From: a virus
IMG/VR virus record: IMGVR_UViG_3300044634_003809
Location: 1 to 61,511 of that record
Strand: one strand, 5' to 3'
DNA length: 61,511 bases
Notes under the pieces: generated by a model
Told to the model about the DNA's origin: nothing
Databases searched by the model: none
What the model saw: the letters and a program-made list of their open reading frames with translations, nothing else
Shown: positions 1 to 61,511 of the stretch, piece by piece
Position numbering within the stretch: position 1 is the first letter of the stretch
How the letters are laid out: each line of letters opens with the position of its first letter
Made by a program: the position numbers and the translations under genes

Positions 1-2
1 TT

Positions 3-497
3 GATAAAATTATGGAAGCAATGCAACCAGAATTTGAAGACGAAGAACCTATCAATCCTTTTGATTTCTGGGCAGGTGCTAATTTTAAACTCAAAATCGT
101 AAAGAAAGATGGGTATTGGAATTACGACAAATCAGAATTTGATCGTGTAGCACCTCTACTGGATGACGATGATGCTCTTGAGACCATTTGGAAGAAAGAG
201 TTTTCTCTGACTGCAATTACTGCTCCAGATCAATTCAAGTCTTATGAAGATCTTGAGCGTCGTATGAATACGGTTCTTGGTGTTAAGAATTCATCTCCTA
301 CTCGTTCTCGTGCAGTAGTTGAACAGGAAGACGACCTTGAAGAGTTTGTTCAAACTCCAACGCCTCAAGATCGTGTCGTAGAAGAATTGGAACAGTCTTA
401 TGCTCGTTCAAAGACTCCTTCTCTTCCTAAAATTTCTTCCGATGATGATGACGAAGATGATGCTCTTTCATATTTCCAGAAACTGGTTGATAGTTGA
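3..497 (+). CDS. gp32: ssDNA-binding protein gp32, C-terminal part (5' end outside window)
   Basis: C-terminal 165 codons of the T4 gp32 single-stranded DNA-binding protein, which coats ssDNA during phage replication, recombination and repair. The frame is open to the window edge (Asp-Lys-Ile precedes the first Met at position 12), so the true start lies upstream. Seen: the core segment with 'INPFDFWAGANFKLKI' and 'DGYWNYDKSEF', a conserved 'FKSYEDLERRMN' stretch, a low-complexity linker, and a strongly acidic tail (DDDDEDDALSYFQKLVDS). The acidic tail is typical of SSB/gp32 and in T4 it docks other replication proteins. The gene ends with TGA directly against the converging stop codon of gp53 on the other strand. 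Confidence 0.9.
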   Translation, partial: DKIMEAMQPEFEDEEPINPFDFWAGANFKLKIVKKDGYWNYDKSEFDRVAPLLDDDDALETIWKKEFSLTAITAPDQFKSYEDLERRMNTVLGVKNSSPTRSRAVVEQEDDLEEFVQTPTPQDRVVEELEQSYARSKTPSLPKISSDDDDEDDALSYFQKLVDS

Positions 498-1190
498 TTA
501 CAGATAAATCTTAATATTATCTGCAGTCTTTAAGGTTTCGGTTTTAAATTGACCGGAACCTTTTTCGTATTTCATAATATCATCCATATCATCAATAATA
601 ATATTTAAATATTTTGGTTTAAGTAAAAATATATTTCTTTTATTCTCTTCAATTTTTTCTTCATATTCGTAATTTGTGATTGGAACTACTGGATATATTG
701 TAGAATATCCTGAAACAAATTCATCGTAATATGTAAGTGAATAATTTTCATCTACTTGTAATCCTTCTTGCACTAAAATTGTTCCAGAAGTATTAGTTGC
801 TTTGACTGTTTCATAGTGATGTATTCCATTATATATTCTATTATAAGTATCTGTTTCAGAATCTCCAACAACTTTATATTTTTCAAATAAGTAGTTGTCA
901 AATGAAGTTTGAGTTAAGGGCCATTCTGTTTGTATATTAAGAATATTGTTAGAAATTAAAACAATCCAATCTAAATTCGCATCTCCATAATATTCAAAGG
1001 CAACATTGTCAGGTCTATCGTCACCAATTATTTTATATTTTTCAAAGAACACTAAATTCTTAAAAATATCTGGTCTAATTTTTCCTCTTTTAAAAAAGTT
1101 TTTAACTTGGATATAGTCTCCTATTTTTGAGTTAGGAAGTCTATTTACATATTCAAAATCTGGAACTTTTCTAAAATACTGATTTGCCAT
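498..1190 (-). CDS. gp53: Baseplate wedge protein gp53
   Basis: 230-aa T4 gp53-type baseplate wedge subunit, which in T4 joins the completed wedge and helps hold wedges around the hub. Seen: N-terminal 'YFRKVPDFEYVNRLP', then a 'GDYIQVKNFFKRGKIRPDI' segment, then 'VAFEYYGDANLDWIVLISNN', which matches the gp53 'YG(N/D)..LYWVLLM.N' core; the rest is polar with a basic C terminus. The length is close to T4 gp53. It is the last gene of a minus-strand group (gp4, 127-aa protein, gp48, gp53) and starts two bases after the gp48 stop, with a TAGG ribosome-binding site inside that junction. Identification rests on core-motif similarity and genome position. Confidence 0.85.
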   Translation of the reverse strand: MANQYFRKVPDFEYVNRLPNSKIGDYIQVKNFFKRGKIRPDIFKNLVFFEKYKIIGDDRPDNVAFEYYGDANLDWIVLISNNILNIQTEWPLTQTSFDNYLFEKYKVVGDSETDTYNRIYNGIHHYETVKATNTSGTILVQEGLQVDENYSLTYYDEFVSGYSTIYPVVPITNYEYEEKIEENKRNIFLLKPKYLNIIIDDMDDIMKYEKGSGQFKTETLKTADNIKIYL

Positions 1191-1191
1191 T

Positions 1192-2523
1192 TTAGTAACC
1201 TATATTAGTATCTATTGATTTTCCATCAAGGTTTCCATAGTCATCATTAAAGATTGGTTCAAGTTCTTGGAACTGCATACTAATTTCATAAGAAGTCATC
1301 ATACCATCAGCAAAGGTCATATAATTTCCTTCTGGAGTATAATTGACAGTAAAAGATTGTAAAGCACACTCTTTAATTAGATTTAAATATGAGCTATCTT
1401 CTTTTTTATGTAGATACCTAATCTTAAATGTATGAGGTGCTTTTAAGAATAATTGAGATTGTGTTCTTTGTACCGCCATACCTTGTTTAAAAAATCTTAT
1501 AATCTGGCGGATTTGATCTCTGTCTTTAGTGCCTCTTGCTGATAACTTAAAAGTAAAGTTAAAAGGTCTTAGTGTTGGACCTGAGAACAGTAACTCCATA
1601 TTTGGGTTAAATACAGCACCTTTGGTTCTTGATAAAATATTAGATTTTCCAACTGCTTGAGATGTAAAAATTGCCGCTACTCCAGTTCTAAGATCTGAAG
1701 AACTTTTTTGTACATTTCCTAATTGTGTTCCGGCAGTATCTGCTGCTGCACTAGCACCCTCAGTAATAAATGAATTTGCAAATTCTGCTAAACTTTTTTC
1801 TAAAGGAGTCATTTCATCACCTCCCCAAGTCACTGCATTAGTATCCGAAATACCACCTGGTATTGGTAAGAAAACTTTTCCAATTATCCTCGAAGTATAA
1901 TTACTTCTTTCACCTAAACTTCCTAAACCTTGATTTGCAGACGTATTTATATTTCTTGGTTCATATCTTAACATATTAAATTGTATTACATCTTGATAAT
2001 CAATTTGAAGATCTGCTGGATATCTTAAGTCTTGTGGAAAATTAAATCTTGAAAGTGTTTTTGATTTTTCTAATTCTTCTCCCAAAGCACGTTGAGATTC
2101 TTCTGCATTTACTGTGTCTGATGCCTGGTTTTTAGAACTTGCTGCTAACTGTTTTTGGTCTTCATTTGATAATGGTTGGGATGCTTTTTGTGCAGAACTT
2201 GAAATTGCGTTTTGAGTATCTGTTTTTAAAGCACCTTCTTTTAGAGATTTTTGTGCATCAGCGCCAAAAATAGGTTTTCCATCTATCCCATTTTTGAAAG
2301 TCCAACTAGCACCTCCATTAGAAGTTTCTGCTGCCTGAACAAAATTTTTTATTCCCGGAATAGTTGAATTGTTATAAGCAATATATGATTTTTGTGTCCC
2401 CGCAATTAATTTTCCGTTATTATCTACTTGATATTCAGTTTGAACATAATATTCTAATGGGGTTCCTTGAGATCCGACTTTTGTGATAGATGGTTTGCTT
2501 TCTATCAATACTCTTCTTGCCAT
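1192..2523 (-). CDS. gp48: Baseplate tail-tube cap protein gp48
   Basis: 443-aa homologue of T4 gp48, which caps the baseplate hub and provides the platform for tail-tube polymerisation. The N-terminal ~170 residues are Ser/Gln/Ala-rich and probably flexible. The structured C-terminal part (about 300-435) contains 'NPNMELLFSGPTLRPFNFTF', 'DRDQIRQIIRFFKQGMAVQ' and 'LQSFTVNYTPEGNYMTFADG', the beta-barrel pattern of tail-tube-like folds seen in gp48/gp54 and contractile-tail initiators. The cyanophage protein is longer than T4 gp48. A GGAG ribosome-binding site lies about 10 bases upstream of the ATG. A CTAAATA late-type motif at 2610-2616 (minus strand) overlaps the end of the previous gene. 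Confidence 0.8.
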   Translation of the reverse strand: MARRVLIESKPSITKVGSQGTPLEYYVQTEYQVDNNGKLIAGTQKSYIAYNNSTIPGIKNFVQAAETSNGGASWTFKNGIDGKPIFGADAQKSLKEGALKTDTQNAISSSAQKASQPLSNEDQKQLAASSKNQASDTVNAEESQRALGEELEKSKTLSRFNFPQDLRYPADLQIDYQDVIQFNMLRYEPRNINTSANQGLGSLGERSNYTSRIIGKVFLPIPGGISDTNAVTWGGDEMTPLEKSLAEFANSFITEGASAAADTAGTQLGNVQKSSSDLRTGVAAIFTSQAVGKSNILSRTKGAVFNPNMELLFSGPTLRPFNFTFKLSARGTKDRDQIRQIIRFFKQGMAVQRTQSQLFLKAPHTFKIRYLHKKEDSSYLNLIKECALQSFTVNYTPEGNYMTFADGMMTSYEISMQFQELEPIFNDDYGNLDGKSIDTNIGY

Positions 2524-2608
2524 TAAAATTTATCTCCATTTTGAATGGGAATAATTATCTCAATTTTTTGTAGAGTATGAGACATTTATATTGATAGGAG
2601 TTTTTTAT

Positions 2609-2992
2609 TTATTTAGTAAGGAATTTTGCATAAGGAATTGAAAGCATTTCATCAAGCTCTTCGTATCTAACAATGTGAAGTTTTCCTGCAACTTCTTGCC
2701 AGGTGTATTGTCTATATTTTCTCCAATGAAAATTAATTCCCCTAAATCCCCAGGGTTCTATTGAGGTGCAGGCAATTAATGGGTGTTGATCATATCTAAG
2801 ATTTGGTGTTTTCGCATTGTAGATAAATGTATAAAATTTTCCTACTTCTGGATATAATGCTTCTTCTTTCAATACATCTATAATAATTATCATCAAGTCT
2901 TCAGGATCATTTGATCCTTCTTTCTCAATTCTTTTTTTAATCTCTCTCATCCTTGGAGGTATATTGAGATATTGCCCAAAACCTTCTGCCAT
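2609..2992 (-). CDS. Conserved cyanophage protein of unknown function, between gp4 and gp48
   Basis: 127-aa soluble protein, no signal peptide or membrane segment. Seen: 'FGQYLNIPPRMREIKKRIEK' at the N terminus, then a compact domain with 'VGKFYTFIYNAKTPNLRYDQ' and 'PWGFRGINFHWRKYRQYTW', rich in aromatic residues and resembling a small SH3-like or beta-barrel domain. I recognise the type from cyanomyoviruses but not a function. Its location between head-completion gp4 and tail-tube cap gp48 suggests a virion-assembly role (inference). Its ATG follows the gp4 stop with no gap, so translation is probably coupled. The stop codon lies inside a CTAAATAAATA stretch that may serve as a late promoter for gp48. 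Confidence 0.6.
   Translation of the reverse strand: MAEGFGQYLNIPPRMREIKKRIEKEGSNDPEDLMIIIIDVLKEEALYPEVGKFYTFIYNAKTPNLRYDQHPLIACTSIEPWGFRGINFHWRKYRQYTWQEVAGKLHIVRYEELDEMLSIPYAKFLTK
2610..2616 (-). promoter_or_regulatory. Putative late promoter CTAAATA upstream of gp48
   Basis: The minus strand reads CTAAATAAATA across the stop of the 127-aa gene; CTAAATA lies 87 bases before the gp48 ATG. A second box, TATAAATG at about 2583-2590, is closer (60 bases). Either could boost gp48 and gp53 late transcription. Confidence 0.35.
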
Positions 2993-3430
2993 TTAGAATA
3001 AATCTTCTTCTGTGATTATTTTAAATTCTACCATTCTATCCGCACACCATTCTTTTGCTGCACTCCATTTTGCTTGATTTATCGCATAGGTTTTACATTC
3101 GTGCAGATATGATTTTGTTACTCTTGATCTTTGTTTGGGTGGAAGAGTTTGTTTTTTCGGCTTTACTTCAACCACATATGTCTTTATATTTCCAGAGTCT
3201 TCTTTTACTTTAATTAAGTAATCTGGAAAATATCTATGCACACGATTATCTACAGGAGATATGTAATTTACGCAAAATTCTTCTGATGCCCAAGATATAA
3301 TACTTGGGTTGTTATCGCACCAATAACAAAACTTCCTTTCCCAATTACTTCTGCAGATTATATTTGAGGGATCACCTTTATATTTTTCAGGATATGATGG
3401 TTTGTATTTGCTTTTAATACTTTCTGCCAT
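2993..3430 (-). CDS. gp4: Head completion protein gp4 (PD-(D/E)XK nuclease-like)
   Basis: 145-aa homologue of T4 gp4, needed to complete DNA-filled heads before tail joining. Seen: 'YKGDPSNIICRSNWERKFCYW' region (residues 17-36), 'WASEEFCVNYISPVD', then a PD-(D/E)XK-like arrangement: P69-D70 in 'HRYFPDYLIKV' and E88-V-K90 in 'YVVEVKPKKQT'. T4 gp4 and phage T7-type Holliday nucleases share this core, so nuclease activity is plausible. I chose the ATG at 3428-3430, preceded by a TAAGGATA ribosome-binding site. A longer open frame to 3478 would overlap the divergent gene and contain no conserved sequence. A perfect TATAAATA late promoter lies 33 bases upstream on this strand. Confidence 0.85.
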   Translation of the reverse strand: MAESIKSKYKPSYPEKYKGDPSNIICRSNWERKFCYWCDNNPSIISWASEEFCVNYISPVDNRVHRYFPDYLIKVKEDSGNIKTYVVEVKPKKQTLPPKQRSRVTKSYLHECKTYAINQAKWSAAKEWCADRMVEFKIITEEDLF

Positions 3431-3462
3431 TATCCTTACTACATAATATATACGATTAAAAA

Positions 3463-3470
3463 TATTTATA
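3463..3470 (-). promoter_or_regulatory. T4-type late promoter TATAAATA for the gp4-gp48-gp53 operon
   Basis: The plus strand reads TATTTATA, so the minus strand carries an exact T4 late octamer TATAAATA, 33 bases upstream of the gp4 ATG. Established: T4 late promoters need only this -10-like octamer, read by the gp55 sigma factor with gp33 and the gp45 clamp. It lies in the 41-base gap between divergent start codons and almost touches the plus-strand ATG at 3472. Confidence 0.65.
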
Positions 3471-3471
3471 A

Positions 3472-4374
3472 ATGGCAATTTCTACGCCAAAACCAAGAAA
3501 CGTATCTGAAATAAAAAGTGCTATATTGCAACCTGCAACTACTTCGCACTATGATCTTTTCCTTTCAGTTCCTACTCCTCTCTCATCTATAATGAGTAAA
3601 AATGGAGTGAATTTTGGCGTCATTCAGGATAAACTTCAACTTGCTTGTAGTGAAGCTACTTTACCTGGATCTTCTTTAGCAACTCTTGAAATTAATAATG
3701 ATTATACAGGAGTTACTGAAAGACACGCATATCGTAGAATATATGATGATAGAATAGATTTGACTTTTTATGTTGATACTTCTTATACTGCGATTAGATT
3801 TTTTGAAACTTGGATTAAATTTATTATGAATGAGAGTATTTCTGGTGGTCCCAATAATGCTCCAGTAGGTCTTAAATCTCCAAATTTCTATTACACTACT
3901 AGATACCCGGAAGAATATCAATCACAGTTTAGTATTGTTAAATTTGAAAAAGATTATAAAACAAAACTTACATATACTTTTTTAAAGGCATATCCAATTA
4001 GTATATCTTCTATGCCTATTTCTTATGATTCTTCTTCTCTACTTAAATGTACTGTTTCTTTTGCATACACTAGATATTTTGTTGAAGAACTTAATGGATC
4101 TCCTCCTCCAACCGATGACCAAAATCCCCAGTCTTCTCTAAATAACCCTCTAGAACAAGCAGGATTTAATGTTGCCGCTTATCAGGGACTTGTTAATCCA
4201 GAATTTGGAGTAGATACAACTGGTGGATTGAGCATTCAAAATGCTTTATCTTCTGGAAATTCTCTTCAAGTTTTTGAGGGTGAAGAAATTATTGGTGCAG
4301 TAAATTCTAATTCTCGTTTTGTTGAATCTGGACTTCCATATGTTGGTAGGAACATTGGTCCATTAGCACGATAA
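3472..4374 (+). CDS. Tail-tube-fold baseplate protein (gp54/gp19-like, probable tube initiator)
   Basis: 300-aa protein resembling the T4 gp19/gp54 tail-tube family. Seen: 'SHYDLFLSVPTPLSSIM' near residue 25, 'CSEATLPGSSLATLEINND', then 'RRIYDDRIDLTFYVDTS' followed by 'FFETWIKFIMNE'. This is the usual pattern of a beta strand and a helix carrying Phe/Trp in tube proteins. The C-terminal ~90 residues are Ser/Asn/Gly-rich. Cyanophage gp19 proper is normally shorter and sits next to the sheath gene gp18, so position and length favour the baseplate tube initiator gp54 or a related virion protein. The ATG has no Shine-Dalgarno; the leader is AT-rich (TTTATAAATGGC). First gene of the plus-strand structural block. 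Confidence 0.6.
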   Translation: MAISTPKPRNVSEIKSAILQPATTSHYDLFLSVPTPLSSIMSKNGVNFGVIQDKLQLACSEATLPGSSLATLEINNDYTGVTERHAYRRIYDDRIDLTFYVDTSYTAIRFFETWIKFIMNESISGGPNNAPVGLKSPNFYYTTRYPEEYQSQFSIVKFEKDYKTKLTYTFLKAYPISISSMPISYDSSSLLKCTVSFAYTRYFVEELNGSPPPTDDQNPQSSLNNPLEQAGFNVAAYQGLVNPEFGVDTTGGLSIQNALSSGNSLQVFEGEEIIGAVNSNSRFVESGLPYVGRNIGPLAR

Positions 4375-4377
4375 ATA
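4370..4377 (+). promoter_or_regulatory. Putative late promoter GATAAATA upstream of gp26
   Basis: GATAAATA overlaps the TAA stop of the preceding gene and lies 28 bases upstream of the gp26 ATG. It differs from the T4 late consensus only at the first base. A TAGGA ribosome-binding site follows, as expected if transcription starts just after this box. Confidence 0.5.
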
Positions 4378-4405
4378 ATCACACCTGAAAAAATTATAGG
4401 ACATT

Positions 4406-5125
4406 ATGCCTTTACCAAAGATTTCTGCACCAACTTATGAACTTGAGTTGCCATCAACTGGAGAAGAAATTAAATATAGACCTTTTTTAGTTAAGGAAGA
4501 AAAATTACTTGTTATTGCTTTAGAGAGTGAAGATATTAAGCAAATTACAACAGCAATTAAAACTGTTATAAAGAATTGTATCTTAACCAAGAATATTAAA
4601 GTAGAATCATTACCAACTTTTGATATTGAATATTTGTTCCTAAATGTTCGTGGTAAATCTGTTGGAGAAGAACTTGAAGTTAATATTATTTGTCCAGATG
4701 ATAATGAAACTCAAGTTCCTGTAAAGATAAATCTTGATGATATCAAAGTTCAAAAAAATGAAAATCATACAAATAGAATTAAACTTGATGATTCTATTAT
4801 GATGGAAATGAAGTATCCTTCTCTAGATCAATTTATTAAAAATAATTTTGATTTTAGTGAAAAAAATGCAATGGATCAATCGTTTGAACTAATTGCATCT
4901 TGTATTGGTGCAATTTTTACTGAAGAAGAAGTTTGGACAACATCTGATGTGACTAAAAAGGAAATGAATGACTTTTTAGAATCAATGAATTCTTCTCAAT
5001 TTAAAGATATTGAAAAGTTTTTTGAAACAATGCCGAAACTTTCTCATACAATTAAAGTTGTAAATCCAAAAACTAATGTTGAAAGTGAAGTTGTTCTAGA
5101 AGGGTTAGCATCTTTTTTCGGGTGA
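4406..5125 (+). CDS. gp26: Baseplate hub protein gp26 (T4 baseplate family)
   Basis: 239-aa member of the T4 gp26/gp51 baseplate family. In T4 these proteins are needed to assemble the baseplate hub, and the gene position just before the tape-measure genes matches tail-assembly chaperones of other phages. Seen: 'LPKISAPTYELELPSTGEEIKYRPF' start, 'FLVKEEKLLVIALES', 'DIEYLFLNVRGKSVGEELE' and a four-strand region with 'CPDD', then a helical acidic C-terminal half. Ribosome-binding site TAGGA. The last codons are GCA TCT TTT TTC GGG TGA, which contain a T_TTT_TTC slippery heptamer (5113-5119). A -1 shift there would extend the protein into the next ORF, giving about 303 residues. Confidence 0.85.
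   Translation: MPLPKISAPTYELELPSTGEEIKYRPFLVKEEKLLVIALESEDIKQITTAIKTVIKNCILTKNIKVESLPTFDIEYLFLNVRGKSVGEELEVNIICPDDNETQVPVKINLDDIKVQKNENHTNRIKLDDSIMMEMKYPSLDQFIKNNFDFSEKNAMDQSFELIASCIGAIFTEEEVWTTSDVTKKEMNDFLESMNSSQFKDIEKFFETMPKLSHTIKVVNPKTNVESEVVLEGLASFFG
5113..5119 (+). promoter_or_regulatory. Candidate -1 ribosomal frameshift site T_TTT_TTC
   Basis: In the gp26 frame the heptamer reads T TTT TTC, a classic X_XXY_YYZ slippery sequence, two codons before the TGA. After a -1 slip the next codons are CGG, GTG, AGT, ATG, which is the frame of the following 64-codon ORF, with no stop in between. A short palindrome TCCATATGGA (5132-5141) follows 12 bases downstream but is too small to be a convincing stimulator. 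The arrangement resembles the G/G-T chaperone frameshift of lambda, which also sits just before the tape-measure gene. Confidence 0.5.
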
Positions 5126-5316
5126 GTATGGTCCATATGGATCTTGAAAATTACTTCAAACTTAATTTTTCGTTGATGCAATATCATAAATATTCATTAT
5201 GGGAAATTGAGAATATGATTCCCTGGGAAAGGGATATCTATGTTGGATTATTGCAACAACATCTTGAAGAAGAAGAGTTAAAACAAAAACAGCAGATGAG
5301 CAATGCCCAATTCTAA
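5122..5316 (+). CDS. Small protein between gp26 and tape-measure genes (possible gp26 -1 frameshift extension or gp51-like)
   Basis: 64 codons, mostly helical, with 'FKLNFSLMQYHKYSLWEIEN' and 'MIPWERDIYVGLLQQHLEEE', a pattern I associate with tail or baseplate-hub assembly accessory proteins just upstream of tape-measure genes. Possible starts are GTG 5122 (GTGA overlap with gp26), ATG 5128 and ATG 5137; none has a good Shine-Dalgarno. The ORF is in the -1 frame relative to gp26 and is open back through the slippery heptamer at 5113-5119, so it may be made mainly as a C-terminal extension of gp26. It overlaps the next gene by 14 bases. A gp51 assignment is possible but unproven. Confidence 0.65.
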   Translation: MSMVHMDLENYFKLNFSLMQYHKYSLWEIENMIPWERDIYVGLLQQHLEEEELKQKQQMSNAQF

Positions 5317-7927
5317 AGCAATAAATGCTTCTAAATTTTTTGGTAAGGATAGGTATGAACATTACCTAAATGAACTCCTTACAGAAAACACTATTGGTGG
5401 GCAAAAATTATCCAAACAAGAATTAAAAGAAGGTTTTTCTAAAAGAAAAAATAAAATAAGTTTTGAACAATTTATTGATAAAATTGTAAGTACAAAAACT
5501 GCAAAATCGTCAGTTGCTTTTTCTGGAAAAAGTCCTCCTCCTTCACCTTCTGCAAGTGGTGGAAATGGACTTAGAAAAGGTTCTCTTATACGATCTTCCT
5601 CTAATCAGATTCAAAAATACATAGGAATTTCGCAAAAAACTGGAGAAGGTGTAGAAGAAAATATATCTGCAATTGTAAAGTCTGTAATTTCAATTGCAGA
5701 TATTGTTGTAAAACAAAAGAAAATATCAGATGATGCTTCTGCTTATGAAAAAAGAAAATCAGAACAAGAGAAAAGAGGACTTGCTGAAAGTAAGTTAGAA
5801 AAAAGATTTGAAGGTTTAAAAAAAGCAGCAGAAAAAATAATTGCTCCAGTAAAATCTTTACTAGATAAAATTCTTCAATTTTTTACTACGGTAATACTTG
5901 GAAGAATTGTTTATAAACTTGTAGAATGGTTGGGCGACCCCAATAATGCAAATAAAGTAAAATCAATAATTAGATTTTTGGGTGATTGGGGTCCAGCAAT
6001 TCTTGGTGGATTTATTTTATTCGGAACAAAGTTTGGAAAAAGTATTAGGGTACTAACAAATATTGCATTATCAGGAATTGCAAAACTTGCAAAATCAATT
6101 CCTGCTCTCTTAAGATTTGCAAAAAGTAATCCAAAAACTGCTCTTGCAGTCGCTGCAGGTGGATATGCTGCAACTCAACTTGCACAAAGAGCATTTAGTG
6201 GTGAGGATCAGAAAGTTGAAGGACGTGCTGGTGGAGGAATTATAAGTGCGCCAAAGTTTTCTGGTGGAGGGTTTAATTTTTCTGGGTTATTGGGAGGTGC
6301 TAGAAATTTCTTTAATGGAATGGTAAGTGGTGAAAAGGGAGTAGATAAAATTCCTGCTTGGTTAAGCGACGGTGAGTTTGTAATGTCTCGTGGTGCTGTT
6401 CAGAAGTATGGTGTTGATACTCTGGAAGCAATGAATGCTGCTGGTGGTGGAACAAATAAACCTACCTTTAAAAGTGAATCTGTTTATGCTGCTGGAGGAG
6501 GATTGGTTGGTGATATACCTCTTTATTCTACTTATGGCGCAAATCCTAATGATGATACTCTCAGAAGTGCTGCGAGAGCTTTTAGACAATATGGAACAGA
6601 AGAGGACCTATTTAAGGCATTTAAAAAATTAAATGGAGTTCCTGATTTTGAAAAAATGGTTGGTGGTGAAAATAATTTTTCTAGAATATTTGAAGGGCAT
6701 CACGGCGCTGATGATGCTCTTGATGCTATTCGTCAATCTGTAGCAGATAAAATAAAAGCAGTTAATAATCCACAACCAGGATCAGTAACAAAATCAATAT
6801 CAGCGTTACAGAATGCCGAAAATATATTATCAGAGCAAATCAAAAGTAATAGATCTTCTTTAAGAGAAACTGGATATAGAATGGGCACAAGACCAACTCC
6901 ACAATCAAGATTTAGACCTGGAGATTTTAGAAGATTTTCTTCATTACAAAATAGATTTAATTACAATCCATTTAGAGGTCAATCAAGTCCTCTTTCACCT
7001 GATTATTTCTTAAGAGGACAATCAAGTCCTCTTCGTATGACGCCACCAACACCCACAAGTAGTGCTATTGTTCCTTATACTGGTGGTGCTCTTGCTAGAA
7101 CTAAAGTTCCTGGGGGATTGGGTAATCTTAAATCTTTTGGTATTGAACTTTTGTTAAATTATTTAATGCAAAGTGGATTGGATTATGTGGAAGCAAAGAG
7201 ACTTGCTTCTAGCATTGAAAAGGCAAGAAAAGAAACTCCAGAAAAACTTACAAACAGAATAGAAAAATTAAGAGAACTTGTAGACAAAGAGGAAAGATAC
7301 CAAAAAAGTTTTGGTGGAATATTAGATAAAGTTATTAAGATGGGGGGAGAGACTGGTTCAGAGAGATTATCAAGACAGGCAAGAACAATGTTGGGCGGAT
7401 TGGGCGCTAATGCATATCAAGGTGGTGCAATCAAAGGTGGTTATGGATTGAAACAGCAGTCCTTTAAGGATATGCCTAAAACTCAAATAATGACTGATGA
7501 TAAGGGAAGACCCTTTGTTGGTTATAAAGCAATGAGAGGTGGTAAAGTTGTTTATGTTAGAGGACCTCAAGCAGGAACATCTAACCCACTTGAAGCACTT
7601 GGAAGAATGATAAATCCTGGTGCGTATAAAAATATTGATGCTATTAATGCAAGAAAGAAATACGAGGAAGCATCTAAAGGAAATATTTCTTCACTGAAAG
7701 CAAGAGGTGCAACACAAGCAAATATTGCAAAAAAACAAGCAGAATTGAATAAAAGAAAACCAGTATCTCCACCAATAAAACAAAAACCAAAAGTAGTAGT
7801 TGCTGGTGGTGGAATGGGAGGTAGAAGAGGTAGTGGAAGTAATCCATCCACCTCAAAAGTGCCTAATTTTAACGCTTCTACAAAAGGAATGCGTTCAAAA
7901 CAAGAAACTCTTGGATTGATGAGGTAA
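5303..7927 (+). CDS. Large tail protein with tape-measure features (structural)
   Basis: 874-aa probable tape-measure or internal tail protein. Seen: charged, helix-prone N terminus (1-180) with long Lys/Glu runs; a hydrophobic helical region about 183-300 including 'LLDKILQFFTTVILGRIVYK' and 'WGPAILGGFILFGTKFG'; then 'GVDKIPAWLSDGEFVMSRGA' near residue 349, a motif widely found in phage tape-measure proteins. The second half is Gly/Ser/Pro-rich with short repeats ('FRGQSSPL.P', 'LRGQSSPLRM') and a basic C terminus. Position right after the gp26 pair fits. The ORF starts inside the previous gene. The next gene has a similar N-terminal plan, so the two may divide the tape-measure and hub-core (gp29-like) roles; which is which is unclear. 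Confidence 0.7.
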   Translation: MPNSKAINASKFFGKDRYEHYLNELLTENTIGGQKLSKQELKEGFSKRKNKISFEQFIDKIVSTKTAKSSVAFSGKSPPPSPSASGGNGLRKGSLIRSSSNQIQKYIGISQKTGEGVEENISAIVKSVISIADIVVKQKKISDDASAYEKRKSEQEKRGLAESKLEKRFEGLKKAAEKIIAPVKSLLDKILQFFTTVILGRIVYKLVEWLGDPNNANKVKSIIRFLGDWGPAILGGFILFGTKFGKSIRVLTNIALSGIAKLAKSIPALLRFAKSNPKTALAVAAGGYAATQLAQRAFSGEDQKVEGRAGGGIISAPKFSGGGFNFSGLLGGARNFFNGMVSGEKGVDKIPAWLSDGEFVMSRGAVQKYGVDTLEAMNAAGGGTNKPTFKSESVYAAGGGLVGDIPLYSTYGANPNDDTLRSAARAFRQYGTEEDLFKAFKKLNGVPDFEKMVGGENNFSRIFEGHHGADDALDAIRQSVADKIKAVNNPQPGSVTKSISALQNAENILSEQIKSNRSSLRETGYRMGTRPTPQSRFRPGDFRRFSSLQNRFNYNPFRGQSSPLSPDYFLRGQSSPLRMTPPTPTSSAIVPYTGGALARTKVPGGLGNLKSFGIELLLNYLMQSGLDYVEAKRLASSIEKARKETPEKLTNRIEKLRELVDKEERYQKSFGGILDKVIKMGGETGSERLSRQARTMLGGLGANAYQGGAIKGGYGLKQQSFKDMPKTQIMTDDKGRPFVGYKAMRGGKVVYVRGPQAGTSNPLEALGRMINPGAYKNIDAINARKKYEEASKGNISSLKARGATQANIAKKQAELNKRKPVSPPIKQKPKVVVAGGGMGGRRGSGSNPSTSKVPNFNASTKGMRSKQETLGLMR

Positions 7928-7932
7928 GATAA

Positions 7933-10900
7933 ATGGCGATTAATCCTCAAAAGTTTTTACCTTCTTCAAAAGGAGGAGCACTAACAAAAATTAATAAGAG
8001 TATTGTTCAAACATCTTCAATTGGATTTTCCGATAAAACAATTAATAATTTTAGTATTGTTCGAGTTAAAGTTATTCAAATAGAAGATATTCTAAAAGGA
8101 TCATTAGCATTAGAAAAGAAAAAATTAACTGAAGAAAAAAAGAAAGATAGTTCTAAAAGACGTGAAAAAATAGAAGAAAAATTAGAAACAAAACCAAAAG
8201 TAGAATCAGGTAGAATCAAAATGCCCAGTCTGCCTAGAATGGGATTCTTGGATTGGGTAAAGAACTTTATTGGTAATGTTATTCTTGGATATTTCGCGGT
8301 TAGATTGGTAGATCATCTACCTAAAATAATTCCTATTGTTAAATTTTTAGGAAAAGCAACTGATTTGATTCTTGGTCTTGGCGGAAAACTTTTAGACGGT
8401 CTTGCTACTTTTGTTGATTGGGGATATAAAGCTGTTGATTTTAGTCGTGGTTTAGTAGGAAAAACTTTTGGTGAAGATGCATTAAAGAACTTTGATAAAC
8501 TTACAAGTGAGTTCCAAAAGTTTATGAATCTTGCCATCATTGTTGGAATGGCAAGTGCTGATTTTGGAATGGATCGCCTAAAGGGTAGAGGTGCAGAAAA
8601 GGCAGCAAAAAAAGGAGCAGGAACACTTGCTAGAAGAGGTGTTGGTAGAGCAGCAACAAGAGCTGCTGCCCGTTTAGGCGGAAAGGGTGCTGCAAAATTA
8701 ACTGCAAAAGTTGGTTCTAAAGCACTTAAAGCAGTTCCATTTTTAGGGGCTGGACTTGCTATTGTTGAAGGTATAATGAGAATTCGTGATGGTGATTATG
8801 TAGGTGGATTGCTTTCTTTTGGAACTGCTATTCCTGTTGCAGGATGGGCATTTTTAGCACTTGATATTGCTCGTGAGTTTATGGGTGGGAAAGAGTTTGA
8901 TAAATCAGTTGGAAGAGCATTTAGTGGAAATTCTGGATTAACTGATAATCAAGTTCAAAAGAGAACACCTCGTTTTTCTGGACCTTCAATCGTCACCGGA
9001 CTTGCTAATGGAGGATTAACCCGAAGTGGAAAAAGACGAGGAAGGGTAAGAAGAAAATTAACAAGTTCTAAAAAAGGAAAATATAAAAGAGCATTGGCAC
9101 CTAAAAAACCAGGAAGGGTTGATGTAAATTCTCCTGGTTCTGCTATTGGAGGAGAGGAAAAAATATTAGGAATATTCCCAAAACCAAAACTTCCTGATGT
9201 TATGAATCCATTTAAAGTGATTGAAAATTTTGCAAAAAATACCACTGGTAGTGATTATTTTGGTCCAATTTTTGGAATTGCTTCCAAGTACTTGTTAGGA
9301 CAAAAACCAACGCAGCAGGACTATAAAAATGTCGGTTTGGGTATTAATATGTTGGTTTCCAAGGGTATAGATGATGGTAAGTTGAAGGGAGGTCTTGTTG
9401 CTGCATTTGCTGAAGGTGGATTTGTTGATCCAAAAACATTAGAGGCTATTTCTCAAGGTGGTGATATTAGTGATTGGGTTGCAAAGGCTTTTAAAGATGC
9501 AACAGAAACAAATGCCCAAAAAACTTTGAGAGAACTACAGAAAAATTTGAATCTTAAGAAACCTGGAGATGAAAAAACACCACCAAGTCCTGATGATATG
9601 GGAGAAGGTGGTGGTGTTCAGGTTTCTAGTGATAGTGAAGATTTTTGGTTGCTTGCAACTGCTGCTTTATTTGAAAACTCTGATCCTCAAGGTGCTGCAG
9701 ATGCAGCACAAGCAATTTATAATAGAGTTGCTATGCCGGGTGATCCTTGGAATGTTGATAATAGTATCAGAAAAGCTATTTTAAATCCTGGACAATTTCA
9801 ACCAGTTTCTGATTATGGCGGTGCTTCTGTTTGGGGTAGAATTAAAACAAAGGAAGATGCCTTGAGATTCATAAAAAATTATGGAAAGTCTCAAGCACAG
9901 TTAGAAACAGTTGCTGCAGCACTATTGGATAAAAATAAACAACAAAGTGCAAGACAATTTGTTGGACCAAGAGATAGTTTTAGATCTTATGATTTTGAAA
10001 ATAAAAAAAATCATCTTGCAGATGAAACTGAAGTTAGAAGACTGGGACACGCATTTGGTTTTGAACCAAGAGGTTCAACAATTGGAATGTTTAAATCTGG
10101 GCAATTAAGTGCTGCTATGGTTAATGCAAATATAACTGGAAATGTAAATCTAAAACCAGGTGATGGAAAATTCATTCAAGGTAATTCTGGTGCATCTGAA
10201 GGAAATCATTTTCACATCGGTACAAATAAACCTGGAGATGGTTCTGGCGTAGCAGCTGCTGGATTTAATGTAATTAAAAACTTCTTAGGTAAAAAATCAA
10301 TTTTTGTAGGAAGATCTAAAGAATTTATACCCGCAAGTGCTACAGATGAACAAATAAGAGGATATATTGCTAGAGGACAAAGAGCACATAGAAAAACGGA
10401 ATTAGATCTTCAAATTGGAGGAGTAGTTGGACCCGGAACTAAAGTTGCATTTCCTTTAGCACTTAAAAATATGAAGTATAGTGATACTGATGGTTATGGA
10501 GTATCTGCTGATATTGTTGGAACAAATGCATTTGTTGGGCACGGAAGGTATAAACCTGACGGGACACTTGCTCCTCAACAAGGAGGGACACGATTTAGTA
10601 TGGGTGCTCCAGATTTTTATGCATTCAGAGGAAAATCTTTTGGTATTGTTCCTAAAGGTGGATTGAGATTAACTCTTCACGATGGGGAAATGTTTAAGGT
10701 TATTGATAAAGATTCTGTAAATCTACTTGGATATGATCTCACAAAAGAAATTATTGATATTGAAAATCAATCTCAACTTATAGCAAAAGCACCATCAATT
10801 ATAGAAAAATTAAAAGTAATTTCTGGATACGCTGATTATGAACAACCCTATTCAAAACCAGAAGTTGTTTATGTTCCTACTGTAATTCTTGGAGAAGTTT

Positions 10901-10989
10901 ATGAATCTTCTGGTTCGCCTGGAAGTTTAGTATCAATGGTTGATGTGGAAGAGTCTGATCCATTTGATTCTCTTTATGTTGGTGGTTAA
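7933..10989 (+). CDS. Large tail protein with cell-wall-hydrolase-like (SleB/CwlJ-type) domain
   Basis: 1018-aa virion protein. Seen: Lys/Glu-rich N terminus; hydrophobic helices about 100-160 with 'FIGNVILGYFAVRLVDHLPK', similar to the 874-aa neighbour; an Ala/Gly/Arg-rich segment about 215-280; then at about 565-720 a domain with 'ATAALFENSDPQGAADAAQA', 'IYNRV' and 'ILNPGQFQPV', the signature order of SleB/CwlJ peptidoglycan hydrolases (E..G...A..V.NR......I....QF). A later 'GNSGASEGNHFHIGT' (near 750) resembles the C-terminal HxH motif of M23 peptidases, without an obvious HxxxD partner. This protein may open the peptidoglycan during infection, since the gp5 protein lacks lysozyme (inference). 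GAGG ribosome-binding site. Confidence 0.7.
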   Translation: MAINPQKFLPSSKGGALTKINKSIVQTSSIGFSDKTINNFSIVRVKVIQIEDILKGSLALEKKKLTEEKKKDSSKRREKIEEKLETKPKVESGRIKMPSLPRMGFLDWVKNFIGNVILGYFAVRLVDHLPKIIPIVKFLGKATDLILGLGGKLLDGLATFVDWGYKAVDFSRGLVGKTFGEDALKNFDKLTSEFQKFMNLAIIVGMASADFGMDRLKGRGAEKAAKKGAGTLARRGVGRAATRAAARLGGKGAAKLTAKVGSKALKAVPFLGAGLAIVEGIMRIRDGDYVGGLLSFGTAIPVAGWAFLALDIAREFMGGKEFDKSVGRAFSGNSGLTDNQVQKRTPRFSGPSIVTGLANGGLTRSGKRRGRVRRKLTSSKKGKYKRALAPKKPGRVDVNSPGSAIGGEEKILGIFPKPKLPDVMNPFKVIENFAKNTTGSDYFGPIFGIASKYLLGQKPTQQDYKNVGLGINMLVSKGIDDGKLKGGLVAAFAEGGFVDPKTLEAISQGGDISDWVAKAFKDATETNAQKTLRELQKNLNLKKPGDEKTPPSPDDMGEGGGVQVSSDSEDFWLLATAALFENSDPQGAADAAQAIYNRVAMPGDPWNVDNSIRKAILNPGQFQPVSDYGGASVWGRIKTKEDALRFIKNYGKSQAQLETVAAALLDKNKQQSARQFVGPRDSFRSYDFENKKNHLADETEVRRLGHAFGFEPRGSTIGMFKSGQLSAAMVNANITGNVNLKPGDGKFIQGNSGASEGNHFHIGTNKPGDGSGVAAAGFNVIKNFLGKKSIFVGRSKEFIPASATDEQIRGYIARGQRAHRKTELDLQIGGVVGPGTKVAFPLALKNMKYSDTDGYGVSADIVGTNAFVGHGRYKPDGTLAPQQGGTRFSMGAPDFYAFRGKSFGIVPKGGLRLTLHDGEMFKVIDKDSVNLLGYDLTKEIIDIENQSQLIAKAPSIIEKLKVISGYADYEQPYSKPEVVYVPTVILGEVYESSGSPGSLVSMVDVEESDPFDSLYVGG

Positions 10990-10992
10990 ATA
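10986..10992 (+). promoter_or_regulatory. Putative late promoter TTAAATA upstream of the gp27-like gene
   Basis: TTAAATA overlaps the stop of the preceding gene and lies 20 bases before the ATG at 11013; an AGAGG ribosome-binding site follows. Weaker match to the late consensus than the boxes at 3463 and 4370. Confidence 0.35.
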
Positions 10993-11012
10993 TAATTAAG
11001 AGGTAATAACAA

Positions 11013-12353
11013 ATGGTAAATTTAATAGCAACTAAATCTGCTGAATCTTCTTATATACAAAGACTAGATGTAGTTTCTAATAAGGATCAAAGTAAAACTG
11101 CTAGTATCGTGAATGGTGCTGTTCGTTTAATGTATTATGAAAGCATCCTTCAAGATAGTATTAAAGCAACTTATACTTTTGCTGATACTGGAAATTCAGT
11201 TGATGATAAAACAGTAGTTGATGGTTTGCCTATTGTTGGCCAAGAAAAAGTATATTTAAAATTTACTGATAATAATGAAAAAACTTTAGATTTGGTTCTT
11301 TATGTGAATAAGGTTTCTCCACTTTCTGAAGACACTACAAAATCTATGATTCAGTTGGAATTAGTTTCTAAAGAATTTATTATGAATGAAAAAGTTAGAT
11401 TGAATGAAAGATTTGATGGAAAAATTTCCGAACATATTAAAAGGATTTTGACTGATAAAAAATATCTTGCAACAGATAAGAAATTAGATATAGAGGAGAC
11501 ATTTAATAATTATAATTTTATCGGAAACAACAGAAAACCTTATTATGCTATGAATTGGTTATCTAAAAAATCTGTGCCTAATTTTTCTGAAGCAAGTGGA
11601 AACACTGCTGGATATTTTTTCTTTGAAACAACAGAAGGATTTAAATTTAAGTCTATAGATTCTTTATTAAGTCAAGAAAAGAAAAAGTCTATTATATTCA
11701 ATCAAACTCCAGACTCTAGAGGAGATAATATTCCCTCTGGGTATGATGTTAAAGCACTTGATTATTATAAAGATAATCGGGTCGATGTTCAAGAAAAATT
11801 AAAAATGGGTGCATTTTCTACTCGAACTGTCTTATTTGACCCATTTAATTGTTATTATGAAGTTATTACTCCTAATGCAAAAGAAAAAGAACAATCTTTA
11901 AAGTTGGGTGGAAAAGAACTTCCTACTTTGAATCCAGAGTTTAATAGGGAAGGTAGTAATAAAGAATTTTCTAGAACTACTTACTACTTATTAGATAAAG
12001 GTACATTGCCTTCGGGTAATACTAAGCAACAACTTAGTAAATCTAAAGAAGAAAATTTTGAGTATAAAAACATATTAAATCAATCAATAATGAGATATAA
12101 TCAACTTTTTTCTTTAAAGAGTACTATCACTATTCCTGGTGATTTTTCACTACACGCTGGTGATGTTGTTTTTGTTGATGCTAAAGAATTATCAATTTAT
12201 GATGAAGAAGTAAATAAGGAATATGGTGGGCTATATATTATAGCAGATTTATGTCACTACATTTCCCCGAAAGAAACTTATACTAAGTTAAATTTAGTCA
12301 GAGATTCTTTTGGTAGAGTTGGCAATCACACATCTGGTAAAATACCATTATGA
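11013..12353 (+). CDS. Baseplate hub protein, gp27-like
   Basis: 446-aa probable baseplate hub subunit equivalent to T4 gp27, the torus on which gp5 sits and through which DNA passes. Seen: an N-terminal beta domain with 'LMYYESILQDSIKATYTFAD' followed by 'QEKVYLKFTDNNEKTLDLVL' and 'YVNKVSPLSEDTTKSMIQLE'; a central 'MNWLSKKSVPNF...GYFFFETTEGFKFKSID' region matching the gp27/VgrG 'F.wl......a....f.f.e...G......d' pattern; and a C-terminal 'TITIPGDFSLHAGDVVFVDA' plus 'GLYIIADLCHYISPKETYTK', typical of hub tube domains. Order before gp5 supports the call. It overlaps the next small gene by four bases (ATGA). Confidence 0.75.
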   Translation: MVNLIATKSAESSYIQRLDVVSNKDQSKTASIVNGAVRLMYYESILQDSIKATYTFADTGNSVDDKTVVDGLPIVGQEKVYLKFTDNNEKTLDLVLYVNKVSPLSEDTTKSMIQLELVSKEFIMNEKVRLNERFDGKISEHIKRILTDKKYLATDKKLDIEETFNNYNFIGNNRKPYYAMNWLSKKSVPNFSEASGNTAGYFFFETTEGFKFKSIDSLLSQEKKKSIIFNQTPDSRGDNIPSGYDVKALDYYKDNRVDVQEKLKMGAFSTRTVLFDPFNCYYEVITPNAKEKEQSLKLGGKELPTLNPEFNREGSNKEFSRTTYYLLDKGTLPSGNTKQQLSKSKEENFEYKNILNQSIMRYNQLFSLKSTITIPGDFSLHAGDVVFVDAKELSIYDEEVNKEYGGLYIIADLCHYISPKETYTKLNLVRDSFGRVGNHTSGKIPL

Positions 12354-12568
12354 ACAATAAAAGCCTCCAACAACACATTAATGATGATATAGATGAATTA
12401 AACAATTCTAATGTTAGTAGTCAACGTCGTCGTCATTTGAGCGATGAACTTACTGCACTCGAACAATATCAAGTAAATCATCCAGACGAAGATCACGATC
12501 CAACATCACTTGAATTATATTGCGACTCTCATCCAAATGCTCTTGAATGTAGAATATATGAGGATTGA
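12350..12568 (+). CDS. Small acidic protein between gp27-like and gp5 genes
   Basis: 72-aa hydrophilic acidic protein, not recognised. Seen: a helical N-terminal half ('LQQHINDDIDELNNSNVSSQ', 'RRRHLSDELTALEQYQ') and a C-terminal half rich in Asp, Glu, His and two Cys ('LYCDSHPNALECRIYED'). The start codon overlaps the gp27-like stop (ATGA), so it is almost certainly translationally coupled and co-expressed with hub genes. It is too small for a structural plate subunit of the T4 type; an assembly factor or a small hub component is possible, but nothing in the sequence decides. Confidence 0.6.
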   Translation: MNNKSLQQHINDDIDELNNSNVSSQRRRHLSDELTALEQYQVNHPDEDHDPTSLELYCDSHPNALECRIYED

Positions 12569-12574
12569 TCTGTA

Positions 12575-14500
12575 ATGGAAGGTGGGTCTTTATTTAATCC
12601 TGGATTTTTAGGATCACATTTCTATTGGTGGATAGGTCAGATTGCTGATGATTCCACTTGGAGGGATAATATTGTTCCAGGAAAATTTGAAAATAAAGAT
12701 CAGGTTCCTGGGTGGGGGAGAAGATATAAAGTCCGAATAATTGGATTGCACGATAGAGAAGAAACTACAATTCCTTCTGATCAACTTCCTTGGGCGCAGG
12801 TAATGTATCCAATTACTGCGGGTGGAGGTCAAGCAGCAGCGTCTGCTACATCCAACCTTCGCCAAGGTAATTTTGTTTTTGGGTTCTTTCTTGATGGGCA
12901 AGATCAACAAGTTCCTGTAATAATGGGAGTTCTTGGTAATAATGCCCAGACAGTATTAGGTACTAAGATTGGAGATGATAAAAGTAATTTTTCAGCGACA
13001 AGTGGATTTGCAACTCCAGCAAATGGGGATAAGGATTTAAATATAAAAGTTCCTGCAGAATCTTTAGTTACAAATAAACCAAAGTCTAAAGAACAATCTG
13101 AAGAATGTTCTCCTCCTCCAAATGGAGTTTCTGTAAATCAATTTGGATTAAGATCAGATCTTCCTTTATCTAAAGCGCAGTTTCAAGATCAACAAATAGC
13201 AATAATAGAGGCAGAAGCAAGAATAAATTCTGGATTATTGAGACCAGAAGATCGAGCATCATTTATACAATCTGAAGTAGCAAAGGGAATTAAGAATAGA
13301 TGCAAAGAATCTAATTCTTCAACTTCTCCTTCTCAACCTGGTGCAACTAGAGAGCAACCAGATAACCCACACGAATTAAGTGCCGCAGATGTAATTCGTA
13401 ATGAAAAAATGTTGAGAAAGGTTCCTCTTTCCAGTCCTTGTAAAAAACAAAAAACTGATCTTAAAAATATACAAATAGTAATTGAAAATCTTACAAAAGA
13501 CATTAATAAAGTTCAGCAAGCAGCAAATAGTTATATTGATGCAGTTTCTACAAATTTAAATGAATCTAAATTGCAATCATTGGTAGATTCTGCCGCAGCA
13601 AAAGTTGCCTCTTATATGAAAAGTATCTTTGAGCAAGTAAAGGGATATGTGATTAAAGAAATGAATGCTAAAATTTCTAAAATAGTTGATAAAATATTTC
13701 CAAATCAAAGAAATAAAGTTTTGCGTTTGAAAGATAAAAGTACAAGTAAAATTGTTTGTCTCTTTAATAAAATAGTTGGAAAATTAGTTGGATTAATTGG
13801 ATCATTCTTGGGTAAATTATTCAAAGATGATTCTGGGAATTTTAAAAAAGTTGCACCAGAAGAAGGAACTACTCCAATCGTTCCAATTTGTTCAGTTGAA
13901 CAACTCACTGGAAATGTATTAGGAAATGTAATTCAGGAAATTACTGAAGGTGTAGATGCTGCTGTATCTCCTATCGGAAATTTAGTTTCACAATCTCTGG
14001 GTTCTTATGTTGAATTTGGTGGAAGTACTTCTGGTGATTCTAATACTTTTCCTTTAGAATCTTTATCATATGTTTCTTCCGGATTTGTTTCTGGGAAAAT
14101 TGATTCACTTGCAGGACAATCTTCTAGTTTTATTTTTGGTCAGATTGATTCTGCAACTGGAGCAGTAAGTCAGCCTTTAACTAATGTAGCAACAATATTA
14201 AATCAATCTACATCTTTACTTGATGGAATAACTGGAAATATGACGAGTGCTTTAGGATTTGTAAATTCTATACTTCAATTTTTTAGTTGTGATGAAGAAG
14301 AATCTTGCCCAATCAATGATTATCACACTTTCCAGAATGGTGGAGGTGCATCTAAATCTGTAGATCAACCAATTCTAGATAATGTGTCTAAAAATATAAA
14401 TCAAAATTCAGAAGTTCCAAAGAAAGAAAATCCTTTTGCTCAACCTTCTAAACAAACTGTTTCTGGATTTACTGTTGGTGAAAATTCAAACATTGGATAG
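12575..14500 (+). CDS. gp5: Baseplate hub protein gp5 (OB-fold, no lysozyme domain)
   Basis: 641-aa cyanophage version of T4 gp5, the central hub/spike protein. Seen: N-terminal OB-fold (about 1-125) with 'FYWWIGQIADDSTWRDNI', 'GWGRRYKVRIIGLHDRE', 'LPWAQVMYPITAGGGQ' and 'GQDQQVPVIMGVLGNN', the gp5/VgrG gp27-docking domain. After a Pro/Ser linker there is a long helical region (about 280-430) and an Ala/Ser/Gly-rich C terminus with a Cys-containing 'CDEEESCP'. Two T4 parts are missing: the lysozyme domain and the C-terminal beta-helix needle. A separate beta-helix protein at 18697-19362 could supply the needle, and the hydrolase-like domain at about 9630-10080 the lytic function (inference). 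Confidence 0.8.
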   Translation: MEGGSLFNPGFLGSHFYWWIGQIADDSTWRDNIVPGKFENKDQVPGWGRRYKVRIIGLHDREETTIPSDQLPWAQVMYPITAGGGQAAASATSNLRQGNFVFGFFLDGQDQQVPVIMGVLGNNAQTVLGTKIGDDKSNFSATSGFATPANGDKDLNIKVPAESLVTNKPKSKEQSEECSPPPNGVSVNQFGLRSDLPLSKAQFQDQQIAIIEAEARINSGLLRPEDRASFIQSEVAKGIKNRCKESNSSTSPSQPGATREQPDNPHELSAADVIRNEKMLRKVPLSSPCKKQKTDLKNIQIVIENLTKDINKVQQAANSYIDAVSTNLNESKLQSLVDSAAAKVASYMKSIFEQVKGYVIKEMNAKISKIVDKIFPNQRNKVLRLKDKSTSKIVCLFNKIVGKLVGLIGSFLGKLFKDDSGNFKKVAPEEGTTPIVPICSVEQLTGNVLGNVIQEITEGVDAAVSPIGNLVSQSLGSYVEFGGSTSGDSNTFPLESLSYVSSGFVSGKIDSLAGQSSSFIFGQIDSATGAVSQPLTNVATILNQSTSLLDGITGNMTSALGFVNSILQFFSCDEEESCPINDYHTFQNGGGASKSVDQPILDNVSKNINQNSEVPKKENPFAQPSKQTVSGFTVGENSNIG

Positions 14501-14505
14501 TTATA

Positions 14506-14512
14506 CTAAATA
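14506..14512 (+). promoter_or_regulatory. Putative late promoter CTAAATA upstream of the 1370-aa gene
   Basis: CTAAATA in the 51-base gap after gp5, 40 bases before the ATG at 14552. The following leader lacks a clear Shine-Dalgarno. Confidence 0.45.
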
Positions 14513-14551
14513 CTTCTAATAAAAGAACGAAAATAACAAGATCAATATTAT

Positions 14552-17500
14552 ATGGCAAGACAAAGCAGTTTATTAGGACCAACACCAAAATCTGCCATAA
14601 CTGTTGGATATATTGATCCTACTTTAGGATATATTGATAACGTTTCTATTAATGATGCAAACAAGTATGCTCAAGTAAATCCAGGAACTGTTTTTATTTT
14701 CTTTGATGGTAATAATAATTTAAGATTTTTAACAATCACTGAAGTAAATTCTTTAACTTATTCTGATCTAATTTCTACTGATAAGTGTAATGATAAACCA
14801 CAAAAATGTGGTCCTCCTATTATTAATTTTTTCGGAGGTGGTGGCGTAGGGGCATCTGCAAATCCTATTATAGGTGCAGATGGATCTTTACTTGCGGTTG
14901 ATGTAGTTTCTGGTGGTTTTGGATATAAATTTCCACCTAAAGTTTCTGCCGAAGATTTGTGTCAGTTTGGAAGTGGTGCGGTATTAAGGTCTTCTTTAGG
15001 AGAAACTGCTACTATTTTAGAAACTTATGAAGACGAAGAAGATTTTGAAGAATATGTAATAGAAGAAGAAGAGGGTAATGGTATAGTTGAATGGGGACCT
15101 GATGGAGAAATTTTAGGTCAATGGAATGCAGATAGTTATGATTTTAATAATGAAAATGATCCAATTGCAGATGAGATTAAAAAATATCAAAAAGTTCTCA
15201 TAGAAAAACCTTTTTGGACTACTAGAAAAAATAAACCATCCAAAATAACTTCTTTGGATGAATCTTATAATTCATATGATGTTACTCATCCTTCTTGGAA
15301 TGAGTTTATGAATAAGTATGCAATTTCTCCAGTACCATCTTCGGATTTTTCTGGAAGTGATTATTCTGGAAGAGTATTTACTTTCGAATGGATAGAAGAA
15401 TTTCCTTATGATGGTCAATATACTTTTAAGGGACTTTGTGATAACATATCAAAAGTTTATCTTGATGATTCTTTACTTGTAGATAATCTAAATGGTTTTG
15501 ATTCCCCAGTATCATCTTTTGCTGCAAATATTACAGAAGGTTTTCACGTAATTAGAGTTGATTTATTAAATATTCCTATTCCACAAACATCTACTCCCAA
15601 TAGTTCTTCAAACAATACTCAAGTATCGAAAATAAATCCAAAATTTATAAAAAAAGGAAAGGATTTTTTTATAGAAGTTGAAGGAACTGGAACAGGTAAA
15701 GTAACTATTTTAGTTGATATAAATGATTCTCCTGGAATTGCTGGAGTTGCTGCAAAACAAATCATAATACCGTCAAATGATGGTGATCTAAAATTTACTA
15801 GAACAGGATATTCTTCATCTAATATAGAATCTTTTGTTGTTCCTAATGAAAGTATAAAAAAAACTGCTAGATTTACTGGAGGAAAAACTTATGGTCCGAT
15901 TAAAATTATTGGAGCATCAATAAATGTTCCTGAACCGGAAGTAAAAAATAATAATAAAATTGCATTATATGATGCAGATGGAACAGATCAAAATATTCAA
16001 GTGACTATTGCTGATGTTGTTAATGAGCAAAATTCATTAAAGGTAAATGGGATAGAAGTACTCAAAGATACATCAAATGAACCAACATCATATCAAATAC
16101 CTACAGTAAAGTTTGTTCAGAAAAATAATCAATACTATATTCAAGTATCTGGAAATGGTGAAGTTAAAGCAAAGATTAAAATGGATGTTAATGATAGTCC
16201 ATACATTGCTGATATTGCTGCATCTGAAATAATTTTACCAACAGATACCGGAAATGTATCTTTTAAAAGGACCAAACTATCTCAAATAGATACTTTTACT
16301 TCTTCGTTTGTTTCTTACATAAAAGAGGAAACGATAACAAAAAATGTAAGTTTCACTGGTGGTAGATTATATGGTCCAATACAGATTTTGGGTAGTAGTT
16401 CTACTCAAAAAATAAATGGATCAAGAAGATTAGATCTATATGATCTAGATGGAAATGATGCAAATATTAAATTTGAAATTTTTAGTATAAACCCAATTAA
16501 ATCTAAAGAGACATCAATATCGGTTGGAACTGTAATATCTTCGGCATCTTGGAACACAAATCCAATGGGTATTTCTATGTCCATAGATGCTCCTGATCCT
16601 CCAATTCCAGTAGAACCAATACCAAAACAAACTGGAAGATGTCCTTCTAATCCAATATGGTCTACAAGATTTTCTGGAGCAACTTCAAGTTGGTACCCTG
16701 TTAAATATGAAGTTCCAAATACCTGGAGCAACTTTATGAACAGGTATGCGGTTTCTCCAGTTCCACCTTCAAGTGACCCTGGAAGTGATCAGTCAGGAAT
16801 AACTTTTTCTAATACTTGGAACGTTAATATTCCATATGATGGATTTTATGCATTAAAAGGAACTGCTGATAATTCGGGAAAGGTATATGTTGATGGAATT
16901 TTAGTAACATCATTAAATGGATTTACTACAAATAATCCTACAATTAATAAAGTCTTTCTTACAGAAGGACCTCATACAATTACCGTTGAGGTTTTAAATT
17001 TTCCTCAAGATGTTTTAAATGTAATTGATAAAAAAATATTCAGTACTCAAGATTGGAGATCTCCGACAAAATCTGATTTTGTTGATGTTGTTTTTAGAGT
17101 TTATGGTGAGGGTAGAAATAGTAATAAAATGAAATTTTCATTTTCTTCAGAAGATAATTCTAGTACATTTACTATTAATGGTGCATATTCTTCTGGGACT
17201 TATAGAAAAGAAACAATTAAAGTAAAAGCAAATACTACTTACAAGGTTGTTGCTACATCTTCTCTTGGTACCGTAGAACAGGGAACTATTTCGAATGGTA
17301 CGAAAAATAAAGAAGGCGGACTCCAAAATTCAAATCGTATTTTTGGTGACCGTATTGCATCTGATAATGATAATGATGATATGCAAATTACTGTAGAGTC
17401 TGGTATATTCATACCTTCCAATAAAAGAAATGCAAAAAATAGTGGTAGAAGTACATATGATCTCACCTTTAGAGTTGATTCTCAAAATTTAACTTCAGTT

Positions 17501-18664
17501 GAAAATATTGGTGGAGTCAGTTATTCTGGTCCTCCATTATTTGCTCATCAAGATAGATCTTGGAGTAATAATTTTATGAATAATTACTCCGTTTCTCCAA
17601 AAGTTTTTACTGATATATCACAACCAGAAAATCCAGTAATAGGAAAATATACTTTAACTTGGAGTAATGTTGATTTTCCAGAAAGCGGTACATATAAAAT
17701 AAATTTTCAGGCAGATAATGTAGGAATTCTAAAAATAGACGAACAAACAATAGCAACATCTACTGATTTTTCAGGAAATCCTATCCAATATATTGCAAAT
17801 GTGACTCAAGGAAAGCACACAGTGAGTGTTGAACTTGAAAATGTCCAAAGACCTTTGGATAATAAAAATTCTTTTATATTTAAAAATAATCCAATGGGAA
17901 CAGCTATACATATAACCAAAGATGTTAGCGTTCTTAATCCAAATGCTGCTTCTTGGGCAAGATCAAATCCAATTGGAGTTTCTGCAGTTCTTATATCTCC
18001 TCCTTGCCCCAAAGAAATTGGTGGTAAAGGAGTTGTTAATGAGGTAATAGTTGAAGATCCCGGAAATGGATATCTGCCTCCAGACCCTACGGGGCAGACC
18101 TATCCAGTAACTCTTGAATTGGCTGATGTTATTGTAACAAATCCTGGAATTAATTATAGTTGTGGAATTGATGAAATAAAAATAGTCCCAGACAATGGTG
18201 CTAAACTATCATATGTTTGTGATTCTTTTGGTAGAATTTCAGATGTTGTTGTGAATGAACCTGGAATAGGTTTTACTTCATATCCAAATATTTTTATGCA
18301 GTCTCCTACACAACCCACTGGTGTTAATGCTTCGTTTGTTCCAGTTTTTAGAGTTGTGAGAGATCCTATAGAAGTTCCTGAAGATAGATTGATTCAGGTT
18401 ACTGATTTGGTGGGTCTTAAACAGACTGGATATGTTGATGGTCGTGCTTACTATGGTGCTGTTTATTATGATAATGGAGTTAGATATGCTGGTTATTATA
18501 AGACAACTGGAACTCAAACTATAGTTTATGATACTTTACAAGAAAGTATAACTGCTAATATAATTACTCCTCCAAGTGCTATTGAAGTTTCTGGAACTGA
18601 TGTTTCATCCAATGATCCAACATTGAACATCCCAAGAACACTAAGAACAACAACGGAATTATGA
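14552..18664 (+). CDS. Large virion protein with three PA14-like modules
   Basis: 1370-aa structural protein of a type known from cyanophage baseplate/tail regions. Seen: three copies of a beta-sandwich module of about 100 residues resembling PA14-type carbohydrate-binding domains, at about 245-345 ('WNEFMNKYAISPVP'), 720-820 ('WSNFMNRYAVSPVP') and 1000-1100 ('WSNNFMNNYSVSP'). Each continues with 'P(Y/E)(D/S)G.Y..(K/N)...DN..K...D' and ends with '(E/Q)G.H.I.V.L.N'. Between the first two lie two copies of another module (about 370-500 and 525-660) with 'ND SP.IA..AA..I..P' and 'F(T)GG..YGPI.I.G'. The acidic segment 150-180 and a Gly/Pro C-terminal region complete it. Probable host-glycan-contacting adhesin around the hub. 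No clear ribosome-binding site. Confidence 0.7.
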   Translation: MARQSSLLGPTPKSAITVGYIDPTLGYIDNVSINDANKYAQVNPGTVFIFFDGNNNLRFLTITEVNSLTYSDLISTDKCNDKPQKCGPPIINFFGGGGVGASANPIIGADGSLLAVDVVSGGFGYKFPPKVSAEDLCQFGSGAVLRSSLGETATILETYEDEEDFEEYVIEEEEGNGIVEWGPDGEILGQWNADSYDFNNENDPIADEIKKYQKVLIEKPFWTTRKNKPSKITSLDESYNSYDVTHPSWNEFMNKYAISPVPSSDFSGSDYSGRVFTFEWIEEFPYDGQYTFKGLCDNISKVYLDDSLLVDNLNGFDSPVSSFAANITEGFHVIRVDLLNIPIPQTSTPNSSSNNTQVSKINPKFIKKGKDFFIEVEGTGTGKVTILVDINDSPGIAGVAAKQIIIPSNDGDLKFTRTGYSSSNIESFVVPNESIKKTARFTGGKTYGPIKIIGASINVPEPEVKNNNKIALYDADGTDQNIQVTIADVVNEQNSLKVNGIEVLKDTSNEPTSYQIPTVKFVQKNNQYYIQVSGNGEVKAKIKMDVNDSPYIADIAASEIILPTDTGNVSFKRTKLSQIDTFTSSFVSYIKEETITKNVSFTGGRLYGPIQILGSSSTQKINGSRRLDLYDLDGNDANIKFEIFSINPIKSKETSISVGTVISSASWNTNPMGISMSIDAPDPPIPVEPIPKQTGRCPSNPIWSTRFSGATSSWYPVKYEVPNTWSNFMNRYAVSPVPPSSDPGSDQSGITFSNTWNVNIPYDGFYALKGTADNSGKVYVDGILVTSLNGFTTNNPTINKVFLTEGPHTITVEVLNFPQDVLNVIDKKIFSTQDWRSPTKSDFVDVVFRVYGEGRNSNKMKFSFSSEDNSSTFTINGAYSSGTYRKETIKVKANTTYKVVATSSLGTVEQGTISNGTKNKEGGLQNSNRIFGDRIASDNDNDDMQITVESGIFIPSNKRNAKNSGRSTYDLTFRVDSQNLTSVENIGGVSYSGPPLFAHQDRSWSNNFMNNYSVSPKVFTDISQPENPVIGKYTLTWSNVDFPESGTYKINFQADNVGILKIDEQTIATSTDFSGNPIQYIANVTQGKHTVSVELENVQRPLDNKNSFIFKNNPMGTAIHITKDVSVLNPNAASWARSNPIGVSAVLISPPCPKEIGGKGVVNEVIVEDPGNGYLPPDPTGQTYPVTLELADVIVTNPGINYSCGIDEIKIVPDNGAKLSYVCDSFGRISDVVVNEPGIGFTSYPNIFMQSPTQPTGVNASFVPVFRVVRDPIEVPEDRLIQVTDLVGLKQTGYVDGRAYYGAVYYDNGVRYAGYYKTTGTQTIVYDTLQESITANIITPPSAIEVSGTDVSSNDPTLNIPRTLRTTTEL

Positions 18665-18666
18665 TG

Positions 18667-18673
18667 GTAAATA
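18667..18673 (+). promoter_or_regulatory. Putative late promoter GTAAATA upstream of the spike gene
   Basis: GTAAATA just after the preceding stop, 24 bases from the ATG at 18697. The rest of the leader is AT-rich and ends TTTATAAATGGC, the same string that precedes the gene at 3472. Confidence 0.35.
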
Positions 18674-18696
18674 GTATTATAATTTATAATTTATAA

Positions 18697-19362
18697 ATGG
18701 CGACTCCCCAAAATATAAGAAATACTAGAGTTGGTTCCCCAAGAAGCGATGCTTACGCTTCGGGTTCTTTACCTGAAAATAATAGATCTAAGAAAACATA
18801 TACAACTATTCGTTATGGAAATGACCACGGATCTGTAAGTTTTGGTCATATCCATAAGCAAGCGGATGTTATTGCAGATGTTTTACTTCAGGCTTCTGAC
18901 GGAAGACACTCTATAATGATGGATAAAGATGGTCCCCGAAAAGGTGGGACTACTATGTTTGCTCCTGGTGTTTTTCAAATTCAATGTGGAGATGATAAAA
19001 GCGGAGATGAAAACTCTTTAGTCCTTACCTCTATTAATGGTGATATAATTATCAGGGCTGAAAATGGTAGAGTTCGTATTGAAGGACTTGATATTGATTT
19101 AATCGCAAAAGGACCAGACAATACCAGAGGAAACATTCAAATTAAAGCGGAAGGTGGTAATCTCAATCTTAAAGCAAATAATGTAACAATTGATGGGACT
19201 TCTTCATATAAACTAGTAACTACTGGTCAGGCACAAATAACAGCAAATTCCACTATGAAGATATATAGTTCAGTGATTCAAGGTGTGACTGATGCTGTTG
19301 CGAATAGAGATTCTAAAGTTGGTGGAAAAGATATTTATAGATCTCAAACTAAAGTAAAATAG
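18697..19362 (+). CDS. Beta-helix spike/needle protein (gp5 C-terminal domain-like)
   Basis: 221-aa protein resembling the C-terminal triangular beta-helix of T4 gp5 and VgrG. Seen: N-terminal 'RYGNDHGSVSFGHIHKQADV' and 'LLQASDGRHSIMMDKDGPRK', followed from about residue 105 by short alternating strands with Gly turns: 'NGDIIIRAENGRVRIEG', 'IDLIAKGPDNTRGNIQIKAE', 'GGNLNLKANNVTIDG'. This octad-like spacing is the gp5 needle signature. In this genome the OB-fold half is a separate gene (12575-14500), so this protein may be the free-standing puncturing needle, or trimerise with it. The start lacks a Shine-Dalgarno and has an AT-rich leader. Followed closely by the next gene (9-base gap). Confidence 0.65.
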   Translation: MATPQNIRNTRVGSPRSDAYASGSLPENNRSKKTYTTIRYGNDHGSVSFGHIHKQADVIADVLLQASDGRHSIMMDKDGPRKGGTTMFAPGVFQIQCGDDKSGDENSLVLTSINGDIIIRAENGRVRIEGLDIDLIAKGPDNTRGNIQIKAEGGNLNLKANNVTIDGTSSYKLVTTGQAQITANSTMKIYSSVIQGVTDAVANRDSKVGGKDIYRSQTKVK

Positions 19363-19371
19363 GAGAAATAA

Positions 19372-20031
19372 ATGGCTTTTTTACTAGACGATTGTGCTGC
19401 TGGAGGACAATTTATTTGTGGAGCAGGAAACCCAGTTGCATTAGGAGTAGGGGATTCTAAAATAAGAGGATCTGCTTATGTTGAAGGTCCTATGCAAGTA
19501 GGGAAATCAAGTGATCATAAAGTTCCCCGTGCTACTTTCCTTATAGGAAGACTTAACAATTCGGACGCACCATCTGCATTATACTCTCTTTGGGTTAAAT
19601 TATATTCTAGATTTCAGAACTTTGTTAGAATTGATATTTTATTGAAATGTAAATTTATTGAAGCAAAAATTGTAAGAACCGAAGTTCTTCAGGCATCAAT
19701 AAAAAATTTTGTAATTGATCATCCAACCAAAGAAGGTAAAAAACTAGTTCATACCTGTTTAGAGGGACCTGAAAATGGAGTTTATGTTCGCGGTAAATTG
19801 GTTGATGAATCTATAATTGAATTACCAGAATATTGGACAAAGTTGGTTGATGAATCTTCAATATCAATTTCTATTACTCCAATAGGTAATTCACAAGATA
19901 TTTTTGTATCTAACATAGAAAATAATAAAATATTTTTACAAGAAAAAGAGTCTTTACCAATAAGTTGTTTTTATCATATATTTGGTACAAGAAATGATGT
20001 CGAAAAATTAGTAACGGAGATTGATGAATAA
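19372..20031 (+). CDS. Virion protein with conserved C-terminal 'HP..EGPE' domain, copy 1
   Basis: 219-aa protein. The C-terminal half (about 117-215) holds a domain found in many cyanophage structural proteins: 'FVIDHPTKEGKKLVHTCLEG', 'PENGVYVRGKL', 'IIELPEYWTKLVD', 'SISISITPIG'. Its paralogue follows directly. The N terminus is unrelated to the paralogue and contains a Cys-rich start ('LLDDCAAGGQFICGAGNP'). Strong TAGGAG ribosome-binding site six bases before the ATG. The stop overlaps the next start by one base (TAATG), so the pair is co-translated. Probable baseplate or fibre-attachment component; the molecular role of the domain is not known to me. Confidence 0.65.
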   Translation: MAFLLDDCAAGGQFICGAGNPVALGVGDSKIRGSAYVEGPMQVGKSSDHKVPRATFLIGRLNNSDAPSALYSLWVKLYSRFQNFVRIDILLKCKFIEAKIVRTEVLQASIKNFVIDHPTKEGKKLVHTCLEGPENGVYVRGKLVDESIIELPEYWTKLVDESSISISITPIGNSQDIFVSNIENNKIFLQEKESLPISCFYHIFGTRNDVEKLVTEIDE

Positions 20032-20750
20032 TGGCTTTTACTTTTGAAAAGTATGGTACTTTTACTGGACCAGGAACTCCATTTGAGTATAGAGACAATG
20101 ATGACTTTGATGTTAGTAGTTATGATGGATCTTCTTTTAATCTGAATGATGTTTCTGTTTGTTTAGTGAATAGATCAGAATCTCCTGCTGATTATATTTA
20201 CATGCATTTGAATGGATTTCGTACCTCTACTCTTACTTTGGAAAGAAGTTCGGGTAATATCCCTTCATTTTTTGTTAATGCAAATAGATCTACTTTTAGT
20301 GGAGAAGTTTTTTCTAATGGTGGTGCTCATCGACTCTCTGCTAAAAAAAATTTTGATATACCGCACCCAAATAAACAAGGATGGAGACTTAGGCATACTT
20401 GTATAGAGGGTCCAGAAAATGCTGTATATTATAGGGGCAGACTTACTGGTTCGAATATAATTGAACTTCCAGAATATTGGAGAGGATTTATTGATCCTGA
20501 AAGTATTTCAGTGCATTTAACTCAGATAGGTTCTCAGCAGGACCTTATAGTAGAAAAAATTGAATGGGGAACAAGGATTATTATTAAATCTGGTTCAAGT
20601 TCTTCTATAGATTGCTACTATATAGTATATGCTAATAGAATTGATGGGGAAAATTTAATCGTAGAGTATGAGGGAAATAGTCCTGCAGATTATCCCGGAA
20701 ATAATGATGAATATTCTATTGTAGGATGGAATTATGATGTAAGATCTTAA
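20031..20750 (+). CDS. Virion protein with conserved C-terminal 'HP..EGPE' domain, copy 2
   Basis: 239-aa paralogue of the preceding gene. Shared C-terminal domain (about 104-205): 'NFDIPHPNKQGWRLRHTCIEG', 'PENAVYYRGRL', 'IIELPEYWRGFID', 'SISVHLTQIG'. The N-terminal ~100 residues differ (starts 'MAFTFEKYGTFTGPGTPFEY') and look like a small beta domain; the C terminus has an extra acidic 30-residue tail. CGGAG about 11 bases upstream can serve as ribosome-binding site. Duplication of a common C-terminal domain behind different N-terminal adaptors suggests two virion proteins that attach different parts to the same partner (inference). Confidence 0.65.
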   Translation: MAFTFEKYGTFTGPGTPFEYRDNDDFDVSSYDGSSFNLNDVSVCLVNRSESPADYIYMHLNGFRTSTLTLERSSGNIPSFFVNANRSTFSGEVFSNGGAHRLSAKKNFDIPHPNKQGWRLRHTCIEGPENAVYYRGRLTGSNIIELPEYWRGFIDPESISVHLTQIGSQQDLIVEKIEWGTRIIIKSGSSSSIDCYYIVYANRIDGENLIVEYEGNSPADYPGNNDEYSIVGWNYDVRS

Positions 20751-20761
20751 CCTTTATTTCA

Positions 20762-23700
20762 ATGACACATACAAATCCTCAATATAATTTTAAATATCCT
20801 AGAGCATATTCAATTGATACTACCAGAGAATATGATCCAAATGCAGCAAATATATTCGATGATGATCAATTTTCAACTTCTGTTTCCGTAAGTGGAACAC
20901 TTGAAAGTTATTCATTAATTATTACTGGAATAGAAACTTCTGGAATTTCTACCGGGCAGTATATAAAAACAATTGATGAAGTAATACAACCAGGAACTTC
21001 CGTACTTTCAATTGGTATCGGAAGTGTTTTTATTAATCAGGAATCATTAAATGCCGATTCTGTAACAACTACTTTTGAATTTGGTTCTTATCCACTATAT
21101 TCTGATCCAGACTCATTTCCTAATTTAAAGACAGATAATTTATTAGTAAATGAAAACTTGTTTTTGCAAGGGCCAATATATGATAAAACTGATTACAGTG
21201 GAATGTATGGGGAAATACTTTTAACTGATGGTACGTCAGTATTTTGGAGAGATATTTCTGGGATAGGAACTCCACTACAAACTATAGGTATTTGGGATGA
21301 AAATTTATTTAAAGGAATTGTAGCCAATCTCAATTTTCTTGATGGAAATGACCCAAATAATCTAGTAGAAGCTAAAATTGGGATTAGTAGTAAATTTGCG
21401 GATATTATTATATCTGATAGGTGGTCTTTAGTTGATGCTCAAGATCCTTCCAGTAATGTTTATCGACAATCTAAAGTAGGTATTAACAATAATGCTCCAC
21501 TTTATTCTCTTGATCTTAGTGGTGATCTTAGGGTAACTCAAAGTGCAAGATTTACTGGGGATGAACAATCTACTAGTATTACTGATGGTGCTCTTACTGT
21601 AGTTGGTGGCGTCGGTATTGGGTTTAATTTAAATGTAGGTGAAAGTCTTAATGTTATTGGAACTGCAGATATTTTAGATGATACTACAATTGATGCTTCT
21701 TTGGATGTTACTGGAGATGCTTATATTCAACTTCAACTAGAGGTAGATTCATATGTTGATGTTGGTGATTATTTAATTGTACGTTCTACTCAGTCATCAT
21801 CTGATAAAGACACTGGTGCTCTTATAGTAGAAGGTGGTGTTGGAATTGAAGAAAATCTTAATATTGGTAACGATGTTACTATAAGTGGAACTACATCATC
21901 ATCCGATAAAGACACTGGTGCTCTTATAGTAGAAGGTGGAGTTGGAATTGAAGAAAATTTAAACGTTGGACAAGATGTTACTATAAGTGGAACTACATCA
22001 TCATCCGATAAAGACACTGGTGCTCTTGTAGTTGAAGGTGGTGTTGGAATTGAGGAAAATCTTAATGTAGGAAATGATTTTTACTTATCTGGGGATGCAG
22101 AAATTATAGGAACTGTGGATGTTCTTTCTGGAAATTCTTCATCTGATAAAGATTCAGGTGCTGTTGTTATAACTGGGGGACTTGGTGTTGGTGAAAATAT
22201 AAATGCTGGAGGATATGTTACTGTAGGTAGTTTGATAGATTCTACAAGTAAAGATACTGGTGCTCTTGTAGTTGAAGGTGGTGTTGGTATTGAAAAAAGT
22301 TTAAACGTTGGAAATAATGCTTCAATAAATTCTACTTTAAAAGTTGGAGTAGCAGGTACTGTAATCACTACAACCGGAATTGGATCAGTTGGATTTGGAA
22401 CAACTTCTCCTAGAAGAGACATTGAGTTTAATAATAAAGATGTTTTCTTTAATCAAGGTGCAATATATGATTCAAATGAAAATGTGGGATTTAGGTCAGA
22501 AAAATATCAAGTTCCCAGAAATGTTTTAACTGCAGTTGGTGTTGATACTGCAGGAAATATTATACCTGGAAGATTTTATGATGCTGCTAATTTAATTCGG
22601 ATTAATTTAGATTTCATTGCAAATGAAACTATTGGATTTTTAACAAGTACTGATTATAAAAATCCACCATTTGTAGTTGTTAATTCTTCTGGAATTGCAA
22701 CAGATATTGTAAATTGTAAAGATGATATTAAAAATATTTTAAAATCAATAACTTATGATATTACTAGAGGTGGAAACTCACAATCTGTAGGTGCTGGATT
22801 ATCTTACTATAGTGGAAATACCTTATTGCATATAACAGGTAATGATACAAATGGATATTCTGTAAAAGATGCCACCATTGTTGCTATTACCACGGCAGCA
22901 CAACTTGCAAGATATGTAGTTAATAATGTATCAATACCAAAATCATATCAAAGTATTGGATCAAGTATTCAACAAATCAAGGATTTAAGCCTTCAAGATG
23001 ATTCTTCTGTTGGAGGAAATGATAATTATGATGGGTGTGCAAATGTTGTTTCTGCGATTACTGTTTGTGCGGGAATTGTAACTACAATTATTGGAAACGG
23101 ACCATCTGCTGCCCCAAACAAAACCAACCCTGATACTAAAATTGTTTGGTCTCCTGCTGGGGCAGATTCTAAAAATATTATTTACGTTTCCAAATATGGT
23201 AATGATGATAATGATGGTAGGACAGAGGGATCTGCTAAATTGACCATCGGAGCAGCTGCAGAGATTGCTCAAGGTGGAGATACTATTATGGTTCGTTCTG
23301 GATTTTATATTGAAGAAAATCCTATAGGATTGAGAACCGATGTGACAGTTACTGGACAAGATTTGAGACTTGTTACTGTATGTCCTCAATATGATGATGA
23401 TGTTTTCTATGTAAGACGTGGTTGTTTAATTGAAAATTTAAGTTTTGCTTTTAGTAGAAATCCATTTTATGTTGGGCAAAATACTCCAATTGTCTTTACA
23501 AAAGGAGCAGCAGTGGCATTTCCACCTCCAATAGGAATTGGAGGTGCTAGATCTGGATATAAAGAACCAGGACCTGCAACTGAAGGAATTACTGGAAGAT
23601 GGAGGTCTCCTTATATTCGAAATTGTACTAATTTTATGAGTGGAAGTATTGGAATGAAAATTAATGGAGATCACGCAACAGCATCTGATATAGGTGCCGA

Positions 23701-24856
23701 TCTCAAATGTATGGTTTGTGATTCCTTTACTCAATACAATGAAAATGGAATTGGAGTATCTATTACTAATAATGGATATGCTCAATTAGTTTCTATATTC
23801 ACTATTAATTCTAATATTGGAATTTATTGCGATACTGGTGGATCTTGTGATCTAACAAATTCAAATTCTTCTTTTGGTAATTATGGTCTATATGCTGTTG
23901 GTCTTGGTAGAACAGAATTCACTGGATATGTTAAAAATGCACCGCAAAATTTTGGACCAACAGTAACAAGAACTACAAATGGTGTTGATGCCGGATCTGA
24001 TAAAGTTACTTTCAGTAATGTAAGGGATTTAACACCTGAACAAAATTTTAGAAGACCATTTGATGGACAGACTTTATTCTTTGAAATTGATCTAAGTAGA
24101 TATCCTGAGGCTGATACTACTGGATTGCCTTCCACCATTCTAACATCTCCTATGAAAGATGTTCGAGGAATAAAAATAAAATCAGGAGGATCTGGATTCA
24201 GTGCTTCAACACCACCCTCTATGATAATAGTTGATAAAAATTCCAATTTTTCTCAACTTCCGAAAGGTCCTCAAGGAATTATTGCTGAATTGAGTCCAAA
24301 TATAGATGAAAATGGGGTAATAACCTCTGTCGATGTTATAAATAGTGGCAGAAATTATCTACCAAATCAAAATCTAGTTGTTTTGGTTGATGGCGTAGAT
24401 TCTTCGGTCAATACTCCTCAAAATATTTTCAATGTTGAAATGGAGGTTATCACTCAACCAATTTATTATTCTGTTGATACTGCAACAGAACCAACAAACA
24501 CCGGAGAAACCACAGTTACTTTTTCTACATTTATTCCGTATGAATTGTTTGGTGGTGAAAATGTATCATTTAAAAGAATTAGTAGAATATTAACAAGTTC
24601 TCATTCATTCGAATATATTGGTACTGGAACAGATATAAATACTGCAACACCGTTTAAAGGGGCAGTTCCGATAAAAGAAAATGAAGTTGTTGCATTGGAT
24701 GGAGCACAAATTCCATTTACTTCAACAGATCAAAAAGGTAATTTTGATATTGGGGAAGGGTTCCAAGTTAATCAACCAACATCAGTGATCAGAGGAAGAG
24801 ATTTTAGTAAAGCAATACAAGCAGAAGTTACACCACTCATACTTGCATTAAGGTAA
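20762..24856 (+). CDS. Large structural protein with tandem repeats and beta-helix domain
   Basis: 1364-aa virion protein, probably a fibre or tail-pin-like baseplate appendage. Seen: N-terminal adaptor ('YNFKYPRAYSIDTTREYDP'), then about 270-530 six copies of a ~34-residue beta repeat ('SSSDKDTGALIVEGGVGIEE', '(N)LNVG'), three nearly identical in DNA. A right-handed beta-helix region starts near residue 803 with 'IYVSKYGNDDNDGRTEGSAK' and 'GDTIMVRSGFYIEENPIG', the DUF1565/pectate-lyase-like pattern, and includes 'DLTNSNSSFGNYGLYAVGLG'. Near the C terminus 'SHSFEYIGTGTDINTATP' matches a motif also present in the 1993-aa protein. The gene is flanked by the twin domain genes and a 228-aa protein with tiny gaps. 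Weak ribosome-binding site. Confidence 0.7.
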   Translation: MTHTNPQYNFKYPRAYSIDTTREYDPNAANIFDDDQFSTSVSVSGTLESYSLIITGIETSGISTGQYIKTIDEVIQPGTSVLSIGIGSVFINQESLNADSVTTTFEFGSYPLYSDPDSFPNLKTDNLLVNENLFLQGPIYDKTDYSGMYGEILLTDGTSVFWRDISGIGTPLQTIGIWDENLFKGIVANLNFLDGNDPNNLVEAKIGISSKFADIIISDRWSLVDAQDPSSNVYRQSKVGINNNAPLYSLDLSGDLRVTQSARFTGDEQSTSITDGALTVVGGVGIGFNLNVGESLNVIGTADILDDTTIDASLDVTGDAYIQLQLEVDSYVDVGDYLIVRSTQSSSDKDTGALIVEGGVGIEENLNIGNDVTISGTTSSSDKDTGALIVEGGVGIEENLNVGQDVTISGTTSSSDKDTGALVVEGGVGIEENLNVGNDFYLSGDAEIIGTVDVLSGNSSSDKDSGAVVITGGLGVGENINAGGYVTVGSLIDSTSKDTGALVVEGGVGIEKSLNVGNNASINSTLKVGVAGTVITTTGIGSVGFGTTSPRRDIEFNNKDVFFNQGAIYDSNENVGFRSEKYQVPRNVLTAVGVDTAGNIIPGRFYDAANLIRINLDFIANETIGFLTSTDYKNPPFVVVNSSGIATDIVNCKDDIKNILKSITYDITRGGNSQSVGAGLSYYSGNTLLHITGNDTNGYSVKDATIVAITTAAQLARYVVNNVSIPKSYQSIGSSIQQIKDLSLQDDSSVGGNDNYDGCANVVSAITVCAGIVTTIIGNGPSAAPNKTNPDTKIVWSPAGADSKNIIYVSKYGNDDNDGRTEGSAKLTIGAAAEIAQGGDTIMVRSGFYIEENPIGLRTDVTVTGQDLRLVTVCPQYDDDVFYVRRGCLIENLSFAFSRNPFYVGQNTPIVFTKGAAVAFPPPIGIGGARSGYKEPGPATEGITGRWRSPYIRNCTNFMSGSIGMKINGDHATASDIGADLKCMVCDSFTQYNENGIGVSITNNGYAQLVSIFTINSNIGIYCDTGGSCDLTNSNSSFGNYGLYAVGLGRTEFTGYVKNAPQNFGPTVTRTTNGVDAGSDKVTFSNVRDLTPEQNFRRPFDGQTLFFEIDLSRYPEADTTGLPSTILTSPMKDVRGIKIKSGGSGFSASTPPSMIIVDKNSNFSQLPKGPQGIIAELSPNIDENGVITSVDVINSGRNYLPNQNLVVLVDGVDSSVNTPQNIFNVEMEVITQPIYYSVDTATEPTNTGETTVTFSTFIPYELFGGENVSFKRISRILTSSHSFEYIGTGTDINTATPFKGAVPIKENEVVALDGAQIPFTSTDQKGNFDIGEGFQVNQPTSVIRGRDFSKAIQAEVTPLILALR
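21794..22060 (+). repeat. 102-bp tandem repeat encoding 34-residue units
   Basis: Near-identical copies begin at 21794, 21896 and 21998 (TCATCATC(T/C)GATAAAGAC), each 102 bases. Diverged copies extend on both sides within the same gene (upstream near 21570, downstream near 22137 and 22239). The unit keeps frame and encodes SSSDKDTGAL.VEGGVGIEE. Copy-number change by slippage or recombination would shorten or lengthen the shaft without breaking the gene. Confidence 0.85.
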
Positions 24857-24859
24857 TAT

Positions 24860-25546
24860 ATGGCAATTGCACCACTTAATAAATTTTTAACTATAGCAGT
24901 TCCTGTAGCACCTGGGGAACAATTAATATATTCTACACCGACTGGAGTTTCTGCAATTCTTCTTTATGCACAAGTTTCAAATGTAGGAGTGAATACCTAT
25001 CCAACAGTAACTTTTACTCATCGTAGAAAAAGTACTGCCTCCAGAACTTTTGGAAATACTAGAAATAATAGGATTATAAAAAACGCAGAAGTTCCTCCAA
25101 GTGATGCTTTGATTATTATTGATGGTAGGTTGGTATTAGAAAAAAGTGCAGTAGTTCAAGATTCAATATTAATTGAAGGAACTCAGTCAGGAATTGTATC
25201 TGTTACTGGTTGTAATTATGACAACGTTACTGGAGTTACTACTATTACTACTTCAGTTGCTCATAATTTTAATGTTGGTGATGAAGTCACTATGAGTGGA
25301 TTGGCATTTACTTGTGCAGGATCTGTTGGTATTACGACAACAATATTTCCATCCCCTCAACAATCTTTTACCATAGAATCAATCATTGGATCTGTTGGAA
25401 CTTCAAAGACTTTTGTTACTAATTCTGGAATTGTTTATGATTCTAATACTGGTCTTGGGATAACTCACTATTATAATGGTGGTGGATTAGTAGGTCCTCT
25501 TCAAATGGAATTTATTTGTAGCATACTTGAGAATAGTTCATCGTAA
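24860..25546 (+). CDS. Virion structural protein of unknown role
   Basis: 228-aa protein, beta-rich, no signal peptide. Seen: N-terminal 'MAIAPLNKFLTIAVPVAPGE', then 'LYAQVSNVGVNTYPTVTFTH', a pattern I recognise from cyanophage baseplate-region proteins. The second half has 'VTGVTTITTSVAHNFNVGDE' and 'VTMSGLAF', the same 'T...HNF..GD.V..SG' element that recurs in the 1993-aa protein (there 'ITTELPHNLRIGDQIEI' and 'TTSSNHDFYANNKVKI'). This element is common in phage appendage proteins. It starts three bases after the preceding stop and is followed at five bases by the collagen-like fibre gene, so it may be the adaptor linking that fibre to the baseplate (inference). Confidence 0.6.
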   Translation: MAIAPLNKFLTIAVPVAPGEQLIYSTPTGVSAILLYAQVSNVGVNTYPTVTFTHRRKSTASRTFGNTRNNRIIKNAEVPPSDALIIIDGRLVLEKSAVVQDSILIEGTQSGIVSVTGCNYDNVTGVTTITTSVAHNFNVGDEVTMSGLAFTCAGSVGITTTIFPSPQQSFTIESIIGSVGTSKTFVTNSGIVYDSNTGLGITHYYNGGGLVGPLQMEFICSILENSSS

Positions 25547-25551
25547 GATAT

Positions 25552-28500
25552 ATGACTAAAAAATATATAAGTGGTAGAAGTAAAGTAATATCTTTTTCTG
25601 GTCTAAGTACAGATAGGCACTTGTATCTTAGTGTTGATCAATCTGAACCAAATTTAGGATATCCTGGAGAAAAAAATACTATTGGTATTTCTGGAACTTA
25701 TTATAAACTTGTAACTATTGATGGTGGTAGTTTATATGATAGGTATTGGATTCCAGAAGCTCCTCAAACTTATTTGAATGGTCTTACTATTTTTGACGAA
25801 GACGTTGCTATTATTGCAGGGATTAATAGCGTATCTAAATTAAATTTTATTGGCAATTCTATAAATGCGACAGTTGATTCTACTGGAACTATTTCAACTA
25901 TCACAGTTTTTGCTCCAGGAGATCCCGGAAATTTTGTATATACTAGACCCAATAATAGAAATAATAAAGATTTTTATGCTACTTCTTATCTTCAATATGA
26001 TTATGTAAATTCTAGAGTTGGTATTGCTTCTACTTTACCTTCTGTTGGATTTGATGTAAATGATGAAGTTAGGTTTCGTTCTCGTTTATTTGATTATGAA
26101 AATAGTTCTGGAGATCCCGGATCTATTTTAACATCTTCTGGTGATGGTGTTATGTGGACAGCACCATATCAATTAATGTTTCAAGGTACTCAAGGAACTA
26201 TAGGTAGTCAAGGATTTCAAGGTACTCAAGGTCTACAAGGTCCTCAAAGTGCTCAAGGTGTTCAAGGACTTCAAGGAACTCAAGGTGTTGGTGGTGAAGT
26301 TGGTATTCAGGGTAATCAAGGAACCCAAGGTGTTCAAGGTTTAAGTAATCAAGGAACTCAAGGTACTCAAGGTACTCAAGGTCTACAAGGTCCTCAAAGT
26401 GCTCAAGGTGTTCAAGGACTTCAAGGAACTCAAGGTGTTGGTGGTGAAATTGGTATTCAGGGTAATCAAGGAACCCAAGGTGTTCAAGGTTTAAGTAATC
26501 AAGGAACTCAAGGTACTCAAGGTCTTCAAGGCACTCAAGGTCTTCAGGGGGATCAAGGAACTCAAGGTACTCAAGGTCCCGCTGGAACTATGCAGGGTCT
26601 TCAAGGCACTCAAGGTCTTCAGGGGGATCAAGGAACTCAAGGTACTCAAGGTCCCGCTGGAACTATGCAGGGTCTTCAAGGTACTCAAGGTCTTCAAGGT
26701 ACTCAAGGACTTCAGGGGACTGATGGGGAAATAGGTCTTCAAGGTCTTCAAGGCACTCAAGGTATTCAAGGTACTCAAAGTGCTCAAGGTGTTCAAGGAC
26801 TACAAGGAAATATAGGACTTCAGGGAACTCAAGGATCTCTGGGGTCAATTGGATTGACGGGTAATCAAGGTACTCAAGGCACTCAAGGCATTCAAGGCAC
26901 TCAAGGACTTCAGGGAGCACAAGGAATTCAAGGTTCACAAGGAACACAAGGATTTCAAGGAACTCAAGGAACAGTTGGTAATTTCCAAGGTACTCAAGGT
27001 CTTCAAGGTCTTCAAGGAACTCAAGGAACTCAAGGGTTTCAGGGACCACAAGGAATTCAAGGTTCACAAGGAACTCAAGGAAGACAAGGAACTCAAGGTC
27101 TTCAGGGACTTCAAGGAACTCAGGGAACAATTGGTAATTTCCAAGGAACACAAGGACTTCAAGGAACTCAAGGAACTCAAGGAACTCAAGGTATTCAGGG
27201 AGAGAGTTTCCAAGGAACTCAAGGTGTTCAAGGAACTCAAGGTCTTCAGGGTGATCAAGGAACTCAAGGAACTCAAGGATCATTCGGTAATTTCCAAGGA
27301 ACTCAAGGTCTTCAGGGTGATCAAGGAACTCAAGGAACTCAAGGAACTCAAGGTATTCAGGGAGAGAGTTTCCAAGGAACTCAAGGAACTCAGGGACTTC
27401 AAGGAACTCAGGGACTTCAAGGAACTCAAGGATCATTAAGTAATTTCCAAGGAACTCAAGGAAGACAAGGAACTCAAGGTGTTCAAGGTCTTCAAGGAAT
27501 TGGTGGTATTGGTGGTATTCAAGGAGCTCAAGGTGTTCAAGGAACTCAAGGTGTTCAAGGTTTAAGTAATCAAGGAACTCAAGGAACTCAAGGAACAATT
27601 GGTAATTTCCAAGGAACTCAAGGAACTCAAGGTTTACCTGGATCTTTTGCTGGTAAGGGCGATCAAGGTACTCAAGGTCTTCAAGGTCTTCAAGGAACTC
27701 AAGGAACAATTGGTAATTTCCAAGGAACTCAAGGAACTCAAGGTTTATCTGGATCTTTTGTTGGTAAAGGTGATCAAGGAACTCAAGGAACTCAAGGTTT
27801 AAGTAATCAAGGTACAAGAGGAATTCAAGGTGAACAAGGAGAAGCTGGTGGTTCCGATCTGATTAGAGTAACAAATACTACAGGTGCTGTTGCAGGACTA
27901 TCGACTTTTTATCCAGTCTTTATTTCTGATTCTGGAATAACTACTGCCCCTAGAATTAATAAAACAAATGATTATTTTGAGTATGAACCGCAAGTTGGAA
28001 GATTAACGGCAATTGAATTTGCTGGACGTGGAATTACACCTAGAGGTGGTATTATTCTTTGGAGTGGGTCTTTAGCAGCAGCAGAAGCACTACAACCAAA
28101 TTGGGCAATATGTGATGGTAGAACTGTAAATGGAGTAACAACTCCCAATTTAGTCAATAGGTTTATTGTAGCAGCCGGTAATGGTAGTTCATATAATGTT
28201 GGTTCTACTGGTGGGGAAAATTCTGTAACCTTAAGTCTTAATGAAATACCATCTCATAACCATGGAGGAGGTGGTTCTTCGACGGTTAGTACAGATTCAC
28301 AGGGAGCTCACACACACTCTATTACAATTACTGATCCAGGACATAGCCATGGTTATGATAAATTGACTGATAAACATAATGCTGCTGGGAGCACTTCCGA
28401 AGTTTGGAGAAAACAGGAAGGAAAAACTACGACCAAAGAAACAACAGGAATATCGGCGTCTATAAATACAGCTGGTGGCGCACACACACATAGTGCTACA

Positions 28501-28593
28501 TTTTCATATTCAATTAGTAGTAACGGAGGTGGATCTGCACACGAAAACAGACCTCCATATTTTGCTTTGGCCTATATTATGAGAACTGCTTAA
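25552..28593 (+). CDS. Collagen-like tail fibre with phage collar (receptor-binding) tip
   Basis: 1013-aa probable tail fibre. Seen: N-terminal ~205 residues form a beta-rich attachment region; about 209-764 is a collagen-like shaft of Gly-X-Gln triplets (QGTQGLQGTQG and variants), with short breaks such as 'GLSNQG', 'GNFQG' and 'GSFAGKG' and very few prolines. The C-terminal domain is a phage tail collar domain: 'GGIILWSGSLAAAEALQPNW', 'AICDGRTVNGVTTPNLVNRF', then 'LNEIPSHNHGGGG' and ending 'HENRPPYFALAYIMRTA'. Four HxH motifs (SHNH, AHTHS, GHSHG, AHTHS) in the tip may bind metal, as in T4 gp37. This is the gp12-like receptor-contacting fibre type. Few bases separate it from the 228-aa gene upstream. 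Confidence 0.85.
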   Translation: MTKKYISGRSKVISFSGLSTDRHLYLSVDQSEPNLGYPGEKNTIGISGTYYKLVTIDGGSLYDRYWIPEAPQTYLNGLTIFDEDVAIIAGINSVSKLNFIGNSINATVDSTGTISTITVFAPGDPGNFVYTRPNNRNNKDFYATSYLQYDYVNSRVGIASTLPSVGFDVNDEVRFRSRLFDYENSSGDPGSILTSSGDGVMWTAPYQLMFQGTQGTIGSQGFQGTQGLQGPQSAQGVQGLQGTQGVGGEVGIQGNQGTQGVQGLSNQGTQGTQGTQGLQGPQSAQGVQGLQGTQGVGGEIGIQGNQGTQGVQGLSNQGTQGTQGLQGTQGLQGDQGTQGTQGPAGTMQGLQGTQGLQGDQGTQGTQGPAGTMQGLQGTQGLQGTQGLQGTDGEIGLQGLQGTQGIQGTQSAQGVQGLQGNIGLQGTQGSLGSIGLTGNQGTQGTQGIQGTQGLQGAQGIQGSQGTQGFQGTQGTVGNFQGTQGLQGLQGTQGTQGFQGPQGIQGSQGTQGRQGTQGLQGLQGTQGTIGNFQGTQGLQGTQGTQGTQGIQGESFQGTQGVQGTQGLQGDQGTQGTQGSFGNFQGTQGLQGDQGTQGTQGTQGIQGESFQGTQGTQGLQGTQGLQGTQGSLSNFQGTQGRQGTQGVQGLQGIGGIGGIQGAQGVQGTQGVQGLSNQGTQGTQGTIGNFQGTQGTQGLPGSFAGKGDQGTQGLQGLQGTQGTIGNFQGTQGTQGLSGSFVGKGDQGTQGTQGLSNQGTRGIQGEQGEAGGSDLIRVTNTTGAVAGLSTFYPVFISDSGITTAPRINKTNDYFEYEPQVGRLTAIEFAGRGITPRGGIILWSGSLAAAEALQPNWAICDGRTVNGVTTPNLVNRFIVAAGNGSSYNVGSTGGENSVTLSLNEIPSHNHGGGGSSTVSTDSQGAHTHSITITDPGHSHGYDKLTDKHNAAGSTSEVWRKQEGKTTTKETTGISASINTAGGAHTHSATFSYSISSNGGGSAHENRPPYFALAYIMRTA
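26176..27845 (+). repeat. Collagen-like coding repeat, CAAGGNACTCAAGGN units
   Basis: About 1.7 kb of 9-base units (CAA GGN NNN) encoding Gln-Gly-X, with several longer blocks repeated almost exactly, for example 26224-26360 and 26377-26500, and the pair at 26520-26600 and 26596-26670. The same block types recur in the fibre gene at 36496-46647. Long open frames on the other strand through this region are a by-product of the repeat. Confidence 0.9.
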
Positions 28594-28669
28594 ATAACTT
28601 TGTAAAAAGTATATAATGTAAGTAATATCAAAAATAAAAGAACTTAAAAATTTTTTAAACTCCTTTGAC

Positions 28670-28698
28670 TTGACATTCCAGAAAAATCGGTCTATACT
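28670..28698 (+). promoter_or_regulatory. Sigma70-type promoter TTGACA-17-TATACT
   Basis: TTGACA at 28670-28675, a 17-base spacer, and TATACT at 28693-28698; a consensus -35 and a near-consensus -10 at the ideal distance. Transcription would begin near 28705, 21 bases before the small ORF at 28726. It is the only such promoter I found in the window and would be read by host RNA polymerase with its own sigma factor, suggesting early or continuous expression of the small-gene island. Confidence 0.8.
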
Positions 28699-28725
28699 GG
28701 ATGAGTAATCAAAAGAGATTTTTGA

Positions 28726-28908
28726 ATGAACGATGAATACCTCACACGATGCGTTGTTGATCCCATTAAACGAACAGTGTATCTGTATTCCAGTGAGGGA
28801 ACAGAAAAACAAGTGACTTGTGATACTGTTGATGAGTTTATGAATGTTCTAGAGTTTGTTCGTGATTCATTGGATGAAGATACACTCTCATACGCAAATC
28901 CTCTCTGA
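28726..28908 (+). CDS. Small conserved cyanophage protein, unknown function
   Basis: 60-aa acidic soluble protein of a kind I recognise from other cyanomyoviruses, function unknown. Seen: 'NDEYLTRCVVDPIKRTVYLY' forming two likely beta strands, then 'CDTVDEFMNVLEFVRDSLDE' as an amphipathic helix, ending 'DTLSYANPL'. The ATG is preceded by AAAGAGAT at seven bases and lies 28 bases after a sigma70-type promoter, so this is the first gene of its transcript. Small, beta-beta-helix and early-type expression fit a host-takeover or regulatory peptide, but nothing in the sequence proves this. Confidence 0.75.
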   Translation: MNDEYLTRCVVDPIKRTVYLYSSEGTEKQVTCDTVDEFMNVLEFVRDSLDEDTLSYANPL

Positions 28909-28984
28909 AACTAAAATCGACTTTTAAATCCATTTTAGGTCGAAAAAAATTCCGGCAAAAATTCTCACACGATACTTTTTTAAA

Positions 28985-29191
28985 ATGAATCCTTATCGCA
29001 TTAACTATAAAGCACTTAAACAAGAATCAGTGAAAACAACACCGGAAAATGTAAAGGAAGCAAATGAAGGACTATTTTATTCTAAAATGAATCTTCCCCA
29101 GGCAGCAAAACATTGTGGAATGAGTGAGAAAGAGATGCGCTTAACATTTTTTGAGTATCTTAAGTATAATCCTATGACTTATCAACACTAA
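28985..29191 (+). CDS. Small protein with helix-turn-helix-like segment
   Basis: 68-aa basic, helical protein, of a type seen in cyanophages. The segment 'LPQAAKHCGMSEKEMRLTFF' (about 38-57) has the spacing of a helix-turn-helix: hydrophobic helix, short turn at Gly, second helix. The length and charge would suit a small DNA-binding regulator, but this is inference from a short pattern. No Shine-Dalgarno precedes the ATG; the leader is TTTTTTAAA. The 76-base gap upstream holds an imperfect inverted repeat (CTAAAAT ... ATTTTAG). Its TAA stop is embedded in CTAAATAATC, a late-type promoter motif serving the next gene. Confidence 0.65.
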   Translation: MNPYRINYKALKQESVKTTPENVKEANEGLFYSKMNLPQAAKHCGMSEKEMRLTFFEYLKYNPMTYQH

Positions 29192-29194
29192 ATA
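29188..29194 (+). promoter_or_regulatory. Putative late promoter CTAAATA upstream of the 89-aa gene
   Basis: CTAAATA overlaps the preceding stop and lies 24 bases before the ATG at 29219; a TAGGA ribosome-binding site follows. Confidence 0.45.
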
Positions 29195-29218
29195 ATCAAA
29201 AGTAATAGGAATATTACT

Positions 29219-29488
29219 ATGAAATATAGAATTGATGCCGCATATGTCTGGTATAATCGCGGAAAACAAATTGTTCTTATGTATTTCATAAGTGGTATTC
29301 CATTCACTTTTGATGAGTTACCAGATGATTCATTATTTGATTTAGAACTCATCAAACTAGCAGACAATGAAAGACGTTATGAACCAGAAGATTTGTATCA
29401 AGCATCATATTACTTAATGCTTGAAGAATGTCACCCTTTGCTTTATGAGTTGGATTTAGAAAATCCAGAATGTTTGCCTAGTGATTAA
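29219..29488 (+). CDS. Small conserved cyanophage protein, unknown function
   Basis: 89-aa acidic soluble protein, not assigned a function. Seen: 'IDAAYVWYNRGKQIVLMYFI' as a beta hairpin-like start, 'SGIPFTFDELPDDSLFDLEL', and a helical, Tyr- and Leu-rich C-terminal half ending 'ENPECLPSD'. Ribosome-binding site TAGGA nine bases before the ATG. It lies between a late-type promoter motif and the tRNA gene, so the tRNA may be cut out of this gene's transcript: only six bases separate its stop from the tRNA 5' end. Confidence 0.7.
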   Translation: MKYRIDAAYVWYNRGKQIVLMYFISGIPFTFDELPDDSLFDLELIKLADNERRYEPEDLYQASYYLMLEECHPLLYELDLENPECLPSD

Positions 29489-29494
29489 TTTTTT

Positions 29495-29566
29495 GCCCTT
29501 GTAACTCAGTGGTAGAGTGCGATACTTGTAATATCGAAGACGTTGGTTCGAATCCAATCGGGGGCT
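29495..29566 (+). tRNA. tRNA-Thr (UGU anticodon)
   Basis: Complete 72-base cloverleaf. Acceptor GCCCTTG/CGGGGGC (two G-T pairs), D arm ACTC-AGTGGTA-GAGT, anticodon arm CGATA-CTTGTAA-TATCG with anticodon TGT at 29527-29529, five-base variable loop, T arm GTTGG-TTCGAAT-CCAAT, discriminator T. No encoded CCA. It reads ACA and possibly other threonine ACN codons. tRNA-Thr(UGU) is one of the tRNAs commonly carried by cyanophages. A perfect 16-base palindrome follows two bases later. Confidence 0.95.
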
Positions 29567-29567
29567 T

Positions 29568-29583
29568 GAGTTCTATAGAACTC
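29568..29583. repeat. 16-base perfect palindrome just after tRNA-Thr
   Basis: GAGTTCTATAGAACTC is its own reverse complement and can form a hairpin (stem GAGTTC, loop TATA). No T tract follows, so it is not a typical terminator. It could protect or guide 3' processing of the tRNA or bind a dimeric protein; function unknown. Confidence 0.6.
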
Positions 29584-29613
29584 CAATGCATTATAACTTG
29601 GAATTATGTTTAG

Positions 29614-29632
29614 TAATGGAGTAAAACCATTA
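29614..29632 (+). promoter_or_regulatory. Small hairpin enclosing a GGAG-like ribosome-binding site
   Basis: TAATGG - AGTAAAA - CCATTA: a 6-bp stem with a 7-base loop. It contains GGAG (29618-29621), located seven bases before an ATT codon that is in frame with the tiny ORF at 29659. It may control that ORF, or be chance in AT-rich DNA. Confidence 0.3.
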
Positions 29633-29658
29633 ATATAAAACTTTGGTATTGTGAAGGA

Positions 29659-29802
29659 ATGAAGCAGTGGCGTTGGACCCTCACAGACAACTCAAGACCA
29701 ATCTGTAAGCAAGAATCTGGACAACAACCATTTCTTCGAGATGCTATGAACGACGTAGCAAATACTGTAGAATATATGATGAAATGCAAACAAAGTGAGT
29801 AA
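29659..29802 (+). CDS. Tiny protein of 47 residues (below usual ORF cut-off)
   Basis: 47-codon ORF beginning MKQWRWTLTDNSRPICKQES and ending AMNDVANTVEYMMKCKQSE. It is basic at the N terminus with three-residue 'WRW' and a helical C terminus; composition looks like a genuine protein, unlike the surrounding AT-rich DNA. The ATG has GAAGGA directly against it, too close for a good ribosome-binding site. In-frame codons upstream (I-N-I-K-L-W-Y-C-E-G) also look coding back to an ATT at 29629 that has GGAG seven bases upstream, so initiation may be at a non-ATG codon. Function unknown. Lies after tRNA-Thr in the small-gene island. Confidence 0.5.
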   Translation: MKQWRWTLTDNSRPICKQESGQQPFLRDAMNDVANTVEYMMKCKQSE

Positions 29803-29827
29803 AAATACTTACTAATAATATAGATAG

Positions 29828-29913
29828 TGAGACACTGTTAATATAAAAATGAATTCTTTTAATTCTTTAGAAGTTTCTTTTATTCTTTTATTATCATTTT
29901 TCATAGTGTCTCA
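29828..29913. repeat. Inverted repeat TGAGACACT / AGTGTCTCA spanning a tiny ORF start
   Basis: TGAGACACT at 29828-29836 and its exact reverse complement AGTGTCTCA at 29905-29913, 68 bases apart. In RNA the 9-bp stem would enclose the start and most of the 27-codon ORF at 29849. It may be a folded RNA element; chance cannot be excluded. Confidence 0.45.
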
Positions 29914-29932
29914 ATTTCAGAAATTAAAATAA
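29849..29932 (+). CDS. Possible 27-residue membrane peptide
   Basis: 27-codon ORF, MNSFNSLEVSFILLLSFFIV..., with one hydrophobic stretch long enough to span a membrane (about residues 8-21) and a basic end (QKLK). A second hydrophobic tiny ORF follows after five bases. The leader TTAATATAAAA has no Shine-Dalgarno. The region is AT-rich, and hydrophobic codons (TTT, ATT, TTA) arise easily there, so this may not be a gene. In favour: two consecutive peptides of the same kind lie between a tRNA island and a strong terminator. It does not match a photosystem small subunit that I know. Confidence 0.3.
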   Translation: MNSFNSLEVSFILLLSFFIVSQFQKLK

Positions 29933-29937
29933 TTCTT

Positions 29938-30030
29938 ATGCCCCAATTCATTATATTTTTAGTTACTCTCGCTATAATATCTACAATAGAACTATATACC
30001 GAACTTATTATTTTTAATACAACAATTTAA
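29938..30030 (+). CDS. Possible 30-residue membrane peptide
   Basis: 30-codon ORF, MPQFIIFLVTLAIISTIELY..., with a hydrophobic span at about 4-17 and a second one near the C terminus (ELIIFNTTI). It follows the 27-codon ORF after a five-base gap, and the terminator stem begins 23 bases after its stop. No clear ribosome-binding site (preceding bases AATAATTCTT). Resembles the small single-span peptides of phages in general, but I could not link it to a family. Low confidence for the same AT-composition reason as its neighbour. Confidence 0.3.
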   Translation: MPQFIIFLVTLAIISTIELYTELIIFNTTI

Positions 30031-30053
30031 TAATATCTATAATTCATTATATT

Positions 30054-30076
30054 AACCCTCTTAAGAGGGTTTTTTT
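30054..30076 (+). terminator. Rho-independent terminator after the small-gene island
   Basis: AACCCTC-TTAA-GAGGGTT followed by TTTTT: a 7-bp stem with a 4-base loop and T tract. It is the clearest intrinsic terminator in the window and would stop transcripts of the sigma70-driven small-gene island before the late gene at 30118, which has its own GATAAATA box at 30081. Confidence 0.9.
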
Positions 30077-30080
30077 GTAT

Positions 30081-30088
30081 GATAAATA
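30081..30088 (+). promoter_or_regulatory. Putative late promoter GATAAATA upstream of the 1993-aa gene
   Basis: GATAAATA directly after the terminator and 29 bases before the ATG at 30118. Because the terminator isolates this gene from upstream transcription, a promoter is required here, which strengthens the call. Confidence 0.6.
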
Positions 30089-30117
30089 ATCTATAACGGA
30101 ACTATAAGCATAATAAA

Positions 30118-33100
30118 ATGGGTCTTTCTAGATTAGAAAATTTTATCAAATCAGTTCGTGGAACAATTATATACGTAGATCCTAATAGTTTAGATTCTAC
30201 TGATAGTATTGAAAATCAAGGCAATTCTTTAACCAGACCTTTTAAAACTATTCAAAGAGCTCTGATTGAAGCATCAAGATTTTCATACCAAAGTGGATTA
30301 AACAACGATAAGTTTGCTAGAACTACTATTTTACTATATCCTGGAGATCATATTGTAGATAATAGACCTGGAGTTATACCGGGAGTATCTGCTATATCTG
30401 AATTTACCTTACAATCTAATTTTGACTTAAATGATCCATTAAATGAACTTTATAAATTTAATAGTGTTTATGGTGGAGTAGTTGTACCCCGTGGAACATC
30501 TATTGTTGGATTAGACCTCAGGAAAACTAAAATAAGACCAAAATATGTACCTGATCCTTCAGATGATAATATTGATAGATCTTGTATTTTTAGAGTAACT
30601 GGTGGATGCTATTTTTGGCAGTTTTCAATTTTTGATGCAGACCAAAATGATTTTTGTTATATTGATTATAGCAGCACTACTTCTACTCCAAATTTTTCGC
30701 ACCATAAACTTTCTGCTTTTGAATATGCTGATGGAGTCAATAACGTATCCTCCTATCAGAGAACAGACCTTGAAATGTATTATGAAAAAATAGGTCTTGG
30801 ATATGGACCATCTTCAGGTAGAGAAATATTAAATGACTATCCAAGTTCTTTATTGGACATAGAACCAAAAATAGATGAATATAGAATCGTTGGATCAACA
30901 GGGGAAAGTTCTGTAATTTCTAGTATTTCTGCATCAGGTAATACTATAACAGTTACTCTTTCTTCTGAAATTTTTGGTTTAGAGGTAGATACTCCTATTC
31001 GTGTTTCTGGAGTATCCCCAAGTATTTGTAATGGAAATTATGTTGTTTTTGAAAAAATAAGTAATACTCAATTTAAATATAAAGCATCTTCTACACCATC
31101 TCCATCACCAACAGTTACTGGGGCATCTACAGTAACTCTTGCATTGGATACTGTAAATTCAGCTTCTCCATACATTTTTAATATTTCTCTTAGATCTGTT
31201 TTTGGAATGTGTGGTCTTCTTGCTGATGGAAGTAAGGCTCTTGGGTTTAAGTCTATGGTTGTGGCTCAATTCACTGGAATTGGATTGCAGAAAGATGATA
31301 ATGCGTTTGTAGTCTATAGTGAAAGTTCAGGGACTTATGTTGGAAATGAAACTGCAGGTAATGAAAATATTAGTACAAACTCTAGAGCAATATTCAAACC
31401 AAGTTATAGAAATTTCCATATTAAATGTATAAACGATGCATTTATACAAAATGTTTCTATTTTTGCAATTGGATATGCTGAACAATTTGTAGTTGAATCT
31501 GGCGGAGATCAATCAATTACTAATTCAAATTCTAATTTTGGCGCAAAGGCACTGATTGCATCTGGATTTAGAACAAATGCTTTTTCTCAGGATGACTGTG
31601 GTTATATTACTCATATTATACCACCAAAAGAAATAACAACAAAAGAGAATGCAGTTGAGTTTTATTCTATTGATATATCAAAAACAAAATCAGTAGCAAA
31701 TAATACTAGATTGTATCTTTATAGTCAGACAAATAAAGATATTCCCCCAGATAATGTTCTTCAAGGTTATAGAATTGGTGCGAAACCAATTGATAAATTA
31801 AATGTTGTTATTAGTGGTGTTGAAAAAAGCGCGACAATAACAATTCCAGAAACATCAAATTCATATGAGAAAGTTTCATATGTTTCTCAAAGTTCTGGAA
31901 TCAACTCTATTTCAAGTAATACTTTAACTCTTACAGCAAATCATTCTTTTTCTACGGGAGAAACAGTAAGAGTTTTAAGTAATAATGGACATCTTCCTGA
32001 TGGATTAATTCCTAATACAGTTTATTATGCAATTAATGCTTCATCTAATACTATTAAATTAGCAAAAACACAAAGTGATGCTATTATAGGTGATGCAATA
32101 ACAATCAATAATAGGGGTGGAGAATTAACAATTGTAAGTAGAGTATCTGATAAAAATTCTAATGATATTGGACACCCTATTCAATGGGATGATTCGAATA
32201 AGCAGTGGTACATTAGTGTAGAAGGTCCAAATGATATTTACACTGCAGTAAGTCCTCTTACCATACCTTCAACTTCTAGAACTTATATTAAACGTAAAGG
32301 TGATGATAGAAATTCTGTAGATACTATCTACAGACTAAGATATGTAATACCTAAGGATTTGGGAGGATCTTATGCAAAACCTCCTAGTGATGGTTATATT
32401 ATTCAAGAATCTAATAGCACTATTGGTAAAAATAATACAGAAATAACGAAATATTTTGATCATACTGGATCTACATCAATTTCTAATCGTAATGAATTAA
32501 GAAACTTTAGACTTATTTCAAATGCAACTTGGTCTTCTAATGTTGCAAGTATTACTACAGAACTTCCTCATAACTTGAGAATTGGTGATCAGATTGAAAT
32601 ATTAAACGTAACTAGTACAAATAATATTTCCGGACAAAAAAATACTGGATATAATGGAACTTTTGATATTGTTAGTATTAGTAGTTCTAAGAATTTTTCA
32701 GTAAATTTATCTTCTAATCCAGGTACTTTTACTAATAATACTCAAAGCAGAACTACTTCTTTGCCGTATTTTAAGAGAAAAAAATATAACAATGTTTATT
32801 ATGTTTATAGAGTTGAGGAATATCAAAACTATATTGAAAACAAACAAGATGGAATTTATTATCTAACAGTTCTAAACTCTTCAAATAATCCTGTAGATTC
32901 TCCATTTACTCAAGAGAAATTCTCTCAACCAGTTAAAGAACTTTATCCACAAACAAATAGAGATTATCCAATTTCTGATCCAAATGAGACGAAATGTTTT
33001 GCAGTATCTTCTCCAATAGGACAAGTTGTTGTTGATGATGTCCAAAGTAGTATTACTAAGGAAACAGTTTCTAAAATATTATTAGATAGTGGTTCTGGAA

Positions 33101-36099
33101 TAGGAATTACTAATATAATTTCAAGTAGTGCAACAACTCACGAAATTTATACTTCAACTGATCACGGTCTTGGTAGAATTACAAAACTGGAATATGTTAA
33201 TAGTAGTGAAAAAGGAGTTAATTATTCTGAAGGAACTTTTTATAATGCAACATTAGTTGGATTTGCCGGATCTACTACTGGAAGTGGGGCAACATTAAAA
33301 GTTGTTACTAATAGTAGTGGAAATGTAACTCAGTTTAAGATTATGGATGGGGGAAGTGCGTATGGTATCGGAAACACTTTCTCTGTAGTAGGAATAGCAA
33401 CAACTACAGGGCACGTTCCTGTTGTATTAAGAGTTGCTGCAATTTCAAATAGTGTTGGTGATGTGGTTAGAATTTCTGGAGTCACCTCAGAAAGTACAAA
33501 AGGATATAACACACTATACCGAATTTCTAATATTACTAATGGATCTTCAAAGAGATTTACTGCAATTTCTTTTGATTCAGTTGCTAATCATAACACAACT
33601 GGAATAGGAACAGTAGTTACTAGAAATTCTTTTGTTTATGATTGTGGAAAATCTCTTTCTGTGTCTAGTATTGCTTATAATAATGTTACTGGACTGGCTA
33701 CTGTAACTACTTCTAGTAATCATGATTTTTATGCAAATAATAAAGTAAAAATTATCGGAGCATCTAATAGTTTTTACAATGGAGATTTTATAGTAAAAGA
33801 AAAACTTACATCTACAAGTTTTATTCTTAACGTTGGAGTGAGTACTAATGTACCTGCAGTTTCTGGTACAGTTTATGCATATCCTTTGGGCGTAACTTCA
33901 AATGATGGTGAAATTACACCTAATTATGAAAACTTAAGTGGAAGAATGGTTCCAATTTCCTTTGGAATTACTGCTACACTTTCTGCTCAACTTTCATCAG
34001 TTACTACAACTAACTTTAGTAGTATTGATAATATTGGAAATTTGGATATTAATGTTGGGGATTATTTTCAGGTTGATGATGAAATAATTCAAGTTAGAAA
34101 AATAACTTTTACTGGAACTCCTCCATATTTAAGTAGTATTGATATTCAGCGTGGTGTTTTAGGAACAAAGGCATCAATCCACGCAAGTGGATCTATACTT
34201 AGACAAATTATTATCAAACCAGTTGAAATGCGAAGACATTCTATTATTCGTGCTTCTGGTCATACTTTTGAGTACGTTGGATTTGGTCCAGGTAATTATT
34301 CTACTGCTTTTCCTGAAAAACAAACACGTCAGATTACAGGAACTGAAGAATTATTATCACAATCTACTAGAAGAGAAGGTGGTGCTACTTTCTACACTGG
34401 TATGAATGATAAAGGAACATCATACAATGGAAATAAAAAAACAAGCACTTTAAGTGGAATAGAAGAAATATTTGATACTCCAGTTCCTACTGTTACTGGG
34501 GAAGATATTGGTAATGTTCCTAACATTAATCTAGTAAATTCAGTAGAGGGTAATTTCACAAGATCGATAAGTGTTGATGGTGGTCCTGATGGAAATGTAA
34601 TTTCAGAATTTAAAGGGCCTGTTGTATTCAACGAGAAAGTTACTTCATTATCAACAAAAGGATTTGAAGTAAATTCCCTGTTTATACAAGGAGAAAATGC
34701 GGTATCTAGAAAATATACTTCTGGCGAAACAGAACCAACAGTTGCAGGAAATCCTGGAGATGTACAATATAATTCTAATCCAAGTAGTACTGATTACTTT
34801 GGTTGGGTTTATACAAAAAATAATGAGTGGAAAATATTTGGTAAAATAGGATCAATTGAAGATCTACTTGGAGTTGGAGTTGGTACTGAAGGAGGATATG
34901 TTGGATTCTCTAGTACAATTAATTTTAAAGGAAATAACATTAATATTACTCCTGAATTTAATTCTTCTACTGGAATTTCTACCTTTACCTTTACTGGATT
35001 GAGTACCGCTCAGATATTGAATAATTACACTCTAACAGGATCTTCTGGTAATAGATGGACAGTTGTTCCTACTATTTCCAATTCTGGTGTTGTAGAGATT
35101 GGAAAAGTTGTTGATTTCCATAATGTAGGAACAAGTACTACTGATTATACGTTTAGACTTGAAAATGGAACTGCGGGAATATTAACTGCATATGGAGATT
35201 TAAAAGTTATTGAAGATCCTTTAAGAACCTCAACGACCAATGGAAACATTGAATTGGGAGGAAGTCTAGGATTTATAAATCCAAGTGATAAGTATATTGA
35301 TTTATATACTAATTCTGGCGCAACGAATTATACAACTTATATTAGATTGTTGAATAGTGATGGAACTTCTCAAAAAAATGCTATTACCGCAACATATGGT
35401 GGAGATGTAAAATTACATTATGATAATTCTGAAAAACTTTCCACACTTACTGATGGAGTATCTATAACTGGAAAAGTAACTGCTACTTCTGCAGTTGTAG
35501 GTTCTGCTGTAACAATTAATTCTTCTGGTTTAAATGTTACTGGCGTTATAACTGCTACATCATTTAGTGGAAATTTATCTGGTAATGCAACTACTGCTGG
35601 ATTTGCAACCACCGCAACAAATGCAAATAACATTAATATTTCTTCAATAAATTCAACTGATACTTCAACATATGTGGTTCTTGTTGGAAATGTTACTACC
35701 GGAAATCAGTCTCCATTTATTGATAGTGCATTGATTTATGATGCGAATACAGATACTTTAAATACAAATGCAACTAGTTCTACATATTCTAAAACAGTTC
35801 CTCAGAATTCAAAAACATCTGCATATATTTTAGATTCCTCTGATTCTGGAAAACATATTTCAATTACTACTGGAGGAGTTACTGTTCCTGCAAATGTATT
35901 CTCTACTGGAGATACGATTACAATTTTTAATAATTCCAATACAAATCAAACAATTACTCAAGGATCAAATGTAATACTTCGTCTTGCTGGAACAGCATCT
36001 ACTGGAAATAGAACTCTGGGTCAATATGGAGTATGTAATATACTTTGTGTTTCTGGAATATCAACTACATTTGTAATTTCTGGTTCTGGATTGAGTTGA
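30118..36099 (+). CDS. Giant structural protein with beta-helix domains (cyanophage virion/fibre protein)
   Basis: 1993-aa virion protein of a family I recognise from cyanomyoviruses: N terminus 'MGLSRLENFIKSVRGTIIYV', then 'NQGNSLTRPFKTIQRALIEA' and 'TTILLYPGDHIVDNRPG', a pectate-lyase-like right-handed beta-helix start. Near 440-480 'DQSITNSNSNFGAKALIASG' parallels the 1364-aa protein. From about 580 to 1330 come repeated beta elements ('HSFSTGETVRVLSNNG', 'HNLRIGDQIEILNVT', 'HDFYANNKVKIIGASN'). 'GHTFEYVGFGPGNYSTAFPE' (about 1380) is followed by a linker and a C-terminal part with 'TATSFSGNLSGNATTAGFAT', common in cyanophage fibres. Probably a long baseplate-anchored appendage. Weak ribosome-binding site; a late-type box and a terminator lie upstream. 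Confidence 0.75.
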   Translation: MGLSRLENFIKSVRGTIIYVDPNSLDSTDSIENQGNSLTRPFKTIQRALIEASRFSYQSGLNNDKFARTTILLYPGDHIVDNRPGVIPGVSAISEFTLQSNFDLNDPLNELYKFNSVYGGVVVPRGTSIVGLDLRKTKIRPKYVPDPSDDNIDRSCIFRVTGGCYFWQFSIFDADQNDFCYIDYSSTTSTPNFSHHKLSAFEYADGVNNVSSYQRTDLEMYYEKIGLGYGPSSGREILNDYPSSLLDIEPKIDEYRIVGSTGESSVISSISASGNTITVTLSSEIFGLEVDTPIRVSGVSPSICNGNYVVFEKISNTQFKYKASSTPSPSPTVTGASTVTLALDTVNSASPYIFNISLRSVFGMCGLLADGSKALGFKSMVVAQFTGIGLQKDDNAFVVYSESSGTYVGNETAGNENISTNSRAIFKPSYRNFHIKCINDAFIQNVSIFAIGYAEQFVVESGGDQSITNSNSNFGAKALIASGFRTNAFSQDDCGYITHIIPPKEITTKENAVEFYSIDISKTKSVANNTRLYLYSQTNKDIPPDNVLQGYRIGAKPIDKLNVVISGVEKSATITIPETSNSYEKVSYVSQSSGINSISSNTLTLTANHSFSTGETVRVLSNNGHLPDGLIPNTVYYAINASSNTIKLAKTQSDAIIGDAITINNRGGELTIVSRVSDKNSNDIGHPIQWDDSNKQWYISVEGPNDIYTAVSPLTIPSTSRTYIKRKGDDRNSVDTIYRLRYVIPKDLGGSYAKPPSDGYIIQESNSTIGKNNTEITKYFDHTGSTSISNRNELRNFRLISNATWSSNVASITTELPHNLRIGDQIEILNVTSTNNISGQKNTGYNGTFDIVSISSSKNFSVNLSSNPGTFTNNTQSRTTSLPYFKRKKYNNVYYVYRVEEYQNYIENKQDGIYYLTVLNSSNNPVDSPFTQEKFSQPVKELYPQTNRDYPISDPNETKCFAVSSPIGQVVVDDVQSSITKETVSKILLDSGSGIGITNIISSSATTHEIYTSTDHGLGRITKLEYVNSSEKGVNYSEGTFYNATLVGFAGSTTGSGATLKVVTNSSGNVTQFKIMDGGSAYGIGNTFSVVGIATTTGHVPVVLRVAAISNSVGDVVRISGVTSESTKGYNTLYRISNITNGSSKRFTAISFDSVANHNTTGIGTVVTRNSFVYDCGKSLSVSSIAYNNVTGLATVTTSSNHDFYANNKVKIIGASNSFYNGDFIVKEKLTSTSFILNVGVSTNVPAVSGTVYAYPLGVTSNDGEITPNYENLSGRMVPISFGITATLSAQLSSVTTTNFSSIDNIGNLDINVGDYFQVDDEIIQVRKITFTGTPPYLSSIDIQRGVLGTKASIHASGSILRQIIIKPVEMRRHSIIRASGHTFEYVGFGPGNYSTAFPEKQTRQITGTEELLSQSTRREGGATFYTGMNDKGTSYNGNKKTSTLSGIEEIFDTPVPTVTGEDIGNVPNINLVNSVEGNFTRSISVDGGPDGNVISEFKGPVVFNEKVTSLSTKGFEVNSLFIQGENAVSRKYTSGETEPTVAGNPGDVQYNSNPSSTDYFGWVYTKNNEWKIFGKIGSIEDLLGVGVGTEGGYVGFSSTINFKGNNINITPEFNSSTGISTFTFTGLSTAQILNNYTLTGSSGNRWTVVPTISNSGVVEIGKVVDFHNVGTSTTDYTFRLENGTAGILTAYGDLKVIEDPLRTSTTNGNIELGGSLGFINPSDKYIDLYTNSGATNYTTYIRLLNSDGTSQKNAITATYGGDVKLHYDNSEKLSTLTDGVSITGKVTATSAVVGSAVTINSSGLNVTGVITATSFSGNLSGNATTAGFATTATNANNINISSINSTDTSTYVVLVGNVTTGNQSPFIDSALIYDANTDTLNTNATSSTYSKTVPQNSKTSAYILDSSDSGKHISITTGGVTVPANVFSTGDTITIFNNSNTNQTITQGSNVILRLAGTASTGNRTLGQYGVCNILCVSGISTTFVISGSGLS

Positions 36100-36130
36100 T
36101 TTGGAAATTAAATAATTCTTTTAATATTAA

Positions 36131-36137
36131 TTAAATA
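36131..36137 (+). promoter_or_regulatory. Putative late promoter TTAAATA upstream of the 110-aa gene
   Basis: TTAAATAAATATATAAAAGG in the 64-base gap after the 1993-aa gene; TTAAATA is 26 bases before the ATG at 36164, and AAGGAA serves as ribosome-binding site. A second TTAAATA lies at 36108-36114. Confidence 0.4.
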
Positions 36138-36163
36138 AATATATAAAAGGATTATTTAAGGAA

Positions 36164-36496
36164 ATGGCAGTTCCGTCAGTCAATATTGTAATAGAAAGGG
36201 GTACAGATTATCAAGAGGTTTTTACTGTTAATAATCCTGATGGATCCCCTTTAGATTTGACTGGTCATTCGGGAGTATCAAAAATTAAAAAACATCCAGA
36301 ATCAACTACTTCTACATCTTTTAATGTAGGAATTGTTTCTACTGCTGGACAAGTAGTTGTTTCTCTTGCAAATACAATTACTTCTAATTTAAATCCCGGA
36401 AGATATTATTATGATGTAATTGTTATTTCCTCCGTTGGTAAAAAAACAAAAGTTGTTGATGGTATGGTGATAGTAAATCCTACAGAATCTCTATAA
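36164..36496 (+). CDS. Small beta-sandwich virion protein (BppU-N-like), fibre adaptor candidate
   Basis: 110-aa protein with alternating strands: 'VNIVIERGTDYQEVFTVNNP', 'GSPLDLTGHSGVSKIKKHPE', 'QVVVSLANTITSNLNPGRYY' and 'YDVIVISSVGKKTKVVDGMV'. This is the pattern of the N-terminal domain of baseplate upper proteins (BppU / DUF2479-like), which adapts receptor-binding proteins to the baseplate: '.i..G.....f.l.d..G.plDLtG......i.......G...YdV'. Strong TTAAGGAA ribosome-binding site. The TAA stop shares its last A with the start of the giant fibre gene, so the two are tightly coupled, which fits an adaptor-fibre pair (inference). Confidence 0.65.
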   Translation: MAVPSVNIVIERGTDYQEVFTVNNPDGSPLDLTGHSGVSKIKKHPESTTSTSFNVGIVSTAGQVVVSLANTITSNLNPGRYYYDVIVISSVGKKTKVVDGMVIVNPTESL

Positions 36497-39400
36497 TGCC
36501 TTCAGTTTCTCTCGGAAGCACTGGATATAACATAGTTGTTGGTTCATCCTCGCAAATTTCTGTTGCGACAACATCTTTGCATCAGGAAATTAATAAAGTA
36601 ACTGTTGGATATTCTCCATCACTTAAAGCTACGAGAGAGTCTAATAGTCTTCAGGGAGTTCAGGGAATTCAGGGAGTTTTTGGTGGTCAAGGATCACAAG
36701 GAACTCAAGGATTTATAGGAGATCAAGGAACTCAAGGTCTTCAAGGTTCTTTAAGTAATTTTCAAGGAACTCAAGGTGTTCAGGGATTTAGTGGAGAATA
36801 CGGAGCACAAGGTACTCAAGGTAATCAAGGACTTCAAGGAAATCAAGGTACTCAAGGTACTCAAGGTGTTCAAGGTAACCAAGGAACTCAAGGATCTCAA
36901 GGTGCTCAAGGAACTCAAGGTAACCAAGGTATTCAAGGAACTCAAGGTGCTCAAGGTTTAAGTAATCAAGGAACTCAAGGTGCTCAAGGTTTAAGTAATC
37001 AAGGAACTCAAGGTGCTCAAGGTTTAAGTAATCAGGGTAATCAAGGTGTTCAAGGAAATCAAGGTGTTCAAGGTAACCAAGGCATTCAAGGCACTCAAGG
37101 TAACCAAGGAACTCAAGGAAATCAAGGATCTCAAGGTTTAAGTAATCAAGGAACTCAAGGAACTCAAGGATTTAGTGGTGAATATGGAGCACAAGGCACT
37201 CAAGGTAACCAAGGTAACCAAGGTGTTCAAGGAGATCAGGGTGTTCAGGGTGTTCAGGGGACTCAAGGTGTTCAAGGAGATCAGGGTGTTCAAGGTGTTC
37301 AAGGTTTAAGTAATCAAGGCACTCAAGGCACTCAAGGTGTTCAGGGAATTCAAGGTACTCAAGGTAACCAAGGTGTTCAGGGATTTCAAGGTACTCAAGG
37401 TAACCAAGGTGTTCAGGGATTTCAAGGTACTCAAGGTAACCAAGGTGTTCAGGGAACTCAAGGTGTTCAGGGATTTAGTGGAGAATACGGAGCACAAGGT
37501 AACCAAGGAACTCAAGGATCTTTGGGTACACTTGGATTGACGGGTAGTCAAGGAACTCAAGGAATCCAAGGTTTTCAAGGTGTTCAAGGTTTTCAAGGAA
37601 ATCAAGGTATTCAAGGAAATCAAGGTATTCAAGGTTTAAGTAATCAAGGAACTCAAGGAATTCAAGGAATTCAAGGAATTCAAGGAATTCAAGGAATTCA
37701 AGGTGTTCAAGGTATTCAAGGTATTCAAGGTTTAAGTAATCAAGGGACTCAGGGAACTCAAGGAACTCAGGGAACTCAAGGATTTAGTGGAGAATACGGA
37801 GCACAAGGTAATCAAGGACTTCAAGGAAATCAAGGTACTCAAGGTACTCAAGGTAACCAAGGACTTCAAGGTACTCAAGGTACTCAAGGTACTCAAGGTA
37901 CTCAAGGTAACCAAGGACTTCAAGGAAATCAAGGACTTCAAGGTACTCAAGGAAATCAAGGACTTCAAGGTAATCAAGGTGTTCAAGGTGTTCAAGGTTT
38001 AAGTAATCAAGGTTCTCAAGGTGCTCAAGGATTAAGTAATCAAGGAATCCAAGGTACTCAAGGCCTTCAGGGTGATCAAGGAACTCAAGGCACTCAAGGT
38101 ATCCAGGGTGTTCAAGGTTTAAGTAATCAAGGTACTCAAGGATCTCAAGGATCTCAAGGAACTCAAGGAAGACAAGGTACTCAAGGTGCTCAAGGATTAA
38201 GTAATCAAGGAACCCAAGGTACTCAAGGCCTTCAGGGTGATCAAGGAACTCAAGGCACTCAAGGTATCCAGGGTGTTCAGGGTTTAAGTAATCAAGGTAC
38301 TCAAGGTAACCAAGGTAACCAAGGTTCTCAAGGTTCTCAGGGTCTTCAGGGAAATCGAGGTAATCAAGGTACTCAAGGTGTTCAAGGTAACCAAGGAACT
38401 CAAGGTCTTCAAGGTTTAAGTAATCAAGGTACTCAAGGTGCTCAAGGATTAAGTAATCAAGGAACCCAAGGACCTCAAGGATTAAGTAATCAAGGCACTC
38501 AAGGAGTTCAAGGTTTAAGTAATCAAGGCACTCAAGGACCTCAGGGTACTCAAGGACTTCAAGGTAATCAAGGACCTCAGGGTACTCAAGGAGTTGGATC
38601 TCAAGGTCTTCAGGGCAATCAAGGCAATCAAGGCAATCAAGGTGTTCAAGGTTTAAGTAATCAAGGCACTCAAGGTGTTCAAGGTTTAAGTAATCAAGGA
38701 ATTCAAGGTAATCAAGGTCTTCAAGGTTTAAGTAATCAAGGTGTTCAAGGGATTCAGGGGTCTTTAAGTAATTTTCAAGGTGTTCAAGGAGATCAGGGTG
38801 TTCAAGGACTTAGAGGAGCTCGTGGAGATTTTCAAGGAACTCAAGGAGCTCAAGGAACTGAAGGTGAGCAGGGTACTCAAGGTAATCAAGGAACCCAAGG
38901 TGTTCAGGGTTTAAGTAATCAAGGAACTCAAGGAACTCAAGGTACTCAAGGTACTCAAGGTAACCAAGGTGTTCAGGGACTTCAGGGAACTCAAGGTAAC
39001 CAAGGTGTTCAGGGACTTCAGGGCACTCAAGGTAACCAAGGTACTCAAGGTAACCAAGGTGTTCAGGGCACTCAAGGTACTCAGGGCACTCAAGGTAACC
39101 AAGGTACTCAAGGTACTCAAGGTAACCAAGGTGTTCAGGGACTTCAGGGCACTCAGGGCACTCAAGGCACTCAAGGTAACCAAGGTGTTCAGGGACTTCA
39201 GGGCACTCAAGGTAACCAAGGTACTCAAGGTACTCAAGGTAACCAAGGTGTTCAGGGACTTCAGGGACTTCAGGGCATTCAAGGTGTTCAGGGACTTCAA
39301 GGTACTCAAGGTACTCAGGGCACTCAAGGTAACCAAGGTGTTCAGGGACTTCAGGGCACTCAAGGTGTTCAAGGAGATCAAGGTGTTCAAGGTTTAAGTA

Positions 39401-42400
39401 ATCAAGGTACTCAAGGTGTTCAAGGAGATCAAGGTACTCAAGGTACTACTGGTCCAGTAGCAGGTTCTGCAAATCAAATTGTTTATAAAGATGGTTCAAA
39501 TAATCCTGCCGGATCTAATAATTTAACTTTTGATGGTTCCAATCTTTATGTTGGTGGTAATATCACAATTGGTGGTACTACAGCGTTTATTGCTGTTAAT
39601 GAATTAGTAGTTAAAGATAAAGATATTGTACTTGGTATTAATACAGATTCTTTTGGTAATGATATCTCTACAGATACAACAGCAAGTAGTGGTGGTATTG
39701 CTATTGCATCGACTGAAGGAACTCCATTAATTAGTATGAACTCTGGTGGAGAAATAACACCAGATACCTATAAGCAATTGATGTGGTTTAAGTCCGGTAG
39801 TTGTACAGGACTCAATACTGATGCTTGGATATTCAATTATGGTGTTGGTATTGGTACAACCATAATAAGTAACGGTGTAAGACTTGCTGCAGGTGCTATT
39901 AATGTCTTAGATAATAAATTAAACGTAAATGGCGATATTGATTTTAGTGGAACATTCTATCAGAATGGAAGTCCCTTTGTAGCATCAAGATGGTCTGCTG
40001 GAACTGGGAATAATATTTACCGATTAAATGGTAATGTTGGTATTGCAACCACAGATCCAACAGATTCCTTGGATGTAAATGGAAATATAAGAGTTCGTTC
40101 TGGACTTAAAGATTATTATGGAAATGTAGGTACTGCCGGTTCAATTTTAGTTTCAACTGGTGTTGGAGTTTCTTGGGCCACTGCATTTGATGCTGGACTT
40201 CAAGGAACTCAAGGTGTTCAAGGTGTTCAAGGACTTCAGGGAACTCAAGGAACTCAAGGACTTCAAGGAACTCAAGGACTTCAGGGAACTCAAGGAACTC
40301 AAGGAACTCAAGGTGTTCAAGGAACTCAAGGTGTTCAAGGAGATCAGGGTGTTCAGGGGACTCAAGGTAACCAAGGTGTTCAGGGACTTCAAGGAACTCA
40401 AGGACTTCAGGGCACTCAAGGATTACAAGGTAACCAAGGACTAAGCAACCAAGGTGTTCAAGGAACTCAAGGACTTCAGGGAACTCAAGGAACTCAAGGA
40501 CTTCAGGGAACTCAAGGAACTCAAGGATCTCAAGGACTTCAGGGAACCCAAGGACTTCAGGGAACCCAAGGAACCCAAGGACTTCAGGGAACCCAAGGAA
40601 CTCAAGGAGTTGGTACTCAAGGTAGCCAAGGTGTTCAGGGACTTCAGGGAACTCAAGGACTTCAAGGCAATCAAGGACTTCAAGGCACTCAAGGTACTCA
40701 AGGTGTTTTGGGTGCTCAGGGAACTCAAGGCACTCAAGGTATTCAAGGTATTTTGGGTGCTCAGGGAACTCAAGGAACTCAAGGAAGACAGGGGACACAA
40801 GGAACTCAAGGTGTTCTGGGAATTCAAGGATCTCAGGGTACTCAAGGTAATCAAGGACCTCAGGGAACTCAAGGAACTCAAGGAACTCAAGGTAATCAAG
40901 GACCTCAGGGAACTCAAGGAACTCAAGGTAATCAAGGACTTCAGGGCACTCAAGGAACTCAAGGTAATCAAGGACCTCAGGGTACTCAAGGAACTCAAGG
41001 AGTTGGATCTCAAGGTCTTCAAGGTACTCAAGGTACTCAAGGAAGACAAGGAACTCAAGGAGTTGGATCTCAAGGAACACAAGGTGTTCAAGGTATCGTA
41101 GGTCCAGTAGCAGGATCTGCCAATCAGATTGTTTATAAGGACGGTTCAAATAATCCTACAGGTTCTAACAGTCTTACATATACCGGAACAGTATCTGGTG
41201 TTGGTACTGTGGGAATCGGTACTATTATTGATATTGTTCATTATGATACTTTAAATTCGGGTACTCTTTCGTTTGAAGGTTCTGCAGGACAACTCTTTAG
41301 TATTACAAACAATTTAACAACTGGAAGTATCTTTAGTGTAAATGATGTTTCAGGTATTCCAAGTATTGATGTAGATGCAAATGGTACTGTTGAACTGGCA
41401 CCTTTTGGTGGCAATGTTGGTGTTGGTCTTACAAATCCAACAAATACGTTCCATATTTCTGGTTCTCCTGGTACAATAGTGAGAATTGATGGCGGCGCTG
41501 CTGGAACAGGAACAAGAGATATTTTTATCAGTGAATTTAATACAACGGCATATGGTGGTATTATACGTTATGATAGTACTGCAGATTTATTTACTTTTGG
41601 AACTGTAGAAAATTCTACGTTCCAATATGCATTAAATGTTGGAAGAAGTACTGGAAATGTTTCTATAGGAAATAGTACTGTAGGATCCACATTTAAATTA
41701 GATGTATTTGGAAATATTCGTTTAGGTAGTAACGTATCTGGTGCGACTGGAACACCTGCATATTTAAGTTTAGGTCAAAGTTTTTCTAGTGGTTCTGCAA
41801 GATCAAATTGCAAAATTCGTCTTTATGATAATGGTGCCGATGTTTATGGGTTTAGTGTTGGTTCTGCAGGTGATGTTCAATACCATTCAACAACAACTCA
41901 CCAATTTTATAATAGTGATGTAGCAACTTTATCGGTAAATGGTACTGCACCATCTTATAAAGGAAATACAATCTGGCACGCAGGTAACGATGGTTCTGGA
42001 AGTAGTTTAGATGCTGATTTACTTGATGGAAATGATAGTTCTTATTTCTTAAATACTAGTACGCCTGGTCAATCCAAGACCGGACAATTATGGGCTTCTT
42101 ATGGAAGCACTTCAATTGGAGGTTATAGTTGGGTTGATGCTGCATTCACTACAAACTCTATTGAAATTGTCAATAATAATGGAACGGTAACTAATTTATC
42201 ACCAACTCTTGCATTCCACAGATACGGAAGTGGTGGTCCGCAGTTTAGATTAGACCCCACAGGAACAAATGTTTTATATCTAGAATCTGCAAATGCGAAT
42301 AGTGCAAGAAATCCAAATTCCCAAGGAAATACATATTTTGCTTCATTAAGTTTAACTAGTTCAGATACAAATGGAATATATGTAAATACAAACAAAGTAT

Positions 42401-45400
42401 GGCACGCTGGTAATGATGGTTCTGGAAGTGGTCTTGATGCTGATTTACTTGATGGTCTTAATTCGGCAACAGCAAACACGGTATCCACTATAGTTGCCCG
42501 TGATGCTTCTGGTAACTTTAGTGCTGGTACTATAACAGCAGGTTCTTTTGTAAAATCCGGTGGAACCTCAACACAATTCTTAAAGGCAGATGGATCTGTT
42601 GATTCCAATACTTATATTACATCAGGATCTATTGGAAATGGTACTTTAACTCTTAATGTTTCTGGTACTGGTTTAAGTGGTTCTCAAACATTTACTGCTA
42701 ACCAAAGTAGTAATGCAACATTTACAGTAACCTCTAATGCTACTTCAGCGAATACGGTATCCACTATAGTTGCTCGTGATGCTTCTGGTAACTTTAGTGC
42801 TGGTACTATTACTGCTGCATTAAGTGGTAATGCAACAACAGCATCATCAACTCCAGGTTGTACTTTTTCAAATGATGCAACAAATCGTGCTGATATCACT
42901 ACAAGAGTGGATAGTGGTTTTTATGAGCACGATACTGCAACAACTGGAGAAGGTTGGCCATTAACCTCTAATACCTGGGCACATTTGCTTGCTTGTACGC
43001 ATAGTAATGATGCAAATTATTACTCAATGCAGATTTCCGCGAGTTTTTACAATAATAGCGACTTATTTTATAGATCGACAAATGGAAGTGGAACTACTGC
43101 CTGGACTAGAATTTGGAATGCAACAAATGATGGTTCTGGTAGTGGTCTTGATGCTGATTTACTTGATGGTCTTAATGCAACAACAGCAAACACTGGTTCT
43201 ACTATTGTTTCTAGAGACTCTTCTGGTAACTTTAGTGCTGGTACTATTACTGCTACGTTAAGTGGTTCTGCATCATCATTAGCCCTTTCTAGTGCTACGA
43301 TTTCTTCAAGTAGTTGGGCTGGTGGTAGTGGATATCACGGTTATACTTATAGTGGTGGTAATTTTAGATTTGGTTTTTCCTCAACTTCTGGAGTTGTTGA
43401 TGTTTATGCTGATGGTAATTTTTACGCTACTGATAGTTCTCATTTAGTATGGCACGCTGGTAATGATGGTTCTGGTAGTGGTCTTGATGCTGATTTACTT
43501 GATGGTCTTAATAGTAGTTCATTTGTGAGAACAGATTCTCGTTCCGCAATATCAATAAATTCAAGGGGAACTTCTTATACAGCATCAAGTTTAGAGTTAT
43601 ATACAGGAGACAATACTCCCCCTGGTTTATCTTTTCATAGGGGTGGATACTCTGCTGTAAATTTATATGAAAGTAATGGATATCTATATCAAGAGAGATG
43701 GGCGGGGGGAGGTGGATTAATTTGGCACTCTGGTAATGATGGTTCTGGAAGTGGTCTTGATGCTGATTTACTTGATGGTATTAATAGTTCTGCTTTCTTG
43801 TATGATAAAGGAAATTCTCCCACAGATTTAAATACCGCTGGTATGGGTATATGGAGAATTAATACCGGACAAACAAATCAACCTTCTGGAACAGACTATG
43901 GAACTTTAGTTAGTATTGACAATTCATCAGATACTGGTTTTCAATTGGCGTCAGATTATACATCAACTAATTTTTATTGGAGGTCTGGAAATTCATCTAT
44001 TTATGGTGGTGGCGGATCTTTTGGAAGTTGGAGAAAAATATGGCATGATGGTAATGATGGTTCTGGAAGTGGTTTAGATGCTGATTTACTTGATGGTTAT
44101 AATACTTCAACTTCAGGAAGCGCAAATACCATTGCTCTAAGAGAAGGTAACGGCCATCTTTATATGAATTATGGTTTTGCTAATTATTTTAATTCTCCAG
44201 ATGACGTAAGTGCCGGAACCATTACTTATATTATGGCAAAGTTTGGTGATAATTATTATCGTTCTGCCACTGCCGCAAAGGTCGCTTCCTTTATTAGTGG
44301 TCAGACTATGAATATTAGTGGTAATGCTACTACAGCAAGTAGTAGTCCGACTTTATCAGCACTTTCAAACTATGTCTGGAGTGCTTCCACTCTTCCGACA
44401 TCTTTTGCGAGTGGTATTCAATGCTCTTTTGTATCTTCTACTGAAGGATTCCAAAATTATGGGTCCGTAATGACAATGAGAACATACGCTGGAGGTGGCG
44501 GGTCTTTACAACTTTATGTTCCATACTCACCAACTTATGGCGGGAACGGAATGCAAGTCAGATTTGGCAATTATGATGTTTCCTCTGGAAATTCTTGGAC
44601 CTCTTGGAAAACTGTATGGGATTCCGGTAATGATGGTTCTGGAAGTGGTTTAGATGCTGATTTACTTGATGGATTGCAATTGCATACTGGAAGAAATAAT
44701 GAGGCAAATAAAGTCGTAAGAACTGACGGTAGTGGATACTTACAGACCGGGTATATCAACTCATCTAATGGAAATGAAGGTAATAACAGTAGTCCAGCAA
44801 GGGTATGGGGTACAAATGGTAGTGATGATTATTTAAGAACTTATTTGACAAGTGCTCTTTCTGCGGGTTATTCAATAAACTATACTCAAGGTTTCAACTC
44901 CAACTGGAACACTGATTTCCAAGCAGCACCTGCAGGAAGTACAATTCTTCGTGGTGATACATCCACTGGAAGTTCTACTGGTGGTCCTGGCGGAACTTGG
45001 TGGTTCCAACAAAATATGCGACACACAAACTCTAGTAATTTCTGGGGCGTTCAGGTTGCTTGGGGATGGGAAGATAATGCAAACCGATTAAGAACAAGAA
45101 ATGTTCAAAATGGTAGTTATGGTGGTTGGGTTAATTACTGGAATGATAATAATGATGGAGCAGGTAGTGGTCTTGATGCTGATTTATTGGATGGATTTAA
45201 CTCCGACAGATTCTTGAGATCCTTAGGTCATCCTGGATATGGTGATTGGAACACCTTTGGAAATGCTCAACAAACCGTTTATGAGATATTACAAGAGAAC
45301 TTTAACGCTGGGACTAACACCGGAAGTTCTAATTTTCCGACTAATAGGGCATATAATTACGGAACATTGGTAAATTTTGGTGCTAATAGTTCCGCAAGAG

Positions 45401-46647
45401 CACAGGTCTATATTAGCCATGCTGGTAATGACTTAATCTTTAGAGGCGGTTGGGGTACTGCAAGTTGGCAAACTTGGAATAGGGTCTGGACAGACATCAA
45501 TGATGGTTCTGGTAGTGGTTTAGATGCTGACTTACTTGACGGTATCAATTCTGGAAGTTTTTACAGATCTGATGCTAGTAATACTGCATTTGGTGGTGTA
45601 TTTACGTTCAGGTCTGCAGATTCAGTTGATGTTACGAATACTGGTCAAATTAATGGTCTTCAAGTATATCAAAATAATGCAGGAGCAGATGCATTAATGT
45701 CGTTCCACGTAGGAGGAGATTTCGCCTGTCACTTTGGATTAAGTGGCGGTGTAAATGATCTGGTTGTTGGTGGATGGAGTTTTGGTGCAAATGAATATAG
45801 AGTTTGGCACGCAGGAAATGATGGTTCTGGAACTGGATTAGATGCTGATTTATGGGATGGATATCAACTTTCAACAAGAACAAACTGGTCTTCTAATAGT
45901 GCCGGTAATATTGTCGTTGGTCAGTTGTCTTGGAAAAACTATGGTAATAATCACACTATATTTGATGCTTCTAACGGCACTTCTCCAGATGGTGGGGCAG
46001 TCAGCAATACAGATTCTCAAGTTGCTTGGACTGGAACATATCCAACTCTTATGGGGTGGAACGGTGCAAATACATATGGAGTAAGAGTTGATAGTGCTAG
46101 AGTTTCTGATAGCACATCATCAGTATCTTCATCTGTTTTGGGTAGTGGAACCGCAAATAGTACAACATATCTTCGTGGGGATAGAACTTGGCAAACTATT
46201 AGTGGAGGGGCAACTCTTTCAAATGATACGACTACAAATGCCACTTGGTATCCAACATTAAGTTCTGCGACTTCAGGAACATATTCAACAGCATATGTTT
46301 CAAATACTAAACTAACATTCAACCCATCTACAGGAACATTATCTGCAACAGTCTTTACATCACTATCTGACAAATCTCAAAAAACTAACATAAGATCTAT
46401 TGAAAATGCACTTGATATCACTAAACAACTTAATGGTGTTAGATTTAATTGGATAGATAATAATAAACCTTCAGTTGGTGTAATTGCACAAGAAGTTGAA
46501 AATGTATTTTCAGAACTTGTTGAAGAAGTTAATGAACATAAAACTGTAAATTATAATGGATTAGTTGCATTATTGATAGAAGCAATCAAAGAGCAACAAG
46601 AACAAATAAATACTTTAAGAAAAGAAATTCAAAATTTAAAAAAATGA
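36496..46647 (+). CDS. Giant collagen-like tail fibre with C-terminal S74 chaperone domain
   Basis: 3383-aa fibre, the largest gene here. Seen: short N-terminal region (1-53); collagen-like Gly-X-Gln shaft about 54-982; a globular segment about 983-1233 ('GPVAGSANQIVYKDGSNNPA'); a second collagen-like shaft about 1234-1534; then a beta region with ten copies of 'W(H)..(G)NDGSGSGLDADLLDG' from about 1825 to 3115. It ends in a peptidase S74 intramolecular chaperone (about 3285-3383): 'SDKSQKTNIRSI', 'LNGVRFNWI', 'VGVIAQEVENVF', 'VNYNGLVALLIEAIKEQQEQ'. In this family Ser and Lys of SDxxxK cut the chaperone off after the trimer folds, so the mature tip would end just before that Ser (known chemistry applied here). 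The start overlaps the stop of the 110-aa adaptor. Confidence 0.85.
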   Translation: MPSVSLGSTGYNIVVGSSSQISVATTSLHQEINKVTVGYSPSLKATRESNSLQGVQGIQGVFGGQGSQGTQGFIGDQGTQGLQGSLSNFQGTQGVQGFSGEYGAQGTQGNQGLQGNQGTQGTQGVQGNQGTQGSQGAQGTQGNQGIQGTQGAQGLSNQGTQGAQGLSNQGTQGAQGLSNQGNQGVQGNQGVQGNQGIQGTQGNQGTQGNQGSQGLSNQGTQGTQGFSGEYGAQGTQGNQGNQGVQGDQGVQGVQGTQGVQGDQGVQGVQGLSNQGTQGTQGVQGIQGTQGNQGVQGFQGTQGNQGVQGFQGTQGNQGVQGTQGVQGFSGEYGAQGNQGTQGSLGTLGLTGSQGTQGIQGFQGVQGFQGNQGIQGNQGIQGLSNQGTQGIQGIQGIQGIQGIQGVQGIQGIQGLSNQGTQGTQGTQGTQGFSGEYGAQGNQGLQGNQGTQGTQGNQGLQGTQGTQGTQGTQGNQGLQGNQGLQGTQGNQGLQGNQGVQGVQGLSNQGSQGAQGLSNQGIQGTQGLQGDQGTQGTQGIQGVQGLSNQGTQGSQGSQGTQGRQGTQGAQGLSNQGTQGTQGLQGDQGTQGTQGIQGVQGLSNQGTQGNQGNQGSQGSQGLQGNRGNQGTQGVQGNQGTQGLQGLSNQGTQGAQGLSNQGTQGPQGLSNQGTQGVQGLSNQGTQGPQGTQGLQGNQGPQGTQGVGSQGLQGNQGNQGNQGVQGLSNQGTQGVQGLSNQGIQGNQGLQGLSNQGVQGIQGSLSNFQGVQGDQGVQGLRGARGDFQGTQGAQGTEGEQGTQGNQGTQGVQGLSNQGTQGTQGTQGTQGNQGVQGLQGTQGNQGVQGLQGTQGNQGTQGNQGVQGTQGTQGTQGNQGTQGTQGNQGVQGLQGTQGTQGTQGNQGVQGLQGTQGNQGTQGTQGNQGVQGLQGLQGIQGVQGLQGTQGTQGTQGNQGVQGLQGTQGVQGDQGVQGLSNQGTQGVQGDQGTQGTTGPVAGSANQIVYKDGSNNPAGSNNLTFDGSNLYVGGNITIGGTTAFIAVNELVVKDKDIVLGINTDSFGNDISTDTTASSGGIAIASTEGTPLISMNSGGEITPDTYKQLMWFKSGSCTGLNTDAWIFNYGVGIGTTIISNGVRLAAGAINVLDNKLNVNGDIDFSGTFYQNGSPFVASRWSAGTGNNIYRLNGNVGIATTDPTDSLDVNGNIRVRSGLKDYYGNVGTAGSILVSTGVGVSWATAFDAGLQGTQGVQGVQGLQGTQGTQGLQGTQGLQGTQGTQGTQGVQGTQGVQGDQGVQGTQGNQGVQGLQGTQGLQGTQGLQGNQGLSNQGVQGTQGLQGTQGTQGLQGTQGTQGSQGLQGTQGLQGTQGTQGLQGTQGTQGVGTQGSQGVQGLQGTQGLQGNQGLQGTQGTQGVLGAQGTQGTQGIQGILGAQGTQGTQGRQGTQGTQGVLGIQGSQGTQGNQGPQGTQGTQGTQGNQGPQGTQGTQGNQGLQGTQGTQGNQGPQGTQGTQGVGSQGLQGTQGTQGRQGTQGVGSQGTQGVQGIVGPVAGSANQIVYKDGSNNPTGSNSLTYTGTVSGVGTVGIGTIIDIVHYDTLNSGTLSFEGSAGQLFSITNNLTTGSIFSVNDVSGIPSIDVDANGTVELAPFGGNVGVGLTNPTNTFHISGSPGTIVRIDGGAAGTGTRDIFISEFNTTAYGGIIRYDSTADLFTFGTVENSTFQYALNVGRSTGNVSIGNSTVGSTFKLDVFGNIRLGSNVSGATGTPAYLSLGQSFSSGSARSNCKIRLYDNGADVYGFSVGSAGDVQYHSTTTHQFYNSDVATLSVNGTAPSYKGNTIWHAGNDGSGSSLDADLLDGNDSSYFLNTSTPGQSKTGQLWASYGSTSIGGYSWVDAAFTTNSIEIVNNNGTVTNLSPTLAFHRYGSGGPQFRLDPTGTNVLYLESANANSARNPNSQGNTYFASLSLTSSDTNGIYVNTNKVWHAGNDGSGSGLDADLLDGLNSATANTVSTIVARDASGNFSAGTITAGSFVKSGGTSTQFLKADGSVDSNTYITSGSIGNGTLTLNVSGTGLSGSQTFTANQSSNATFTVTSNATSANTVSTIVARDASGNFSAGTITAALSGNATTASSTPGCTFSNDATNRADITTRVDSGFYEHDTATTGEGWPLTSNTWAHLLACTHSNDANYYSMQISASFYNNSDLFYRSTNGSGTTAWTRIWNATNDGSGSGLDADLLDGLNATTANTGSTIVSRDSSGNFSAGTITATLSGSASSLALSSATISSSSWAGGSGYHGYTYSGGNFRFGFSSTSGVVDVYADGNFYATDSSHLVWHAGNDGSGSGLDADLLDGLNSSSFVRTDSRSAISINSRGTSYTASSLELYTGDNTPPGLSFHRGGYSAVNLYESNGYLYQERWAGGGGLIWHSGNDGSGSGLDADLLDGINSSAFLYDKGNSPTDLNTAGMGIWRINTGQTNQPSGTDYGTLVSIDNSSDTGFQLASDYTSTNFYWRSGNSSIYGGGGSFGSWRKIWHDGNDGSGSGLDADLLDGYNTSTSGSANTIALREGNGHLYMNYGFANYFNSPDDVSAGTITYIMAKFGDNYYRSATAAKVASFISGQTMNISGNATTASSSPTLSALSNYVWSASTLPTSFASGIQCSFVSSTEGFQNYGSVMTMRTYAGGGGSLQLYVPYSPTYGGNGMQVRFGNYDVSSGNSWTSWKTVWDSGNDGSGSGLDADLLDGLQLHTGRNNEANKVVRTDGSGYLQTGYINSSNGNEGNNSSPARVWGTNGSDDYLRTYLTSALSAGYSINYTQGFNSNWNTDFQAAPAGSTILRGDTSTGSSTGGPGGTWWFQQNMRHTNSSNFWGVQVAWGWEDNANRLRTRNVQNGSYGGWVNYWNDNNDGAGSGLDADLLDGFNSDRFLRSLGHPGYGDWNTFGNAQQTVYEILQENFNAGTNTGSSNFPTNRAYNYGTLVNFGANSSARAQVYISHAGNDLIFRGGWGTASWQTWNRVWTDINDGSGSGLDADLLDGINSGSFYRSDASNTAFGGVFTFRSADSVDVTNTGQINGLQVYQNNAGADALMSFHVGGDFACHFGLSGGVNDLVVGGWSFGANEYRVWHAGNDGSGTGLDADLWDGYQLSTRTNWSSNSAGNIVVGQLSWKNYGNNHTIFDASNGTSPDGGAVSNTDSQVAWTGTYPTLMGWNGANTYGVRVDSARVSDSTSSVSSSVLGSGTANSTTYLRGDRTWQTISGGATLSNDTTTNATWYPTLSSATSGTYSTAYVSNTKLTFNPSTGTLSATVFTSLSDKSQKTNIRSIENALDITKQLNGVRFNWIDNNKPSVGVIAQEVENVFSELVEEVNEHKTVNYNGLVALLIEAIKEQQEQINTLRKEIQNLKK
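36652..39447 (+). repeat. Collagen-like coding repeat, block 1 of the giant fibre
   Basis: About 2.8 kb of CAA GGN NNN units (Gln-Gly-X), with TTAAGTAAT (Leu-Ser-Asn) interruptions and repeated larger blocks containing GGATTTAGTGG(A/T)GAATA(C/T)GGAGC (near 36783, 37170, 37470, 37782). Same unit as the repeat at 26176-27845. Confidence 0.9.
40198..41097 (+). repeat. Collagen-like coding repeat, block 2 of the giant fibre
   Basis: About 0.9 kb of the same Gln-Gly-X coding units. Each block is followed by a near-identical sequence, GGTCCAGTAGCAGG(T/A)TCTGC (39451 and 41101), encoding GPVAGSANQIVYKDGSNNP, so shaft plus following module appear to have been duplicated together. Confidence 0.9.
41965..45870 (+). 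repeat. Ten dispersed WHAGNDGSGSGLDADLLDG coding repeats
   Basis: A 19-residue unit encoded by TGGCACGCTGGTAATGATGG and variants recurs ten times between about 41970 and 45865, separated by 60-180 unrelated residues. The unit is common in phage fibre tips, where it probably forms a repeated beta-turn linking small domains. Confidence 0.85.
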
Positions 46648-46697
46648 TTAGTACTTACACGGATTCTGAAAAAATGATTATTACTTACGTAGTTTCC
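46638..46697 (+). repeat. 30-base tandem duplication at a start codon
   Basis: AAAAATGATTA(G/T)TACTTAC occurs with a 30-base period, around the ATGs at 46644 and 46674. The duplication added ten codons and created the ATGA overlap with the preceding fibre gene. Confidence 0.6.
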
Positions 46698-46931
46698 GAA
46701 TATACTGCAGAAGATAAAACAGTAGAAGTGACTTATGAAAATTCAGAGGGACTTATTCATAAAAGAAATATCAATATCCCACATCTAGGAGATGGAAGTA
46801 TTGATGAAGAATATTTACAAGAAATTCTTGAAGGACAACTACGAGGCGTAGAAAATAAAGCAAAAATTGGGGTGATACAATTTATAGACCCTAATGCAGA
46901 AGAAGTTGTAGAAGAAGTTGTAGAAGAGTAA
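46644..46931 (+). CDS. Small acidic protein after the giant fibre
   Basis: 95-aa acidic protein. Seen: 'MIITYVVSEYTAEDKTVEVT', 'YENSEGLIHKRNINIP', 'HLGDGSIDEEYLQEILEGQL' and a Glu/Val-rich end (EEVVEEVVEE). It resembles small proteins found after cyanophage fibre genes, perhaps fibre-assembly helpers, but no function is known to me. The first ATG overlaps the fibre stop (ATGA). A second ATG at 46674 is also possible: the first ten codons (MISTYTDSEK) are an imperfect duplicate of the next ten (MIITYVVSEY), so the 46674 start gives the ancestral-looking N terminus. Confidence 0.6.
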   Translation: MISTYTDSEKMIITYVVSEYTAEDKTVEVTYENSEGLIHKRNINIPHLGDGSIDEEYLQEILEGQLRGVENKAKIGVIQFIDPNAEEVVEEVVEE

Positions 46932-46935
46932 AAAC

Positions 46936-46942
46936 TTAAATA
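46936..46942 (+). promoter_or_regulatory. Putative late promoter TTAAATA upstream of the 64-aa coiled-coil gene
   Basis: TTAAATAAATAAAT in the 47-base gap, 36 bases before the ATG at 46979. Confidence 0.35.
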
Positions 46943-46978
46943 AATAAATTTGATTCTGAAATATTTAATTTTAAAAAA

Positions 46979-47173
46979 ATGAAAGAACAACAACAGCATT
47001 TGGAAACTATCTTAAAGCAACAGAAAGATCTTGCAGTAGAAATTCAAGAATTGAGTACCACTATTGCGATTAAAAAAGAACAATTTTTAAAACTTCAAGG
47101 AATTGTAGAGTATTTAAATTCTTTAGGAGTAGAAAAAACTCAAGAAGTGCCTGAAGTGCAAATAGATGAATAA
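46979..47173 (+). CDS. Small coiled-coil protein
   Basis: 64-aa protein, almost wholly helical with heptad spacing: 'QQQHLETILKQQKDLAVEIQ', 'ELSTTIAIKKEQFLKLQGIV', 'EYLNSLGVEK', then an acidic Pro-containing tail. No membrane segment. A short parallel coiled coil next to the fibre genes could be a fibre-trimerisation or assembly factor (inference); small coiled-coil proteins of this type often follow fibre genes in cyanophages. No Shine-Dalgarno; preceding bases are TTTTAAAAAA. Four bases separate it from the first RCC1 gene. Confidence 0.6.
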   Translation: MKEQQQHLETILKQQKDLAVEIQELSTTIAIKKEQFLKLQGIVEYLNSLGVEKTQEVPEVQIDE

Positions 47174-47177
47174 TTAA

Positions 47178-48389
47178 ATGTCTAGACCCAATCAGTTTTT
47201 ATCCCCAGAAGGTGATATAGAAGATTATTTTGTGGATGAATATTGGTTGATTGACCAGTGGGTTGGAGACCAATTGTGGGTTTGGGGGGCCGCATCAAGA
47301 TTATCTGGAAATGGAGCACTTGGAAACGGAGCAACAACAGGTAACATAAGCACTCCAATCACCACATTTGCCGGAGGAACCAACTGGAAACAAGTGGATG
47401 GTGGACTTGTTCAAACAGCAGCAATCAAAACTGATGGAACCTTATGGACTTGGGGTTATAATGTGCAAGGACAACTTGGAAACGCACAAGTAACCAATAG
47501 ATCTACTCCAGTCACCACATTTGCTGGAGGAACCAACTGGAAACAAGTTAGTTGTGGAGATACTCATACAGCAGCAATCAAAACTGATGGAACCTTATGG
47601 ACTTGGGGTCTTACGAATGATGGACGACTTGGAAACGGAATAACAACATTAGGTACCAGATCCACTCCAATCACCACATTTGTCGGGGGAAATAATTGGA
47701 AACAAGTTAGTTGTGGATCTGGTAATACATCAGCAATCAAGACTGATGGAACCTTATGGACTTGGGGTATTGGAACTAATGGACGACTTGGAAACGGAAT
47801 AACAACAGGCAATATATCCACTCCAATCACCACATTTGCCGGAGGAACAAACTGGAAACAAGTGAGTACTGGAAGATTTCATACAGCAGCAATCAAGACT
47901 GATGGAACCTTATGGATTTGGGGTCAGGGAACTGTTGGGCAACTGGGAAATGCACAAATAATCAATATATCCACACCAATCACCACATTTTCTGGAGGAA
48001 CTAACTGGAAACAAGTTAATTGTGGAGAACTTCATACAGCAGCAATCAAGACTGATGGAACTTTATGGATTTGGGGTTCTGGAGATAATGGACAACTGGG
48101 AAATGCACAAATAATCAATATATCCACACCAATCACCACATTTTCTGGAGGAACCAACTGGAAACAAGTGAGTGGTGGAAGTGGTCATGCAGCAGCAATC
48201 AAGACTAATGGAACCTTATGGACTTGGGGTCTTGGAAATTATGGACGACTTGGAAACGCACAAACAACCAACGTATCCACTCCAGTCACCACATTTGCTG
48301 GAGGAACCAACTGGAAACAAGTGAGTGGTGGAAATGTTCATACAGCAGCAGTTGAAGCAGGTATCAACGCCGAGTACCCACTCTCATAA
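47178..48389 (+). CDS. RCC1-like seven-bladed propeller protein 1
   Basis: 403-aa protein made almost entirely of RCC1 repeats. Seen: a 33-residue N-terminal adaptor ('NQFLSPEGDIEDYFVDEYW'), then seven 'LWxWG' cores spaced about 50 residues apart, each followed by 'G.LGN......(S)TP.TTF.GG.NWKQV..G....AAIKTDGT'. Seven is the number in a closed RCC1 propeller, so the fold should be complete. In the cell RCC1 binds chromatin, but in a phage next to fibre genes such a propeller is more likely a surface-binding adhesin (inference). The blades are nearly identical in DNA. Two homologues lie at 49076 and 53931 with different N-terminal adaptors. No strong ribosome-binding site. Confidence 0.85.
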   Translation: MSRPNQFLSPEGDIEDYFVDEYWLIDQWVGDQLWVWGAASRLSGNGALGNGATTGNISTPITTFAGGTNWKQVDGGLVQTAAIKTDGTLWTWGYNVQGQLGNAQVTNRSTPVTTFAGGTNWKQVSCGDTHTAAIKTDGTLWTWGLTNDGRLGNGITTLGTRSTPITTFVGGNNWKQVSCGSGNTSAIKTDGTLWTWGIGTNGRLGNGITTGNISTPITTFAGGTNWKQVSTGRFHTAAIKTDGTLWIWGQGTVGQLGNAQIINISTPITTFSGGTNWKQVNCGELHTAAIKTDGTLWIWGSGDNGQLGNAQIINISTPITTFSGGTNWKQVSGGSGHAAAIKTNGTLWTWGLGNYGRLGNAQTTNVSTPVTTFAGGTNWKQVSGGNVHTAAVEAGINAEYPLS

Positions 48390-48392
48390 ATA
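48385..48392 (+). promoter_or_regulatory. Putative late promoter CATAAATA upstream of the DUF4376 gene
   Basis: CATAAATA overlaps the TAA stop of RCC1 gene 1 and lies 13 bases before the ATG at 48406. Confidence 0.4.
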
Positions 48393-48405
48393 CTCAAAAA
48401 CGATA

Positions 48406-49074
48406 ATGGAAATAGCACTCATTCATAACAACTCATTAGAACTTGGTCCTTTCGGGATGAATGTTCATTATATCAATCAAGAGTTAGAAGAACTTGAAGT
48501 AGAAGAGAGAGTATCTCCTCAAAGTTTTTCTGAACTTCCTATTCATTTTAGTGATGGACTTACTCATCTACTTCCAACAGAAAGAGTCATTCCAGAGAAC
48601 GACCCAAAGTATCAAAATGTAGGAAACTTTACTTGGGAAATTGTTGAAGAAAATGGTGTTTCCACTAAAGTAGTATTCACTTATCCAATTATTGATAAGA
48701 CTTTAGAAGAAGTCAAGGTAATTCGCAAGCAAGAAGTTGCTCCAGCAAGAAGACAGAAAGAAAATACTATTACTACTCTTACGGTCAATAATACTGAAGT
48801 AGAAGTATCAACCTCAAGAGAAGAGAGATTGATGCTTGCAAGTAAACTTTCAGCATCTCCTGGGCCTCATAACTTTAAGTTCCAGAATACTTGGTTAGAG
48901 ATTACTACAGAAGAACTTCAATATATTGTAAGTGAAGTTGATAAAGTAGTTCAAGAAGCATTTGACTGGGAATTAGCAAAACTTCAAGAGATTGATGCTT
49001 GTGAGACGATTGATGAGGTTTATGATGTTGTGATTGTAGAGCAACCAGAACCCCCTCAATTACCAGTAGAGTGA
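48406..49074 (+). CDS. DUF4376-domain protein (tail fibre-associated)
   Basis: 222-aa protein. I take the ATG at 48406; the open frame extends 81 bases upstream into the RCC1 gene, but the region before 48406 has no conserved content. Seen: N-terminal 'MEIALIHNNSLELGPFGMNV' and 'PERVIPENDPKYQNVGNFTW'-like stretch (residues ~60-85), then a C-terminal DUF4376-type domain (about 110-210): 'RRQKENTITTLTVNNTEVEV', 'SREERLMLASKLS', 'WLEITTEELQYIVSEVDKVV', 'QEAFDWELAKLQEIDACETI'. DUF4376 is common in phage tail fibre and fibre-assembly proteins. It is flanked by two RCC1 genes and stops one base before the second, so it could assist attachment or folding of those propellers (inference). Confidence 0.7.
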   Translation: MEIALIHNNSLELGPFGMNVHYINQELEELEVEERVSPQSFSELPIHFSDGLTHLLPTERVIPENDPKYQNVGNFTWEIVEENGVSTKVVFTYPIIDKTLEEVKVIRKQEVAPARRQKENTITTLTVNNTEVEVSTSREERLMLASKLSASPGPHNFKFQNTWLEITTEELQYIVSEVDKVVQEAFDWELAKLQEIDACETIDEVYDVVIVEQPEPPQLPVE

Positions 49075-49075
49075 A

Positions 49076-50317
49076 ATGAGTAGAGTAGAAACAACCACTA
49101 ACTTTAGAGATAGTTTTGGTACTGATTTGGGTAGAAAGTTGGTCACCAAAGACTATCTAATCAGTGTCTATCCTGAAATTGGAGATAAGATTGGTATTCC
49201 TCCAGAGTTGTGGACTTGGGGTGATGGACAATTTGGAAGACTTGGAAACGCTGTAATAACAGGTACCAGAAGTGCTCCAAGTACAACATTTGCTGGAGGA
49301 ACTAACTGGAAACAAGTGAGTGCTTTAAAACGTCATACAGCAGCAATCAAAACTGATGGAACCTTATGGACTTGGGGTTATGCAGAGTCTGGAAGACTTG
49401 GAAACGCTGTAATAACAGGTAACAGAAGTACTCCAGTCACCACATTTTCCGGCGGAACCAATTGGAGACAAGTGAGTTGTGGAGGTTATCATACAGCAGC
49501 AATCAAAACTGATGGAACCTTATGGGGTTGGGGTGCTAATAGTAATGGACAACTTGGAACTAATGATTCAGGTAACAGAAGTACTCCAGTCACCACATTT
49601 TCCGGCGGAACCAATTGGAGACAAGTGAGTTGTGGAGATAATCATACAGCAGCAATCAAAACTGACGGAACTTTGTGGATTTGGGGCAGGGGAAATAATG
49701 CAAGACTTGGAAACGCTCTAACAACAGGTAATAGAAGCACTCCAATCACCACATTTGCTGGAGGAACTAACTGGAAACAAGTGAGTTGTGGAGGTTATCA
49801 GACAGCAGCAATCAAAACTGATGGAACCTTATGGACTTGGGGTTATGGGAGTAAATCGCGACTTGGAAACGGAGCAATATCAGGTAACAGAAGTACTCCC
49901 GTCACTACATTCGCTGGAGGAACTAATTGGAAACAAGTGAGTTGTAATCTTAATAATACAGCAGCAATCAAAACTGATGGAACATTATGGACTTGGGGTG
50001 ATGGAAGTTATGGACGACTTGGAAACACACAAACAACCGATAGATCCACTCCAATCACAACATTTGCTGGAGGAACTAACTGGAAACAAGTTGCTTGTGG
50101 ATATCGACATACAGCAGCAATCAAAACTGATGGAACTTTATGGACTTGGGGGTATGAAAATAATGGAGCACTTGGAAATAATAGAATAGACCCTTTTTTT
50201 CCAGCATCCATAGTTAGTCCAATTACCACATTTGCCGGAGGAACCGACTGGAAACAAGTAACTTGTGCATATCAACATACAGCAGCAATCAAATCAGTAG
50301 ACTTTTCACCATTCTAA
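49076..50317 (+). CDS. RCC1-like seven-bladed propeller protein 2
   Basis: 413-aa RCC1 protein. The N-terminal adaptor (about 1-40) contains 'RVETTTNFRDSFGTDLGRKL' and 'VTKDYLISVYPEI', an element I have seen at the start of other cyanophage structural proteins, which supports virion attachment. Seven 'LWxWG' cores follow (LWTWG, LWTWG, LWGWG, LWIWG, LWTWG, LWTWG, LWTWG), each with 'TAAIKTDGTLW' at the blade junction; the last blade ends in a short 'SVDFSPF'. Probable adhesin. The ATG comes one base after the previous stop, so it is coupled to the DUF4376 gene. Confidence 0.85.
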   Translation: MSRVETTTNFRDSFGTDLGRKLVTKDYLISVYPEIGDKIGIPPELWTWGDGQFGRLGNAVITGTRSAPSTTFAGGTNWKQVSALKRHTAAIKTDGTLWTWGYAESGRLGNAVITGNRSTPVTTFSGGTNWRQVSCGGYHTAAIKTDGTLWGWGANSNGQLGTNDSGNRSTPVTTFSGGTNWRQVSCGDNHTAAIKTDGTLWIWGRGNNARLGNALTTGNRSTPITTFAGGTNWKQVSCGGYQTAAIKTDGTLWTWGYGSKSRLGNGAISGNRSTPVTTFAGGTNWKQVSCNLNNTAAIKTDGTLWTWGDGSYGRLGNTQTTDRSTPITTFAGGTNWKQVACGYRHTAAIKTDGTLWTWGYENNGALGNNRIDPFFPASIVSPITTFAGGTDWKQVTCAYQHTAAIKSVDFSPF

Positions 50318-50323
50318 TAAATA
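50316..50323 (+). promoter_or_regulatory. Putative late promoter AATAAATA upstream of the modification cassette
   Basis: AATAAATA overlaps the end of RCC1 gene 2 and lies 24 bases before the ATG at 50348. It would be the entry promoter of the glycosyltransferase operon, placing it in the late class with the fibres. Confidence 0.45.
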
Positions 50324-50347
50324 CGTAAAATACATTCAATATTCTTT

Positions 50348-51688
50348 ATGAACCCTCTTGAGTTGGTCACAAAAACTCTACACTCCTTCAACGAAAAAGA
50401 ACTTACCTCACAAATTCTACAAGCATTTGGTAAGAGAGCAGAAACTTTTGAGCAACATAATGATGTTGCCAAGATTTTCTTTGAAATTAAAGATTTCTCA
50501 AATGCTATTACTTATGGTGAGAAAGCACTTAAGTTAGCAAAGTCAAAAGAAGAACTTTATATTACTACAAAAAACCTCATAAACGCATACAACCAAAATA
50601 ATTATCCAGAGAAAGCAATAACTCAAATCTCAAAAATTAAATCACAAAATCCCCAAGATACTGAACTTCTTCTTGAGGAAACTTTTTCATACTCTGCTCT
50701 GAATCAAAAAGAAAAATCAGAAAAACTTTTATTTGACCTAATTAAAAAACCACTACCAGAAGAGATTGAAAGAAAGGCATATCACAATCTTTCTGGACAT
50801 TATTTCCGTAAAGATGATATTCGTACAGGACTTCAACACTTTCTCAAAGCAGGAGAAGTGGAGGCATATAAGAATAAAAAGTATCCAAACTATGAGAAGT
50901 GGGATGGAACAGTAACTCCAGGTAGAACGATTATTATTGATAGTCAGTGTGGTGCTGGTGATGAAGTGATTCACGTTCGGTTTATGAAGCACCTAAAAGA
51001 ACTTGGAATGAATCCAATCTGGACAACAACCAGAAAAGATATTCAAGAACTCTTTAACTATAATGGTTTCCGTACTGAACTTGTATGGGATAATCCAGAG
51101 TTTCCAAAAGATTCTTGTTGGGTTTATGCTCTTGCTCTTCCTTATTATCTCAATCTCAAAGTAGAAGATTTGGGGCAAACTCCTTATCTCAAACCACTAC
51201 CACAGAAAGAAGAGCAATATTCTTATCTACAAGAAGATAATAACTATAAGATTGGTACATTCTGGAACTCTGGTTCTGGATTTGAACAAGCACATTTCCG
51301 TTCAATTGATGCTGATGATTTATTCAAAGTTCTATCAAAAACTAATTCATCATTATATTCACTTCAACTACCAGACCAACAACCACCAGAGTATTATGAG
51401 GTAAATACTTTTGATATTCCAAATCGTGATTTTACGGATACATTTTCACTTGTATCTCAAATGGACTTGGTGATTACTTCTTGTACTTCTATTGCTCACA
51501 TAGCAGCATCAATGGGTAAAGAAGTTTGTGTGTTTGTACCAATTATGGAATATTATGTCTGGACTAGTAGTACAGGAAAGTCTTGGTGGTATGGGGATAA
51601 TGTTCATTTGTTTAAACAAAAGAAACCGAGAAATTGGGACGAACCTTTGAAACAATTGAAGGAGTTTCTAAATGATAGAGGAATATAA
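50348..51688 (+). CDS. TPR-glycosyltransferase (GT9/GT-B-like)
   Basis: 446-aa protein. Seen: N-terminal TPR-like helical repeats (about 30-190) with 'DVAKIFFEIKDFSNAITYGE' and 'NLINAYNQNNYPEKAITQ', then a GT-B-type glycosyltransferase part: 'SQCGAGDEVIHVRFMKHLKE' (about 199-218, matching 'GD.v...R....lk..g' of heptosyltransferase-like GTs), and 'MDLVITSCTSIAHIAASMGK', 'EVCVFVP', then a 'WW' and Phe-Lys run, which is the sugar-nucleotide-binding C-terminal motif seen in TPR-glycosyltransferases. Such proteins transfer sugars to proteins or polysaccharides in bacteria. Donor and acceptor are unknown. Overlaps the next gene by 17 bases; late-type box upstream. Confidence 0.75.
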   Translation: MNPLELVTKTLHSFNEKELTSQILQAFGKRAETFEQHNDVAKIFFEIKDFSNAITYGEKALKLAKSKEELYITTKNLINAYNQNNYPEKAITQISKIKSQNPQDTELLLEETFSYSALNQKEKSEKLLFDLIKKPLPEEIERKAYHNLSGHYFRKDDIRTGLQHFLKAGEVEAYKNKKYPNYEKWDGTVTPGRTIIIDSQCGAGDEVIHVRFMKHLKELGMNPIWTTTRKDIQELFNYNGFRTELVWDNPEFPKDSCWVYALALPYYLNLKVEDLGQTPYLKPLPQKEEQYSYLQEDNNYKIGTFWNSGSGFEQAHFRSIDADDLFKVLSKTNSSLYSLQLPDQQPPEYYEVNTFDIPNRDFTDTFSLVSQMDLVITSCTSIAHIAASMGKEVCVFVPIMEYYVWTSSTGKSWWYGDNVHLFKQKKPRNWDEPLKQLKEFLNDRGI

Positions 51689-52130
51689 CCTTTCTTTTCT
51701 CAATCTAAATATCATTAAGAACAAACTTCTTGAAATAGAAACCAGTCCTCACGGACTTGTGACTAAAGGTGTTTCTACTTATAATCACGGAATGCCCACT
51801 CTAATGTATCCAGAACTCACTGGATTAAAGAATGTTATTAAACAATATGTTAGACTATATTGTAATAAGTATGAGATTCCACCTTTAAAGTTTATCAATA
51901 GTTGGTTTAATATTTCACAACCAGGAAATAAACTTAAAGCACATAAGCACGAAGAAAGTATTGTAAGTGGTGCATTTTATATTTCTGGAAAAACCCCACT
52001 TATTTTTCCAGATACAAAAGTAAATCCATATCCAGGACTTTTAGTTGTCTTCTCAAGTGATTTGGTTCATTATACAGAAGAAGAAACAGAAGAAAGAATT
52101 ATTATTAGTTTTAATACAGATTACCTATGA
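51672..52130 (+). CDS. 2OG-Fe(II) oxygenase family protein
   Basis: 152-aa protein of the phage-type 2-oxoglutarate/Fe(II) dioxygenase family (2OG-FeII_Oxy_5-like). Seen: 'FINSWFNISQPGNKLKAHKH' then 'EESIVSGAFYI', 'PGLLVVFSSDLVH', and 'ERIIISFNTDYL'. Likely metal ligands are H91/H93 and E94 or nearby acid with H133; R142 is the probable 2OG-binding Arg. Family members hydroxylate or otherwise oxidise proteins or nucleic acids; many cyanophages carry one of unknown substrate. GGAG ribosome-binding site; overlaps neighbours on both sides (17 bases upstream, 4-base ATGA downstream), so it is made with the glycosyltransferases. Substrate may be the fibre or a glycan (inference). Confidence 0.8.
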   Translation: MIEEYNLSFLNLNIIKNKLLEIETSPHGLVTKGVSTYNHGMPTLMYPELTGLKNVIKQYVRLYCNKYEIPPLKFINSWFNISQPGNKLKAHKHEESIVSGAFYISGKTPLIFPDTKVNPYPGLLVVFSSDLVHYTEEETEERIIISFNTDYL

Positions 52131-52915
52131 AATTTTTATTTTTGGTTGGTTCAGCACTTAAACACTTCCAAGAAGAAAAGTTTAGTGCTTATGATGAAGA
52201 ACAAAGATTTGAGCAAACACTAAAAACAATTGAATGTATAAGAGAAAAAGTTCCTAACTCTTATGTCGTTTTATTTGAGTGTTCTTCTAAACCAATTGAT
52301 GAGAAGCAAAAAGAGGTACTCAAAGAAAAAGCAGATTTGTTTTTAGAGTTTTATAATGAACCAGTACTCAAACAGATTTATGAAAATCTAGAATCAAGAC
52401 CAGAATTGATTACTTATGGTAAATCATTATTAGAAACCAGAGGATTATTGAATACTCTTTATGTAATCAAGAAGCATAATTTGTTTAGTGATAGCCAAAG
52501 AGTATTCAAACTGACTGGAAGATACTTACTGAATGAGTATTTTGATATTAAAGATTATGAATCAAAATTTCTTGAGGAAAAATATGTAATCAAAAAGTAT
52601 GATTATCTTCCACAAGAGGCAGAGAATTTTGATGAGAAAGAACTTGAGAATGTTTATGCCTATCTTTATGGTGCTCAAGGTATGATGGTAACTGGTCTAT
52701 GGTCTTTTGACCGTATTCTGTTTAATGAGATTGTTGAGTCACTTGAAAAAGCATTTGTTTATATGGAAAAGATGCTTCAATTTACAGCAGGTACTGATGT
52801 TGAGCATTCTCTTTATCGGTTCTTGAACAAAAAAAATGTGATTAGTATTCCAAATCTTGGTCTTACAACGATTAAGGGAATGAGTGGTGAGAATGGAGCA
52901 AGTTATAATATATGA
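52127..52915 (+). CDS. Unknown protein in glycosyltransferase cassette (GT-A-like candidate)
   Basis: 262-aa soluble protein, not firmly recognised. Seen: N-terminal 'FLFLVGSALKHFQEEKFSAY' and 'VVLFECSSKPIDEKQKEVLK', an alpha/beta start; 'RVFKLTGRYLLNEYFDIKDY' (about 125-144) resembles the '.k.sGRY.l' motif of some capsule-type glycosyltransferases; 'AQGMMVTGLWSFDRIL' and a His-containing 'GTDVEHSLYRFL' near the end. No clear DxD. Linked by ATGA overlaps on both sides (52127-52130 and 52912-52915), so it belongs to the coupled operon. A sugar-modifying role is inferred from context. Confidence 0.6.
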   Translation: MKFLFLVGSALKHFQEEKFSAYDEEQRFEQTLKTIECIREKVPNSYVVLFECSSKPIDEKQKEVLKEKADLFLEFYNEPVLKQIYENLESRPELITYGKSLLETRGLLNTLYVIKKHNLFSDSQRVFKLTGRYLLNEYFDIKDYESKFLEEKYVIKKYDYLPQEAENFDEKELENVYAYLYGAQGMMVTGLWSFDRILFNEIVESLEKAFVYMEKMLQFTAGTDVEHSLYRFLNKKNVISIPNLGLTTIKGMSGENGASYNI

Positions 52916-53565
52916 AACTAGCAATCTTTTATCATATTGGGCAGATTGGTATTGGTGCTTTTGTTTATATTAATCAGGTTCATAGACTTTATACTTCAGG
53001 ATTAATCAAAGAAGCATCTTATATTCACTTTGGAGTGAATGGAAATCAAGAACTCTTTAATATTCCTAATAATACAAAGGTTGTTTATAATCAAAATCAT
53101 AAGGAAGAAACAGAAACTTTAATGTCTTTACGTGATTTTTGTAAACAAAATCCAGATTATAAAGTTCTTTATTTTCATACTAAAGGAGTATCAAAAGAAA
53201 GTATGAATGCTGAAAGTTGGAGATTGATGATGGAATATTTTGTGATTGATAGATGGAAAGAATGTGTAGAATACTTGAATGATTATGATGTTGTTGGAAG
53301 TAATCTCAAAGTTTTGGGACCAACCACTTGGAGTGATGGTAGACAATCGTGGGAGAAAGCAGGAACTCAACATTTTGTAGGAAACTTTTGGTGGGCAAAT
53401 GCTTCTTATGTAAATACTTTAAGTGATGAGTTTTTGGAAAGTGACTTTAGATTAGACCGTGAGTTCTGGATTGGTACTGGAGATGGTAAAATGAAATCTT
53501 TATATCAACCAGAAGATTACGAACCTTATACATACTTTTACCGGGAGAAGGATTATGTTTCGTGA
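52912..53565 (+). CDS. Glycosyltransferase-like protein (GT-A type)
   Basis: 217-aa protein. Seen: 'KLAIFYHIGQIGIGAFVYIN' start, 'DYKVLYFHTKGVSKESMNAE' (about 82-101), 'YLNDYDVVGSNLKVLGPTTW', and a strongly conserved-looking 'HFVGNFWWANASYVNTLSD' followed by 'LDREFWIGTGDGKMKSLYQP'. The 'YFHTKG ... H..GNFWWA.. Y ... L... R ... E.WI' pattern occurs in a family of glycan-synthesis proteins in bacteria; I judge it a glycosyltransferase, with acceptor and donor unknown. Overlaps the previous gene (ATGA) and the next by 11 bases. Confidence 0.6.
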   Translation: MKLAIFYHIGQIGIGAFVYINQVHRLYTSGLIKEASYIHFGVNGNQELFNIPNNTKVVYNQNHKEETETLMSLRDFCKQNPDYKVLYFHTKGVSKESMNAESWRLMMEYFVIDRWKECVEYLNDYDVVGSNLKVLGPTTWSDGRQSWEKAGTQHFVGNFWWANASYVNTLSDEFLESDFRLDREFWIGTGDGKMKSLYQPEDYEPYTYFYREKDYVS

Positions 53566-53908
53566 ATGTGGAGAATGCACTGCATGTTGCAGTTGGTTAG
53601 TTGCTAATATCTATGGATGGGAAATTGGTGGCGGAAAGTCTTGTAAATTTTTAGAGTGTAATGGTTGTGGTGTCCATAATGCAAGAGCAGAGGTTTGCAG
53701 AAACTATCAGTGTGCTTGGACGCAACATTTACTTCCAGAAGAAATGAGACCTGATAAATCTAATATAATAGTCTCTGTAGAGAATAATCCAAATGGGCAA
53801 CATTTAAAAGTATTGCCAATAAATAATAAAGAAATAAAACCTGAAGTTAAACAATACCTTCAAAAGTGGAGTGAGAGTATGAACACTCCTGTGATTTTTA
53901 TAGAATAA
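53555..53908 (+). CDS. Cys-rich YkgJ-like metal/cluster-binding protein
   Basis: 117-aa protein with nine cysteines: C5-x2-C8-x2-C11-C12 at the N terminus ('ECGECTACC'), then C30, C35-x2-C38 and C48-x4-C53 ('VCRNYQCAW'). This matches the YkgJ / UPF0153-type zinc- or iron-chelating domain (C..C..CC ... C ... C..F/Y.C). The C-terminal half is not Cys-rich and lacks other motifs. Family members are thought to bind Zn or an Fe-S cluster; substrate unknown. Ribosome-binding site AAGGA. It overlaps the upstream glycosyltransferase gene by 11 bases. An associated Fe-dependent 2OG oxygenase lies three genes earlier, so a link to metal handling is possible (inference). Confidence 0.7.
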   Translation: MFRECGECTACCSWLVANIYGWEIGGGKSCKFLECNGCGVHNARAEVCRNYQCAWTQHLLPEEMRPDKSNIIVSVENNPNGQHLKVLPINNKEIKPEVKQYLQKWSESMNTPVIFIE

Positions 53909-53930
53909 AAGTCGTTTCCAAGAACTCAAA

Positions 53931-55118
53931 ATGCCAGCCTTTTATAACTTTACAGAAAACGGACTTGTTTATAGTTTTGATGACATTTTTGTTCCTGCTG
54001 ATTTTTTTCGTGAAGGGAATTTGTGGACTTGGGGTTCTGCAATTAGTATTCAACTTGGTGATGGTTCGACAACAGGTAATAGAAGTACTCCAATAACTAC
54101 ATTTGCTGGGGGAGCAAATTGGAAATCTGTCCAAGATTCTTTTAACACATCAACTGCGGCAGCAATTAAAACTGATGGAACCTTATGGATTTGGGGAAGT
54201 CAATTTAACGGACAATTAGGAATTAATAACACTGGCAATAGAAGCACTCCAGTTACAACATTCGCCGGAGGAACCAATTGGAAACAAATTACTTTTGGTT
54301 CTGCTCATGCCGTAGCAATTAAAACCGATGGAACCTTATGGACTTGGGGATTTGGTGGAAGACTTGGAAACGGAACAACAACTGGCAACATAAGCACGCC
54401 AGTCACCACATTTGCTGGAGGAACCAACTGGAGACAAGTAAGTTGTGGTGATGCCCACACAGTAGCAATCAAAACTGATGGAACTTTATGGGCTTGGGGT
54501 TCTGGTGGACAAGGAAAACTTGGGAATGGTTTAGTTTCAGCCGTAGCAGTTATATCAACTCCAATCACAACATTTGCTGGAGGAACCAACTGGAGACAAG
54601 TTGCATGTTCAAATAATATGACAGCAGCAATCAAAACTGATGGAACTTTATGGGTTTGGGGTGATGCTGCAAATTCATTGCTTGGAAACGGATTAACAAC
54701 AGGTAGCATAAGTACTCCAATCACAACATTTGCTGGAGGAACCAACTGGAAACAAGTTTCCAGCGGAGGCAATCACACAGCAGCAATCAAAACTGATGGG
54801 ACCTTATGGACTTGGGGTTCTGGTGCTAATGCCATTGGAAATGGAAGCTTTCCTACTAGTACTCCAGTCACCACATTTGCTGGAGGAAATAACTGGAAAC
54901 AAGTAAGTTGCGCGAATGCAATTGCTACAGCAGCAATCAAGGCTGATGGAACCTTATGGACATGGGGTGCTGGTAATAATGGAATACTTGGAGAAAGATC
55001 TACATATGGTACTAAAAGCACTCCAGTCACCACATTTGCTGGAGGAACCAATTGGAGACGGGTCGGTTCTTCTGGCAATGGTTTTGCTGCACTCACATAC
55101 GATGACCCTGTGATATAA
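53931..55118 (+). CDS. RCC1-like seven-bladed propeller protein 3
   Basis: 395-aa RCC1 protein lying inside the enzyme cassette. N-terminal adaptor (about 1-31) 'YNFTENGLVYSFDDIFVPAD' differs from the other two. Seven 'LWxWG' cores (LWTWG, LWIWG, LWTWG, LWAWG, LWVWG, LWTWG, LWTWG) form a complete propeller. Blade three lacks a few residues ('GFGGRLGNGTTTGN') and blade one has a longer insert ('VQDSFNTSTAAAIK'). The blade consensus is the same as in proteins 1 and 2, but the copies are more diverged from each other. Probable adhesin. The location breaks a run of enzyme genes with 22 and 24 base gaps. No ribosome-binding site of note. Confidence 0.85.
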   Translation: MPAFYNFTENGLVYSFDDIFVPADFFREGNLWTWGSAISIQLGDGSTTGNRSTPITTFAGGANWKSVQDSFNTSTAAAIKTDGTLWIWGSQFNGQLGINNTGNRSTPVTTFAGGTNWKQITFGSAHAVAIKTDGTLWTWGFGGRLGNGTTTGNISTPVTTFAGGTNWRQVSCGDAHTVAIKTDGTLWAWGSGGQGKLGNGLVSAVAVISTPITTFAGGTNWRQVACSNNMTAAIKTDGTLWVWGDAANSLLGNGLTTGSISTPITTFAGGTNWKQVSSGGNHTAAIKTDGTLWTWGSGANAIGNGSFPTSTPVTTFAGGNNWKQVSCANAIATAAIKADGTLWTWGAGNNGILGERSTYGTKSTPVTTFAGGTNWRRVGSSGNGFAALTYDDPVI

Positions 55119-55142
55119 TACATAATAAGAAAGCAATAAACT

Positions 55143-55925
55143 ATGAAGACATTATATTTTCTTGGAGGACTTCCAAGAAGTGGTTCTACATTACTTGGGT
55201 CACTTCTCAATCAACATCCTGACATTTATGTATCACCAACATCTCCATTGGGTGATGTAGTCACTGATATTGAAAAGTCATTTAATACTTTAGATATTCA
55301 ATTTACCTTTGACCGTAAAGCAATATCTTATAATGTTTATAAGGCAGTTCTTGCTAACTTCTATAATCATATTCCAAAATCAACAATTCTAGATAAGCAT
55401 CGGTTTTGGGGAAAGAATCTTGATACAGTACAAATGTTTCTTTCGAACAAACCAAAGATTGTAGCAACTTATCGTTCTATTCCAGAAGTTCTTACATCTT
55501 ATATTTCTCTTATAGAACGGTCAAAGCACGAAGATAACTTTATTGATAATCATTTAAGAAAAGATAATCTTCCAATCACAAACAATAATCGTGCCGAATA
55601 TATTTGGAGATATTATGTTTCTCCATCTTATGAGAGTATGGTTTATGGACTTACAAAGTATCCAGATTGGGTTCATCTGGTAGAATACAATAGTCTCGTA
55701 GAAAATCCAGAAACAGAACTGAATAAAATCTATGAGTTTTTAGAGGTTCCTTCTCATACAAATGCCTTTGATAATATTGATAATGCTTGCGGAGAACAAA
55801 AGGATGATGCTTGGGGATTAAGAGGTCTTCACGATATTCGTCCAAATCTATCTAAAATCTCACAAAATCCTATTGATGTAATAGGAGAAGAAAATGTAAA
55901 ACTTTATTCCAAGTTTGATTTATGA
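55143..55925 (+). CDS. Sulfotransferase-family protein
   Basis: 260-aa PAPS-dependent sulfotransferase candidate. Seen: 5'-phosphosulfate loop 'GLPRSGSTLL' (about 9-18) with the classic 'RSGST', and a 3'-phosphate region 'ATYRSIPEVLTSYISL' (R111 and S119 as expected binding residues). 'DKHRFWGKNLDTV' and a C-terminal 'VEYNSLVENPETELNKIYEF' plus 'LEVP' (usual 'P...l..i..FL') also match the family. The enzyme would move sulfate from PAPS to a hydroxyl of a sugar or tyrosine. No signal peptide, so it acts in the host cytoplasm. Start of a new coupled run: its stop overlaps the next start (ATGA). Sulfotransferases are known but uncommon in phages. Confidence 0.8.
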   Translation: MKTLYFLGGLPRSGSTLLGSLLNQHPDIYVSPTSPLGDVVTDIEKSFNTLDIQFTFDRKAISYNVYKAVLANFYNHIPKSTILDKHRFWGKNLDTVQMFLSNKPKIVATYRSIPEVLTSYISLIERSKHEDNFIDNHLRKDNLPITNNNRAEYIWRYYVSPSYESMVYGLTKYPDWVHLVEYNSLVENPETELNKIYEFLEVPSHTNAFDNIDNACGEQKDDAWGLRGLHDIRPNLSKISQNPIDVIGEENVKLYSKFDL

Positions 55926-56728
55926 AAACTCATTTGTTAGTGGTTCTTCAGTCTCATTCAAAAGGGAATAGAGATGCTGATGAAAATCATAAAAGATATT
56001 GTAATGCTCCAAAGATTGAAGTATCATCAAGATGTATTTTTTCTGTGATTGATGCTTTGAATTATGCTCAAGAGCAATATCCAGATTATGAAATAGAACT
56101 ACAAATCTTTGATGACCATTCAGACCAAGAGTTTCTGGATATTCTTCAGTCACTAATTGATACAGCAAAGTTTAAGGTCAATCTAACACATCTTGAAACT
56201 TATGGAATAATGCCTTCAATCCTTCGTTGTTATGAGCACGGAAGAGACTGTGGAAAGGATTGGGTCTATTTTATTCAAGATGATTTTCTTCATCAACAAA
56301 ACTCCGTTGAATTGATGATAGATGCTATTAATCAGTTCAGTTGCAATCTAGGAAAACCAGCAAGTATCTTTCCATTCAACAAACCAGCAGAATATCATAA
56401 CCCAGAAAATACTGCGGTTCTTTGTAATATTGTTGTAGGTAAAGACAGATACTGGAGAACTAATATTCATCCAGCAGTCACTTTGATGACTCATAGTAGT
56501 ATCATTAAACAAAACTGGGATTTATTTTATAAGATGGGAACAAGTAAAATAAGTGAAACGATGGAGATGGAGAGTATTTGTAAGATTTATTATGAAAGAG
56601 GATATTACTGCTTTACTCCCATTCCATCATTAGCACTTCATATGCAAACAGAGTGGGATAAGGACTTTTTTATTGACTGGAAATCTTGGTGGAATGAATA
56701 CGATTTGGAGAAACTAAATGAAAATTAA
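55922..56728 (+). CDS. Glycosyltransferase, GT-A type (family 2-like)
   Basis: 268-aa GT-A glycosyltransferase candidate. Seen: 'LLVVLQSHSKGNRDADENH' start, 'FSVIDALNYAQEQYPDYEIE', 'LQIFDDHSDQEFLDILQSLI' (like the 'DDxSxD' of GT2), then 'GKDWVYFIQDDFLH' (about 110-123), where QDD acts as a DxD-like nucleotide-sugar and metal site. 'FPFNKPAEYHNPEN' and a His-rich later part follow. It starts in the sulfotransferase stop (ATGA) and overlaps the next gene by 11 bases. A similar enzyme follows, so two related sugars or steps may be added. Donor and acceptor unknown. Confidence 0.7.
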   Translation: MKTHLLVVLQSHSKGNRDADENHKRYCNAPKIEVSSRCIFSVIDALNYAQEQYPDYEIELQIFDDHSDQEFLDILQSLIDTAKFKVNLTHLETYGIMPSILRCYEHGRDCGKDWVYFIQDDFLHQQNSVELMIDAINQFSCNLGKPASIFPFNKPAEYHNPENTAVLCNIVVGKDRYWRTNIHPAVTLMTHSSIIKQNWDLFYKMGTSKISETMEMESICKIYYERGYYCFTPIPSLALHMQTEWDKDFFIDWKSWWNEYDLEKLNEN

Positions 56729-57413
56729 TGTATATTTAAGACACTGCTATTACTCAAAAATTCAAGAAGCACCAGGAAAACAAAGACCTTCTTGGTGGGA
56801 TAAAGAAAAGGTATTTCAAAACTTTAAGAATACTCTTAATCCAGAAACAACAAACTATACAATCATCTATGATGAACATTATGGAAAGATAGAAGATACT
56901 TTCTTAGCACAAGAGAATAATGTTTATACTATTAATTGTGGTGGAGAAGCAAAGAGTTTTATTGAGACATTAAAGTACATTCAATCTCAAAACCATTCTC
57001 CAGATGATATCATTTATTTTCTAGAAGATGATTATGTCCATCAACCAGGATGGGATAAAGTTCTAATTGAGGGATTTACTCTACCAGTTTCTTATGTGAC
57101 CTTGTACGACCATAGAGATAAGTATGGTGAGTATTATGCGGAGTTTCGCACAAAAGTTTTGTTTACAGATTCTAGTCACTGGATGGCAACACCGTCAACC
57201 ACAAATACTTTTGCCGTTAAGTATTCAACTCTTGTAGAGGACTTTTATACTCATACTAAATATTCTACAGGAGTGGAACCATCAGCAGACCACCAAAAGT
57301 TTTTAGAATTATCACAAAGAGGAAGAGTTCTTATATCTTCTATTCCTGGTTATTCTACACACTGTCAAGAAGATTTATTATCACCTTGTATTGATTGGAA
57401 AAATTACTTATGA
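56718..57413 (+). CDS. Glycosyltransferase-like protein, GT-A type
   Basis: 231-aa protein related in layout to its neighbour. Seen: 'YLRHCYYSKIQEAPGKQRPS' start; 'TNYTIIYDEHYGKIEDTFLA'; 'DDIIYFLEDDYVHQPGWDKV' (about 95-114) with EDD as the probable DxD site; then 'YVTLYDHRDKYGEYYAEFRT' and 'HWMATPSTTNTFAVKYSTL', followed by 'STGVEPSADHQKFLELSQRG'. The 'YFLEDDY.H...W' string and following 'H.D' pattern are typical of GT-A enzymes in glycan clusters. The stop TGA overlaps the ATG of the next gene (57410), so it is coupled to the three-domain enzyme. Confidence 0.7.
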   Translation: MKINVYLRHCYYSKIQEAPGKQRPSWWDKEKVFQNFKNTLNPETTNYTIIYDEHYGKIEDTFLAQENNVYTINCGGEAKSFIETLKYIQSQNHSPDDIIYFLEDDYVHQPGWDKVLIEGFTLPVSYVTLYDHRDKYGEYYAEFRTKVLFTDSSHWMATPSTTNTFAVKYSTLVEDFYTHTKYSTGVEPSADHQKFLELSQRGRVLISSIPGYSTHCQEDLLSPCIDWKNYL

Positions 57414-59527
57414 ATTGGAAAGATGTTGAAGGTTATTTTTCTTACACTAACCTTTATGATTTAGCAATCAAATACTGTCCAGATAACTCAACTTTTGTAG
57501 AAGTTGGTTCTTGGATGGGGAGGTCTACTTGTTATATGGGAGAACAGATTAAAAAATCTCCCAAAAATATCAAGTTTTATGCTGTAGATACTTGGGAAGG
57601 TAGTGAGGAAATATCTCATAAAGAAACAATAGAAAAACTGAAGAATGAAAACCTATCTCTATTTGATATCTTCAATCATCATATTCAAATGTGTGGTGTT
57701 CAGGAACAAGTAATACCACTTAAAACCACTAGTATAGAAGCAGCAAAACAGTTTGAAGATAATAGTCTTGATTTTGTTCACATTGATGCTTCACACGATT
57801 ACGAAAATGTTTTAGCAGATATTATTGCTTGGTATCCAAAAGTAAAACCAGGAGGTTTTATTACTGGTGATGACTATGTAATAAGTTGGGGTGGAGTTAT
57901 TCAAGCAGTTAAAGAATATTTTACAGGAAAATCTGTGGTTCTTTTAGACCGTGGAGATTTTACATTAAACAAAGTTTGGTTACATCAAAAACAAGGAGAA
58001 AAAATGGAAGTTGCACTTTATGCTATCTCTAAAAACGAAGAAAAGAATGTTGAGAAATTCGTTGAAATCTCAAAGAAATTTTCTCATACTGTTGTAGTTG
58101 ATACTGGAAGCACAGATAATACAGTTCAACTACTCAAAGAAGCAGGTGTTGAAGTCTATGAGCATCCACAAAGTAGAGAAGAGTTTGATTTTTCAGTTGC
58201 AAGAAATCAGGCACTGTCTTATGTAAAGACCGATTGGGCATTTTCTCTTGATTTGAATGAAGACCTAGATGAGTTTCATCCAGAAGGTCTTGGTGTGATT
58301 GCGGGAGAGTTCACATCATTCAAACACGAACGATACAATAAAATAGGAGATCAAGAGACATCACTATCAAATGAAACTCACACTCGTTTTCACAGAACCA
58401 AAAACTATATTTGGGTAGGTGCTGTACACGAAAATCTTGTATTTTTACCATCTGAAGAACATCTAAACGAGTCTACTGTTGATACTACTATTAAAATTAC
58501 TAAAAATATTCATAATACGGTAGATAAAGAACTATTCTATCTTTCAATATGCGAAAGAGAATTTGAAAAAGATCCCACTAATACCTACTATCTTTGGTTT
58601 ATCTTCAAGCATTATTTTGAAGTTAAAAATTTCGGCAAAGCAATTGAACTTGGTCAAGAATATCTAAATCTTTCTAAAGCATATTTTGATGTTACTAGAA
58701 TTGATGTGTTTATTATGACTAGTATTGCTCTTATTAATATTAAAGATATTCAAAGAGCATCTAATTATGCTTTCCATGCATTGAGTGAAGCAATGAATAT
58801 TGGTGGTGATGTTATGGGTAAAGCATTCACTCATCTACTTAACATTGGTAAACTTACTCAAAATCCTAATATTATTATCTTTGCATCTGGATTTAGTTCA
58901 GATACAGTAAGACTTTCCGAAAGAACAGAAGCAATTGACAAACTATTCTTGACCAATCTTGACGATATTCCAACCACTGCTTGGATGGGGCATCGTCCTT
59001 TTGCTGAATGGATTGTAAAACAACTAAATCCGGAAGTAATTGTAGATTTGGGTGTTGATTGGGGATACTCTACATTCTCATTTGCAATGCCAAGAATTGG
59101 TAAAGTGTATGGTATTGATAATTTTGCTGGTGATGATTTTGTTGGAAAATCAAATACTTATTCTTTCATATCTATGAAGAGGGATAAATTACACCTTCAA
59201 GATAATGTAGAATTTATCAAAGGTGACTTTAATGAAGTTTCCAAGACCTGGGATAAGAAAATTGATATTCTTCACATTGATGGTAGTCACCACTATGAAG
59301 ATGTGAAGAAAGATTTTGAAACTTGGAGTCAGTTTGTAAATGATGATGGTGTAATTCTAATGCACGATACTTGTGTTGAGAATTTTGAAGGTATGGAGTA
59401 TGGAGTTAAGAAATTCTTTGATGAAATTGAACTTCCAAAATGCACATTTACACATTCTTTTGGTCTTGGTGTAGTTTCTAAAAATGAAAAAATAATGGAA
59501 CAAATTAAGACAACTTTCAATCTATGA
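57410..59527 (+). CDS. Three-domain fusion: methyltransferase - GT2 glycosyltransferase/TPR - methyltransferase
   Basis: 705-aa enzyme. I use the ATG at 57410, which overlaps the previous stop (ATGA); an upstream TTG is not needed. Seen: (i) 1-195, class I methyltransferase of the Methyltransf_24 type: 'FVEVGSWMGRSTCYMGEQI' (SAM loop), 'DFVHIDASHDYENVLADI', 'KPGGFITGDD'; (ii) about 199-470, GT2 glycosyltransferase plus TPR helices: 'VVVDTGSTDNTVQLLKEAG', 'FSVARNQAL', 'AFSLDLNEDL' (in the DxD position DLNED), then 'IELGQEYLNLSKAYFD'; (iii) about 540-705, second methyltransferase: 'VIVDLGVDWGYSTFSFAMP' and 'IDILHIDGSHHYEDVKKDFE'. A strong internal ribosome-binding site before Met199 (58004) may also yield parts (ii)+(iii) alone. 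Substrate unknown. Confidence 0.8.
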   Translation: MNWKDVEGYFSYTNLYDLAIKYCPDNSTFVEVGSWMGRSTCYMGEQIKKSPKNIKFYAVDTWEGSEEISHKETIEKLKNENLSLFDIFNHHIQMCGVQEQVIPLKTTSIEAAKQFEDNSLDFVHIDASHDYENVLADIIAWYPKVKPGGFITGDDYVISWGGVIQAVKEYFTGKSVVLLDRGDFTLNKVWLHQKQGEKMEVALYAISKNEEKNVEKFVEISKKFSHTVVVDTGSTDNTVQLLKEAGVEVYEHPQSREEFDFSVARNQALSYVKTDWAFSLDLNEDLDEFHPEGLGVIAGEFTSFKHERYNKIGDQETSLSNETHTRFHRTKNYIWVGAVHENLVFLPSEEHLNESTVDTTIKITKNIHNTVDKELFYLSICEREFEKDPTNTYYLWFIFKHYFEVKNFGKAIELGQEYLNLSKAYFDVTRIDVFIMTSIALINIKDIQRASNYAFHALSEAMNIGGDVMGKAFTHLLNIGKLTQNPNIIIFASGFSSDTVRLSERTEAIDKLFLTNLDDIPTTAWMGHRPFAEWIVKQLNPEVIVDLGVDWGYSTFSFAMPRIGKVYGIDNFAGDDFVGKSNTYSFISMKRDKLHLQDNVEFIKGDFNEVSKTWDKKIDILHIDGSHHYEDVKKDFETWSQFVNDDGVILMHDTCVENFEGMEYGVKKFFDEIELPKCTFTHSFGLGVVSKNEKIMEQIKTTFNL
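57993..58006 (+). promoter_or_regulatory. Internal Shine-Dalgarno and ATG inside the fusion gene
   Basis: AAGGAG at 57993-57998, five A-rich bases, and an in-frame ATG at 58004 (codon 199), exactly at the boundary between the first methyltransferase and the GT2 domain. This is the best Shine-Dalgarno of the cassette, and likely marks either a former separate gene start or a second translation start. Confidence 0.6.
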
Positions 59528-59880
59528 GAATTGTAGTTCCTATATCAGTCGGAGAACTTTTAGATAAGATTACTATACTTGAAATTAAATCTCTTTTGGG
59601 TTATAATGAGTACGTAGAAAAAGAACTTGAAGAACTTAATCAGATTAAAGATACTATAAAATCTTACACTGAAGAATATATGAATCAGTTGCGAAAAGTG
59701 AATCAAAATCTTTGGAAGATTGAAGACAGATTAAGAGTTCTTGAAAAGGAACAAAGATTTGATAATGAATTTATTGAACTTGCTCGAAGTGTTTATAAAC
59801 TAAACGACCAAAGAGCAGAAATTAAAAGAAAAATCAACAAAGAAACTAATTCAGAATATAAAGAAATTAAAATTTATTAA
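59524..59880 (+). CDS. DUF6165-like small protein
   Basis: 118-aa helical protein whose N terminus 'MRIVVPISVGELLDKITILE' and 'IKSLLGYNEYVEKELEEL' match the DUF6165 signature ('.P.S.GEL.DKITIL.IK......eL..L'). The rest is a charged amphipathic helix with 'LRKVNQNLWKIEDRLRVLEK' and 'LARSVYKLNDQRAEIKRKIN'. DUF6165 genes commonly lie beside glycosyltransferases in bacterial surface-polysaccharide clusters, but the function is unknown. Its ATG overlaps the fusion-gene stop (ATGA). Typical length for the family. The operon appears to end here. Confidence 0.75.
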   Translation: MRIVVPISVGELLDKITILEIKSLLGYNEYVEKELEELNQIKDTIKSYTEEYMNQLRKVNQNLWKIEDRLRVLEKEQRFDNEFIELARSVYKLNDQRAEIKRKINKETNSEYKEIKIY

Positions 59881-59881
59881 A

Positions 59882-59888
59882 ATAAATA
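59882..59888 (+). promoter_or_regulatory. Putative late promoter ATAAATA upstream of the 109-aa gene
   Basis: ATAAATA at the start of the 30-base gap after the DUF6165-like gene, 22 bases before the ATG at 59911. The gap is very A-rich, so a chance match is possible. Confidence 0.35.
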
Positions 59889-59910
59889 TTAGAAAATAAA
59901 AAAAATAACA

Positions 59911-60240
59911 ATGAAATATGATTGGAAAATAAAAGAAATAGTGAAAAAAGATTTCTCAAATAGAGAGAATGTCATCTATAAAGTTTTTTGGGAAAAAATA
60001 GGAACCGATGAAAATGGAAACATTGGGAAAGCACAAGGATCAACACTTTTCAATACGGATAAAGTGAGTTATGATGAGTTTGTAGAATATGATAATTTAA
60101 CAGAAGAACTTGTTTTAGGGTGGATTTTGGATTCAATAACTGAATCATATGATAAAAGATTGAATAGAAAAATTTTAAATAAAATAGAACAAATTAAAAA
60201 TCCTTCCACTAAAGTTTCTGAATTTCCTTGGAGTAATTAA
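59911..60240 (+). CDS. Small conserved cyanophage protein, unknown function
   Basis: 109-aa soluble charged protein, alpha/beta-looking. Seen: 'WKIKEIVKKDFSNRENVIYK', 'VFWEKIGTDENGNIGKAQGS', 'VEYDNLTEELVLGWILDSI', 'KIEQIKNP'. I have seen proteins with this 'W.i..i........v...V.W......' layout in cyanophages, with no known function. It is separated from the DUF6165-like gene by 30 bases and has only an A-rich leader (AAAAAAATAACA), so it may be outside the cassette's coupled operon. 11 bases separate it from the next gene. Confidence 0.6.
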   Translation: MKYDWKIKEIVKKDFSNRENVIYKVFWEKIGTDENGNIGKAQGSTLFNTDKVSYDEFVEYDNLTEELVLGWILDSITESYDKRLNRKILNKIEQIKNPSTKVSEFPWSN

Positions 60241-60251
60241 ATTTAACTGAT

Positions 60252-61232
60252 ATGATTAATTTTGTAAAACTTGCCATAGAAAATGGGGGATCTATATACC
60301 CTCTCATAATTCCACATACAGAATTAAAAGGTCCCGCATTAACAAATCCCTCAATCTATAATGATAATGGTAAATTACTATTAAATTTGAGAAATATTAA
60401 TTATACTTTATATCATTCGGAAAAGAAAAAATTTGAGCATCATTGGGGACCTCTGGTTTATATTCATCCCGAAAATGATATTCGCCTTCGCACTTGGAAT
60501 TATATGTGTGAAGTTGATGGTAATATGAGAATTAAAAAGTATAGCAAAATAGACACCTCAAAGTTTCCTGATAAAGAACTTTGGGAATTTGTTGGTCTCG
60601 AAGATGCTAGAATTGTTCGTTGGGATGAAAAACTTTATATCTGTGGAGTTCGTAGAGATCTTGATGAAGTTGGAACTGGTCGTATGGAACTTTCTGAAAT
60701 TGAGATTACAGAAAGTGGTGTTAAAGAAATAAATCAATACAGAATTCCTACTCCAGGAAACAACGATTCTTATTGTGAAAAGAATTGGATGCCTATTCTT
60801 GATATGTCATTTCATTTTGTAAAATGGACTAATGGTACTGAAGTAGTAAAATATGATATTTCTACAGGAAAAACAGAGCAAGTATTGGTTACCGAATGGA
60901 GAGATCTTGGATGTATAGATCTTCGTGGAGGATCACAAATTATTAAATTAGATGATCAACATAGATTTGCACTAAATCACGAAACTTATTTGTTTAAAAG
61001 CGAACAAGGAAGAAAGGATGGAAAATATCGCCATAGATTTATTGTATGGGATGATAATTGGAATATTATAAAAGTTTCTAAACAATTCTCATTCTTGAAT
61101 GCAGATGTTGAATTTGCAGTTGGTATGTGTGAATATAAAAATGATTATTTAATTACTTTTGGTTTTCAAGATAATGCTGCTTATCTATTGAAAGTATCTC
61201 AAGATTTTGTTAAAAAATTTATTTTCGATTAG
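60252..61232 (+). CDS. Five-bladed propeller glycoside-phosphorylase/hydrolase-like protein (GH130-like)
   Basis: 326-aa protein resembling GH130/GH43-type beta-propellers, which phosphorolyse or hydrolyse mannosides. Seen: 'GPALTNPSIYNDNGKLLLNL' (about 27-46), 'LWEFVGLEDARIVRWDEKLY' (about 110-129), where 'GLEDARI' parallels GH130 'GVEDPRI' with its key acidic residue, 'EKNWMPILDMSFHFVKW', 'LRGGSQIIKLDDQHRFALNHE', and a C-terminal 'DVEFAVGMCEYKNDYLITFG'. Proteins of this kind are found beside glycosyltransferases in bacterial polysaccharide loci. Whether it cuts host glycans, trims the phage's own sugars, or only binds is unknown. No signal peptide. It ends three bases before the next start. 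Confidence 0.65.
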   Translation: MINFVKLAIENGGSIYPLIIPHTELKGPALTNPSIYNDNGKLLLNLRNINYTLYHSEKKKFEHHWGPLVYIHPENDIRLRTWNYMCEVDGNMRIKKYSKIDTSKFPDKELWEFVGLEDARIVRWDEKLYICGVRRDLDEVGTGRMELSEIEITESGVKEINQYRIPTPGNNDSYCEKNWMPILDMSFHFVKWTNGTEVVKYDISTGKTEQVLVTEWRDLGCIDLRGGSQIIKLDDQHRFALNHETYLFKSEQGRKDGKYRHRFIVWDDNWNIIKVSKQFSFLNADVEFAVGMCEYKNDYLITFGFQDNAAYLLKVSQDFVKKFIFD

Positions 61233-61234
61233 TT

Positions 61235-61511
61235 GTGAATTTAATTATAGGAAATACTGCAGGAACTTTTAGTACGATACTAAACTATCTTTCTTGGATG
61301 GTTATTAAAGATATTTCTGAAAATGAAATATCTTTAGATTTCCATTGGACTAATAAAACAGATTTTAGTGGAAATACCTTTTACGGATATAAAAATGTAA
61401 AAAAGCAAAATTTTTATGAACCATTAATTCATAGACCAAATATAATGAGTCATTTATTTGAGTATGCTCCAAATTCTTTTATGGAAGATTATGAAGAATA
61501 TGTTGAATCTT
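61235..61511 (+). CDS. Unknown protein, partial (runs off the window)
   Basis: Open frame to the end of the window. A GTG at 61235 starts it two bases after the previous stop: MNLIIGNTAGTFSTILNYLS..., then 'FHWTNKTDFSGNTFYGYKNV' and 'MSHLFEYAPNSFMEDYEEYV'. Not recognised. Composition and close spacing show that it belongs to the same gene cluster. A glycan-related role is plausible only from position. A weak ribosome-binding site and use of GTG instead of ATG leave the start uncertain. Confidence 0.55.
   Translation, partial: MNLIIGNTAGTFSTILNYLSWMVIKDISENEISLDFHWTNKTDFSGNTFYGYKNVKKQNFYEPLIHRPNIMSHLFEYAPNSFMEDYEEYVES

Follow-up and report, generated by a model that had tools for sequence, protein, structure and literature searches.

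A three-slot cassette of seven-bladed RCC1 propellers on slot-specific adaptors, putative modular recognition heads of a cyanophage-type myovirus

Three RCC1 genes behind a fibre gene

The window analyzed here, the whole 61,511-nucleotide stretch of IMG/VR record IMGVR_UViG_3300044634_003809, is a linear viral fragment in which T4-like tail, baseplate and fibre genes lie upstream of a cassette consisting, in order, of an S74 fibre gene, RCC1 gene A, a DUF4376-like gene, RCC1 gene B, sugar-modification genes, RCC1 gene C and a sulfotransferase gene (Table 1). A first-pass annotation had placed the three RCC1 genes at 47178, 49076 and 53931, crediting each product with exactly seven LWxWG blade cores and a different short N-terminal adaptor. 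The coordinates, strand and frames all proved correct, and a regex scan of the window in all six frames found seven LWxWG motifs in each of A, B and C, spaced 50-56 residues apart, and 0 elsewhere; likewise, the stretches preceding the blades clearly differ in sequence and represent one distinct type per protein. All three proteins exceed the curated cut-offs of both PF00415 (Pfam RCC1; E-values of 3e-61, 8e-68 and 1e-42 for A, B and C) and PF25390, which places them in the RCC1-repeat family, and these scores together with the synteny with gp335, gp337 and gp344 of phage S-SRM01 exclude a chance origin of the pattern.

Table 1. Features of the RCC1 cassette, with positions in the window
Feature	Coordinates	Strand	Basis and remarks
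Collagen-like (GxQ repeat) fibre protein, 3383 aa, S74-type chaperone end	36496..46647	+	Directly upstream of the cassette
ORF A	47178-48389	+	Seven LWxWG blades and N-terminal adaptor
Adaptor A, 32 aa	47178..47273	+	Consensus MPNQFLSPEGDLENYFVTEYWLIDQYVGD; 83% identical to gp335 N-terminus
Propeller A, seven RCC1 blades, predicted closed ring	47274..48386	+	Pfam, LWxWG scan, model
DUF4376-like protein, 222 aa	48406..49074	+	PF14301 E 2e-4; phrog_10508 'tail fiber protein' E 1e-6
ORF B	49076-50317	+	Seven LWxWG blades and N-terminal adaptor
Adaptor B, 44 aa	49076..49207	+	Family alignment, consensus TTNFKDSNGVDLGxKLxTKDYLxSVYPxIxxQxxxxPE; 55% identical to gp337 N-terminus
Propeller B, seven RCC1 blades	49208..50314	+	Pfam, LWxWG scan, 64% identity to A
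TPR-annotated protein	50348..51688	+	67% identical to S-SRM01 gp338
2OG-Fe(II) oxygenase	51672..52130	+	PF13759 E 3.5e-12; 84% identical to gp339
ORF C	53931-55118	+	Seven LWxWG blades and N-terminal adaptor
Adaptor C, 30 aa	53931..54020	+	Family alignment, consensus MPTFYNFTENGVVYSFDDVFVPADLFRxGN; 80% identical to gp344 N-terminus
Propeller C, seven RCC1 blades	54021..55115	+	Pfam, LWxWG scan, 61% identity to A
Sulfotransferase, 3' of C	55143..55925	+	PF13469 E 1e-14

The nearest named relative of the window virus is S-SRM01 (NC_070963), an isolated freshwater Synechococcus phage of the Kyanoviridae, in which gp334-gp347 follow the same order (S74 fibre, RCC1, DUF4376-like, RCC1, TPR, 2OG oxygenase, others, RCC1, sulfotransferase). 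Its gp335, gp337 and gp344, annotated as 'regulator of chromosome condensation', carry the three adaptors and the blade type of the window, although gp335 has six blades where A has seven, and the propellers of the two phages are only about 60-64% identical and lack slot orthology. The fibre preceding A differs in its shaft from gp334, itself directly upstream of gp335, whereas the C-terminal S74 regions are 66% identical. The text of the S-SRM01 paper mentions neither mass spectrometry nor RCC1 (PMC8557907).

Two scans of viral contigs yielded about 150 loci, duplicates among them, and the cassette was present in more than 100 IMG/VR loci. Counted after duplicate removal, 40 of 41 distinct loci had an S74-like end at most 3.5 kb upstream of A, the DUF4376-like gene separated A and B in 52/53, and B preceded C in all 51 loci; 43 of 51 loci had the TPR-annotated protein between B and C, and in 48 of the 62 loci with C a sulfotransferase followed it by at most 1.5 kb. 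The DUF4376-like protein falls outside DUF4376 itself, scoring 22.4 bits against PF14301 with a curated cut-off of 25; its model (pLDDT 89.9) gave no confident match in the PDB, the weak matches being prefoldin-like and helical (best Z 7.3), and we consider it a candidate assembly factor or connector.

Propeller fold, variable face and blade number

Protein A was modelled with AlphaFold2 from an alignment of 67 relatives, structure prediction being the check that the first-pass annotation had proposed for its claim of closed seven-bladed propellers. The resulting model (28 strands in a closed ring, pLDDT 83.5, pTM 0.85) predicts that A is a closed seven-bladed RCC1 propeller of four-stranded blades, with RLD2 (RCC1-like domain) of HERC2 as the best solved match (Z 53.9, rmsd 1.6 A, 357 residues), followed by UVR8, RPGR and human RCC1 (Z 49-50) and by BLIP-II (Z 33). 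By homology, B and C should form the same closed propeller, given that they are 61-64% identical to A and have all their blades. The ring seems to close in a 2+2 manner: the blade opened by the last WKQV/HTAA strands is finished by the first LWxWG and TPxTTF strands, and the last repeat lacks 'IKTDGT' for this reason.

Mapping of sequence variability on the A model showed that the loops from LWxWG to TPxTTF and from WKQV to HTAA are far more variable than the opposite turns (2.26 vs 0.62 bits, p = 7e-4), and both loops would share one side of the ring, as judged from the up-down strand order. With 14 blades per sample, the difference was 1.53 vs 0.32 bits in the phage and 1.58 vs 1.25 bits in a secreted Hymenobacter RCC1 protein, the single bacterial protein that served as control. 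In a codon comparison, the variable face had a pN/pS of about 1 and the scaffold one of about 0.1-0.2, and the scaffold outside the variable face is thus under strong purifying selection. A constant scaffold with hypervariable loops could also be produced if a diversity-generating retroelement acted on the propellers. However, no reverse transcriptase (RVT_1) was detected in S-SRM01 or in five long IMG/VR relatives, records that may be fragments, although the controls were detected, and we regard diversification by such an element as extremely unlikely.

Of 157 distinct complete ORFs, 127 have seven blades. Among the longer ORFs, 14 blades (6 ORFs), 21 (6), 28 (2) and 42 (1) were observed, and the ORFs departing from multiples of seven had 13, 27, 29 (two near-identical ORFs) and 43 blades; after clustering, 15 of the 19 expanded proteins had exact multiples of seven (p = 5e-10). 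In a 28-blade protein (L155), non-blade stretches follow blades 7, 14 and 21. An inserted domain is present in two of the non-multiple exceptions, and a fusion in which an internal type-C adaptor is followed by seven blades accounts for one. Single rings with 5, 6 or 8 blades occur in a few relatives, the six-bladed gp335 being one of them. In addition, the blade number of B or C differs (e.g., 5 vs 7, 6 vs 7 and 7 vs 28) between paired loci that share 96-99% identity over kilobases, and assembly error at repeats could be behind part of the blade-number variation in metagenome contigs. The multiples-of-seven rule would constitute a natural experiment in ring closure of repeat proteins.

Slot-specific adaptors and exchange of propellers

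Family alignments, comprising 40 sequences for adaptor A, divided the adaptors into three families, each bound to its own slot. In the 22 genomes with one seven-blade protein in every slot, adaptors were 57% identical within the same slot vs 28% between different slots, while propellers were 68% identical within a genome and 60% and 59% identical to those of the same and of different slots elsewhere. Hence, the adaptors are orthologous slot by slot, and the propellers are without slot orthology. Adaptor A has low pLDDT (52-63) in the A model and is therefore probably ordered only together with its partner. A profile search of all ORFs of the loci found no adaptor on non-RCC1 proteins, apart from weak matches of the C profile to fibre-like stretches, and a search of the phage collection with the adaptor consensuses returned S-SRM01 only. 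Since the profiles match only RCC1 proteins and S-SRM01, these searches did not connect the adaptors to any known part of the tail.

Using the TPR-annotated protein as a yardstick for genome divergence, we observed that close pairs in which this flanking protein is 85-95% identical have propellers that are mostly 60-75% identical. Even at 93% identity of the TPR protein, equivalent blades did not resemble each other more at variable positions than non-equivalent blades did (0.36 vs 0.37-0.38), as for example in the comparison of the window with locus L014 (0.36, 0.37 and 0.38), in which the scaffold reached 0.93. The positional orthology of blades is thus erased even among close relatives, and 222 of 462 blades had their closest relative in their own genome, where about 4% would be expected. 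This near-total turnover of the variable face in close relatives bears on the possibility that the propellers decorate the virion without use in host recognition, binding sugars of mucilage, of biofilm or of the phage's own glycosylated fibres and helping it to reside near hosts. Such decoration would be in line with the adjoining glycosyltransferases, sulfotransferase, methyltransferase and 2OG oxygenase, and the tandem growth to 42 blades suggests avidity; the turnover, however, fits better with an arms race over a host receptor, and we find a purely decorative role rather unlikely.

Whole propellers were also found in different contexts. The B propellers of L058 and L067 are 100% identical in protein on adaptors that are 78% identical, and the C propellers of L058 and L060 are 96% identical on adaptors that are 73% identical; in the reverse case, the A adaptors of L072 and L074 are identical and the whole proteins 77% identical. 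Across slots, the B propeller of L057 is nearest to the C propellers of L058 and L060 (84% in protein, with unrelated adaptors), its DNA being 90% identical to that of the L058 C propeller over 1058 bp. Adaptors that have diverged can thus carry near-identical propellers, and rings are acquired, lost and transferred between stems. A search for recent cross-slot tracts (at least 93% identity over at least 150 bp) found none; with the limits relaxed to 85% and at least 100 bp, 89 tracts within genomes and 66 between genomes were obtained. Within the window, A and B share no exact tract longer than one of 46 bp and none of at least 35 bp is shared with C, so no recent wholesale gene conversion is seen there. 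The reading of the first-pass annotation that these are interchangeable heads, one per adaptor, was borne out in that adaptors keep their slot, propellers do not, and one propeller type is found on both B and C. A constant attachment end with a variable, exchangeable tip, a hallmark of phage receptor-binding proteins, is found here in the orthology of adaptors and propellers and in the exchange cases.

Known RCC1 proteins and a proposed role in host recognition

UVR8, the RLDs of HERC1/HERC2, RPGR and RCC1 share the closed fold with protein A (rmsd 1.6-2.2 A over about 340-360 residues, 23-28% identity), but they have cellular functions and no phage adaptor, and the comparison concerns fold alone. 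Eukaryotic RCC1 is the exchange factor of Ran and a chromatin binder. BLIP-II, a beta-lactamase inhibitor of Streptomyces, is likewise a seven-bladed propeller of the RCC1/BLIP-II superfamily that serves protein binding, and unlike the window proteins it has shorter blades, is secreted and is present in a single copy. The first-pass annotation had described RCC1 propellers as mostly known from eukaryotic nuclear and some secreted bacterial proteins, which is incomplete, RCC1-like proteins being already annotated in many phages. A protein of Pseudomonas phage PollyC with a T7-type fibre N-terminus gave an RCC1-like Foldseek match among viral models (19% identity and TM 0.62 to the query), which we treat as a lead only. 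An apparent mention of RCC1 in a paper on the RcGTA receptor turned out to consist of gene numbers.

As BLIP-II blocks beta-lactamases with the same fold, the window propellers might be soluble or secreted inhibitors, released in infection to block proteins or sugars of the host or of competitors. Besides the structural match (Z 33), secretion is common in the bacterial relatives and C is surrounded by enzyme genes. On the other hand, a free inhibitor would not need a strongly conserved adaptor for each slot, an S74 fibre gene precedes the cassette, and RCC1-like proteins have precedents in virions of other phages, so that we judge an inhibitory function unlikely.

Like the window virus, the jumbo coliphages phAPEC6, 121Q, PBECO4 and GAP32 encode several RCC1-like paralogues per phage of approximately one ring each; these were about 19-22% identical in a structural search, and their proposed role is DNA organization or none. 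Several 'DNA condensation proteins' of ~40 kDa, which are RCC1-like paralogues, are listed among the phAPEC6 virion proteins identified by mass spectrometry (Table 1 in PMC7247149), and GAP32 gp1, also RCC1-like, is cited as detected in the virion by the same method (PMC5259590). By analogy, these proteins may serve as a precedent for a virion location. The authors of the phAPEC6 study suggested a role in DNA condensation (PMC7247149), and internal DNA-organizing proteins would agree with the annotation as 'regulator of chromosome condensation'. However, the DNA role proposed for the jumbo-phage proteins rests on the family name, and a protein that packs DNA would not be expected to have a hypervariable single face, a neighboring fibre gene or slot adaptors, making this function highly improbable for A, B and C.

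We therefore favor, as the likely explanation, that A, B and C serve a T4-like, cyanophage-type myovirus as modular recognition heads. The constant slot-specific ends and fast, exchangeable tips behind a fibre gene give them the look of receptor-binding proteins, from which we infer their virion location, docking site and ligand, and the hypervariability of one face together with the position behind the S74 fibre fits receptor binding. The neighbors of C, on the other hand, are sugar-modification and not fibre genes, which speaks against recognition heads, as do the six blades of gp335 and the searches that did not tie the adaptors to the tail. The modularity is well supported, and receptor binding is plausible but unproven. 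In the mechanism that we propose, the conserved adaptor of type A, B or C would dock each head to its own virion site, most likely in the tail-fibre or baseplate complex, whose genes lie immediately upstream, and would display a closed seven-bladed RCC1 propeller, the loops of one face touching host surface molecules, probably glycans. Specificity may shift when residues in those loops are substituted, when near-identical blade repeats recombine and when a propeller is exchanged as a whole, and mostly those products would persist in which every ring of seven is complete, whether single or repeated. Whether this amounts to a hypervariable RCC1 recognition module, with constant slot adaptors, one exposed face diversified without a retroelement, multiples of seven kept and rings moved between adaptors, we consider evenly balanced; the diversification of the face would then proceed via blade-level recombination and loop substitution.

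New in this analysis are the conserved three-slot cassette, the hypervariability of one face, the lost orthology of the propellers and the multiples-of-seven rule. Phage proteins of this kind routinely bear the label 'regulator of chromosome condensation' and are assigned to DNA metabolism, and the proposed role offers them a concrete, testable function. Should it be correct, RCC1 propellers would be among the few phage scaffolds with hypervariable binding faces, and they would indicate determinants of host recognition in abundant freshwater cyanophage relatives.

Fibre gene and the gap before the propellers

Directly upstream of RCC1 propeller gene A lies the S74 fibre gene (Table). In S-SRM01, a freshwater Synechococcus phage and the nearest named relative, an S74-type end 66% identical to that of the window sits on a shaft unrelated to the collagen-like one, and this comparison thus indicates that the fibre shafts have been exchanged while the chaperone end was kept. 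No genes are annotated in S-SRM01 at the place matching the two small ORFs before A. A tRNA-Thr (TGT) gene was located inside the fibre region (29495-29566).

Features of the window and of related IMG/VR loci (L032, L105, L117, L145)
Feature	Position	Remarks
Collagen-like fibre protein, 3383 aa	36496-46647	GxQ/GTQ-type repeats, S74-type chaperone end
Small ORF 1, fibre to A	46644-46931	
Small ORF 2, fibre to A	46979-47173	phrog_20934 match
ORFs overlying blade repeats	47564-47833, 54305-54772, 54773-55210	minus strand
2OG-Fe(II) oxygenase, TPR protein, glycosyltransferase-like, sulfotransferase, methyltransferase genes	50348-53908, 55143-59527	interleaved with propeller genes
Multi-propeller proteins with inserted domain	L032:2273-9952, L105:1009-6204, L117:589-5805	
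Natural fusion protein	L145:1656-5948	20 blades, internal type-C adaptor, seven blades

Reading frames at the propeller genes

In the stretch 48325-48405, an ORF starting with GTG at 48325 overlaps the 3' end of A; judging from its S-SRM01 counterpart gp336, the gene after A probably starts at the ATG at 48406 instead. The minus-strand ORFs do not look like genes; repetitive codons appear to have produced them as mirror images.

Multi-propeller relatives and neighbouring enzymes

The domain inserted in the three multi-propeller proteins comprises 150-200 residues, carries the motif DDGFWxLxLPFNIxxNG and is sited inside one blade, and the internal type-C adaptor of the fusion protein reads SDLGDLLVPRDIFSEGG. 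Sugars of the virion or host are possibly the substrates of the interleaved enzymes.

Follow-up and report, generated by a model that had tools for sequence, protein, structure and literature searches.

Genes and promoter motif at the locus

The stretch of viral DNA analysed here (61,511 nt; hereafter the window) holds, at 50348-59880, a run of genes, most of them overlapping, that profile searches of the window establish as a real cassette; all features described below lie on the plus strand. Upstream are a giant collagen-like (Gly-X-Gln) tail-fibre protein of 3383 aa with a C-terminal Peptidase_S74 chaperone (36496..46647), an RCC1 propeller protein that is a putative virion adhesin (a; 47178..48389; PF25390 E 2.9e-74, PF00415 E 3.4e-61), a DUF4376-like protein (48325..49074; PF14301 E 1.8e-4, below cut-off) for which relatives have a homologue at the corresponding position, and a second RCC1 propeller protein (b; 49076..50317; PF25390 E 3.5e-84). 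These are the fibre and propeller blocks that the original prediction had placed before the cassette, to which we add a third RCC1 gene inside it.

The cassette opens with a TPR-GT9 glycosyltransferase (50348..51688), followed by a 2OG-Fe(II) oxygenase (51672..52130; PF13759 E 3.5e-12, 47.0 bits against a cut-off of 27; also phrog_81), a GT-A fold glycosyltransferase without a Pfam match (52127..52915), a putative glycosyltransferase-like protein named FWWA after its GNFWWA motif (52912..53565), a cysteine-cluster (CxxC) protein with 8 invariant Cys in a YkgJ-like pattern (53555..53908; phrog_9155), the third RCC1 propeller protein (c; 53931..55118; PF25390 E 3.4e-56) and a sulfotransferase (55143..55925; PF13469 E 1.3e-14, 55.4 against 27 bits; PF00685 47 against 22 bits). 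Then come two GT2-like proteins, one variable (55922..56728; PF00535 E 3.3e-6, over cut-off; 11/40 locus clusters) and one conserved (56718..57413; PF00535 E 0.066, a weak match; 36/40 clusters), a 710 aa Methyltransf_24-GT2-Methyltransf_24 fusion (57395..59527; PF13578 E 2.6e-43 over two stretches, PF00535 E 3.8e-8) and a DUF6165 protein (59524..59880; PF19662 E 1.3e-11). Profile matches and folds thus bear out the predicted oxygenase, at least four glycosyltransferase-like proteins, sulfotransferase, two methyltransferase domains and DUF6165 protein. For most of the ten proteins searched against PHROGs no function emerged, and a PDB sequence search with the 2OG, TPR-GT9, GT-A and FWWA family profiles returned weak or chance matches only.

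Downstream lie a DUF7936 protein (59911..60240; PF25590 E 7.2e-14), which has a separate ATAAATA motif at 59882, and a protein at 60252..61232, present in 14/40 clusters, that had been labelled GH130-like. We rejected that label: Pfam and NCBIfam gave no support, no Pfam family was found in this protein or in three relatives, and PDB held no sequence match. The final gene of the window extends past the contig end.

In its AlphaFold model (pLDDT 85.2), the TPR-GT9 protein is predicted to combine a TPR superhelix with a GT-B domain of heptosyltransferase type. Structure comparison finds the GT-B fold of GT9, with Z 17.5 over 243 residues against the GT9 structure 3tov and Z 16.4 against WaaF (1psw), while PF01075 scored 12.6 bits, below its cut-off of 22; "GT9-like" therefore refers to the modelled fold and makes no claim of GT9 sequence membership. 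The top Foldseek matches were SPINDLY/OGT (GT41), which likewise place a TPR superhelix ahead of a GT-B domain, but the C-terminal domain of the cassette enzyme is GT9-like rather than GT41, full-length superposition is poor (TM ~0.3, rmsd >13), and PF13844 (GT41/OGT) did not match the window protein. The GT-A model (pLDDT 83) resembles GlcAT-S (Z 12.9) and the PBCV-1 capsid glycosyltransferase 2p72 (Z 11.5). In the oxygenase, H91, H93, H133 and R142 are invariant in 11 relatives; by analogy, the three histidines are assigned to iron binding and R142 to 2OG binding.

The late-promoter-type motif AATAAATA (50316..50323) has its end about 25 nt from the ATG of TPR-GT9, as expected from the predicted late-type start. 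The late promoter of S-PM2 is NATAAATA (PMC2984593), and the window has a motif of this type about 30 nt 5' of the first gene, as in a T4-like late operon. A (N)ATAAATA or CTAAATA-like element occurs 20-34 nt 5' of TPR-GT9 in 28/34 distinct relatives, and WATAAATA is missing 5' of most downstream cassette genes. Since bare ATAAATA is found 18 times in the window against 30 expected by chance, only the position and conservation of the motif count as evidence. A sigma-70 promoter scan (60 found, 59 expected) was uninformative.

RCC1 linkage in phages and bacteria

The gene order is kept in about 40 locus clusters and in Synechococcus phage S-SRM01 (Kyanoviridae, Serangoonvirus), and is therefore not due to chance. 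In S-SRM01, gp337-gp349 read RCC1, RCC1, TPR-GT9, 2OG, two GT-like genes, CxxC, RCC1, sulfotransferase, GT2-like, a GT/methyltransferase gene and DUF6165; this complete genome differs in lacking a Gly-X-Gln tract and in having a nucleotide-sugar dehydratase-like gene after the cassette. FWWA is kept in all of the 40 clusters, and the oxygenase is modular (30/40).

The constant partner of the cassette is RCC1. In testable phage clusters, an RCC1 gene precedes the cassette in 30/30 and is embedded in it in 34/36; RCC1 is always present where checkable in cassette phages of the window's clade, and it adjoins TPR-GT9, the arrangement of the RCC1-associated modification cassette that we propose. 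The divergent virus AG-345-E08 has the order RCC1, RCC1, TPR-GT9, RCC1, sulfotransferase, CxxC, FWWA; another, L180, shares the RCC1/TPR-GT9 neighbourhood with the window and joins fibre-like N-terminal parts to its RCC1 domain; and in phage BUCT-ZZ01, the gene after RCC1 encodes a TPR-GT9 protein whose C-terminal stretch is methyltransferase-like. In the literature searched, no relevant paper connected RCC1 either with phage tail fibres or with glycosyltransferases and sulfotransferases, and the S-SRM01 genome paper does not mention RCC1.

Outside phages, TPR-GT9 relatives directly adjoin RCC1 genes in Patescibacteria and Bdellovibrionota. RCC1 was present in 8 of the 69 TPR-GT9 loci on genome contigs, seven of them with gaps of 0-131 nt on the same strand; a viral origin is possible for some of the genome loci (L303, L306). 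The Bdellovibrionota pairs have ordinary genes as neighbours (PhoU, DUF4143 ATPase, SDR), and two of their RCC1 proteins begin with Tat-like signals. Additionally, a sulfotransferase homologue adjoins RCC1 in locus L305, sulfotransferase/TPR-GT9 fusions occur in L303, L304 and L309, and in the last of these (Patescibacteria) a single protein located after RCC1 joins sulfotransferase, TPR-GT9, methyltransferase and a true GT41 domain. RCC1 was found in none of 14 control genomes; the idea that it is rare in bacteria was nevertheless overturned by a survey in which 200/291 genomes of the Bdellovibrionales phylum had RCC1-like domains, and we therefore rely on adjacency and same-genome paralogues instead of rarity.

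Each gene also occurs without the other, which we counted against RCC1 as the acceptor. Phage G034 has RCC1 without TPR-GT9, as do 30 short Bdellovibrionota loci (GT9 in 0/30, a weak reverse test on loci spanning only about 3-4 kb), and no RCC1 was detected alongside TPR-GT9 in most Azospirillum-type loci, in the fragment of phage G053 or in the 17 kb examined of podovirus ctDrO704.

The RCC1 proteins linked to GT9 carry an [ST][ST]P motif in 71% of their blades, against 18% in unlinked ones. Among same-genome paralogues it occurs in 32/61 blades of TPR-GT9-adjacent proteins and 8/60 of the others (p 6e-6), a post hoc comparison in that the test was picked once the sequences had been viewed; moreover, sister proteins cannot be treated as independent.

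Candidate targets of the cassette enzymes

We consider it somewhat probable that this cassette of a freshwater cyanobacterial virus is a late operon modifying the virus's own virion adhesins, chiefly its RCC1 propellers. These adhesins, and not the collagen-like fibre, are the likely target because the core enzymes adjoin RCC1 genes in unrelated viruses and in predatory bacteria. The modifications would most likely be glycosylation, sulfation and methylation. In the scheme that we infer, from the acceptor, its Ser/Thr site, the identity of the sugars and the sequence of steps to the location in the virion and the effect on infection, the main acceptors would be the RCC1 beta-propellers encoded just 5' of and within the operon, produced late and folding in the cytoplasm. 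TPR-GT9, its TPR superhelix grasping the protein in OGT-like fashion and its GT-B domain carrying out the transfer, would place the first sugar on Ser/Thr; the [ST][ST]P turn that recurs in most blades may be the site. The GT-A and GT2-type enzymes would lengthen the sugar, the sulfotransferase and Methyltransf_24 domains would cap it, and the 2OG enzyme would be an optional extra; the decorated propellers would then become part of fibres, where they would tune receptor binding or shield the tip.

TibC offers a partial parallel, as its gene lies next to that of its surface-protein substrate, an adhesin. The GT-B domain of the cassette enzyme matches this protein O-heptosyltransferase at Z 16.0, which we counted in favour of RCC1 as the acceptor, and the LPS heptosyltransferases of GT9 tie with it, which we counted against. 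The cassette enzyme differs in its N-terminal TPR, and its proposed substrate is a propeller, that of TibC an autotransporter.

That GT9 is a family of LPS heptosyltransferases also bears on the other course raised by the original prediction, namely that the enzymes act on the infected cell and change its LPS or surface polysaccharide, for instance blocking superinfection or re-adsorption of progeny, a role that has been proposed for LPS genes of P-SSM2. Further in its favour, S-SRM01 carries GMD and GDP-fucose synthase in a second sugar cluster, besides the dehydratase-like gene (dTDP-glucose-dehydratase-like) after its cassette, L180 has HldE/HldD-like genes, and the T4-like cyanophage P-SSM2 offers a precedent in large sugar-enzyme clusters, whose 24 LPS genes were read as host-LPS genes (PMC2984593). 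The window differs from P-SSM2 in having RCC1 genes embedded in the operon, as do nearly all testable clusters; the late promoter motif would be late, though possible, for surface exchange; among the cassette genes we recognised neither a flippase nor a polymerase; and the Bdellovibrionota pairs sit beside ordinary chromosomal genes. We regard such remodelling as unlikely, at roughly one chance in a handful.

Less probable again is a general glycosylation of several fibre or capsid proteins, with RCC1 nearby only because it shares a fibre-rich hyperplastic region. TPR-GT9 does adjoin a major capsid gene in ctDrO704 and occurs with Gly-X-Gln in G053, but a phage hyperplastic region leaves unexplained both the direct RCC1/TPR-GT9 pairs of Bdellovibrionota and the same-genome motif contrast.

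The Gly-X-Gln fibre is probably a neighbour and not the defining substrate. The enzymes and the tract occur together in the window and in many relatives (23/29 records), the 123 GTQ triplets supply Thr, and in G053 Gly-X-Gln proteins lie near TPR-GT9, a sulfotransferase and GT25. The cassette is, however, no constant companion of a collagen-like protein. S-SRM01 and BUCT-ZZ01, complete genomes with the cassette or its core, have no such tract, an outcome that the original prediction had named as refuting and that applies here to collagen but not to RCC1; among 28 large Gly-X-Gln viral contigs, TPR-GT9 is missing from 27 and an above-cut-off PF13759 gene from 26. The 2OG gene is swapped for other genes or absent in several cassette-keeping relatives, including L093/L094, which retain Gly-X-Gln. 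Of the 365 triplets in the tract, 7 contain Pro and none contains Lys, so that it offers almost none of the Pro/Lys acceptors of eukaryote-type collagen hydroxylation and glycosylation. In Mimivirus, a virus-encoded collagen lysyl hydroxylase/glycosyltransferase acts on a collagen-like virion protein; here the tract is Lys-free, 2OG is dispensable and the constant partner is RCC1. We rejected a defining collagen/2OG coupling after co-occurrence tests in both directions, and hydroxylation followed by glycosylation of this fibre is very improbable. The part of the original prediction that is best supported is thus a late, virion-directed set of glycosyltransferases, sulfotransferase and methyltransferases.

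Significance for phage and bacterial adhesins

Virus-encoded glycosylation of virion proteins is known, and the sugar-enzyme genes of cyanophages tend to be classed as LPS or auxiliary metabolic genes; to our knowledge, the acceptors of the many such cassettes are not known. With RCC1 as a named acceptor family and [ST][ST]P in each blade as a candidate site, modification of the propellers can be tested directly by mass spectrometry on cultured phages, for which BUCT-ZZ01, grown on Synechococcus elongatus PCC 7942, is available. Going further, and more tentatively, we suggest that RCC1 and TPR-GT9, with sulfotransferase/methyltransferase partners, may form an undescribed protein-glycosylation system that tailed phages share with Bdellovibrionota and Patescibacteria. 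Its acceptor would be the [ST][ST]P turn of each blade, and the propellers, once decorated, would serve virions or cells as tunable adhesins. If this is true, the RCC1/TPR-GT9 pair in predatory and episymbiotic bacteria would represent a shared route to decorated propeller adhesins.

Gene content and promoter of the cassette

Every gene at 50348-61511 lies on the + strand, overlapping or abutting, and the gene run of the original prediction is present there, with profile and fold evidence for most classes. Profile matches cover a 2OG oxygenase (PF13759), a Sulfotransfer_3 sulfotransferase, GT2 in the gene at 55922 (+; GT2a) and as a domain inside 57395-59527 (+), two Methyltransf_24 domains within a single protein and a DUF6165 protein, while fold evidence identifies a TPR superhelix with a GT9-type GT-B domain (TPR-GT9; 50348-51688, +) and a GT-A enzyme (52127-52915, +). 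The GH130 label found no support for the window protein, and two genes had been overlooked, namely a third RCC1 (beta-propeller) gene inside the cassette (53931-55118) and a cysteine-cluster gene, CxxC (53555-53908), with eight invariant cysteines. In the alignment of the glycosyltransferase-like FWWA family (52912-53565), the N-terminal half is conserved and the C-terminal half comes in discrete types, a pattern that would fit swapping by recombination.

The element AATAAATA lies at 50316-50323, ahead of the TPR-GT9 ATG at 50348, and an (N)ATAAATA or CTAAATA-like element occurs 20-34 nt 5' of the TPR-GT9 start in 28 of 34 distinct relatives; the S-PM2 late promoter has been reported as NATAAATA (PMC2984593). 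Strict WATAAATA precedes TPR-GT9 (11/35), the GT-A gene (once) and the GH130-labelled gene (3/12), and in the cassette relatives never precedes 2OG, FWWA, CxxC, the sulfotransferase, GT2a, GT2b, the fusion gene or DUF6165. The simplest reading of these sequences is that the cassette is one late operon.

RCC1 genes beside TPR-GT9 in viruses and bacteria

The window spans an entire IMG/VR record (61,511 bases). The closest cultured phage to the window, the Synechococcus phage S-SRM01 (Kyanoviridae, 240,842 bp, circular), carries the same cassette; RCC1 goes unmentioned in its genome paper, where two ORFs are given as GT2-like from HHpred. We grouped 172 loci with TPR-GT9 and FWWA into 40 clusters, which are not independent trials because of common ancestry, and found RCC1 motifs upstream of the cassette in all 30 clusters whose sequence extended far enough, and in 34 of 36 also between FWWA and GT2b. 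Across the 40 clusters, FWWA was present in 40, the GT-A gene and CxxC in 39 each, the fusion in 37, GT2b in 36, the sulfotransferase in 34, DUF6165 in 33, 2OG in 30, the GH130-labelled gene in 14 and GT2a in 11. An RCC1 expansion was seen in L095 and L058 (first 10 kb), with 43-46 motifs upstream of TPR-GT9 versus the usual ~12.

More distant viruses also combine the two families. The marine single-cell virus AG-345-E08, several of whose genes were named by position and by eye, has the order fibre, RCC1, DUF4376-position gene, RCC1, more genes, TPR-GT9, 2OG-slot gene, glycosyltransferase-like gene, RCC1 and sulfotransferase, with CxxC and FWWA farther along. At locus L180 the cassette is diverged: the scanned stretch encodes three PF13759 enzymes and one DUF6445 protein, and RCC1 domains are joined to N-terminal regions that resemble fibres. 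In the cultured cyanophage BUCT-ZZ01, a tail fibre and one gene are followed by a 700-aa RCC1 protein (13 repeats, annotated BNR) and, after it, by a TPR-GT9 protein whose C-terminal stretch resembles a methyltransferase (weak PF08241, under the cut-off). The association, although strong, is not obligate, since phage G034 has RCC1 without TPR-GT9, and G053 and ctDrO704 have TPR-GT9 without detected RCC1.

Scanning genome contigs with the TPR-GT9 alignment gave 69 loci, including eight with RCC1, seven of these on the same strand with gaps of 0-131 nt; no RCC1 was found anywhere in seven other TPR-GT9 genomes tested. Four cases are from Bdellovibrionota (L305, L307, L319, L321), where RCC1 is common (200/291 genomes), mostly without known link to TPR-GT9. 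The first three adjoin ordinary genes (PhoU, DUF4143 ATPase, SDR, FAD oxidoreductase), and the RCC1 proteins of L305 and L319 start, by eye, with twin-arginine-like signals; L303 and L306, with fibre-like neighbours, may be viral. Of the 69 loci, four have a sulfotransferase homologue, and each of these four bears RCC1: in L305 the homologue adjoins RCC1, and in L303, L304 and L309 it is fused to TPR-GT9, the L309 protein also including methyltransferase and GT41 domains. Fusions of this kind usually indicate that the joined steps share one acceptor.

Collagen-like fibres and the 2OG gene

One model in the original prediction coupled the 2OG oxygenase to modification of collagen-like fibres, a link that proved inconstant in both directions. 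In the 36496-46647 fibre, Gly-X-Gln runs of at least four triplets comprise 365 triplets, including 123 GTQ and seven with Pro, and none of the 365 contains Lys. Gly-X-Gln runs occur in 23 of 29 cassette contigs searched whole and in none of the other six, which are fragments, so that absence is weak; they are absent from the complete genomes of S-SRM01 and BUCT-ZZ01, and were likewise not found in the AG-345-E08 (35 kb) or L180 (47 kb) records. Among 28 large Gly-X-Gln contigs taken from the matches listed in a scan, a TPR-GT9 relative occurs in one and PF13759 over cut-off in two. In L085, L088-L092 and L100 a different, glycosyltransferase-like gene takes the 2OG slot; in L093 and L094, both of which have Gly-X-Gln, nothing fills it. 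Together with the co-occurrence counts, this replacement or loss of the 2OG gene therefore makes the link between 2OG and collagen inconstant both ways.

Several further arrangements were observed. The fibre near a lone tRNA-Thr(TGT) gene (29495-29566) is rich in Thr, a residue present in 127 triplets of the collagen-like tract. A 44.8-kb phage record encodes two collagen-like proteins in succession (539 and 1675 aa; L302:1325-7962), with genes for TPR-GT9, sulfotransferase and GT25 downstream, and RCC1 was not found in this record. A Gly-X-Gln phage without TPR-GT9 carries a 1167-aa protein (L301:15457-18960, -) joining a subtilisin-like region (by eye) to an RCC1 propeller (by profile).

Candidate acceptor and proposed pathway

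After RSSP or RSTP had been noticed in RCC1 blades, a single RCC1 profile, shared by all the proteins, was used to count [ST][ST]P in each blade. The mean was 0.71 in 12 GT9-linked loci versus 0.18 in 30 unlinked ones (Mann-Whitney p 7e-6), and in five genomes with both kinds the motif marked 32/61 linked versus 8/60 unlinked paralogue blades (p 6e-6), both comparisons being post hoc and the blades not independent; composition alone would predict 7% and 4% of blades, respectively. The motif may be an RCC1 subfamily mark rather than an acceptor site.

The GT9 type suggests an ADP-heptose-type donor, and genes matching or similar to this type occur in L180 and AG-345-E08. In S-SRM01, by contrast, GDP-fucose-type sugars are predicted from genes elsewhere in the genome. 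Its second sugar cluster (gp296-gp312; L372:31593-45029) includes GMD, GDP-fucose synthase, a SIS-domain protein, an NDP-sugar synthase, a NodZ-like fucosyltransferase and several glycosyltransferases. Split HldE-like (kinase, adenylyltransferase) and HldD-like genes, below NCBIfam cut-offs, adjoin the RCC1-fibre fusions at L180:11379-13896 and possibly form a phage ADP-heptose pathway.

In the proposed model, the cassette would be a protein-modification system with predicted enzymes and a predicted acceptor, the RCC1 proteins. These would be synthesised late and folded in the cytoplasm, and the Tat-like signals of the Bdellovibrionota RCC1 proteins fit modification of a folded protein ahead of export. 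TPR-GT9 would attach the first sugar, the GT-A and GT2 enzymes would lengthen the glycan, sulfate and methyl groups would serve as caps, and the decorated proteins would then be assembled into fibres.
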